Of a stretch of DNA of 37,435 nucleotides, positions 1 through 37,435 are shown in pieces (within the stretch, counting starts at the first letter, position 1; each line of letters starts with the position of its first letter). Below the pieces are notes generated by a model. It was not told the DNA's origin. It saw only the letters and a program-made list of their open reading frames with translations, and ran no database searches. The stretch comes from a virus. The position numbers were made by a program, and so were the translations under genes. The DNA lies in the IMG/VR virus record IMGVR_UViG_3300042317_000195, positions 1 through 37,435 of that record; one strand, given 5' to 3'.

Positions 1-3000
1 TTAGAACATCAGAAGCTAATAATACAGTATGATCCTCTGCCTTGTATAATTCAACAACAACATTAAAATAGTTAGTTTCGTATTCACCAAAAGCAGCATA
101 TGTTGCTGAAGGTGTGTATGTCAATGCACTATTAGCAATATTAGTTACTTGAGGGCTACCATTTACTATAAATTTAAAATAATAATCAGATATTGCGCCT
201 TCGTTTAATCTTGCTGTAAATGTTATATTTTCGTTTGCAGTCTTTTTACTGCCATCTGCTTTGTAAATAATATAATTTTTATTACTTGTTAGTGTAACAA
301 CATGTGCTATTTCGCCTGAAGCTGTTATTTTAACTTTCGCACTTTCTTGGCCTTCTCCAAAATCATCTTTAGCGGTTACTGTATACCAAAATGGAGTAGA
401 CGGTACTACTTTATAATATAAGTAATTATTTTTAGAAACTACCGTATCTAAAGGAGTTAAAGCTGTTTCACTTGCGTAACGTTTGAAAATATATCCAGTG
501 ATATCTAATTCCGATGTGTCTGCAGCTTTTAAGAATACGGACTTATATGAAATTTCTGACTCTAAAGTTAATTTTGGCGGTACTTTATTTGTAATAATTG
601 CAGCAAGTGGCGAAATAGACGTACCACCACTAGAAGTTGTTGAATAAATTTTAACTTTAAATTGACGAGTTGCTGTTAAGAATTTGTCTATATTAGCTTC
701 TATAGTAAAGTTATATGATCCAAATTTTGTTTTAACTCCAGATGGTTTTAAATCCCTTGTTAATACAACTGTATTATCCATTTTACTAAATATAATTTGG
801 TAACCTTTGAATTTACTTGGATTTTTTAATGTTTTAGGATCGCATTCCCATTGCAATAATACATCACTACCTTCAAATATATATGTAGGGACACCATCAA
901 CTGTTTCTATTTTTTGCAGAGAATTCACATTTAATTTAACAGGAGCCTCTACATTATCTAGTAAAGTTGTTAAATTACTACCTCCTTTGTACACAGCAAT
1001 TTCTTTTTGATTTAAAAGGTCTGCAACATTTGACGTTGATTTTATTACATTAGGCGCAACTTTAATATCTAAATATAAATATAAATTATCAAAGCCATTC
1101 CAAGTAGCTGTACCGCCAGCTAATTGATATTGTAAATTTCCATCTCTAGATAAGCTAGATGCTGTCCATGTCATGATTGAATTTGCTACACTTATATCTA
1201 ATCCTTCAAAAGTGTATGAAGCTATTCTTAAATAAGTGAATTCATTTTCACTAGAATATGAGGGTAGTGAACTTGAACCATCTTCAAAAATTGCTTTAAT
1301 AGAAAACAGTACATTATCCGCAGCAATAATTGGCAATTCAAAAATAGTATCTGTAGATTGTCCTATTTGGTTAAAAATTGGAATGATATTAGTATTATAA
1401 TTCTGTAAATAAATATCTTTTTCACCTTCTGCAATATACATTGAAATAATATAATATTTCACTTTAGCTGAGTTTACAGGATCCCATTCTAACGTACCAC
1501 TGGAATCAGCTGTAATATTTGTACTATGCGAAAATTTAATTCCAGTTGGACCAGCTTTTTGCTGAGGATTATAATTTGGCGGAGTTGTCCATTCATTATT
1601 TTTAGTAGACCAAGCAAGCTGATCGTAATTAAAATGTTGCGCTGTAATTTCACAAGTACTGTCTTCTCCAATTTTTACTGAATTAACTCTAAAGTAATTT
1701 GAAGAATTTCCATCTGTTAATATTTGAAGTGTTTCACTATTTAATTTTACAAAATCACCAGGCTCTAAATAAACATCTTTTAACAAATATTTAAATTTAA
1801 TGGTGTATGCAGATCTGCTTGTTCGTACTAATTCCTCTGCACGTGCTAATGCATGATATTTATCTGTAATACCATCTGCAAAAATCTCCATTTCTAGTTC
1901 TAAATTTGCATCTACTGCCTTATAACCTTCATACAAAGCTTTATTTAAAACTTCGTTTGTAACAGAAGTGTATGCAAAATCTCGTGTAGTCCACAAAACT
2001 CTGCTAGTACCCATTGATATTTTTGCTGCAACGCCTTTATCATTTTTAGCACTAGAATTTCCCGAATAACCGTCTACGTTGCTTGCGTTAATTTTAATTA
2101 CATAATACATATCTGTTTGTGTACTACCAAAATTCAACCCCGTAACTTTCTTAACTTTAGTTTTATCTGAATAAGTAGCCAATGGTACTTTTACAGTTGT
2201 ACTTTCTGAATATAAAATTTCAATAGATATTTGACTATCCGCAGTATACTCTAATGTAAAATTGTTTCCACCACCAGCAAGAACATCTTCTTTTCTTACA
2301 ATAAATAAATATTGTAATTCAGTAGACTCATATGTACCTGACCAAACACCATAATTATTTAGGAATCGTCCTCCTTCGCTTTCTTCATTCCAACTATAAT
2401 CTGCAGCAGGATACTTTGTTCCACCTATGCCTCTTAAAGCTGTAGAAGTAACTTTTGGTGGCCAACTTGCTGAATCTTCTTTAAAATCTTCAGCTTCATT
2501 ATGAAATTTAACAGTACAATGATTTAATCTTTCACTTGCAGAAGGCCATGTTATTTCTACATCTTGATCAAGAACTAGATCATCATCTGTCAGTGTAACA
2601 GCCTCCGTAATATGTGAATTTGAAGAATTTGCTACAACAAATTCACCATTAACAGTTTTAACATTAGGATATTGCAAACTTAATTTATATCTGCCACCGG
2701 CCCAAACTAATCGCGCATCTGCCATAGTGCCAAGTATTAATTCAATATTATCTCTTACTGATTTTTTAGTATCTACCAATATATTACATTCGTACAAAGG
2801 TAAATTTCTTTTAGCAACAGCAAACGATTTATCTGTGGGTTTCCAGATTTTGCCACCTACAGCCACGTCTCTTTGTACAATAGCGTCACAAACATTAGCC
2901 GCATCATAAAAGCTCTTAGCATCAATTTCTGTTTCAAAATCTACTTTAGCACCATATTCTTTACTTGTAAGATAATCTAGTAAACACCATGCAGGATTGT

Positions 3001-3961
3001 TTGAGTAAATATTCTCAGTACTCAAAGTATAAGAAGAAGTAATTGTTTTAATTCTTCTACCCTTTACCAAAAATTGTAAATTAGGTACACCATTGAATTG
3101 TGGATCGTCTCTATCTAGTCTAAAGCATGCAGATGCATAAGATAGCCCACCAAATCTTGAATTGATAGTTTCAGGAAAGTTTTTAGTTAATACATTATCT
3201 GAAACACCAAAACCTATATCTGTTACGCCTGTTGGATCTTTACCTTCTCTATAGTGCAGATCTATACGTAATGCAGATCTAGGAAATTCTGGCTTGAGCC
3301 ATTTATGTTTCTCAGGCGCTTGATCAGCAGTGTAGCTATTCCCTAATGGAACCCAACCATAAGTCCCTAAACCTGGATCATCTAAATATTTGGATTCATC
3401 CATTATTACATCAACAACTTCCTCAATTTCGCCTACACAAAAAGCTTGTTGAAAGAATAAAAACTGATTTCTATGACCAACTTTATAATCTTGATCTAAT
3501 TGTGTTGAATTTTTAGAAATCATTGTTTCTGACTTTGCAACAACAATAGGGTTGTTCTCACTATCGTATACCATAGTCCCATCTGAATTTCTTAAATACT
3601 CGCCAGGCCTTAATACACCTGCTTCTTCATCCCAGAACATTAAACTAATATCTATTACAACTTCTTGAGCTACATCTTTACTTATACCTGTTGCCCAAAC
3701 TTTATTTGCACTTGTAGTCTCTGGCATTAAAAATTCACTTGAAGTAGCGTGGAAAGTTCTAACACCACCAACTTTTGCTCTACCATACACAACTGGCAAG
3801 TTATCAGGCTTGCCATCTACAACCATTTCATAGCCTTTACGGGCCTCAGCAGCGCTATTATCAGGAGCTGCAGGCTTCTTTGCAGAAACTAATTGGTAAA
3901 TCATTTGCGCCACTGCCATTACAAATGATAATACCATTAACACTTGACTAGTAACAACCAT
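1..3961 (-). CDS. Lambda J-like tail tip / central tail protein (partial, 3' end outside window)
   Basis: The frame is open from an ATG at 3961 to the window edge, giving at least 1320 residues. The ATG overlaps the stop of the hub gene (TAATG) and follows an AAAGGA ribosome site. Residues 2-27 are hydrophobic (VLMVLSFVMAVAQMIYQLVS). A stretch near residues 45-65 (LPVVYGRAKVGG) is typical of J-like tip proteins. The middle holds long beta-rich hub-type sequence. From about residue 800 there are fibronectin-III-like beta modules, one starting near GPTGIKFSHS. In lambda-type phages J is the last tail gene, forms the tip and contacts the receptor. Position after tape measure, distal and hub genes agrees. 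The C-terminal receptor-binding end cannot be seen here. Confidence 0.85.
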   Translation of the reverse strand, partial: MVVTSQVLMVLSFVMAVAQMIYQLVSAKKPAAPDNSAAEARKGYEMVVDGKPDNLPVVYGRAKVGGVRTFHATSSEFLMPETTSANKVWATGISKDVAQEVVIDISLMFWDEEAGVLRPGEYLRNSDGTMVYDSENNPIVVAKSETMISKNSTQLDQDYKVGHRNQFLFFQQAFCVGEIEEVVDVIMDESKYLDDPGLGTYGWVPLGNSYTADQAPEKHKWLKPEFPRSALRIDLHYREGKDPTGVTDIGFGVSDNVLTKNFPETINSRFGGLSYASACFRLDRDDPQFNGVPNLQFLVKGRRIKTITSSYTLSTENIYSNNPAWCLLDYLTSKEYGAKVDFETEIDAKSFYDAANVCDAIVQRDVAVGGKIWKPTDKSFAVAKRNLPLYECNILVDTKKSVRDNIELILGTMADARLVWAGGRYKLSLQYPNVKTVNGEFVVANSSNSHITEAVTLTDDDLVLDQDVEITWPSASERLNHCTVKFHNEAEDFKEDSASWPPKVTSTALRGIGGTKYPAADYSWNEESEGGRFLNNYGVWSGTYESTELQYLFIVRKEDVLAGGGNNFTLEYTADSQISIEILYSESTTVKVPLATYSDKTKVKKVTGLNFGSTQTDMYYVIKINASNVDGYSGNSSAKNDKGVAAKISMGTSRVLWTTRDFAYTSVTNEVLNKALYEGYKAVDANLELEMEIFADGITDKYHALARAEELVRTSRSAYTIKFKYLLKDVYLEPGDFVKLNSETLQILTDGNSSNYFRVNSVKIGEDSTCEITAQHFNYDQLAWSTKNNEWTTPPNYNPQQKAGPTGIKFSHSTNITADSSGTLEWDPVNSAKVKYYIISMYIAEGEKDIYLQNYNTNIIPIFNQIGQSTDTIFELPIIAADNVLFSIKAIFEDGSSSLPSYSSENEFTYLRIASYTFEGLDISVANSIMTWTASSLSRDGNLQYQLAGGTATWNGFDNLYLYLDIKVAPNVIKSTSNVADLLNQKEIAVYKGGSNLTTLLDNVEAPVKLNVNSLQKIETVDGVPTYIFEGSDVLLQWECDPKTLKNPSKFKGYQIIFSKMDNTVVLTRDLKPSGVKTKFGSYNFTIEANIDKFLTATRQFKVKIYSTTSSGGTSISPLAAIITNKVPPKLTLESEISYKSVFLKAADTSELDITGYIFKRYASETALTPLDTVVSKNNYLYYKVVPSTPFWYTVTAKDDFGEGQESAKVKITASGEIAHVVTLTSNKNYIIYKADGSKKTANENITFTARLNEGAISDYYFKFIVNGSPQVTNIANSALTYTPSATYAAFGEYETNYFNVVVELYKAEDHTVLLASDVL

Positions 3962-4569
3962 TATCCTTTACCCCATTTTAATGTAACGCTAGATGAACCA
4001 TCGTAAATTTGATCACAGCTAGTATCACTAGGGTCATTTTTACGCATGTTATCTCTACTAATATACACAGAATTTTTCATATCTAAATTACGCATAGGGC
4101 TTGATCCAGTAATTTGAATAATACGTTCTCCAAGGCCACCAGTTTTTACTGACATACTTACAGACTCTACACGGCCTTTATATGCAATAACTGTATCTAA
4201 AATATTCAATAAAGGTTTTCCTGATAAATGATCAACAACACCAATTCTACATTCAATGTATCTTCCTATTAAATTATTTTCAATATTAGCTTTCTTACTA
4301 AAAGCTGGATCCGCAAATGCTATTTTGTATTGTTCTCTATCTACAGAAGTAGACGCTTGTGGCGGATCAACACTCACAAGCGTGCCATCAGATGCATACA
4401 AATGCCCTGCCAAAGATGTTCCACCATTATCAACTAATTGTATATCAGTGTAAAAACTTGTTGTAGAATATAATGGAGTATTGTCAAGATTAAGAATTTT
4501 AATCATGTAAAACGCTTCGATTGTATCTGCTTCTAAGTTACTTTTTATGTTATCACTGAATTGAATCAT
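3961..4569 (-). CDS. Tail tip / baseplate hub protein
   Basis: 202 residues. The start ATG at 4569 overlaps the upstream stop as TAATG, and the stop overlaps the J-like ATG in the same way, so translation is probably coupled. The middle has an immunoglobulin-like/hub pattern (GRYIECRIGVVD, IAYKGRVESVSM), followed by SPMRNLDMKNSVYISR and an end in LKWGKG. I recall this overall shape from small hub proteins that sit between the distal tail protein and the J-like protein in siphophages. I assign the role mainly from position. No enzymatic motif is seen. Confidence 0.6.
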   Translation of the reverse strand: MIQFSDNIKSNLEADTIEAFYMIKILNLDNTPLYSTTSFYTDIQLVDNGGTSLAGHLYASDGTLVSVDPPQASTSVDREQYKIAFADPAFSKKANIENNLIGRYIECRIGVVDHLSGKPLLNILDTVIAYKGRVESVSMSVKTGGLGERIIQITGSSPMRNLDMKNSVYISRDNMRKNDPSDTSCDQIYDGSSSVTLKWGKG

Positions 4570-5204
4570 TACAAAGCCTCAATTAATTTAATAACACCAT
4601 TATCCATAAGGATACCATCTTCATAAACCATTCCTCTTACAACATCAGTATCATATTTTACATTCATTTTAACATCATCTTTATAATACATTATTGCGCC
4701 TTGTGCAGCTTGTGTACGTAATGCAGGATAAATGTACGCTGTCATTGTCTCAACATTGAGTGTAATACTTTGAGTAAGCATATAAACCTTTCCAACACCT
4801 CCAAAATTAATAAAAGTGCCCATTGGAATGACTTTACCAATATGTGGAGAATTTGCACCAACACCCTGTAAAGGTATTTGAGTATTAGTTGCTGCAGTTG
4901 TTGTTTTAACAGTTATATCAGGAGTAGCTGTTCGTGAATTTTTTGCACCCATATTTTGGGGCATTAATATTTTAAATGTTTGTGAAAACCCTTTTACAAT
5001 TAAATTAGTCATTAACTCGTGAGCAGTATTATTCTGGGGAGCCAGTTTAGTTTCCAGCTCCCATCTTTGTGCCGCTCTTTGATATAATGCTCTTTTTAAT
5101 GAAAGGGTATCTGAAACAAACATTGGTTGGTTGCTTCTAATCGTCATTGGAACAACGAAAGTTGCAATCAAACTACCTGCGTCATTTAAGATACCGTATG
5201 CCAT
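4569..5204 (-). CDS. Distal tail protein-like
   Basis: 211 residues, directly after the tape measure gene with a TAATG overlap at 5204. The N-terminal half contains SLKRALYQRAAQRWELETKL, similar to the 'R...QRWE...L' segment seen in many small proteins that form the first ring of the tail tip. The C-terminal half is beta-rich. In siphophages the gene after the tape measure usually encodes the distal tail protein joining tube and hub. Family recognition is moderate; the placement carries much of the call. Confidence 0.55.
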   Translation of the reverse strand: MAYGILNDAGSLIATFVVPMTIRSNQPMFVSDTLSLKRALYQRAAQRWELETKLAPQNNTAHELMTNLIVKGFSQTFKILMPQNMGAKNSRTATPDITVKTTTAATNTQIPLQGVGANSPHIGKVIPMGTFINFGGVGKVYMLTQSITLNVETMTAYIYPALRTQAAQGAIMYYKDDVKMNVKYDTDVVRGMVYEDGILMDNGVIKLIEAL

Positions 5205-8200
5205 TATCTTCTATATCCTTTTTCTTTATTTTGCGAATTGACGCCATCAGCAATACTAGGCATCATCTTATAGATTTCAGACTTAGTTTGACGTGAGATG
5301 TCGCCCGTTATATTTAAATTAATCACTTGCTGCCCTTTATTAGAAGCAGAAATGCTTGATGATTGTTTTATATTACCTGCAATAGGTACTGTCATAACAG
5401 GAGCAGCCGCATCTACAATACCTCCAGCTGCAAATTGAGGAACTCTTCCGCTGTTAATTTGATGTAATAAATCTCTATGTCGTGCAGTAGCAGCAGCATT
5501 TATTACATATTCACCATGTGAAAGCATAGCAGGTATGGAATCTGAAGTTCCTGTTCCTGGTCCACTTACTTGACCGCCACCCGCTAAGAATAATCCGCCT
5601 TTTCTTGCAAAAGATAGCCCTAAGCTTGAACCTGAGAACATATTGGCCATTGATGCATCACCAGCAGCGCCTAATGGACTTGCCCCACCACCACCAAATA
5701 AATTACCAAACATACTACTGAGACCGCCACCAGCACCGCCAAAGAGTTTACCAAAAAGACCGCTAAACATTCCTAAGAATTTTGATATCATTCCCATAAT
5801 GCCGCCAGTAGCGGCACCGCCAGCTGCTTCCGCTGGACCATCTGCAAAACCTTTAGCAGAAGATGCAATACTCATTATTGATCCTAATGGCCCAAGAAAT
5901 GCTCCTAAATTATGGTGTTGAACTTTTCCACTATTAATAGCATGTAGCATACCTAAATTCTTTGAAGCAGCTGCTGCATTTACAACAAACTCACCATTAG
6001 ATAACATTGTAGGTATTGAATCTGAAGTACCTGTACCCGATCCGCTAATACTGCCACCTGTTGCGGCACCACCAATGTTACCAAAAAAGTTACCTATCTT
6101 ACCAAAGAATCCCATAATGCCGTCACCGCCTGACATACTTCCTAGTATTCCGCCACCGCCCCCAGTGCTTGCACCAGCGCCAGTACCGTCAAACATATGC
6201 ATCAGACCACCAAACAAACCGCCTTTACCATCTGCACCGCCTAATAGCTCAGTAAAACTTGACCATATTGAGCCTCCCGCGCCTTCTTTACTAAAGAAAT
6301 TAGAGAAAGAATCTGCAATAGAATCTAAGAATCCTTGTTGATCTGCACCTTGTCGTGGTCCAATAAAACCACTAGATGCCGGATTGCTTGCAGGCAATAA
6401 TGGTTCTATTGTCCCTGATCCATAGCCACTTGTATCAGCAATACCTTGAGTAATTGCAGAAGGTGCATTCATATCCGCACCAGATATCATGCCTGTCAAG
6501 GGGTAAGCTAGATCAGTGCCATCAGCTGCATATCCATTAGTTACACCATTTGCATTAGGGCCGCTTTCACTGCCTTTAAAGAATGATGAGAAACTATCTG
6601 CTGAGTCTTTGGTTTGTTTTGAAGCATTTTGCATCGCATCAGTTGCACCACCTAGTCCGCCATTACCAACGGCATTCTCTAAAGCCTTAGCTGCTCTTTC
6701 TAAATGTTCAGCAGCTTTAAGTAATTTAGAATTAGCGTCATTACCAGTAAATTGATTAATTAAGTTAGCGCCCATCCCTAGCACAGGTGTAACAGTGCCT
6801 AATGCGCCCATAAAGCCACCGGCAGCTCTTCTAACAATAGAGCCGTTATTAATAGCTTCTAAGATATGTCTATTCTTTTTAGTGTCTTTAGCATTAACAA
6901 CAAATTCGCCATTAGATAATAATGTAGGGATAGAGTCAGATGTCCCTGTTCCAGCACCACTGACTTGACCGCCTGTTGCCATACCGGGCAACCAACTAAA
7001 CAGCTCACTCCATTTAATATCAGTAAAGAACTTACCAATATCATCCAGCCATGAAGTCTCGGGTAAAGCTTCACCATAAGTGTTAGTCTCACCGGGCATA
7101 TGTAAGCCACTAGCATATTGAGACACATCTTCTTTAGAGGAGAACATATCACTCCACCAAGATGTTTCTGATTTTTGTGCAGCTGCAATTTCAAGAGCTT
7201 GAGCACCTTGTTTAGTCGAACCTATACTTGCTAAAGCACCTTCTGAAAAGCCGTCTGCAGTGCTTGGAGAACCTATTGCGTCTAAAGATAGTTTATTGAG
7301 ACTACTTGATTCAGTAAATGTTTTAATGTCTTCTTTAGACATTCCACCTTTTGTTAGCGCTGCAATACCTTTAAGAGCTGTTGGACCAAGAGCAGAAACA
7401 GCGCCTAGTGCGCTACTAGATTCTTTAGCAGTTCCACCTACACCTGCGCCATTAACAGCTGCAATAATCTTATCTACAGTTTTATCAAATCTAACAGTAG
7501 CATCGTCAAATCTTACTTCAGGTGTTTTATTGGCAGTATCTGTTGATGATGTAAGGTCATTCCACCAGCTGCTAATTCCTCCGGAGAATTTATCCCAAGT
7601 CATATTGCCTGATAATGTGTCTTTAATGCCATTGCCAATTCCACTGAAAGCAGAAGATGTTAATTTTCCACCCTTTTCAAGTAACTTAGTAATACTTCCA
7701 CCCTTGCCTAACTCAAAAGAATTCATCATTGAGTTAGTAAACATTTCTGCCAACTGATCTTTAAGACCTGTTTTAAGTTTCTTTACAAATGTTTGGAAAG
7801 GCGTTTTATCTTTGTCTGCTTCACCTAGCAACATACCTTTAAAGGCATCTTTAAATGTTCCAGTAGTATTAGCTGCAAATGTTTTACCTGCATCTTCTGC
7901 CATTTTAGCAGCAGTTTGTGCAGCATCGCCAAGATCTTTTAACTTATCATTTAAATTATCAACTTCTCTTTGTAAATCAACAGTCTCTTTATTTTCATCT
8001 TTAGCAGCTTTTAAACGCGTTTCAGCATCTACTAATTGATCAGTTAATGCTTCAGCTTGCTTCATTTGGATTTTATCTAAGTATCCAACAGCTTCATCAC
8101 TCATTTTTCCAAATCTAGAAAGATATAAAGAAATATTATTTTTAGAACCTTTTCTAAATTCATCAGCTTGATTTTGTGGTGAAACTTTTAAATCTCTTAA

Positions 8201-11200
8201 TGCATTAAACCCTTCTAAATAAGCAGTCTTTGAAGTTAATGTTTTATCCAAAGCAGCAATATATTCATCTACTGGCTGATTATTGCTAGCCGCAGTTTTA
8301 ATATAATCTGTCTGATTAGCTATTCTTCTTGCAAGAGTTTCAAGATAATTGACAGATTCGTCACCTAATTGATTAGCTAAATCTTGATCAATTGTGCCTG
8401 CCTTGACCAAAGCACCTCTAATATCACTTCCAAAATTCATTCTTATTTCAGAGAATTTATCAATTTCGCTTTTATATTTTGAAGTTATCTCTTGCTTACG
8501 TATAGCTACATTAGCTATTGCTTGTGGATCAATTTCCTTATTTGAGGTAGTAGCTTTGGCTGGCTTCTTAGTTGATTTGGCACCTAACGATTTTAAAATC
8601 AAATCTGCCCAATCTTTAGATTCACCTGCATATCCTGCATCTTGTAATCCCTGTAATACTGCAGCAGTATCTTTAGGATTTGCCATAGCAGCAGCATAGC
8701 GCTTGCTTTTCATTAAAGCTACCATATCTAAAATGCTTGCGGCATCTGTTGAGTATGCTTTGAAATAACTAGGGTCATCTGTTGCAGGTCTTGCCGATAC
8801 ATTGCCTTTCCAGCTTTTACCTGCCTTAATATTAAATAAATTATGTGAACTACCGCCACCTTTTGCTTCTCTAACTTTTTCACGATTATGTGTTTCTAAA
8901 TTAGAGATAGCTTCAAGTACTCTAGGATCAAGCCCTAATGACTTACTAGCTTCCGCCATTAATTCAACAGTGCTTTTTGTAACTGCCTCAACTTTTTGAG
9001 GAATCTCATTAAGCCAAGAATTAGAACGTGGCCCTGTAAGTGTATTTGTTGATGGAGGTAAATAAGGCGACAATATGTTAGTATCAGGCACAGTTGGAAC
9101 AGCAGGCACTGTAGCTGCAGGAGTTGGAGGATTGCTAAATGCCGTTGCTAATGCATCAACCTTTATTCCAAGATCGCCTAAAGATGTTACTAAATTATTA
9201 GTTGCAGTAGTACTGCTTTCTAATGGTGTTTCTAATGCTTTTGCAAAGTCTCCACCTGTTTTAGCAAAATCATCTTTTAATTTAGTTAGTATTTCTGCAG
9301 CATTATATTTATCATAGCCACTTATAATTTCTTTTTGGCTATCTGAAAGAAGATTACCCTTACCTAAAAGAGTCTCTATTGCTGAAATATCAAAAGCTTC
9401 TTTGGCAAGCCCTTTTCCTTGATCTTTCATAGAAGCTAATCGATACATACTGATTTCTAAATCAGGTAAAGCCGCTTTGATTTTATCTAAAGAAGATTGG
9501 AAGCCTGCTTTGAAACTCTCGCGAGTATTCTTAGCAAGATCAGCAAAGAATTTGAGATATTCACCTTTAGTTGATAACTCATCTAATGCAACAATCAGGC
9601 CTTCTGCTTTAACAGATAGGAATCCTTTCTCCATTTCATCAGCTAATTGTGTTTTTAGTGATTGAGCTGTTTTTGCTAATGCATTAGTTAAACCTGAGCC
9701 TAGACTCACAAAATCCATGTTACTTAAACTTGTCCCAAATACTTCATTTACAGATGCAAATTTAGTAGAAATAGAAGCATATGTACTATTTAATGCTTTA
9801 GATCTTTCTTCAAGAGTAATTAACTTATCTTCTAATGCATTGAATTGGCCAACACTCATAGGTTGTGTCATCAAATATTGCACAGCTTCAATTTCACGAC
9901 CTAGTGAATAGAATTCTTTAACAGCACTTTCAGGTACACGTTTAAAATCAGATGCTGAAGATAAACCAACGCCACTAAAAGTATTTTGAATAGTTTGTCC
10001 AGTTTCAAACGAATGGTTTTTCAAGCTATCCATTGCTCTTTCAACAGACGCAATTTGAGCATTATATCCAAGCGCTAACCCAGGCTCAGCATTTTTCTGC
10101 GCTTCTTTAAGTCTCTCTAAAGTTATTGCTAATTGATTATATGAATCTAAAGTTTGAAGGCCAACTGCTTCTTGAATGCTTGCTGTATTCCAACCTGCTG
10201 CAGCAAAAGTGCTTTGCATAGCTTCAGATGTACCCATTCTAGCGGATAGAGAAGCTTGTTGGTTTTCATAAATCTTTTGATCAAGTTCAGCAGATTTAGC
10301 ATCAAAGTCGGACTTAGACATTTTGTCTTTGCCTTTAGCAAGATCTCTTCTAAGTCTAGCAATCTCGATACCTCTATCTTGCATTTCACGATAAGAGCTA
10401 CCTGCCAATCCGCGTATCTCAACATTTTTCAAACCATCTAACAAAGAGCTTGTAGACATATCTATTGTCTTATACTTTTCAACAATATCATCTAAGTTGT
10501 TATTAATGTCATTAAGCTTTTCAAAATCAACGGCAGGGTCTAATAACCCAATTTCTTTTTGATTTTGTAAGTCTTGTATTTCTTTAATTACTTTTCTCGT
10601 CTCTTCCATTCCAGAGCCAGCAAGCAATTGACGAACATCAATACCAAAACTACCATTTTTAAGCAAGTCTTGGAAGGCACCTGGATCTTTAAATTGAATT
10701 TCAGAAGCTGTTTTAACAGACCGCATTCTGCTTAAATTATAATTTGCTGTACCCTTTGTAATAGCCTCTTTACGAGCATTGTATTCTTTTGCACGAATTT
10801 CATTTTCAGCGTCAATTCTTTTACGTTCATCTGAATATGGTGATAAGCCTTCAGTAGGCGCTTGGTATAATTCTCCAACGCGCATTTCAGAATATAATTT
10901 GTTTCTAACAGAGTCTTTTAATTGATCTATTAAAGGATTTAGACTTGCAGGATCAGAAACTTTCTTTAATGATGCAGGCAATGTTAACCCAAGTTCTGAT
11001 TCAAAATCGCCTAACTGAGTTACAGTAGACTTAGTAGATTCATCAGCTTGCTTAATAAGCATTTCTACTATTTTGAAATCTTGTGCTTTTGCATCCATTA
11101 AAGACTGGCGTTCTTTATCACCAATTGGCTTTTTAAGTAATTTCGCAGTTACACTTAATCTGTCTAAATAACCTCTGAATTCAGAAGAACCTTCTAATGC

Positions 11201-14200
11201 TGGTAAATTTATTTTTGAAATATCCCCAGTATAGTCAGCTGCTTTTAATTTAGTAGACACATCAGTCATACTATTTGTATATGAATTTCTTGCAGCAGCA
11301 TCATTTATTTTATAATTGCCTTCTGATGTCAAATCTTTTACTTTTTGTACAGAATTTTTTAAGCTTTTAGATACATTTTTGGCCTTGCCTTCATCTAAAA
11401 AGCCTGTTGCAGTTGTTGTATCTGTTAAACTAGTTTTAAGTTGACTAAGCTTATCTAACTCATCTAATATATCTCTGTTAACAGTAGGATCTGCTGCAGG
11501 ATTTTGATAAACTTTTCTTGCTTCTTGGACAGTTTTAATAAAGTCTCTGCCAAGTTCTTTAGAGGCATCAGTGTATAGAAAACCCTTTTCGTCCGGAATT
11601 CTAAAATTCTTGTAATCCATCCCAGAATCTATTTTAGACGTTTTATCAGAAAAGACTGAACTTACCTCATCGAAAAATCCAGATCTTGGAACGAGATCTT
11701 CACCCAATGTTGCAAATATATCTTTAGCTTGTCTTTGAGTTGTTAGATACGCAATCTCCATTGCGCTGTTGAACTCAGATGCTGCTGTTTTGAACGCATC
11801 TGAAGTAGCTTGTGAAACCGCTCCAGTAGGCCCTTTTCGTTCTTTATATTGCGCTACCGCTGCTGCATCTAAAGCATCTTTTTTCTCGGTTAAAATCTTT
11901 TCATCATTAGGAAGTAAAGCTTTAAAGTTAATCTTCTCGCGCTTGTCAGAAACAGTCAAGCCAGAAAGGCCTAACTCATTCATCGTTGATGTTTTCAATC
12001 CTGTTTTAAGTTCCACTGGATCTGTTTTAAAACCTAAAAGCGCTTTAGAACTGTCAATTAATCGTTGAATTTGGTCCATCATAGAACCATCACCAACCAA
12101 GAAACTAATGAGAACGCCTGTGGTTAAAACTGGAAATGCAATCATGCCACCAAATCGCGCAAGCCCAATACCTTCTGCAAGACCTACAAGAGCATTTTTG
12201 AAGGCACCCATGAAATGAAAGCCAACCATTGTGCCTAATGCTACACCATAAGAAGCGCCTTCTTCTCCACCTAATTTATTTCCAATAGCTGCACCTATTG
12301 CTCCGCCGCCAATTAACGCAGTAGCTCCCCCAATACTTGCCGCAACACCTGCTCCAAATTTACCTGCTGCACCAAAAGGATTTCTACGAGGATCATTTAG
12401 CAATTCATTTTGATGCGCTAAATACGTATTCATTGTTGCAGGGATTATTTGAGCGCGTTGTTCAATAACTGGCATTGCATTAAATTTTGCTGTACGCTTA
12501 GCAATATTCTCAGGAGTCCCTGTACCCATCGCAGCATACGTTTGCGCTGTTGCAGGTATTCTTAATCCAGCACGTTCTTCTGTCGTCATTTCCGCAAATC
12601 TAATAGAAGATTTATTACGTACTTTTTCGGCCATTAGAGATTCTTTAGTTGGCGCTTCTCCTATAGATCCACCCATCTCAAATAGATTAGTTGCTTGTGC
12701 AAGTTGTCTTTTCTTAATTGCGCGATTAATTTGAAAAGCCGTTAAACCAGCCGAAAGTGCAAACGGTAATACTGGCATTTGAGTGTCTAGCATTGGCATT
12801 GTGCCAAGATAATCTACACCAAATCTCTTATCTGTTCCAAAAAGTCCAGGTGGTTTTTCACCTTCTTTTCTAGTATCAGATAATCTATAACTAGCAAGCT
12901 GGCCTACTGCAAAAGCTAATAAAGGTAATACAGCATATCTTAATTTTGCAATATTAGTTAGCGCTGTGCCTGTCATTGAAACAGCTCTGAACAATCTTTG
13001 CCAATTACTTATTTGGAAAGTTGTTACAGTTAATGCAGAAGAAAGCATTGACGCTTTTGCTCTACCGCTTATTGTATCTAAAGATTTATAATAAGCTGCA
13101 TTGGTTTTCATTCCCTCTGCTAGCCCCGCTCTAGTTTTATCTAAAAACTCTTGTAAAGTACTTGACTTTAAAAGGTCTTTACCGCCAGATTTTATATCAG
13201 GCATCATGCGTGCAAAGAAAGGATATTTAGCAGTGCCACTAGGCCCTGTTGCCATTAATTCTTTCTCTAGTAAACGGAAATTAGGTTTGATTTTTCTCAA
13301 TATTTGCGGAAAGGCTGATGCTCTTTCCTTCGCCGCAGAATCAATAATTGCATTACCAATTGTTTTAAGATTAGTATAGCCTTTACGAATGCCTGCAAAA
13401 TATGATAAGCCGCCAGCAGTAAATGCATTTGAAGAAGACTTCATTTCTACTGTTTTCCAAATACCTGACATACTTGCAAGCATTGCATTACCAAACACTT
13501 TAGCACTCGTAGGTGCAAGTACTTCCGGTAAAAAGAAAATACTTCTGAAAGCAGTTGCTAATAAACCTTTTGAGATTACTTGAATAGACTGACCAAGTCT
13601 CACTAACGGCGGCAAGTTTCTTGCTGGCCACTCTTGTGCTGACATCGTTACAAGGTCAATCATATTTCTAAAGAATGCACCGATTAGCTTACCTGACCAT
13701 GTTGCAGTAAATTTGGTAACACTGCCCAGTATGGCTAGAATCCCTGTTTCACCTGCCAGGAATTTTATTAATTGCTCTCTTAATGGTTTTATTATAAGTA
13801 ATGCATTCCATGCAATCCCTGCGCCTATTGCAACTTTATTTGCAGAGGACATATCAAACATTGAGTCTTCTGTCTTAGGCTTTGGTTCAGGATTCAGCGG
13901 TGTAAATGGCGTCATTGGCTGAGTTTTATTAGGTTCCGCTGCTTGCGAAACGCTGCTAAATAAAGCGTAAGCCAACACTCCTACCATCATTGCACGTCTG
14001 ACTGTCATAGATTTTAGTATTTCACCCATGATATTGTTAGACTTTTTGGCGTTTGCAACTGCGTTATTAATGCCCTTGTCCCATGAAATCAATGTTTTCC
14101 CAAATGTCCCTTTAGGATCAACTGCACCACTTCCAAAGAATAATTGATTTAATAAGGATTTATTAGAACCACCTTGACTATATTTATTTACATTTGAAGC

Positions 14201-17200
14201 AAATTCAGAAAAGAATTTCCCTGTGCCAGATCTTAATTTATCAAACTCAGAAGGACTTGGCGTTAATCGCAGCAATCCGTCACTTCCTCTCGCCCAAGCT
14301 CTTGGACCTTTTTGAAAGAATCCCATTAGTCCTGGTGTAAGCGACGATGTCATTGAAATAAGACCTTTCTTTATTGGCTCAATAATTTCTGACTTAATTC
14401 TAGCTACGCCATGATCACCTGCGAACAGCATGTACATTGCGCCAACTTCTAAATATGCTTTGCCTATTGGATCATTTCTAAACGCACCATCAAACACTCC
14501 CATATAGTCTGCAACCAATGCAGTAGCTGCAAGCGCTTGTGTTTTATATGCACCACCGTACACGTTCTTTGAAATTGAACCTGCAACATTAGGGCCTTTT
14601 GGGGCATATTTTCCAGTAAAGAAATCTGTAGTATTGGTGAACATCTTATTGATGCTCATCATTTGTTTAGAATAAATACCAAAAGCTGCTAAAGTAGAAG
14701 TGAGTGTTTTACCTAAAAAGAATGCGCCTATTATACCAGCCGCAGGTGCTAATGAAAATAAGTCAAATATTTTCATAAGGCCGCTATATAGCAAACCTAC
14801 AACAGGAAGCCCTGACGCTAATGAATTAAAGAAATTTGAAAACGCACTTATTGTTTCACTAACAATGCCTGCATTAGAATCTGAAAATAAATTATTAATT
14901 ACAGTAGCTAAAGAGCCACCTATGAATTTACCAATCTTTTCACCAAGAGAGGCATCAAATACGATATCGGTTACACCGATACTTAAGGAAATGCCCGATA
15001 CTAATGCAATAGTTCCAATTGCCTTGCCAAGCAATGTATTCATTAATGCTGCAGGCAAGAAGGCAGTTGCTATTGAAGCCGCCAATAATGCTGATCCAGC
15101 AATAAATATATTATCCATTTCTGCAAGAGCAGCTTTAGCTGAAGAAATTAATGGATCAAATGCATCTCTAAAATTACCACGACCCATTTCTTTTAAAAAG
15201 GATTTAGTAGACTGGCTATTAAACATTGCTTCAATAGCATTAAATGCATATTTAGCTGCTGTGACAAGTACTGTAAATACACTACCTAATCCAGGGACAA
15301 AACTATCTAATCCGTCTGTTATACTCTGAATTTCATCACTAAAATCTAATTCTTTTAATCGGCTAAGAATTCCACCAATTTTATTATATACTGTTTCAAA
15401 TAATCTTACAATACCTGCAGCAAACTTATTTAATCCACTTTTAGAATTATCCCATAACGATTTTGAAGTTTCTACTACATTTTCTACTGTATCTGTCCAC
15501 CATGAATGTCCAATTACTGCATCATAAATCTTAAAGAAGATATCAATTACACTATCACCAAAATCTTTGATGACGGAAATAACGGATTTTAATTTTTCTG
15601 TTTGTAGTAATATACCATCAAACAAGTTTGTAACGCCATCTCCCAAGCTTATTTTAGATAGTGCATTAGCAATTCTATCTATCCATTCTTCGATAGTATT
15701 AAAAACTTCAGAAAAGAGCATTGCTACTTGAGTAAGTTCATCACTCAAAAATGTATAAATGTCAAGTTCCATTAAAAACTTAGTGGATTTTTCTACACCA
15801 ATAAGAACTTGATTTAATGTATTAGAAACAAAAGCTGTGGTCGTATCTACAAGACTCTTATCAGAAACAAATAAAAAGTCTAAAGATACAGGTATAATCC
15901 ATTTTAATATTTTAGCAAAAGGTTCAAATATAGAACTTATTGCACCAAATCCAGAATTAGACAATTCTTTATAAAGGGTGTCCATAAAGCTGCTTGCAAG
16001 ATTTAATACATTTGCAAAAATTCTACTTAATGTACCTAATATTGGGGAAAATCCATTTAAGAAATTATTAATCATCCCATCTGTATCAAATGAAACAGCT
16101 GCAGCGGCTAAGAACTCAGAAGCCAGAGTAATGATATCGCCAAGTAATAATTTAAAATTATATTTGAAAAATGCTAATGTAGAAGTCCATCTAAATACTG
16201 TTTTAGAGGCATCTGCAACGCCTTCTGAGAATGCCAACCAGAGATCTTGTCCTGCAAATTTAAATACTTTAGTTAGGAATTTTACTTTTATTCTAAAGTC
16301 AATCCCCATTCTTTTAACTTCAAGAGTTAATAAATCGTTTATATCTGTAAAGTTTTGTTTGAGCGCCCCTGCAGGAAAAGCAAAAATTCTTGAGAATAAA
16401 TTGCCTTCTATTGGCGCTTTAATCAACTTACCTAGTCTAATCCTATTTCGTTCGTATGCGCCAAATATATTGTTAAAAGAAACAGTAAGCAATTCTGCAG
16501 TATTAGAGATGAACGTTGCAATTCCTGTTTCAACTAATGCTCCTGAAAAAGCCATAAATAGTCTTTTGACTCTTATGATAGTAGCAGCAAGACTGTATTC
16601 TAGTGAATTTGAAATATTTTTAAAAGTACTAGTAATGCTAGCGCCAATAATAAATGCAGAATCGGCTGTAGTACCTAATGTATCGGCCAGTTTACTGAGA
16701 GTTTGCCCAGTCAGATTAATTGCGCCTAAGCCCTTTGCAAAAGAATTTCCAATTAATTCAGCTTCTTCAGTAATTCGCGTTAACCCTGATAAAACTGTAG
16801 GTATTACGTTATTAAATTCTTTATCAATTACCTTAGCTTGCTCTTTAAAAGACCTTACTAGAACTTCAGTTGTTAATTTTCCTTCTGCTGCTTGTAACCG
16901 CATTGCGCCTAAGGTTAAGTGCATGCTGTCTGCAATAGCTTTTGCAATACGCGGAGTTTGCTCCATTACAGAATTTAACTCTTCACCTCTCAATGCACCT
17001 GCTGAAAGTCCTTGCCCTAATTGTATAATAGCGGCTTTCGCGGCCTCAGGACTTGATCCAGAAATTGCAATAGCTTTTTGTATAGTAGTTGTGAGTTTTA
17101 ACAAATCAGCTGAAGATGTTTTAACATCTCCCATCGATCTGCCAAAAGAAGCAAATACAGAAGCAGTATCTGAATATGATGCGTATGTTTCTTTTGAAAC

Positions 17201-17479
17201 ATCTCTTAGTTTTCTTTGAACTTCTAATAGCTCATATGAGCGCCCTGTTACAAGTGCTATTTGATTTTCTACTTGTTGTAAATCACTTGTAATTGTTTTA
17301 AATTGGTCAAATAATTGACCCGCTGTGAATGCTGTTCCAAGGGCAACAAAAGCATTTTTAAATCCATTAGTCAACCCATCTACACTTGATGAGATATTTT
17401 TAACTGCAACATTTACTTCGTCTAGATTCTTCTGCGCTTTCCTTGTATTAGCTTCGACATCAATTACGATACCCGACAT
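5204..17479 (-). CDS. Giant tail tape measure protein with embedded FlgJ-like hydrolase domain
   Basis: About 4091 residues, among the larger phage tape measures. I use ATG 17479, because GGAG lies 8 nt upstream; a TTG two codons earlier (17485) is also in frame. Residues about 60-250 match the tape-measure N-terminal domain (LRGEELNSVMEQTPRIAKAI, then AAEGKLTTEVLVRSFK). Several hydrophobic segments follow (near 790-830, 1160-1180, 1710-1740, 1775-1796). A long helical/coiled region covers about 1750-2800. A FlgJ-like domain lies at about 2832-2967. The C-terminus is Gly/Ser-rich with three copies of a GTGTSDSIP module. The protein sets tail length and is normally ejected before DNA. At about 0.15 nm per residue it predicts a tail near 0.6 micrometres. 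Confidence 0.97.
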   Translation of the reverse strand: MSGIVIDVEANTRKAQKNLDEVNVAVKNISSSVDGLTNGFKNAFVALGTAFTAGQLFDQFKTITSDLQQVENQIALVTGRSYELLEVQRKLRDVSKETYASYSDTASVFASFGRSMGDVKTSSADLLKLTTTIQKAIAISGSSPEAAKAAIIQLGQGLSAGALRGEELNSVMEQTPRIAKAIADSMHLTLGAMRLQAAEGKLTTEVLVRSFKEQAKVIDKEFNNVIPTVLSGLTRITEEAELIGNSFAKGLGAINLTGQTLSKLADTLGTTADSAFIIGASITSTFKNISNSLEYSLAATIIRVKRLFMAFSGALVETGIATFISNTAELLTVSFNNIFGAYERNRIRLGKLIKAPIEGNLFSRIFAFPAGALKQNFTDINDLLTLEVKRMGIDFRIKVKFLTKVFKFAGQDLWLAFSEGVADASKTVFRWTSTLAFFKYNFKLLLGDIITLASEFLAAAAVSFDTDGMINNFLNGFSPILGTLSRIFANVLNLASSFMDTLYKELSNSGFGAISSIFEPFAKILKWIIPVSLDFLFVSDKSLVDTTTAFVSNTLNQVLIGVEKSTKFLMELDIYTFLSDELTQVAMLFSEVFNTIEEWIDRIANALSKISLGDGVTNLFDGILLQTEKLKSVISVIKDFGDSVIDIFFKIYDAVIGHSWWTDTVENVVETSKSLWDNSKSGLNKFAAGIVRLFETVYNKIGGILSRLKELDFSDEIQSITDGLDSFVPGLGSVFTVLVTAAKYAFNAIEAMFNSQSTKSFLKEMGRGNFRDAFDPLISSAKAALAEMDNIFIAGSALLAASIATAFLPAALMNTLLGKAIGTIALVSGISLSIGVTDIVFDASLGEKIGKFIGGSLATVINNLFSDSNAGIVSETISAFSNFFNSLASGLPVVGLLYSGLMKIFDLFSLAPAAGIIGAFFLGKTLTSTLAAFGIYSKQMMSINKMFTNTTDFFTGKYAPKGPNVAGSISKNVYGGAYKTQALAATALVADYMGVFDGAFRNDPIGKAYLEVGAMYMLFAGDHGVARIKSEIIEPIKKGLISMTSSLTPGLMGFFQKGPRAWARGSDGLLRLTPSPSEFDKLRSGTGKFFSEFASNVNKYSQGGSNKSLLNQLFFGSGAVDPKGTFGKTLISWDKGINNAVANAKKSNNIMGEILKSMTVRRAMMVGVLAYALFSSVSQAAEPNKTQPMTPFTPLNPEPKPKTEDSMFDMSSANKVAIGAGIAWNALLIIKPLREQLIKFLAGETGILAILGSVTKFTATWSGKLIGAFFRNMIDLVTMSAQEWPARNLPPLVRLGQSIQVISKGLLATAFRSIFFLPEVLAPTSAKVFGNAMLASMSGIWKTVEMKSSSNAFTAGGLSYFAGIRKGYTNLKTIGNAIIDSAAKERASAFPQILRKIKPNFRLLEKELMATGPSGTAKYPFFARMMPDIKSGGKDLLKSSTLQEFLDKTRAGLAEGMKTNAAYYKSLDTISGRAKASMLSSALTVTTFQISNWQRLFRAVSMTGTALTNIAKLRYAVLPLLAFAVGQLASYRLSDTRKEGEKPPGLFGTDKRFGVDYLGTMPMLDTQMPVLPFALSAGLTAFQINRAIKKRQLAQATNLFEMGGSIGEAPTKESLMAEKVRNKSSIRFAEMTTEERAGLRIPATAQTYAAMGTGTPENIAKRTAKFNAMPVIEQRAQIIPATMNTYLAHQNELLNDPRRNPFGAAGKFGAGVAASIGGATALIGGGAIGAAIGNKLGGEEGASYGVALGTMVGFHFMGAFKNALVGLAEGIGLARFGGMIAFPVLTTGVLISFLVGDGSMMDQIQRLIDSSKALLGFKTDPVELKTGLKTSTMNELGLSGLTVSDKREKINFKALLPNDEKILTEKKDALDAAAVAQYKERKGPTGAVSQATSDAFKTAASEFNSAMEIAYLTTQRQAKDIFATLGEDLVPRSGFFDEVSSVFSDKTSKIDSGMDYKNFRIPDEKGFLYTDASKELGRDFIKTVQEARKVYQNPAADPTVNRDILDELDKLSQLKTSLTDTTTATGFLDEGKAKNVSKSLKNSVQKVKDLTSEGNYKINDAAARNSYTNSMTDVSTKLKAADYTGDISKINLPALEGSSEFRGYLDRLSVTAKLLKKPIGDKERQSLMDAKAQDFKIVEMLIKQADESTKSTVTQLGDFESELGLTLPASLKKVSDPASLNPLIDQLKDSVRNKLYSEMRVGELYQAPTEGLSPYSDERKRIDAENEIRAKEYNARKEAITKGTANYNLSRMRSVKTASEIQFKDPGAFQDLLKNGSFGIDVRQLLAGSGMEETRKVIKEIQDLQNQKEIGLLDPAVDFEKLNDINNNLDDIVEKYKTIDMSTSSLLDGLKNVEIRGLAGSSYREMQDRGIEIARLRRDLAKGKDKMSKSDFDAKSAELDQKIYENQQASLSARMGTSEAMQSTFAAAGWNTASIQEAVGLQTLDSYNQLAITLERLKEAQKNAEPGLALGYNAQIASVERAMDSLKNHSFETGQTIQNTFSGVGLSSASDFKRVPESAVKEFYSLGREIEAVQYLMTQPMSVGQFNALEDKLITLEERSKALNSTYASISTKFASVNEVFGTSLSNMDFVSLGSGLTNALAKTAQSLKTQLADEMEKGFLSVKAEGLIVALDELSTKGEYLKFFADLAKNTRESFKAGFQSSLDKIKAALPDLEISMYRLASMKDQGKGLAKEAFDISAIETLLGKGNLLSDSQKEIISGYDKYNAAEILTKLKDDFAKTGGDFAKALETPLESSTTATNNLVTSLGDLGIKVDALATAFSNPPTPAATVPAVPTVPDTNILSPYLPPSTNTLTGPRSNSWLNEIPQKVEAVTKSTVELMAEASKSLGLDPRVLEAISNLETHNREKVREAKGGGSSHNLFNIKAGKSWKGNVSARPATDDPSYFKAYSTDAASILDMVALMKSKRYAAAMANPKDTAAVLQGLQDAGYAGESKDWADLILKSLGAKSTKKPAKATTSNKEIDPQAIANVAIRKQEITSKYKSEIDKFSEIRMNFGSDIRGALVKAGTIDQDLANQLGDESVNYLETLARRIANQTDYIKTAASNNQPVDEYIAALDKTLTSKTAYLEGFNALRDLKVSPQNQADEFRKGSKNNISLYLSRFGKMSDEAVGYLDKIQMKQAEALTDQLVDAETRLKAAKDENKETVDLQREVDNLNDKLKDLGDAAQTAAKMAEDAGKTFAANTTGTFKDAFKGMLLGEADKDKTPFQTFVKKLKTGLKDQLAEMFTNSMMNSFELGKGGSITKLLEKGGKLTSSAFSGIGNGIKDTLSGNMTWDKFSGGISSWWNDLTSSTDTANKTPEVRFDDATVRFDKTVDKIIAAVNGAGVGGTAKESSSALGAVSALGPTALKGIAALTKGGMSKEDIKTFTESSSLNKLSLDAIGSPSTADGFSEGALASIGSTKQGAQALEIAAAQKSETSWWSDMFSSKEDVSQYASGLHMPGETNTYGEALPETSWLDDIGKFFTDIKWSELFSWLPGMATGGQVSGAGTGTSDSIPTLLSNGEFVVNAKDTKKNRHILEAINNGSIVRRAAGGFMGALGTVTPVLGMGANLINQFTGNDANSKLLKAAEHLERAAKALENAVGNGGLGGATDAMQNASKQTKDSADSFSSFFKGSESGPNANGVTNGYAADGTDLAYPLTGMISGADMNAPSAITQGIADTSGYGSGTIEPLLPASNPASSGFIGPRQGADQQGFLDSIADSFSNFFSKEGAGGSIWSSFTELLGGADGKGGLFGGLMHMFDGTGAGASTGGGGGILGSMSGGDGIMGFFGKIGNFFGNIGGAATGGSISGSGTGTSDSIPTMLSNGEFVVNAAAASKNLGMLHAINSGKVQHHNLGAFLGPLGSIMSIASSAKGFADGPAEAAGGAATGGIMGMISKFLGMFSGLFGKLFGGAGGGLSSMFGNLFGGGGASPLGAAGDASMANMFSGSSLGLSFARKGGLFLAGGGQVSGPGTGTSDSIPAMLSHGEYVINAAATARHRDLLHQINSGRVPQFAAGGIVDAAAPVMTVPIAGNIKQSSSISASNKGQQVINLNITGDISRQTKSEIYKMMPSIADGVNSQNKEKGYRR
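5420..5578 (-). repeat. Tape measure C-terminal module, copy 3 of 3
   Basis: 53 residues from residue 3968 (GGQVSGPGTGTSDSIP, MLSHGEYVINA, LLHQINSGR, AAGG). It is followed by the last about 70 residues of the protein, which include a beta segment (VINLNITGDI). Confidence 0.85.
5903..6058 (-). repeat. Tape measure C-terminal module, copy 2 of 3
   Basis: About 52 residues from residue 3808 (GGSISGSGTGTSDSIP, MLSNGEFVVNA, MLHAINSGK). It keeps the core of copies 1 and 3 but lacks the final AAGG. Confidence 0.85.
6815..6973 (-). repeat. Tape measure C-terminal module, copy 1 of 3
   Basis: 53-residue module starting at residue 3503 (GGQVSGAGTGTSDSIP, then LLSNGEFVVNA and HILEAINNGS). Copies 2 and 3 lie at 5903-6058 and 5420-5578. 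The GTGTSDSIP...SNGEFVVNA pattern is common once near the end of tape measures; three copies are less usual. Confidence 0.85.
8578..8985 (-). other. FlgJ-type glucosaminidase/muramidase domain inside the tape measure
   Basis: Residues about 2832-2967 of the tape measure. The order of motifs follows FlgJ peptidoglycan hydrolases: SLGLDPRVLEAISNLET with a candidate catalytic Glu at residue 2862, then GGSSHNLFNIKAGKSWKGN, an FKAYST segment, KRYAAAM, and LQDAGYAGESKDWADLIL. FlgJ domains cut glycan strands of the Gram-negative wall. In tape measures such domains are thought to open the peptidoglycan during DNA entry. The HNLFNIKA and Glu landmarks are seen directly; activity is inferred. Confidence 0.85.
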
Positions 17480-17481
17480 TG

Positions 17482-17553
17482 TCAAATCTCCATTAAAAAC
17501 CCTTTACCAACACCATCAGGCATTAATAAAGGGGTATGATCATCTTTTATTTT
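17482..17553 (-). other. Possible -1 frame extension of the gp10-like gene
   Basis: The 97-residue protein stops at CCA AAA TAA. In the -1 frame, reading resumes through a protein-like run (KDDHTPLLMPDGVGKGF) and ends at TGA (17482-17484), two bases before the tape measure ATG. The run of A at 17549-17552 could allow a slip, or could be the site of an indel that truncated the gene. It may also be chance; no second line of evidence exists in the window. Confidence 0.3.
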
Positions 17554-17840
17554 GGTACAACTATTGTACCGTTGCTACTTACGTTTCGATTCGCTAGTAG
17601 TGTTCTTTCAATAAAATGTGAAGGTGCTTGCTTGCTTGAGCCTGCGTTCAATTCATCAATGTATTCCACATCATTAATTATTTTATTTTCTTCAACTTTC
17701 CAGCCAGCTCTGGCACGTCCTGTATCAACAGGAGTAGCATCTCTTAAAGAGTTAACTAGTTTTTCCATTTCGATCTTTTTTCTTTTTTCACCTTCTTTAG
17801 AAAGCTCTTTAGAAAGATCTATATTAACTTTAACAGACAT
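17547..17840 (-). CDS. HK97 gp10-like tail completion/neck protein
   Basis: 97 residues. The ATG follows the upstream stop directly (TAGATG), with AGGAAAG as ribosome site. The pattern ATPVDTGRARAGWKVE, then NDVEYIDELNAGSSKQAP and FIERTL, is characteristic of the small gp10-like family that completes the head-tail join or tube end. The N-terminal 30 residues are charged and helical. The gene lies just before the tape measure and after the chaperones, while gp10-like genes more often sit beside the tail terminator. The frame may extend further by a -1 shift (see 17482-17553). Confidence 0.7.
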   Translation of the reverse strand: MSVKVNIDLSKELSKEGEKRKKIEMEKLVNSLRDATPVDTGRARAGWKVEENKIINDVEYIDELNAGSSKQAPSHFIERTLLANRNVSSNGTIVVPK

Positions 17841-18191
17841 CTACTTTCCTAATAATTGTTCGCCACCAGAAGCCTTAGCTAATTGTTGGAAGAATCCAGA
17901 ACGTTTGAAACTATTAGGATCAAATTCGCCTTCTTCCTTATCTTGATTAGATTTTGGATTATAAATAGCATCTAATGAAGTAAAAAGTTGCCAAGGTTTT
18001 TCTTTAACTCCCTGTACTTGAATAAGCTTTGCAGCTCTGTCGTCTGCTCGCCATTCAATAGGCCTTTGTTCTAAATAACTAAACCAGCCTAAAAGCTCTT
18101 CATATGTCATATCTTCGTATATTTTATATACAGGCATTTTCAAATGAAAGGCTAACTCAAATATAGGTAGTTCTTCAGGGCCTAAGCAGAC
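17841..18191 (-). CDS. Tail assembly chaperone T segment, made as a G-T frameshift fusion
   Basis: This segment reads in the -1 frame relative to the G gene. From GGGAAAG (18191-18197) the shifted frame runs without stop: VCLGPEELPIFELAFHLK, then MPVYKIYEDMTYEELLGWF, DDRAAK and on to 17841. The 116 residues joined to the first 103 of G give a fusion of about 219 residues. The only independent starts are a TTG at 18143 and internal ATGs. The continuous coding quality upstream of them indicates fusion expression, as for lambda gpGT. In lambda the T part contacts tube protein while G coats the tape measure, so that the tube polymerises around it. Confidence 0.8.
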   Translation of the reverse strand, partial: VCLGPEELPIFELAFHLKMPVYKIYEDMTYEELLGWFSYLEQRPIEWRADDRAAKLIQVQGVKEKPWQLFTSLDAIYNPKSNQDKEEGEFDPNSFKRSGFFQQLAKASGGEQLLGK

Positions 18192-18499
18192 TTTCCCGCA
18201 TCTTGTCCTAGACCAGAATATTTCATAATTTCATTAGACAATTTAGATAATTCGTCCATTGGGAAATTATCAAATTCGCTATCGTCTAATTCAGTACCGC
18301 CTTCTACAGCAGAACGAATTACTGTTTTAATTAATTCCAAACCAATTGATTCATCTTTATCTGCATCTTTAGCTTTATTTTGAATTTCTAAAACTTCAGA
18401 GACGGTCAATTTAGAGATTTTAACATCTCCGGTTAAAAATTTAACTGTTTTAGTCATACGTTGACCAACAAGAGCTTTGATACCTTTTGCTTCTGACAT
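18182..18499 (-). CDS. Tail assembly chaperone G-like
   Basis: 105 residues from ATG 18499, chosen because AAGGTAAG sits just upstream; a farther ATG at 18529 lies inside the preceding gene. The sequence is a small acidic helical protein: MSEAKGIKALVGQRMTKTVK, then VKISKLTVSEVLEIQNKAK, and an acidic C-terminal half. This is the usual look of G-type chaperones that bind the tape measure before tail assembly. It sits between the tube proteins and the tape measure as expected, and ends just after a slippery heptamer that directs synthesis of the longer GT form. Confidence 0.78.
   Translation of the reverse strand: MSEAKGIKALVGQRMTKTVKFLTGDVKISKLTVSEVLEIQNKAKDADKDESIGLELIKTVIRSAVEGGTELDDSEFDNFPMDELSKLSNEIMKYSGLGQDAGKSA
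18191..18197 (-). other. Programmed -1 frameshift slippery site GGGAAAG
   Basis: The coding strand reads GCG GGA AAG TCT GCT TAG, so G GGA AAG is a correctly phased X XXY YYZ heptamer, three codons before the G stop. It is the same heptamer used in lambda G/T. The -1 frame is open directly into the T segment. Confidence 0.88.
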
Positions 18500-18500
18500 G

Positions 18501-18716
18501 TTACTTACCTTGATTAATTTTGCGTTCATCTAGTTGTGCTCGCATTTGATGTAAAATTGAGAGTGTTTCGAAAGCCTCTGTTTTCTTTTCAGGAGACAAA
18601 GTATCGTCTTTCGTTCTTTCGAATGTTTTATTAATGCTAATATCTATGCTTTTTAACATATGTTTGACAGTTATGCCAACCACATATTCTAAGCTAAATG
18701 GTTTATCTTGTGCCAT
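18501..18716 (-). CDS. Small conserved-position tail protein of unknown function
   Basis: 71 residues, MAQDKPFSLEYVVGITVKHM and onward, rich in Lys/Glu, predicted helical. AAAGGA precedes the ATG. It ends one base before the start I chose for the G chaperone, so the two are probably coupled. I do not recognise a family. Its place between the tube protein and the chaperones suggests a tail assembly role, but no motif supports this directly. Confidence 0.6.
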   Translation of the reverse strand: MAQDKPFSLEYVVGITVKHMLKSIDISINKTFERTKDDTLSPEKKTEAFETLSILHQMRAQLDERKINQGK

Positions 18717-18735
18717 AATTATCCTTTAATTAAAC

Positions 18736-18788
18736 GCAGCTTTGGTGTTTTAATTGCGCCAGCTGCTACGCATTCCTCATAAGAGGAA
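18736..18788 (-). other. Two hairpins in the gap after the tail tube gene
   Basis: The 79-bp gap after the 259-residue tube protein holds a perfect TTCCTC-N4-GAGGAA hairpin (18773-18788), 8 nt past the stop, and a second inverted repeat GCAGCT...AGCTGC (18736-18741 and 18761-18766) with an inner GG/CC pair. Neither is followed by a T-run on the coding strand, so they are not canonical terminators. They could be mRNA stabilising or processing structures that let the tube transcript outlast the rest. Confidence 0.5.
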
Positions 18789-18795
18789 AGTTAAA

Positions 18796-19575
18796 TTAGT
18801 TTACAGTAAATGCACCATAAACTTCTGATTGTACAGCAATTGTTAATTTAGCTGTAATTGCATCAGTTAAACTAGGAGTTACTTCTAAAGCTTCTAATTT
18901 ACCTAAGAAGTAATAGCTTGTATTTTCAACTTGATTCAATGAAGTAGAACCATCACCGCCAATAGCGTCGCCATCACCTGAAGCATCAACTTCTGCATCA
19001 TAGCCTTCTGGTCTAGTATCTAATAAAGAGAATCTGAAGATATAAACACGGCCATCACCAATTTTAGCAAATGTTTTAGAAGTTGCTGCATCTGTACCGC
19101 CATAGACATTACCATCAGCCCACAATGCAGGAATATAGTTAAGCGTCACTTCCATTGTTGGAGCATCAGCTTGGCCTTGAATTTGGATAGAGTTTTTCTT
19201 ACCATAATTAGGCACTTTAACAATATTTGCAGGTGTACCAATTGTTGGAAATTCTTTAATATGTCTAATTCTTACATATTTAGGTGAAGCAGCCAAAGCT
19301 GGAGCATTAATTGTATCCGCACTAACTACTTCAGATGAAAATAATGCTTGGCTAGCGCCAGTTACACCAACCGCAGTTAAAGCTGTTCCAAGTGCTGTGT
19401 TATTAGAACCATTAACACCACTGCCTGTAGGTGTAGTAGCAAATTTTGAAACAATAGTTTCTAGATTAGCGTACGTAATTGCTGAAGCGCCTGTTTCGGT
19501 AGCAGTTGCAGTTGTTAATAAAGACATGGAAAGGTCTGCAAACCGTGCTGCGCCTAAAGATTTAATATGTGCCAT
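18796..19575 (-). CDS. Major tail tube protein, long paralogue
   Basis: 259 residues. Residues about 102-259 align with residues 48-179 of the neighbouring gene: IRHIKEFPTIGTPANIVKVP, IQIQGQADAPTMEVTLNY, the RFSLL strand, and YYFLGKLEALEVTPSLTDA. This beta-rich pattern, with repeated SL/TL strands and location after the terminator, fits a phage tail tube protein. Compared with the paralogue it has about 55 extra residues in the N-terminal third and a Gly/Asp-rich loop at about 190-216. Extra loops of this kind often decorate the tube surface. Confidence 0.8.
   Translation of the reverse strand: MAHIKSLGAARFADLSMSLLTTATATETGASAITYANLETIVSKFATTPTGSGVNGSNNTALGTALTAVGVTGASQALFSSEVVSADTINAPALAASPKYVRIRHIKEFPTIGTPANIVKVPNYGKKNSIQIQGQADAPTMEVTLNYIPALWADGNVYGGTDAATSKTFAKIGDGRVYIFRFSLLDTRPEGYDAEVDASGDGDAIGGDGSTSLNQVENTSYYFLGKLEALEVTPSLTDAITAKLTIAVQSEVYGAFTVN
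18863..18917. repeat. 55-bp direct repeat shared by the two tube genes, copy A
   Basis: Identical over 55 bp to 19653-19707. It encodes the C-terminal YYFLGKLEALEVTPSLT segment in both tube paralogues. Flanking DNA is diverged, suggesting tandem duplication followed by gene conversion or strong selection here. Confidence 0.9.
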
Positions 19576-19588
19576 TTTTATTCACTCC

Positions 19589-20128
19589 TTAATTTGAAAA
19601 TGCGCCATTAATTGACGATTGTACTGAAATAGTCAATTTAGCGGTCATTGCGTCAGTTAAACTAGGAGTTACTTCTAAAGCTTCTAATTTACCTAAGAAG
19701 TAATAGCAAGAGTTTTGAACACCACCAAAACCTTCTAATAGATCTCCAGGTGCTTTTGCTAACAATGCAAATCTAAACATGTATAAACCTTTTCCGCCTA
19801 CTTTGGCAGTTGTGCCTAAGAGTACGTTACCTTGCCATTCAGATGGCACATAGTTTAAAGTAATTTCCATTTGAGGCGCATCAGCTTGACCTTGAATTTG
19901 GAAAGAAGTTTCTGAACCATATTCAGGAACTTTAACAATATTCGCAGGTGTACCAATTGCAGGAAATTCTTTAATGTTACGAATTTCAACAAAGTTAGCT
20001 GTATTGTTGAAAATATTAGTTGTAGTACCATCAACTGTCGGTAATGCTGTCGCTGCTTGAGTTGCAGTAGTCATGCACAAATTTGTAAACATTGCGCTGC
20101 TGATAGAACTAATATGATTAGCCGCCAT
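19589..20128 (-). CDS. Major tail tube protein, short paralogue
   Basis: 179 residues. The core from about residue 48 (EIRNIKEFPAIGTPANIVK, FQIQGQADAPQMEITLNY, YYFLGKLEALEVTPSLTDA) is clearly homologous to the next gene downstream, including a 55-bp stretch identical in DNA. It is the more compact form, close in size to ordinary tube proteins, so it may be the main tube subunit. Alternatively both may share one tube, or one may form the first or last rings. It follows the tail terminator gene, as tube genes usually do. Confidence 0.8.
   Translation of the reverse strand: MAANHISSISSAMFTNLCMTTATQAATALPTVDGTTTNIFNNTANFVEIRNIKEFPAIGTPANIVKVPEYGSETSFQIQGQADAPQMEITLNYVPSEWQGNVLLGTTAKVGGKGLYMFRFALLAKAPGDLLEGFGGVQNSCYYFLGKLEALEVTPSLTDAMTAKLTISVQSSINGAFSN
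19653..19707. repeat. 55-bp direct repeat shared by the two tube genes, copy B
   Basis: Second copy of the 55-bp identity, 790 bp from copy A and in the same orientation. Recombination between the copies would fuse the two tube genes into one. Confidence 0.9.
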
Positions 20129-20145
20129 TTTTAATCCCTTTAAAT

Positions 20146-20556
20146 TTAAGTAGAACTTCCGTAGAAGTTAAAATCAATTGTGTAGGTACTTTTATGAATA
20201 ACTGGTAAAGCTTTATCTGGTCCATTATGAACCAAACTGCTAATACCAAATTGAGTCGTTCCTGTACCCGTTTTCTTAGATTGATCGACAAGATATCTAT
20301 CTAAGGTATCTGCTATCACCATAGCACGTCTTGTGCCAGAGCCTGCAGCTATAAAAATATCAATTATGAGAATGCCTGCTAATGAGTATCTATTTATAGG
20401 TTTTCCACTAGGTATCACTGATACGCGAATAAATTCATCATTAGTAGTATTCATAACTACGAAATTTGTCGGGAATGTTTTTATGTTTTCAGCTTTCCAT
20501 TCATTAGATGAAAATACTGAGTAAACGTCTTTCTCTAATAATTCATATTTACCCAT
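20146..20556 (-). CDS. Tail terminator protein-like
   Basis: 136 residues. The pattern is helix-strand-rich: FPTNFVVMN, a VSVIPSG strand, LAGILIIDIFIAAGSGTRRA and a helix IADTLDRYLVDQ, ending in IHKSTYTIDFNFYG. This agrees with the alpha/beta fold of lambda gpU-type terminators that cap the tube and join it to the head. It lies between head closure and tube genes, the normal place for a terminator. Family recognition is by general pattern and synteny. Confidence 0.65.
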   Translation of the reverse strand: MGKYELLEKDVYSVFSSNEWKAENIKTFPTNFVVMNTTNDEFIRVSVIPSGKPINRYSLAGILIIDIFIAAGSGTRRAMVIADTLDRYLVDQSKKTGTGTTQFGISSLVHNGPDKALPVIHKSTYTIDFNFYGSST

Positions 20557-20558
20557 AA

Positions 20559-20903
20559 TTAGATCTCATGATAAAGTTCAACAACTGAAATGTGATTGTT
20601 TGAAGTAATCACATTGCCAAAATGCCATCTATCATTACCAATATACACATGGTCAGTCATGGAAAACGATCCAACTTCTTTTGTTTTAAACATAATAGTC
20701 ATCGTTTTCGCTTCTGGAGTTTTAGACGTTTTTGTAATAATTATTTTTGTTGTTATCGAAGGTATAGTTGTATCATTAACTTCACCAGTGCTAAAGTCAA
20801 ATTCTGAAGAAGTTGTCTTTGTAAACACTGCCTCAATAGCTAAGTCCTTAGCTGCATTAAATGCTTTATTTAGCTGGACACCAATTAATGAATTATAAGC
20901 CAT
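20559..20903 (-). CDS. Head closure / neck protein-like
   Basis: 114 residues, mostly beta strands after an N-terminal helix (LNKAFNAAKDLAIEAVF). It ends in a DRWHFGNVITSNNHISVVELY segment that resembles the small barrel of head closure proteins (SPP1 gp16 type). The ATG overlaps the connector stop (TAATG). The call relies mainly on size and position between connector and terminator. Confidence 0.55.
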   Translation of the reverse strand: MAYNSLIGVQLNKAFNAAKDLAIEAVFTKTTSSEFDFSTGEVNDTTIPSITTKIIITKTSKTPEAKTMTIMFKTKEVGSFSMTDHVYIGNDRWHFGNVITSNNHISVVELYHEI

Positions 20904-21385
20904 TAATTAGCCCTCCACCATGTTCTCTTACCACTATTCCGGAGTAATGGTTTGATAAGTGTCTTTACAACCATAGGAATTTTATCCGCAGGTCTAATAA
21001 CACTAAGTTTAATACCGCTAAGCTCTAAGTCTTTAATTAAGCCTGTATTATCTAAGAGTCCATCATTATTTAATAAATGATAAGCCAGCTCATAAGTAGC
21101 TTTAGTGACTCTTACATCAACAACAGTAGAAACCAAAGAAACAAGTATACCAAGTTTAGGATCAAAATATTCACCATCTTTACGAGGATGAGCTAGTGAT
21201 TGTGTTGAATCTGTAGCTACTCCGATCCAATCCAATTCATCCAACATAAATGTAGCAGTACATAGAGCTTGTTCTTTCTGAAGATCAGGAGCGTCAGTCC
21301 ATGCTGCCACATCTAGTCTGTTCTCAAAATAAGTATTGGCCTCAGTTACGGTAGCATTTGAATTAACACCTTTAACTAGTGCCAT
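20903..21385 (-). CDS. Head-tail connector/adaptor (DnaT-like family often found in neck modules)
   Basis: 160 residues. The N-terminus TVTEANTYFENRLDVAAWTD, followed by KEQALCTATFMLDELDWIGV and LAHPRKDGEYFD, is typical of a phage family that databases call DnaT-like ssDNA-binding but which sits directly after the capsid gene and functions as a neck adaptor. It is a helical protein with a later helix pair (TKATYELAYHLL). It lies 11 nt after the capsid gene. The DnaT name should not be read as a replication role here. Confidence 0.72.
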   Translation of the reverse strand: MALVKGVNSNATVTEANTYFENRLDVAAWTDAPDLQKEQALCTATFMLDELDWIGVATDSTQSLAHPRKDGEYFDPKLGILVSLVSTVVDVRVTKATYELAYHLLNNDGLLDNTGLIKDLELSGIKLSVIRPADKIPMVVKTLIKPLLRNSGKRTWWRAN

Positions 21386-21395
21386 GACTTACTCC

Positions 21396-22619
21396 TTAAG
21401 AATGGAATACAGGTAAGATACCTAATGATAACGCAGATTGTGTTTTACGTGTCCATACACCGCGTGTGCTAGCAATAACTGAAGCTGCAGTAAGTGCTTT
21501 GGTAACACCACCTTCAACAACACCCATATAATCAGCATCAGATGGGAATGCAGTTTTAGAACCATTCCAGTCGTAACCAGCAGGTGCCAATACATAACCC
21601 CAACGATTCCAAATAGAAGTTGTACCACCACCTTTATATTTGTTAGCATCACGGTAAACTTCAGTTGCATCAGGAACCATTAATTGTTCCATAGCGATTG
21701 CGCCAGGCAATACGATGAATGAAGTTTTGGTACCAACTACGTCAATACCAGCACCGCCATTGATTTTAGCTAATTCAGCAGAGGACAATGATTGGTTAGC
21801 ACGTGTAGTGATTAAACGGAATTTGCCATTAAAGATTGTGTTAAAGTTAATATTACCATCAACAACAGTTGTTTCATCAACGAAGTTTGCACTACGGAAT
21901 GAAGCCAAAGTTTCAGGAGACACAACTAAGTATGCCCACTCTGGTTCATAATCTTTAAATGCCATACCAAATGCATTCAAGAAGCCTTCAGCACGTGAAG
22001 CACCTTGATACGCATAGTTAGTAGCACCAGCAGGTGAAATACCATTGCCAGTTACAATTTTGTTTGCGCCTAAGTCAGCATAGAAGCCAAAAGCTTTATC
22101 TGCAGGGTCATTAGTAAATGTTTGACCGCCAAGACCAGTTACACCTGAACCAGTAGCAGCGCCATTCAACAATTCAGAAACAGCAACGCCTTTCAATACA
22201 GATAGAATAGCATTGTGTTCGTCTTGAGCGCGGGTTTCGCCGAAGTCACGACCAATTTTAGCTAAACCGTCTTGTTGTGTTACAATTTGTTGCATGTTTA
22301 CTTTTTCAGCACCATGCGTACGAACTGTTTTAATGTATGTACTGTAGTCAGTATCATAGTTTGTTTTAGTACCATCGGTAGCATCAGTTAGTGACGCAAC
22401 GTTAATGGTTGGATTTAATGGTTTCATCCAACGCATTTGACCAATAAAGGTTTCTGTGCTGGTATCAATTTGTGGGTTAGAAGAAGTAATGCCTGTACCA
22501 GATAATTTCTTAGCATTGGTATAAGCTTCGTCGCTATAAGCGCCAATAGCTTCTTGTAACACATAGTTATTCGTTAGACCTGAAGGTCCAATCGGGAGAG
22601 TTGTAACTGAAGCACCCAT
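21396..22619 (-). CDS. Major capsid protein
   Basis: 407 residues, ATG preceded by AAGGA. It follows the scaffold gene and precedes the connector. The sequence has an N-terminal arm, a long helical segment around QDGLAKIGRDFGETRAQDEH (spine-helix region), then an alpha/beta half with AYLVVSPETLASF and SFIVLPGAIAMEQLMVPDAT, and aromatic/Gly-rich C-terminal strands (WNRWGYVLAPAGYDW). These fit an HK97-fold coat protein. Its codon and amino-acid composition (few Cys, many Ala/Gly/Thr) fits a highly expressed coat. No capsid protease is seen nearby, so maturation without cleavage by a dedicated enzyme is likely. Confidence 0.85.
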   Translation of the reverse strand: MGASVTTLPIGPSGLTNNYVLQEAIGAYSDEAYTNAKKLSGTGITSSNPQIDTSTETFIGQMRWMKPLNPTINVASLTDATDGTKTNYDTDYSTYIKTVRTHGAEKVNMQQIVTQQDGLAKIGRDFGETRAQDEHNAILSVLKGVAVSELLNGAATGSGVTGLGGQTFTNDPADKAFGFYADLGANKIVTGNGISPAGATNYAYQGASRAEGFLNAFGMAFKDYEPEWAYLVVSPETLASFRSANFVDETTVVDGNINFNTIFNGKFRLITTRANQSLSSAELAKINGGAGIDVVGTKTSFIVLPGAIAMEQLMVPDATEVYRDANKYKGGGTTSIWNRWGYVLAPAGYDWNGSKTAFPSDADYMGVVEGGVTKALTAASVIASTRGVWTRKTQSALSLGILPVFHS

Positions 22620-22641
22620 TTTTTATTTTTCCTTAAAATAA

Positions 22642-23280
22642 TTATTTCCTGCGAAGTGAGCCTTCGGCAGCACGTTTAAGTACTTCCTCTTGAGATAGAC
22701 TGAATAAAGATTTATTCGATGTATCTTGAGTAGTACCACTAGAACTTGTTTGACCAGCCCCTGTCGATACTTTTGGTTTGAATAAGAAAGCGTTGTTATC
22801 GTCTTCAGAAAATTGTTTAATAAAGGTTCTAAGATCAGTTCCTGATTTATGCACCCATACACCATTTTCATTTTGTACAAGTTGCGATGCCACATCCATA
22901 TATGCCATATCCGCAGCTTTGTCACTTCTAAACGCATAACCACTAAGAATAGATTTAACTTCTAAGTCCCTAGCAAGTTCTATGTTACGTTTTGTTATCG
23001 TTTCCAATTTAGCATTGGCTTCCGCTAACTGAAGTTCATAAGCTTCTTTATGTTTTCCTTCTTCTTGAAGTCGTTTTAATTCAGCTTCTTTTTCTTTTTG
23101 TTCATATTCCGCTGCTTTCTTTAACGCTTCATCACGCTCTTTATAAGCGTTATCCAATTTGGATTTAATAGGTTTAAGAGCTTCCTGGATTTTCGAGTCC
23201 ACATCATCCACAGGAGTAGTGGGAGTAGCAGGAGGCGGAGTAATATTATCAGTTTCTTTTTGTTCGACATTTTCGGTCAT
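22642..23280 (-). CDS. Capsid scaffolding protein
   Basis: 212 residues from ATG 23280, preferred because AAAAGGA lies 7-8 nt upstream; an in-frame ATG at 23307 would add 9 residues. The protein has a Pro/Thr-rich acidic start (PPPATPTTP), then a long charged coiled coil at about residues 30-105 (YKERDEALKKAAEYEQKEKE), a helical C-terminal half and a basic end (LRRK). This is the usual design of scaffolds, with a basic tail that binds coat. It lies immediately before the capsid gene. No protease motif is present. Confidence 0.8.
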   Translation of the reverse strand: MTENVEQKETDNITPPPATPTTPVDDVDSKIQEALKPIKSKLDNAYKERDEALKKAAEYEQKEKEAELKRLQEEGKHKEAYELQLAEANAKLETITKRNIELARDLEVKSILSGYAFRSDKAADMAYMDVASQLVQNENGVWVHKSGTDLRTFIKQFSEDDNNAFLFKPKVSTGAGQTSSSGTTQDTSNKSLFSLSQEEVLKRAAEGSLRRK

Positions 23281-23316
23281 TTTAATTTCCTTTTGAGTAC
23301 AACTCATTAATATACA

Positions 23317-23331
23317 ACGGATACAATCCGT
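23317..23331 (-). promoter_or_regulatory. Perfect short hairpin ACGGAT-TGT-ATCCGT
   Basis: A 6-bp perfect stem with a 3-nt loop, 37 bp upstream of the scaffold ATG. On the coding strand the loop is TGT, with a purine in the centre. N4 virion RNA polymerase recognises hairpin promoters of 5-7 bp stem and 3-nt loop with a central purine. This window encodes a polymerase of that type, so a promoter role is worth testing. A plain transcript hairpin is equally possible. Confidence 0.4.
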
Positions 23332-23355
23332 CCTATAGGATATTTATTTTTAATG

Positions 23356-23379
23356 TTTAGGGTTAATTTAACGGGGTCT
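23356..23379. repeat. 24-bp direct repeat, copy A
   Basis: Identical to 23470-23493 over 24 bp. It contains an odd dyad GTTAA-A-TTAAC followed (plus strand) by CGGGGTCT. It lies in non-coding DNA upstream of the scaffold gene. Confidence 0.9.
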
Positions 23380-23469
23380 ATAATCCCTTAAGATAATTAT
23401 CTATTAATATATTTCTAAGGGATAGATAATAGACTGATTAACTAAAGGGATTAAATAAAGGGGGACCGC

Positions 23470-23493
23470 TTTAGGGTTAATTTAACGGGGTCT
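23470..23493. repeat. 24-bp direct repeat, copy B
   Basis: Second copy, 114 bp away in the same orientation. It overlaps the last codons and stop of the DUF2829 gene (23477-23698). Copy A may thus be a duplicated gene end, or both may be true regulatory elements. Confidence 0.9.
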
Positions 23494-23698
23494 CTGTAAA
23501 GAGAATCCAATCATCTGCTAGTAAGTCAGAGATTGAAGGAACCCATGTATTGCTTTTTGTAGGTTGCACTAATATAAAGAATGGCTCTACTGTACCAAAC
23601 TTTCTAACAATACTGACATACATATTTTTACCATTCCAACCCGTACGTGCAAGTTTGTGACTTTCAACTATTAAATCTAATGCATGACTAAATCTCAT
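23477..23698 (-). CDS. DUF2829 / Tad2-like protein (candidate anti-Thoeris)
   Basis: 73 residues, close to the usual length of this family. Landmarks are MRFSHALDLIVESHKLARTG, then GWNGKNMYVSI, and the C-terminal TWVPSISDLLADDWILF. The GWNGK and DLLADDW blocks are characteristic of DUF2829. Members of this family (Tad2) act as sponges that bind the cyclic ADP-ribose signal of Thoeris, blocking that bacterial defence. The start overlaps the preceding zinc-ribbon stop (ATGA). It lies between head genes like a moron. The family call is firm; the anti-defence role in this phage is inferred. Confidence 0.82.
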   Translation of the reverse strand: MRFSHALDLIVESHKLARTGWNGKNMYVSIVRKFGTVEPFFILVQPTKSNTWVPSISDLLADDWILFTETPLN

Positions 23699-23829
23699 TT
23701 GTGTTTAGCTCCGCATACAGTACATGTAAACCCTTTCTTTTGATCGGGATTCATTACTCTCATGCCTTTACCGTGAAGTTTATCTTGATTTTCATGCTGA
23801 CATGTACATCTTTTAATTTCTGCGTTCAT
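23695..23829 (-). CDS. 44-residue zinc-ribbon peptide
   Basis: A short gene reading MNAEIKRCTCQHENQDKLHG, then KGMRVMN and GFTCTVCGAKHK. Four cysteines in CxC and CxxC pairs suggest a small zinc ribbon. It begins 2 nt after the RNA polymerase fusion gene ends and overlaps the DUF2829 start by ATGA, so it is cotranslated. I recall similar tiny Cys proteins next to phage head genes, with no known function. A nucleic-acid or polymerase accessory role would be speculation. Confidence 0.7.
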   Translation of the reverse strand: MNAEIKRCTCQHENQDKLHGKGMRVMNPDQKKGFTCTVCGAKHK

Positions 23830-23831
23830 AT

Positions 23832-26800
23832 TTATCCTATACCGTAAAATCCCCAATCATCCTCAAATTTAGTAGGATCAGGAATATCGCTTAATACATC
23901 TTTCTTTGTTAAGATGTCTGCTTCTGTTAATGTTTTACCACCGACAACTGACTTACCAGCTATAGGTATTAAGCCTTTGTCAATAGCTTCTTCCAAGTAT
24001 TGATCATATAATTCTTTAGGAAAACCTCTAGCTAACATTTCATCAAGCGTAACCTTTACAGGGTCCTTATCTAATACATTAGCGTATAATTTTCTTATAC
24101 CCTTCCGGGCTTCCAACATATCGGCTGCATTGGCGAAAAACGCATCGTGAATGGTTGACGTGGCAATTGAATTGTCTCGTCCCCAGAGATGAAAATTTTT
24201 GACCAACGTGGCGTCGTTTGAGTGATTCCCGTTAACGGCATAAGCTGTTCGTGCTTTAGTTGCGTCTGCAATGTCATTTATTTTTCCTTCAGCGTTTACT
24301 ACTTGTTCCCACCAAGTGGCTTCTGTTTTCTGTTGCACTTGAACTAAATTATTAACCCAATTACCATCTTTATCTTTGTAAACTAATCTCTCTTCAAATG
24401 ACTGAGTGAAATTTTGTTCAATAATTTTGCCATCAAAATTAACCCATGGCACGTTGGTCCATGATTTAGGTAGTTTATTAGCATAAAATACTTCAAACCC
24501 TTTTGCAATAGTTACTTTTTCAACAGGTTCTATTTTAAATATTTTAAATCCAGTACGTCTATTATCAGGCGCTTTTACACCATAAATCAAATCGGCTAAA
24601 TTACCGTCTGGTCGCCAACCATTAAATCTCCTAAAAAACTTTTCAGATAATGGTTCTCCAGCTTTCAATCCTAATATTTCACTAATTCTATCAGGTAATA
24701 CATAGCCTTTTTCACGAGTACCTAGCGCACCTGTTGCGCCTATTGATTTCCAGCTAATCGCAGATTCTGCGGGTTTTGCATTAATCAAATAATCTTCAGC
24801 AAGTCTACCAAAGAATCGTGTAAAATCTTTTAAAATAGGAACTTGTTCACTTAAATGTTCAGACATTAATTTAGCTATAGCTTGAAAGTCTTTAGGCGTA
24901 ACAACCATATCATAGCTATGAGTCATCTTTTCAACAAGGTCTTTAGTAGCAGGATCTAAGAAATAAAGTTGTTCCATTATTTCATCACCGGGATCTAAGC
25001 CTTTGTTAAATATATCTTTAACGTCTTCCCTTAATTGTTTAAGTTGCGCTGTTGTTTCAGGATCAAACTTCTCATATCTAGCTGCACGAGCAGAAATTTC
25101 ATTCAATACTTTATCACGATCACTAGCTTTTACAACTAACGTTCCTGCGTCTTTTCCAAGTACTTTTGCAAGTTTACCTTCAACATTAAGAATTCCAGTT
25201 CTTTCTCCAGCACCATAAAACGTAACCATATTTTGAGCTTTTGCAGCTTTACGTAAATCTTTTTCATTTAAGCCTAATCTTTCATTTAATACTTTAAAGC
25301 GTGGATCATTGAATGTTGCTGCTGCAATCTCATCATATAGCCGTCTTTTCTGATTTGTCGGTACAACATTGGATAACGATGCTAACTGTTTGTTCTTAGT
25401 TGTCAATGCAATAATCTGCGCACCAGATGAAGAAGCATCTTGCTCAAGAGCTAAGGCTGTTTTGTATTCATTCATAGAACCACCAGCTTTAAGGTGATTA
25501 TCTATTTTAGCCGCTTCCATAGCAAATCTCATAAATTTGCCAAGTTCCTCACCTTCAATTAATTGCACCATATCTGACTCAAGAATAGCACGTAAATCTG
25601 CAGGTTTACCTCTTAGCATTTTATTACCAAGATCTACCATTTCAGGCCACAATTTATCAGCAATTTTTTGGCGTCCAGTGAATGATAATGAATTATATCT
25701 GCCTTCAAATACATCATTTAGACCACCCATAAAGGCACCTATCTGATCTCTGAAGTTTCTATATCCATCTTCGCCAAGAACTTTTTCTACTTCAGTATTT
25801 AAGAAAGGTCTAAATGACTCTCCCGATTGCGGACTAATAAGACCACGATCATAGATCCTAGCCCGATGATCGACAAAAGCATGATTACTGAAAGCGTAAT
25901 CATTACTTCTAAGCCAATCCATAGATTTAAATCGCTCATATGCATCACCACGAGATGAGATATAGTGTTTGTATTCATTTAAATCATTATACTTTTTAGC
26001 AGCACCTCTATCATCTTCAAAGTATAATAGTTTCTGTGTAAAATCATAAAAATCATTATCAATTTTATACTTAGATTTAGATGCCCAATTAAGCGCATCT
26101 GCCATATTTTTATCAACAAATTCTACAGGAAAATCTGCAAAACTGTGAGTTGATGTAATAGGTATTCTAGTATCTTCTAAACCAAAGACACCATTATCAA
26201 TAAAATATGTCTTATAACCCTTGCGAAATACTAACTTATTCTTATCCGTTGTTACACCAACACGTAGGCCAACATCCACTTTCCGTGTGAGCTGTGAGTA
26301 TTTTTGTACACGAGGGTCAGTTACACGTATATTATATGATAAGGTGTCATAATAGGGGCCAAATAAAGCACCGCTAAGTCTGCTTTTCATTCTTCGCTTT
26401 TGAACACCATATGTTTCAACTTCAAAGAAATTATTAACATTTTTAGCTTCAAGTAGCTTCATTCCTGTTTCATACCACTTACGTCTTGTTCCATTTAAAT
26501 TAGCAAGATTGTAAAGATCACGCCCTAAGGCAATAGCAAATTGATCTCTGTCAGGCATATCAGCTAAAGATAGCCTGTGAGCAAATTTCAAATAAAATTG
26601 CTGTAATGCTGATTCTGAAATCCTCTCTTTACCATTAGGCATTCTTTTAATAACCGAAGGAATTTTATAATCAAATGTATTACGTAATTCTCTAGCTATT
26701 TTAGGCGCTACCGTATCTTCCCAATTATTCTTTTCACGAATATTTGAAATGAAATTATCATGCAAGTCTTGTAGTTGAGTTGGACCAAGTACTGGGTCAA

Positions 26801-28469
26801 TATAATTATCTTGTTTTAGTTTCTTTAACACATTGGTATCACTACGTATCTGAGTTTCAATAGCATCAGAAACATTCATTACATCAAATTTGATTTGACC
26901 TTGTACTACAGCTTTAAAGTTGTTCCACTGTTCACCATTATTTCTAAATCTAGTAAACAGTATGCGCAAGTTATCTACTACAACAGCACGCTCATTAATA
27001 CCCATTTTATCGCTAAGAGTATCATTAAAAGCTTTAATAAATTCTTTATCTTTAGACTTTAAAATTTTACTTTCTTCTGTTAATCTTAAATTATTATTTA
27101 AGACTGATGGGTTAGGTTGGTAGAGTCTGGTATCTTCGTAACGGCCTGTGACTGGATTAAATACGAGTTGGTCTTCGGTTGGCAAACTGTTGAGCACACG
27201 TGATTTGGCAGCTTTCTTGGTGTGTATGAGGGCACCGCGATAGTTTGTGAGTGATAAAGTACCATCTAATTCTCCTGATTGTAAGAGATAATAATCTTTA
27301 AGAGTTTGAACTAATTCAGGATCACCTATTAAATCATCTGGTGTCATAATAGGCAATTGCATTGCGTCTAATTTAGCTTTAGCATTTGCAAACTTCTGTG
27401 TATCATTTGGTAATGTATAAGTAGGATCAGTCATACGTCTTAACTCCTTAATTCCAATAGTGTTACCTTCTGGATTAGTGAATTGGTCAACAGTAAGTTG
27501 TCCTGATTGAAACATATTAACCTTTTTATAATCTCCAAGATGTCTTAATTGTACATCTTGTGGCTGACGCTTTAGCCAATCATTGTATGATTCTCTAAGT
27601 GGTGTGTTACCGTCATAAAAAGCCTTTTGAGTATTAGTTAAATTTTCTATATTTCGCCGTCTAACTTGTGCCACACTTTCTAAATTTGCTATATCTTTCC
27701 ATGATTTAAATACAGGAACTGTTGTAGATCTGCAATGCCAATGTGCTGGAGGAAGATGTGTTGTATCATCAATAGGGTAAATTGTACCATCTCTATGCGC
27801 ACACAGCGGGGTTGTTCGTGCGTCAAGGACAGCAACGTATTGCCATCCTTGTAACGCTTTTTCATTTGCCTTATAAATAGCATGATCAGCTTGCGAGGAT
27901 ACGGATGTTATAGCCGTTATTACCAGACCTCTTGACTGCATACGAGTTATATTATGTACATTTCCTGCACGTACTTGTAGAGCTATTTCATCTACGCTTT
28001 TTCCGTCAGCTATACCTTTACGTATAACCGCTTCTAGTCTAATTTTTTCATTCTTGGCAATACCTGACCACCCTTGTTCCATTGTACCATTTTCACTTAA
28101 TGGGTTCTTTAATACAATTTCTTCAGAGATTCTATTTTTAGGTCTTTCAGTACGCCATATTTTACCCATTGCTACTTCTACCTTTTGGTAAGCAAAAGAT
28201 AATTGATCGGAAACAAGAGATGTTAAATCTTTTTGAACAGAATTATTAATTGATTTATATGTCTTTCTTAATTCTTGATCAACTGCTTCTCTAAATCTTT
28301 CAAATCCCCGACCTGATAACTCAGCATCTTTGATTAATTTATCTAGTCTAACAACATGGCCATCTATTACCAAATCGACTTTTCCAGAAACTCTTCTTTC
28401 ATATAAACGGATCATTGCTGCGCGATCTAGTGTTTTATCGTATATTTGCGTATTACTATTAATGGTCAT
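23832..28469 (-). CDS. MuF-type minor head protein fused to a single-subunit RNA polymerase
   Basis: 1545 residues, one uninterrupted frame, ATG after AGGA. Residues about 135-255 are a MuF/SPP1 gp7-type domain: VLDARTTPLCAHRDGTIYP and LPPAHWHCRSTTVPVF (Asp216, Cys223, His243/245, Cys246). Residues about 260-600 are a helical linker without recognised family. From about 600 to 1500 the sequence follows T7/N4-type RNA polymerase: VDHRARIYDRG (D867, R871), motif A EQDASSSGAQ (D1011), motif B RKAAKAQNMVTFYG (R1073, K1077, Y1085, G1086; same spacing as T7 R627/K631/Y639/G640) and motif C TIHDAFFANAADM (H1441, D1442). All catalytic residues are kept, so an active enzyme is likely. It follows the portal gene, the normal MuF position, implying packaging inside the capsid. 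One deviation is Ala for Gly in DxxGR. Confidence 0.92.
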   Translation of the reverse strand: MTINSNTQIYDKTLDRAAMIRLYERRVSGKVDLVIDGHVVRLDKLIKDAELSGRGFERFREAVDQELRKTYKSINNSVQKDLTSLVSDQLSFAYQKVEVAMGKIWRTERPKNRISEEIVLKNPLSENGTMEQGWSGIAKNEKIRLEAVIRKGIADGKSVDEIALQVRAGNVHNITRMQSRGLVITAITSVSSQADHAIYKANEKALQGWQYVAVLDARTTPLCAHRDGTIYPIDDTTHLPPAHWHCRSTTVPVFKSWKDIANLESVAQVRRRNIENLTNTQKAFYDGNTPLRESYNDWLKRQPQDVQLRHLGDYKKVNMFQSGQLTVDQFTNPEGNTIGIKELRRMTDPTYTLPNDTQKFANAKAKLDAMQLPIMTPDDLIGDPELVQTLKDYYLLQSGELDGTLSLTNYRGALIHTKKAAKSRVLNSLPTEDQLVFNPVTGRYEDTRLYQPNPSVLNNNLRLTEESKILKSKDKEFIKAFNDTLSDKMGINERAVVVDNLRILFTRFRNNGEQWNNFKAVVQGQIKFDVMNVSDAIETQIRSDTNVLKKLKQDNYIDPVLGPTQLQDLHDNFISNIREKNNWEDTVAPKIARELRNTFDYKIPSVIKRMPNGKERISESALQQFYLKFAHRLSLADMPDRDQFAIALGRDLYNLANLNGTRRKWYETGMKLLEAKNVNNFFEVETYGVQKRRMKSRLSGALFGPYYDTLSYNIRVTDPRVQKYSQLTRKVDVGLRVGVTTDKNKLVFRKGYKTYFIDNGVFGLEDTRIPITSTHSFADFPVEFVDKNMADALNWASKSKYKIDNDFYDFTQKLLYFEDDRGAAKKYNDLNEYKHYISSRGDAYERFKSMDWLRSNDYAFSNHAFVDHRARIYDRGLISPQSGESFRPFLNTEVEKVLGEDGYRNFRDQIGAFMGGLNDVFEGRYNSLSFTGRQKIADKLWPEMVDLGNKMLRGKPADLRAILESDMVQLIEGEELGKFMRFAMEAAKIDNHLKAGGSMNEYKTALALEQDASSSGAQIIALTTKNKQLASLSNVVPTNQKRRLYDEIAAATFNDPRFKVLNERLGLNEKDLRKAAKAQNMVTFYGAGERTGILNVEGKLAKVLGKDAGTLVVKASDRDKVLNEISARAARYEKFDPETTAQLKQLREDVKDIFNKGLDPGDEIMEQLYFLDPATKDLVEKMTHSYDMVVTPKDFQAIAKLMSEHLSEQVPILKDFTRFFGRLAEDYLINAKPAESAISWKSIGATGALGTREKGYVLPDRISEILGLKAGEPLSEKFFRRFNGWRPDGNLADLIYGVKAPDNRRTGFKIFKIEPVEKVTIAKGFEVFYANKLPKSWTNVPWVNFDGKIIEQNFTQSFEERLVYKDKDGNWVNNLVQVQQKTEATWWEQVVNAEGKINDIADATKARTAYAVNGNHSNDATLVKNFHLWGRDNSIATSTIHDAFFANAADMLEARKGIRKLYANVLDKDPVKVTLDEMLARGFPKELYDQYLEEAIDKGLIPIAGKSVVGGKTLTEADILTKKDVLSDIPDPTKFEDDWGFYGIG
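23970..26672 (-). other. T7/N4-type DNA-dependent RNA polymerase domain
   Basis: Residues about 600-1500. Motif positions in DNA: DxxxR block 25830-25874, motif A 25410-25448, motif B 25206-25253, motif C 24120-24158. Between DxxxR and motif A lies about 140 residues of fingers/palm-type sequence; between B and C about 355 residues. The segment before motif C (VNGNHSNDATLVKNFHLWG) also parallels T7 (HSQDGSHL...). Replicative DNA polymerases of family A lack this motif B and HD arrangement. Confidence 0.9.
27705..28067 (-). other. MuF / SPP1 gp7-like minor head domain
   Basis: Residues about 135-255 of the fusion. It carries the family's D-R-T-x-x-x-C core (LDARTTPLCAHRDG) and the PPxHxxCR signature (PPAHWHCRSTTVP). 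In SPP1 and Mu this protein is a low-copy capsid component bound near the portal. It supplies the packaging logic for the attached polymerase. Confidence 0.9.
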
Positions 28470-28488
28470 TTGTTATTCCTAGATTAAA

Positions 28489-30087
28489 TTATTCCTTCAG
28501 AGGTTTGGGTTTACCGCCTGCAGCAGCTGCTTCTGATTGCATAGCATATTGATCATTATACTTTGTTGCAGCAGGGATGATTAATTCATCTGCATTAACT
28601 TCTTGTAAAGCCGCTTCATCATCATATTCAGAATCAAGAATATCGTTTGCTTTTAGCATCTGTAACCAGACACTTCGAGGCAACAGTCCTGCTTGGTACC
28701 ACTGTGTTACTAGATTCAACCAATCAGCACCTAATGGGACTGGATCAAAATCTGCAGATAGTGTAAATACAATATCACACGAATCAATCTCTAATCCATA
28801 TCGCCAATTAATCATTAAGCACATCATTTGTTTAATTGTGCTAGAAATCTTTGTACTCAATACACTTAATTGTGCTGTTTGAGCAGCATTACGTATTTCT
28901 AATGCAACACCAGATTGTTCATTTTCTGTTGTTAGCATTCTAATGCCTAACTTAGCCATCTCATCTATTGATGATTCAATAGCTTTCTGCATATCTTGTA
29001 ATGCTTCTGTAGGTGTTTTTAGTACGTCTGCTTTGTCATCTTGGCGTAATCTTATCCAAGACCCCAATCCAGCATCTACTATTTCGTCAAATTGCTCATC
29101 AGGCATATCTGACATAATGACAGGAGTGTAAGTAGCTGCACCATAAAGTAAATGGTTACGTCTACTAATCTTATTATATAAACTAATTTCTTTATCAACA
29201 ATAGGCATTAATATTGGTGTGAGAGGCTCTATACTGCCATTCACAGGCCATGCTGGAATATGTTTTAAAGGCTCCCCATTATTAAGGATATTGTCAAGAG
29301 TATCAATTAATTCGAAATGCCCTGAAGGTAGTAATTGTTGCAGTTTTTCACCAATACCTCCCATCTTTAATGTTTGATCACCATTATCTTTAGTAGTGCC
29401 TTGATAAATTCTAATCTGATAATTACCTGAATCGTTTAACTCATGTACCCATACAGTTGGAACTCTTAAAGCGTGAAACTCATTATTTGAATAATCATCA
29501 GCATAACCTTTAACAATTACTCGTTTAAGAACTGTTTTACCAAACATATTAGTTTCAGTTGCCCAATTCACAATTGTTTCTGCTTTTTGCAAAATAGGAT
29601 ATGGTTTAATCATATCTCTGGTTTCTTTATCAAGTGCTTCAGGATTAGCTACATTAGGATAGTCTACAAAAACCCATGCACGTGAAGTCAACATCTCTTC
29701 CCATAACAGCTCATCTAAGAATGCTATTAAGGTCGAGTCATCACGCCCAATATTATTGATGAGCCAATCTTTAGCATCATCAGGCACACCATCAGGTAAC
29801 TGTATTACTGGTGCTTTTCTTAATAAACCGCCAACAAGCATTTTAGCAAATTGTGCCGTAATACCTGGCAGCTCAGCTTCTGATTTATAAAAATCATATT
29901 GAGCTTGGCTCATAGTTGTTGAAAAAGGAATTAATAGATTTTTAAATCTTATTAAATCAATATACTGGTCAATCTCTTTTACAGTACGTTCCCCATTGCA
30001 TACAGCACGTGACTTATCCCACGAAGGTTTAAGATACTCATACGCTTGACAAGGATCCGCTACTGTCTTTACGGGGCCGTATGTCAT
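28489..30087 (-). CDS. Portal protein, DUF4055-type
   Basis: 532 residues, normal portal length. The N-terminus (YEYLKPSWDKSRAVCNGERT, then YDFYKSEAELPGITAQFAK and GLLRKAP) is typical of the DUF4055 portal family. Later features include a stem/clip region and a long helical stretch (MAKLGIRMLTTENEQSG...ALEIRNAAQTAQLSVLS) before the crown. The end is Ala/Lys-rich. The portal forms the DNA channel and packaging motor dock. It lies just before the MuF fusion, the standard pair order. No terminase precedes it in this window. Confidence 0.85.
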   Translation of the reverse strand: MTYGPVKTVADPCQAYEYLKPSWDKSRAVCNGERTVKEIDQYIDLIRFKNLLIPFSTTMSQAQYDFYKSEAELPGITAQFAKMLVGGLLRKAPVIQLPDGVPDDAKDWLINNIGRDDSTLIAFLDELLWEEMLTSRAWVFVDYPNVANPEALDKETRDMIKPYPILQKAETIVNWATETNMFGKTVLKRVIVKGYADDYSNNEFHALRVPTVWVHELNDSGNYQIRIYQGTTKDNGDQTLKMGGIGEKLQQLLPSGHFELIDTLDNILNNGEPLKHIPAWPVNGSIEPLTPILMPIVDKEISLYNKISRRNHLLYGAATYTPVIMSDMPDEQFDEIVDAGLGSWIRLRQDDKADVLKTPTEALQDMQKAIESSIDEMAKLGIRMLTTENEQSGVALEIRNAAQTAQLSVLSTKISSTIKQMMCLMINWRYGLEIDSCDIVFTLSADFDPVPLGADWLNLVTQWYQAGLLPRSVWLQMLKANDILDSEYDDEAALQEVNADELIIPAATKYNDQYAMQSEAAAAGGKPKPLKE

Positions 30088-30088
30088 A

Positions 30089-30280
30089 CTAGCCGCCTTT
30101 TAATAAACGATTGAATTCCGCAACACTGCCTTCAAAAACTTCACCTGATGCATTGCTTGTAGCAATAATTGCATCTTCAGAATCTTCAATTCTTTTAATA
30201 TCCCAGTTAGATGGTGTTGTATCTTGAAATTGTTTTACTTTAATTGGTGCTGCTACTTTTACTTCTGGTTGTTCTGCCAT
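30089..30280 (-). CDS. Small protein of unknown function before portal
   Basis: 63 residues, acidic; VKQFQDTTPSNWDIKRIEDS and SGEVFEGSVAEFNRLLKGG. The final part looks like a short structural or binding module. Its stop is one base from the portal ATG and its start one base after the lysozyme stop, so it is part of the same operon. I do not recognise a family. Confidence 0.55.
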   Translation of the reverse strand: MAEQPEVKVAAPIKVKQFQDTTPSNWDIKRIEDSEDAIIATSNASGEVFEGSVAEFNRLLKGG

Positions 30281-30281
30281 T

Positions 30282-30731
30282 TTATTTTCCTAAAAATTTG
30301 TTTGATTCACGTTTACGTCTATTAGTTAGACCTGGAACGACTTTACCTTCATCTTTATTCCATCTAAGGAATTGAGCAGCTACTTGATCTTTAGGTGCTC
30401 CGCCATTTAGTAGCTTTAATAATGTAGATGTTTTAAAAGCTGCAACACCGACATTATACGTAAATTCTACTAATGCATCAAATTCATTCTGTGTCAAAGG
30501 CACTTTTACGCTTTTGTCCACAGCATTTACATATTGTTTAAGAGTTGTTTTAAAAAGTTGTAATCCTCTTTCTCGCGTAATAGGCGCATCTGTCATTTGA
30601 ACTCTTGTACCGTCTTCATAAAAGGTACTGCCAAAACCAATTGTGGGTACGCCTTCACCGTCAGGATAAGGCTTAGAGCTAAACCCTTCAGAACCTTTTA
30701 AATCTTCTGCGCCTTTGTCACTTAGTTCCAT
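30282..30731 (-). CDS. GH24 lysozyme (T4-type endolysin or virion muramidase)
   Basis: 149 residues, the usual length for a single-domain enzyme. The catalytic triad is Glu15, Asp24 and Thr30 in the context SEGFSSKPYPDGEGVPTIGF, with spacing identical to T4 lysozyme E11/D20/T26. FDALVEFTYNVGVAAFKTST and GLTNRRKRESNKFL are further family landmarks. It cleaves peptidoglycan glycan strands. It has no signal peptide or SAR segment that I can see, so release would need a holin, and none is recognised nearby. Its place between fibre-like and portal genes leaves open whether it serves lysis or is a virion component. Confidence 0.9.
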   Translation of the reverse strand: MELSDKGAEDLKGSEGFSSKPYPDGEGVPTIGFGSTFYEDGTRVQMTDAPITRERGLQLFKTTLKQYVNAVDKSVKVPLTQNEFDALVEFTYNVGVAAFKTSTLLKLLNGGAPKDQVAAQFLRWNKDEGKVVPGLTNRRKRESNKFLGK

Positions 30732-30733
30732 TT

Positions 30734-30874
30734 TTATTCTACTGGAACAGCAACTTCAACTGCAGTTTCAACAACAGCTTCAATAATATCATGAGGAACA
30801 ACTGGAACAACTGTTTCAATAGCATGTTCTACAGCGTGCTCAACTGTATGCTTTAAATCACTAATAATTGACAT
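30734..30874 (-). CDS. 46-residue Val/Glu/His-rich peptide
   Basis: Starts MSIISDLKHTVEHAVEHAIE and continues with alternating Val/Pro/Glu (VVPVVPHDIIEAVVETAV). CAGGAG lies before the ATG, and the stop is 2 nt before the lysozyme start, indicating translation and coupling. The internal VEHA-VEHA doubling makes it low-complexity. It is not hydrophobic enough to be a convincing transmembrane holin. Function unknown. Confidence 0.6.
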   Translation of the reverse strand: MSIISDLKHTVEHAVEHAIETVVPVVPHDIIEAVVETAVEVAVPVE

Positions 30875-30875
30875 A

Positions 30876-31130
30876 TTATACTCCTGGTTTATACATTTCT
30901 GTATCTTTAGTGTTAGCTGTATTAGCCCCTACATTATAACCGTATTCAAAAGCTTCTGATACAATTTTATGTAGTGCCTCTTCAAATGCTGTTTTAAATT
31001 CAGCTTGTTTCATTACTCTTTCTTCAAGAGTATAAGCTGTACTGTCTTTAACAGCGCCATATTTTTCAGCAGGACTGAATACTAACTCGCATTCTTCTGG
31101 TGATAGTTTAATTGTGTGTACTACTTGCAT
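30876..31130 (-). CDS. Small hypothetical protein
   Basis: 84 residues, MQVVHTIKLSPEECELVFSP at the start, helical (FKTAFEEALHKIVSEAFEYG) and ending KPGV. AAGGAG precedes the ATG, and the first 10 bases overlap the end of the coiled-coil gene. I do not recognise a family. Tight coupling suggests it belongs with its neighbours. Confidence 0.6.
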   Translation of the reverse strand: MQVVHTIKLSPEECELVFSPAEKYGAVKDSTAYTLEERVMKQAEFKTAFEEALHKIVSEAFEYGYNVGANTANTKDTEMYKPGV

Positions 31131-31453
31131 TTGTACTCCTTATACGACATCATAAATCGTCTGGTTATCGCTTGGCCTTCAGCGGTTCTAAAGAAATCTG
31201 TGACCTTATCCTGATTCTCAGGTTGCGATATCCATACTTGTTCTTCTTCCGATAGTGCAGAACCAAGAGCAGCTAGCATGGGATTCACACTAGCTGCAAC
31301 ATTTTGGTTAAGACTCGTGCTTAGCTTGGACATCTCTTCCTGGAACACCCTTCTCATTTGCTCTTCTACGTTTTCCACTTTCTTTAAGACCGTAGGTTGG
31401 AGCTGAGATTGGAGTTGTCGGATTTGGTCCTCTAGTGATTGAGTCAGATCCAT
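31121..31453 (-). CDS. Coiled-coil protein of unknown function
   Basis: 110 residues. Residues 1-60 are a coiled coil (SLEDQIRQLQSQLQPTVLKK, EEQMRRVFQEEMSKL), followed by an Ala-rich turn and an acidic helix (SEEEQVWISQPENQDKVTDF). It starts 3 nt after the 292-residue gene stops. It may oligomerise with that protein, which is also helical. The role is unknown. Confidence 0.6.
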   Translation of the reverse strand: MDLTQSLEDQIRQLQSQLQPTVLKKVENVEEQMRRVFQEEMSKLSTSLNQNVAASVNPMLAALGSALSEEEQVWISQPENQDKVTDFFRTAEGQAITRRFMMSYKEYKCK

Positions 31454-31456
31454 CTT

Positions 31457-32335
31457 TTAACCGTTCACACGATTGTTGGTCGCTGTTTGGGCGTTTCCCG
31501 TTAAGGTGCTTCCAATAGCAATTGTTTGTTGTGTATTACGTTGCAATTCGCCAACTAAACCGTTCAATACACTAATAATGCCTTGCATTTGTTGCTGTTG
31601 CTGGTTTTGTAAATTGTTCTGGTTTACTGTTTGATTAACTTCAACAGTAGACGCTTTAATTGCACCTTGTGTTGTAGAATTAAATAATTCACCTTGCAAT
31701 ACACCAACTTGACGTTGTAATTCTAATTCACGAGAATTAGGTAATGTATCTTTAAGATTAGCAATAGCCGCAAGAACATCTTTAGTATTGTTGTCAGCAT
31801 TAGCTGTAATGATTTGTGTATTGCGTAATCCATCGATAACTGCATCTTTAGCCGCAAGAGCGGTAGCTGCAAAGCCAGCTGCAAGTGCTGCATTAGTCGC
31901 TGCTTGACCAGCTTCTAGTTGCGCAGTATGGCTATCAATACTATTAATAATATTAGATTGACCCTGCATTGAAGCAATTTGAGCTTGTAAGATTTGGTTA
32001 GTAATTGAACCATTGCTTGCAGTGATAGCATTTTGCACATCACCTTCAGCTTGCCAAATCTCTTTTTCTACCTTACCGATTTCACGTCTAGCAGAACCGA
32101 TATCTTGAATAGTATTAATACCGTTTACGATACCTTGGACTTCATTGGTTGTTGCTGCGTGTGCGCCTAAAGCTGCCGCTGCAGCCCCATCTCCATTATT
32201 ATTTCCAAACAAACCGCCTCTCCCGCCAAATAATGCCGCGCCTAAGATTAATGGTGTAATTGCGCCCATACCCATGTCGTTGTTACCACCAGTTTGTGGC
32301 ATTGTAAAAATATTTGGTGTTGTCATGTCAGCCAT
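31457..32335 (-). CDS. Gly/Ala/Gln-rich helical virion-type protein
   Basis: 292 residues. The N-terminus is Gly/Asn/Met-rich with a hydrophobic patch (ITPLILGAALFGGRGGLFG) at about residues 26-45. Then follow helices rich in Ala, Gln and Asn (NEVQGIVNGINTIQDI, LAAGFAATALAAKDAVIDGL), a Gln run (NNLQNQQQQQMQ) and a polar end. No enzyme motif is seen. The hydrophobic patch plus long Ala-rich helices would fit a membrane-interacting or internal virion protein, but I have no family match. Confidence 0.6.
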   Translation of the reverse strand: MADMTTPNIFTMPQTGGNNDMGMGAITPLILGAALFGGRGGLFGNNNGDGAAAAALGAHAATTNEVQGIVNGINTIQDIGSARREIGKVEKEIWQAEGDVQNAITASNGSITNQILQAQIASMQGQSNIINSIDSHTAQLEAGQAATNAALAAGFAATALAAKDAVIDGLRNTQIITANADNNTKDVLAAIANLKDTLPNSRELELQRQVGVLQGELFNSTTQGAIKASTVEVNQTVNQNNLQNQQQQQMQGIISVLNGLVGELQRNTQQTIAIGSTLTGNAQTATNNRVNG

Positions 32336-32345
32336 GTAGTACTCC

Positions 32346-32570
32346 TTAAGAATTTATTGAGTTAAAATTAATAGCATTTCTGAATGGAGTCAAATCTTCA
32401 GTTGTCCAGAAATCTTTATCTAACATTATTTGTAAATGTTCTTTATTTCTGGCAATTGTTGCTGCCCATTCTTCGTCACTTGTATAATCAGGACGATTAT
32501 TTTCAAGGATTAAATTTACTGAATCCATTGCGGATTTGTAATGTTGTTCAGGGTCTAGTTCAAGAAGCAT
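32346..32570 (-). CDS. Small acidic hypothetical protein
   Basis: 74 residues, MLLELDPEQHYKSAMDSVNL and later YTSDEEWAATIARNKEHLQ, TTEDLTPFRNAINF. The form resembles the short protein that often follows a fibre gene and may help its folding (lambda-type tail fibre assembly proteins are longer). No firm family. It lies 12 nt after the fibre-like gene and 10 nt before the Gly/Ala-rich gene. Confidence 0.55.
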   Translation of the reverse strand: MLLELDPEQHYKSAMDSVNLILENNRPDYTSDEEWAATIARNKEHLQIMLDKDFWTTEDLTPFRNAINFNSINS

Positions 32571-32582
32571 ATTATATTCCTA

Positions 32583-35500
32583 TTAGTAAGATGGATACCA
32601 TTTTGCAGTTCCTGCATCATAGGTCATGATTAAAGCTTTATTAACTACTGTAGTAGAAGATAATGCAATATTTCCAGCAGTTGTTGTGGTAAATACGCCT
32701 GTTGGTATAATAGTTATTTGTCCACCAGTATTTGCAAAACCTGCAGGAGGTGTTATTGTAGATAAAGGATTGCCGCCTGGTACAAATACAACAGAAGTTG
32801 TAGGAGATATGGAGCCTGGATTACTAAGCGTAGGCGCAGCTTCACCATTTGCCTTTACACCAAATACTTTAGTAACTAACGTGGATGAATTACCAAGCAC
32901 AGTAGTATTGGAGCCAATGCCTGTAGTGTTGTAACCAATTACAATTTCATTTGTTACACCATTTGCGGAAGCTTTTGTAGAGTACCCTAAATATATAGAA
33001 TTATCTACTGTAGCGCCTGTTGCGCCGTCTGCAATTGTTGTACCCGCATTATACCCCAAAGCAGTATTATTGGAGTTAGAACCAATATTCTTTAATGCAT
33101 TATACCCGACTGCAGTATTACTACTGCCAGTTGTTAATTGCTGTAGCGTACCATAACTGATAGCTGTATTTGTACTGCCAGTTGTATTAGTGTATAATGC
33201 AAATCCACCTAATGCTGTGTTACTGCTGCCGGTTGTTGTAAAACGTAACGCAGAATGGCCTATCCCAACACTATAAGTTGATGTATTTAAAGCAGCTCCT
33301 GAATAAGCTCCGACCATTACATTAAATTCACAATTTTCAGCGGCGTTCATTGAATTTAAGCCAACAGCAACATTACCTAATGCAGCTTTTGCATATGACA
33401 GTGATTGATATCCAACTGCAACATTTGAATTAGATTCGTATAAAGAACCAATAGCTATTTGTAATCCAGAACCTGTTCCACCTATTTGATTGCTAGAAAC
33501 AGTAAATAGAGTAGCTGATGATTTAAATTTACCTCCAGGCGTTGTTGTTCTATTTTTAACAACCGAGGTAACTACACCTCCTGCTACTGTAACATTTACA
33601 TAAGGCAGATAATCAACAGTGTCTCCAGAAGCAACAGATAATACTACATTAGTATAAGTTCCGTTTGTGTATCCAGTACCCCCCTTAGTAATAATATATA
33701 CATTTGCAGTTGTTGAGGCTGCATTTAATGCATTATCACCAATTGCGATATTGCCATTACCTGTTGTTATGCTATAACCTGCCAGATATCCTAAAGCAGT
33801 ATTAGAATAGCCTGTTGTTATTCCGCCTGCGCTGTAGTAGCCTACTGCTGTATTATTACTGCCTGTAATTCCTACTGTGCTTTCGCCATACATAGAATTT
33901 GTACCAATTGCTATATTATTTTGTGCATTTATCCGGCTCGCGATTGTAAGTGTTACCCCTGAGCCTGTTCCGCCTAATAATGTATTAGCAATTGTAAGGA
34001 CAGTAGCTAATGAATAAAATCCACGTCCTTTATTCTTAAGTGTAACGCTTGTAACTACACCGCCAGATACGACAACATCTGCTCTTGGATAGATTGAACC
34101 ACCTGGCCCTGATTTAAAAGATAATTGGACATTATAATAAGTGCCATTTACATAACCTGAACCGCCAGAGCGAAGAGTTACTGATATGCCTGTAGTTAGA
34201 TAATAACCCGCTTGACTTCCGATAGCAACATTGTTAGATCCAACATCATTAGAATACCCTGCATAAGTCCCCAAGAAAGTATTACTGCCGCCCTCTGAAT
34301 TAGAAAAACCTGCTTGACTTCCAAAAACTGTATTATTGCTGCCTGAAGTATTACTATAAAATGATTGATGCCCAATACTACTATTGCCATAGGGACTGCT
34401 TATAGATTCAGTTCTGTATAGGAAACCTGAGCCTGTTCCGCCTAAGTTTGTATTAAGTGTTGTGAAAACAGTAGTGCTATCTAGGAATCCATAGCCGTAA
34501 TCAACTATTGTTACACTTGTAACAATACCACCGCTTACTGTTATTGTTGCATAAGGTGTTGAACCATTTATCCCAGAACCTGAAGATGTACTTAATTGAA
34601 CACCATAATAAACACCGTCAACATAGCCAGAACCTCCTGCTTGAATTATGCCAGCAGATAAAGCAGGACTTCCCCTATACGCTGACTGAGTTCCAATAGC
34701 AATTGTACCACTATCACTTATGGCAAAATACCCCGCTTGATATCCTATAGATATGCAATGACCAGCGTCCACTAGGTTATAGCCTGCTCCATAGCCTACT
34801 GCTACATTAGATGAACCCTTTGTTATACTATAGCCTGCGTTTTTCCCTAATGCTACATTATTAGTCGGTCTTGTCACTGACGTCACATTCAATAAGAATC
34901 CAGAACCAGAGCCACCTAAGTCTGTATTAGGTGCTGTAAGAACAGTAGTATTATCCATAAAACCATAGCCGCGAGTTCTATAAGAAACAGCTGTAACGAC
35001 ACCACCGGAAACTGTTATATCGCATCTAGGGGTTAATGTCGGAGAAAGGCCCGCTGACCATTGTAATGTGACATTTTTGTAAAGACCGTCAACATAGCCA
35101 GAGCCGCCTATAATTGTTCCGCCAGAAAGTGATCCTCCTGATTTATAGAATGCATTTTGCCCAACAGCCACATTGCTGTCGCCACCGCCTTCATATCCCG
35201 CATTTGCACCTATTAATACACTGCCTGCACCACCGGCCATGTTTCTAAAGCCTGTATTTTGCCCAATAGCTGTTATATTGCTTGTAGTAGTATTATTATA
35301 TAAGCTGTAAAGGCCTATAGCTATATTATTGCCACCTGTAGTATTTTGGCGTAATGTATTACTTCCTAAAGCTGTATTATTGCTACCAGTAGTGTTTGAA
35401 TATAGTGTATATGGACCGACTACAGTATTATCCGTGCCCGTAGTTGTTTGAAAACCAGCATAATAGCCTATCCCATGATTTGATGAAACAGTTGTTGATT

Positions 35501-35999
35501 GTAATGCCTGCGCCCCTACAGCTACTATTCCAGAAGTGCTACCTAGGCCTGAAGCTGCATAATATCCTATCGCAACGTTAACACCTCCAGTTGCAGCTGC
35601 TAATGTATTATAGCCAATAGCGACATTATATGAATTTGTTGTAACAGCTCTCAAAGTGTTACAACCTAAAGCTATATTGAAATTACCACCTGTTATGGCT
35701 AATCCTGCAGATTCGCCTACAGTAAGGTTCCAGCCACCTGTTGTAATTGCTGCACCTGAATCAGTTCCAATAGCTACATTTCGCGTTCCAGTAGTTAACT
35801 TCCCTAAAGTATTTTTTCCAATAGCTGTATTTTTAATAGCAGCAGTTGTGCTAGATTTAAGTGCAGTATTGCTTATGACAATACTGTCTACTTCGTTATT
35901 CTTCCCCCTACCGATAGTGATACCATTAACTGTAATATCTCTTAACCAGTAGAAAGACTTATGAATGGCATCTTTTAAAGCAGGGAGATTAGTTTTCAT
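32583..35999 (-). CDS. YadA-repeat fibre / adhesin-like protein
   Basis: 1138 residues. After an N-terminal 35 residues (YWLRDITVNGITIGRGKNN) comes a long array of NxAxG...L...TTG units about 20-25 residues apart, the pattern of YadA-type trimeric adhesin heads (GSNNTALGSNTL, NNIAIGLYSLY). Four inserts of about 83-86 residues interrupt the array at residues 294-375, 449-533, 605-689 and 766-851. The C-terminal 90 residues (FVPGGNPLSTITPPAGFA ... AKWYPSY) form a separate beta tip. It is probably a trimeric, rod-like virion fibre. Its place beside other fibre-type genes agrees. No S74 autoproteolytic chaperone is visible. Confidence 0.85.
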   Translation of the reverse strand: MKTNLPALKDAIHKSFYWLRDITVNGITIGRGKNNEVDSIVISNTALKSSTTAAIKNTAIGKNTLGKLTTGTRNVAIGTDSGAAITTGGWNLTVGESAGLAITGGNFNIALGCNTLRAVTTNSYNVAIGYNTLAAATGGVNVAIGYYAASGLGSTSGIVAVGAQALQSTTVSSNHGIGYYAGFQTTTGTDNTVVGPYTLYSNTTGSNNTALGSNTLRQNTTGGNNIAIGLYSLYNNTTTSNITAIGQNTGFRNMAGGAGSVLIGANAGYEGGGDSNVAVGQNAFYKSGGSLSGGTIIGGSGYVDGLYKNVTLQWSAGLSPTLTPRCDITVSGGVVTAVSYRTRGYGFMDNTTVLTAPNTDLGGSGSGFLLNVTSVTRPTNNVALGKNAGYSITKGSSNVAVGYGAGYNLVDAGHCISIGYQAGYFAISDSGTIAIGTQSAYRGSPALSAGIIQAGGSGYVDGVYYGVQLSTSSGSGINGSTPYATITVSGGIVTSVTIVDYGYGFLDSTTVFTTLNTNLGGTGSGFLYRTESISSPYGNSSIGHQSFYSNTSGSNNTVFGSQAGFSNSEGGSNTFLGTYAGYSNDVGSNNVAIGSQAGYYLTTGISVTLRSGGSGYVNGTYYNVQLSFKSGPGGSIYPRADVVVSGGVVTSVTLKNKGRGFYSLATVLTIANTLLGGTGSGVTLTIASRINAQNNIAIGTNSMYGESTVGITGSNNTAVGYYSAGGITTGYSNTALGYLAGYSITTGNGNIAIGDNALNAASTTANVYIITKGGTGYTNGTYTNVVLSVASGDTVDYLPYVNVTVAGGVVTSVVKNRTTTPGGKFKSSATLFTVSSNQIGGTGSGLQIAIGSLYESNSNVAVGYQSLSYAKAALGNVAVGLNSMNAAENCEFNVMVGAYSGAALNTSTYSVGIGHSALRFTTTGSSNTALGGFALYTNTTGSTNTAISYGTLQQLTTGSSNTAVGYNALKNIGSNSNNTALGYNAGTTIADGATGATVDNSIYLGYSTKASANGVTNEIVIGYNTTGIGSNTTVLGNSSTLVTKVFGVKANGEAAPTLSNPGSISPTTSVVFVPGGNPLSTITPPAGFANTGGQITIIPTGVFTTTTAGNIALSSTTVVNKALIMTYDAGTAKWYPSY
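33447..33704 (-). repeat. Fibre insert module 4 of 4
   Basis: Residues 766-851, the most diverged copy. Landmarks KGGTGYTNGTYTNVVLS, VTVAGGVVTSVV and SNQIGGTGSGLQI. It lies 161 residues after module 3. Confidence 0.82.
33933..34187 (-). repeat. Fibre insert module 3 of 4
   Basis: Residues 605-689. Landmarks SGGSGYVNGTYYNVQLS, VVVSGGVVTSVTL and ANTLLGGTGSGVTL. It lies 156 residues after module 2. Confidence 0.85.
34401..34655 (-). repeat. Fibre insert module 2 of 4
   Basis: Residues 449-533. Landmarks AGGSGYVDGVYYGVQLS, ITVSGGIVTSVTIV and LNTNLGGTGSGFLY. It lies 155 residues after module 1. Confidence 0.85.
34875..35120 (-). repeat. Fibre insert module 1 of 4
   Basis: Residues 294-375. Core landmarks GGSGYVDGLYKNVTL, ITVSGGVVTAV and NTDLGGSGSGFLL. 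Similar GGSGYxxGxYxNV modules are found in other phage virion proteins. Confidence 0.85.
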
Positions 36000-36415
36000 T
36001 AGTAATCCATCCCACGTGCATAAAATACAATACCAGATGCAAGCGTAACACCAATACTTGCATATAATTTCTCATTAGCCTCTAAGCGTAATGGGTAGTC
36101 TTCAGTAATACTATAGAAAGAAGTTTTAGTTACTTCAAGTGCTGCACCTAGTGTTTGTGCTGGCATTAAGACAGAATCAATTAATCTTAATGTAGTCCCG
36201 TTATCTGCACTTGTAAATAAATACAAAGACGTAGCAGCAACAGTAGCTCGTGGCATTGCTGTAATAGCACTAATAATAGAGCCTTCAGTACCAGCTGTGA
36301 ATAACAATACAGTATTTGTTACCGTATCTGTTGTAATGCCGCCATTTGCTGTAGTAACTACACAATTGCTTGTATTAACAGTTTGTGCAAATGGGGCTGT
36401 AAATGTTTTAGCCAT
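35999..36415 (-). CDS. Beta-rich virion-associated protein
   Basis: 138 residues. AKTFTAPFAQTVNTSNCVV, then TAMPRATVAATSLYLFTSAD, LRLIDSVLMPAQTLGA and YPLRLEANEKLYASIGV. The sandwich-like strand pattern matches small proteins I recall among phage head-decoration or fibre neighbours. The stop overlaps the fibre ATG (TAATG), tying expression to it. Role not established. Confidence 0.6.
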   Translation of the reverse strand: MAKTFTAPFAQTVNTSNCVVTTANGGITTDTVTNTVLLFTAGTEGSIISAITAMPRATVAATSLYLFTSADNGTTLRLIDSVLMPAQTLGAALEVTKTSFYSITEDYPLRLEANEKLYASIGVTLASGIVFYARGMDY

Positions 36416-36424
36416 AATTGTATC

Positions 36425-36631
36425 CTATGAATAAGCTAAAGAGTAGGCATGAACAGTGTCTAAGCTGGTACCGCCCCCTCCGCCTGCTGCACTAATAACG
36501 CCATTAGTAATAGTGATTGTTGTACCGTCTATTTTTACAATACCAGGAACTGTAGTACTTGCCGTTTGAATAATAACCTTACCGCCTGTTGCGCTAATAG
36601 TGTCTGTGGTGTGATCAAAATTAATTGACAT
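36425..36631 (-). CDS. Short fibre-like protein
   Basis: 68 residues. The middle (STTVPGIVKIDGTTITITNG) carries the PGxVKxDGTTITxxNGxIS pattern common in phage tail fibres, here with nothing before it but a short beta N-terminus. It ends in a Gly-run followed by HAYSLAYS. It may be a small tip or linker fibre subunit, or the remnant of a longer fibre. Operon spacing is tight on both sides. Confidence 0.6.
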   Translation of the reverse strand: MSINFDHTTDTISATGGKVIIQTASTTVPGIVKIDGTTITITNGVISAAGGGGGTSLDTVHAYSLAYS

Positions 36632-36632
36632 A

Positions 36633-36926
36633 TTATACTCCTACGGCACCTGCCATGTCAGGCTGTTGAACTACCCAGTTATAAGATTTCTCAAGAAATG
36701 CTGTACCATTTTGTGCTTCGATTTCTGTCAACGGTACATGATAGCGTCTAAAATCAACATCACGAGTATCTTCATTAAGCGGACGTGAAGCATATCCCAC
36801 AACATCAAGCATAACTGAAAATGTTGAACCGCGCTGACGACCGATGGATGATGTAACAATACGAAAGTAAGCGCCTGCAAAAGGAACTCCGTAATTGCTT
36901 GTTTGTAAATCTAATTGAATTGCCAT
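36633..36926 (-). CDS. Small virion-type protein of unknown function
   Basis: 97 residues. NYGVPFAGAYFRIVTSSIGR, FSVMLDVVGYASRPLNED, RYHVPLTEIEAQNG and YNWVVQQPDM. Beta-rich with conserved-looking aromatic residues; similar short proteins occur near fibre genes in phages, but I know no function. It starts 9 nt after the upstream fibre gene. Confidence 0.6.
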   Translation of the reverse strand: MAIQLDLQTSNYGVPFAGAYFRIVTSSIGRQRGSTFSVMLDVVGYASRPLNEDTRDVDFRRYHVPLTEIEAQNGTAFLEKSYNWVVQQPDMAGAVGV

Positions 36927-36935
36927 TTTGTTTCC

Positions 36936-37435
36936 TTATGCGTTAATTACTTCTACTGTGTCTAAATTACATACCCAGCGAATATTAATAGTATCTTTTG
37001 CACCACTTGTTACTGATAAGCATTTAATAGTATTATTAACTGTAAATGTAGGCTCTGTAGTCAGTACAATAGTGTCTATGATCTTCTCTATTGAAAGAGC
37101 TGACATGCTCATTGTCCCTGCGTTATTAACTATTGCACCTTTTACGATATATGATGCCATGTTTGAAGATGTTGCTTGTTTGCCAATCAGCATTCCTTGA
37201 AATGTCATTGCTTGATTTGATGCAAGCACTAATTGATTGGCTATGCTGGGTGTCACATTTGCTGAATAATACTTATCAGACGTAAGCACAGTAGCCGTCC
37301 CACTAGTGTCAACACTTAATACTATTTTACCAAATTGAGCAGATCCTGAAACTCCAAAACCAGTGGCTGAAAAGGCAAACTTACCTGTTTGTGCGGCTTT
37401 CCCATTAGACAGCGCAACTGAGCAGTGTCCTGAAG
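36936..37435 (-). CDS. Tail fibre C-terminal part (5' end outside window)
   Basis: The frame is open to the right edge, so only the last 165 or so residues are seen. The visible part reads GKAAQTGKFAFSATGFGVSG, SAQFGKIVLSVDTSGTATVL, IANQLVLASNQAMTFQGMLI and INIRWVCNLDTVEV. The 'AQxGKxVL...T...N..F.G.xxGKQA...W' pattern is a frequent C-terminal domain of phage tail fibres. A GTG at 37289 is an internal codon, not the start, because coding-quality sequence continues upstream. Role in host binding is inferred. Confidence 0.75.
   Translation of the reverse strand, partial: SGHCSVALSNGKAAQTGKFAFSATGFGVSGSAQFGKIVLSVDTSGTATVLTSDKYYSANVTPSIANQLVLASNQAMTFQGMLIGKQATSSNMASYIVKGAIVNNAGTMSMSALSIEKIIDTIVLTTEPTFTVNNTIKCLSVTSGAKDTINIRWVCNLDTVEVINA

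What the first reader, a model, noticed from the sequence alone, without database searches (positions are those of the whole stretch)
23832..28469. Virion-borne RNA polymerase: MuF minor head domain fused to a complete T7/N4-type RNAP
One frame carries both a MuF signature (LDARTTPLCAHRDG, PPAHWHCR) and every catalytic landmark of single-subunit RNAPs with T7 spacing: D867..R871, D1011, R1073-K1077-Y1085-G1086, H1441-D1442. MuF proteins sit inside the capsid at the portal, and MuF fusions to effector enzymes are an established phage theme. Here the cargo appears to be a transcriptase. N4 also packages its RNAP, but as a free-standing giant protein in a short-tailed virus. A long-tailed phage delivering RNAP through a very long tube would be a distinct solution to host-independent early transcription. 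I cannot check whether this exact fusion has been described.
Basis: partly seen in the sequence, partly recalled or inferred. Interest (0 to 1): 0.96.

Follow-up and report, generated by a model that had tools for sequence, protein, structure and literature searches.

The report
Phage capsid protein carrying RNA polymerase
A widespread group of long-tailed bacterial viruses appears to build its own RNA-making enzyme into a protein that rides inside the virus head, so that viral genes could be switched on as soon as the DNA enters the cell, without the host's enzyme.

Summary
Minus-strand ORF 28469..23832 (1545 aa) joins a genuine MuF/SPP1-gp7 minor-capsid domain (1-~347) through a low-confidence hinge (~350-358) to a T7-type single-subunit RNA polymerase module (~360-1545). 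Support: Pfam, NCBIfam and PHROG hits; an AlphaFold model (pLDDT 85.7) matching T7 and mitochondrial RNAPs at 1e-18 to 1e-15; catalytic residues invariant in 48 homologues; dN/dS about 0.08. The gene sits directly behind the portal gene. The module is T7-like by sequence, not N4-like; N4-type vRNAPs match only at fold level. Over 500 viral contigs carry relatives, as do dU-DNA roseophages DSS3_VP1/PM1 (Naomviridae) and EBPR siphovirus 1, annotated only as head proteins. All 18 records of at least 56 kb that I checked also encode a second, free T7-like RNAP. Nine relatives share an oriented promoter-like motif. The best reading is a virion/non-virion RNAP pair like those of N4 and P23-45, but with the virion enzyme anchored to the portal by MuF. 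Injection and early transcription are inferred. Virion RNAPs (including one in the siphophage P23-45) and MuF-effector fusions are both known; this combination I found described nowhere in the literature I could search.

The parts
23832..28469 (-). MuF-RNAP fusion gene (putative virion RNA polymerase), 1545 aa
   Evidence: homologues
27429..28469 (-). MuF / SPP1 gp7-like minor capsid region, residues 1-347
   Evidence: PHROG 241 E 5e-62; RNAP-less MuF proteins of Pelagibacter phages match this part only
27720..28034 (-). MuF core domain PF04233, residues 146-250
   Evidence: Pfam E 1.3e-14; TIGR01641 E 5.3e-16
27396..27437 (-). low-confidence hinge between the modules, residues ~345-358
   Evidence: AF2 model of 1-690: residues 350-358 pLDDT < 50
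23835..27392 (-). single-subunit T7-type RNA polymerase module, residues ~360-1545
   Evidence: AF2 model of 350-1545, pLDDT 85.7, pTM 0.80; Foldseek to T7 RNAP/POLRMT/Rpo41 1e-18 to 1e-15
25857..25871 (-). DxxGR-type motif D867-H-R-A-R871 (T7 D421..R425)
   Evidence: invariant D, R, R in 48 sequences; HMM alignment to T7
25416..25445 (-). motif A, D1011 (T7 D537), residues 1009-1018
   Evidence: invariant; hhalign to T7
25212..25253 (-). motif B, R1073/K1074/K1077..Y1085-G1086
   Evidence: K1074, K1077, Y1085, G1086 48/48; hhalign to H4/4 RNAP; group I introns inserted here in relatives
24213..24233 (-). N1413-GNHSN-D1419, equivalent of T7 HSxD (H784)
   Evidence: N1413, H1416, D1419 invariant; aligned to T7
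24144..24149 (-). motif C H1441-D1442 (T7 H811-D812)
   Evidence: invariant; aligned to T7
28489..30087 (-). portal protein, directly upstream of the fusion gene
   Evidence: PHROG 145 E 1e-57
22642..23307 (-). scaffolding protein
   Evidence: PHROG 206 E 3e-10
21396..22619 (-). major head protein
   Evidence: PHROG 247 E 2.5e-18
23474..23491 (-). promoter-like motif ACCCCGTTAAATTAACCC, type A1 (followed by a CCCCCT box)
   Evidence: 45 copies on the coding strand vs 1 on the other in 9 relatives
23360..23377 (-). promoter-like motif ACCCCGTTAAATTAACCC, type A2
5204..17485 (-). tape-measure protein, 4093 aa (very long tail predicted), with glucosaminidase domain
   Evidence: Pfam TMP_3 E 5e-43, Glucosaminidase E 3e-11

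Best explanation
The protein is a virion-carried, T7-type RNA polymerase whose capsid-targeting device is a MuF domain. The MuF end would bind the portal during head assembly and hold the polymerase inside the procapsid, as SPP1 gp7 is recruited by its portal. On infection the fusion would leave with the DNA through the long tail, probably unfolding, and transcribe the first genes without host RNAP. Those genes include the phage's second, free T7-like RNAP, which would then transcribe middle and late genes from the conserved ACCCCGTTAAATTAACCC elements. Shown here: the fusion, RNAP fold, intact and conserved catalytic residues, portal-scaffold-capsid gene context, a second RNAP in all near-complete relatives, and an oriented conserved intergenic motif. 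Inferred: presence in virions, injection, catalytic activity, early role, and which RNAP uses which element.
For: MuF hits. RNAP hits, PDB profile alignment through the DxxGR, motif A and motif C blocks of T7 RNAP (46), AF2 model plus Foldseek. Invariant catalytic residues and strong purifying selection. Gene between portal and scaffold/MCP in the window and in DSS3_VP1. Second free RNAP in 18/18 records >= 56 kb and a T7-like replisome. Oriented motif, 45 coding-strand vs 1 opposite-strand copies; type A1 is the only such site heading the nvRNAP block in 7 of 9 genomes. SPP1 gp7 is targeted to the procapsid interior by the portal and MuF toxin fusions are proposed to be delivered at infection (PMC6316719). 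vRNAP + nvRNAP pairs are established for N4 (PMC10925440) and P23-45 (PMC10770324).
Against: No virion proteomics or enzyme assay was available. N4-type hairpin promoters were not identified. EBPR siphovirus 1 (54.5 kb, record marked partial) shows no second RNAP. R1073, the motif-B Arg, is not invariant, although the adjacent K1074 is. How a ~175-kDa protein passes a long narrow tail is unexplained, as it also is for N4. The motif-A stretch 1010-1019 has lower model confidence (block mean 70) than its surroundings.
Confidence: 0.74

Rival explanations
1. The portal-anchored RNAP acts late, during DNA packaging: tethered at the portal of the filling procapsid it couples transcriptional pausing to packaging or termination of packaging, as T7 RNAP pausing is implicated in T7 concatemer processing (own knowledge), and is only incidentally packaged.
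For: Fusion to a portal-binding protein places a DNA-binding polymerase at the packaging vertex. Early transcription could in principle be done by host RNAP.
Against: A separate T7-like RNAP is available for any T7-style packaging role. MuF proteins are known to be targeted to the capsid interior and to carry cargo thought to be delivered (PMC6316719, PMC5512222). The catalytic core is fully conserved, more than a DNA-binding anchor would need.
Confidence: 0.1
2. The fusion is synthesised late and works in the infected cell as a late-gene RNAP, or is cleaved from MuF to do so; packaging is irrelevant.
For: The gene lies in the late structural module; many phage head proteins are proteolytically processed.
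Against: The free nvRNAP plus motif sites ahead of the late blocks already provide late transcription. The fusion is kept in frame in every intact homologue including the 30%-identical DSS3_VP1 protein, which argues that co-localisation with MuF is selected.
Confidence: 0.08
3. The polymerase fold is a catalytically dead DNA-handling or ejection scaffold.
For: Inter-motif spacings differ from T7 and R1073 is variable.
Against: Both metal-binding aspartates, K1077, Y1085, the HSxD and DxRxR residues are essentially invariant. Core dN/dS is about 0.05. Homing group I introns target motif B and pre-motif C codons.
Confidence: 0.04

Closest known systems
T7-type single-subunit RNAPs (T7, Alteromonas phage H4/4, mitochondrial POLRMT/Rpo41)
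   Same: Fold, catalytic motifs, best sequence and structure matches
   Different: Those are free-standing enzymes made after infection (or mitochondrial); here a MuF head domain is fused at the N-terminus and inter-motif spacing differs
N4-type virion RNAP (Schitoviridae gp50)
   Same: Proposed job: packaged, injected, early transcription, paired with a second phage RNAP; distant fold match to N4-like vRNAPs
   Different: No profile-level sequence match to N4 mini-vRNAP; DxRxR rather than the N4 variant; 1545 vs ~3500 aa; MuF anchor; long-tailed phage; no hairpin promoter found
P23-45 gp96 tape-measure-fused vRNAP with nvRNAP gp64
   Same: Long-tailed phage, vRNAP fused to a virion structural protein, second nvRNAP, very long TMP (PMC10770324)
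   Different: P23-45 enzyme is a double-psi beta-barrel (cellular-type) RNAP on the TMP; here a T7-fold RNAP on the portal-associated MuF protein, TMP separate
MuF-effector fusions / polyvalent proteins (SPP1 gp7 family)
   Same: MuF domain with a C-terminal enzymatic cargo believed to be delivered (PMC5512222, PMC6316719)
   Different: Reported cargos are toxins and modifying enzymes; that survey states N4-like vRNAPs occur only in N4-like phages and the passages I read mention no MuF-RNAP fusion
DSS3_VP1/PM1 (Naomviridae, dU-DNA) 'minor head protein-like protein' and EBPR siphovirus 1 gp47/gp49
   Same: True homologues of the whole fusion (30% and 58% identity)
   Different: Not annotated as RNAP in their records; ESV1 copy split by a group I intron; only DSS3_VP1 among the records tested has a dCMP deaminase-family gene

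Membership tests
T7-type single-subunit RNA polymerase | RNA_pol domain above Pfam cut-off | tested here: met
   PF00940 39.7 bits vs cut-off 22
T7-type single-subunit RNA polymerase | Conserved DxxGR, motif A Asp, motif B K..YG, motif C HD | tested here: met
   48/48 invariant at D867, R871, D1011, K1077, Y1085, G1086, H1441, D1442; the G of DxxGR is A in most, G in 4; motif B Arg R1073 in 43/48
T7-type single-subunit RNA polymerase | Right-hand fold of the family | tested here: met
   AF2 pLDDT 85.7; Foldseek prob 1.00, E down to 1e-18, TM by target length ~0.5
T7-type single-subunit RNA polymerase | DNA-dependent RNA synthesis | not testable with these tools
   needs purified protein
MuF / SPP1 gp7 minor capsid family | MuF domain above curated cut-off | tested here: met
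   PF04233 55.3 vs 29.6 bits; TIGR01641 58.9 vs 39.65
MuF / SPP1 gp7 minor capsid family | Gene next to portal, before scaffold and major capsid genes | tested here: met
   window and DSS3_VP1 maps
MuF / SPP1 gp7 minor capsid family | Protein present inside the virion | not testable with these tools
   needs virion proteomics
N4-type virion RNAP | Sequence relationship to N4 mini-vRNAP | tested here: not met
   hhalign 0.3% probability; only fold-level matches to N4-like vRNAPs
N4-type virion RNAP | Hairpin ssDNA promoters | tested here: inconclusive
   short hairpins upstream of nvRNAP in five genomes showed no shared N4-like element by inspection; family motif is a different, oriented element
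N4-type virion RNAP | Injected and active before host RNAP | not testable with these tools
   needs infection with rifampicin
P23-45-type TMP-fused vRNAP | RNAP domain in the tape-measure protein | tested here: not met
   window TMP has TMP_3 and glucosaminidase as its only Pfam domains; RNAP is on the MuF protein

The most novel reading that the evidence does not exclude
A globally widespread lytic long-tailed phage lineage runs a host-RNAP-independent programme in which a portal-tethered T7-type RNAP enters with the genome, recognises the A1 elements that head the early block, and by transcribing pulls the DNA in, then hands over to its own second T7-like RNAP.
Probability: 0.3. Interest if true: 0.92.

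Novelty: new variant of a known kind. Interest (0 to 1): 0.83.

Why it matters
It would be a third architectural solution for carrying a transcriptase as part of a tailed-phage virion protein (after the N4 giant protein and the P23-45 tape-measure fusion), using the MuF anchor already known for toxin delivery. It gives a testable answer to how these phages, including the dU-DNA roseophages, start transcription. It also supplies candidate orthogonal T7-type polymerases and promoters, and a natural design rule for loading an enzyme into a capsid.

Tried and rejected
Link to dU-DNA as a general reason for carrying the RNAP: rejected for the family, as the dCMP-deaminase-type gene was found only in DSS3_VP1 among 12 records. 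Origin by duplication of the phage's own nvRNAP: not supported; the profile matches one family nvRNAP worse (E 0.06) than Alteromonas H4/4 RNAP (1e-9), although a mixed nvRNAP/T7-like profile matches well. N4-like hairpin promoters upstream of the nvRNAP gene: none evident, hairpins seen look terminator-like. The 230-aa and 103-aa in-frame inserts are not obvious inteins by eye (homologous domain at two sites, no terminal splice residues seen) and have no Pfam match. phmmer of the single protein against PDB found nothing; a profile was needed. Fold search with the N-terminal 690 residues gave no solved relative. A second promoter-like motif (CCGGAAAAGTAACCG) in G017 did not generalise.

Full report
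1. What is there. The window is a 37,435-base virus record, listed without a completeness estimate. Its major genes run on the minus strand: tail tip, tape measure (4093 aa), tail tube proteins, major head protein, scaffold, the 1545-aa protein at issue, portal, endolysin and tail spike. The finding's ORF is real, at the stated coordinates on the minus strand.

2. Two modules in one frame. Residues 1-347 match the head-morphogenesis family PHROG 241 (E 5e-62), with the MuF core at 146-250 (PF04233, E 1e-14; TIGR01641 phageSPP1_gp7, E 5e-16). Pelagibacter phages Kolga and Aegir have a MuF protein matching only this part and only 633 aa long. The polymerase therefore looks like an addition to an ordinary minor capsid protein. 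The rest matches RNAP families (PF00940 E 3.5e-10; PHROG 414 E 1e-22). A profile of 48 homologues finds T7 RNAP among all solved structures and aligns its DxxGR, motif A, HSxD and HD blocks, each weakly on its own. AlphaFold gives pLDDT 85.7 and pTM 0.80 for residues 350-1545, and that model matches T7, human and yeast mitochondrial RNAPs at 1e-18 to 1e-15 with probability 1.00. Among viral models the best hit is A0A7S5FRK7 (1463 aa, E 1e-69). By length and accession series I take this to be the DSS3_VP1 protein. T7-like RNAPs follow, then more distantly N4-like vRNAPs. The model of residues 1-690 shows a low-confidence hinge at 350-358 between the modules.

3. Is it active? Both metal-binding aspartates (D1011, D1442), D867/R869/R871, K1074, K1077, Y1085, G1086, H1416, D1419 and H1441 are identical in 48 of 48 sequences. 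R1073 is R in 43. dN/dS is 0.08 overall for the closest comparison and about 0.05 in the core for the two closer ones. Several relatives have group I introns inside the gene, at motif B or just before motif C; I read this as homing into conserved active-site codons.

4. T7-like, not N4-like, by sequence. hhalign against single sequences gives 96% (Alteromonas H4/4 RNAP), 87% (T7) and 0.3% (N4 mini-vRNAP). It would work like an N4 vRNAP in the proposed role but is not a member of that family.

5. Who else has it. Hundreds of viral contigs do: 560 confirmed in one capped scan. In bacterial genomes the full-length or near hits were two contigs of one MAG, one of which has the same length (74,179) as an IMG/VR contig. 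Named relatives are EBPR siphovirus 1 (58% identity, gene split by an intron into gp47 and gp49) and the dU-DNA roseophages DSS3_VP1/PM1 (30%), annotated 'head protein' and 'minor head protein-like protein'. All 18 records of at least 56 kb that I checked carry, besides the fusion, a separate T7-like RNAP; contigs of 36-45 kb and ESV1 (54.5 kb) showed only the fusion. A near-complete relative (74.8 kb, genes almost all on one strand) also has a T7-like replisome: family A DNA polymerase, Toprim-DnaB helicase, gp2.5-like SSB, exonuclease and ligase.

6. Transcription signals. An 18-bp element, ACCCCGTTAAATTAACCC, occurs (up to 2 mismatches) 45 times on the coding strand and once on the other in nine relatives (689 kb; none in shuffles), mostly between genes. 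The window has two copies, between the fusion gene and scaffold (23474-23491 and 23360-23377). A subtype followed by a CCCCCT box is the only such site 2-7 kb upstream of the nvRNAP gene in 7 of 9 genomes. DSS3_VP1 has a different repeated element, AATAGGGTGCGTTAAAGAAGGG-like. These are promoter candidates; which polymerase uses which is not shown.

7. How it most likely works. SPP1 gp7 is brought into the procapsid by the portal, and MuF fusions are thought to deliver C-terminal cargo (PMC6316719; PMC5512222). Phages with a virion and a non-virion RNAP use the first for the earliest genes and the second afterwards (N4: PMC10925440; P23-45: PMC10770324). The simplest reading is the same programme with a T7-fold enzyme anchored by MuF. 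Packaging, injection and activity are inferred.

8. Novelty. Virion RNAPs (N4; jumbo phages; P23-45, a siphophage) and MuF-enzyme fusions are known. The 2017 polyvalent-protein survey reports N4-like vRNAPs only in N4-like phages. Searches of the open library found no description of a MuF-RNAP fusion. The original Naomviridae paper is not held, so a mention there or in its supplements cannot be excluded. I class it as a new variant of a known kind.

Noticed in passing
L002 28901-29127; L033 13224-13459; L046 9664-9908; L016 14219-14425; L048 4471-4736 and 5490-5735: Group I introns, some with HNH ORFs, interrupt the vRNAP gene at motif B or just before motif C in several relatives; L048 carries two intron matches.
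   Followed up: partly
L021, L018, L022 (vRNAP residue ~1106) and L044, L079, L080 (residue ~1000): A homologous ~230-aa domain without Pfam match is inserted in frame at two different places of the polymerase in different relatives; a different 103-aa insert sits at ~993 in L038 and L076.
   Followed up: partly
G002, G005, G006, G015 (contigs behind L010, L032, L038, L121): The free T7-like RNAP gene is itself split or carries inserts in several relatives.
   Followed up: no
window 5204-17485: 4093-aa tape-measure protein with a glucosaminidase domain, predicting an exceptionally long tail (about 0.6 micrometre at 1.5 A per residue); the largest ORFs of relatives in this position reach 2573-4352 aa.
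   Followed up: partly
MN602266.1 (L003/L004): DSS3_VP1, a dU-DNA phage, has both the MuF-RNAP and a separate RNAP gene plus a repeated T7-promoter-like element AATAGGGTGCGTTAAAGAAGGG; relevant to how dU-DNA is transcribed.
   Followed up: partly
G017 48382, 51507, 56388: A second repeated intergenic element, CCGGAAAAGTAACCG, essentially in one relative only.
   Followed up: partly
window 32583-35999: 1138-aa tail spike-like protein (PHROG 4636) with many short AIGxxA/NTAxG-type repeats.
   Followed up: no
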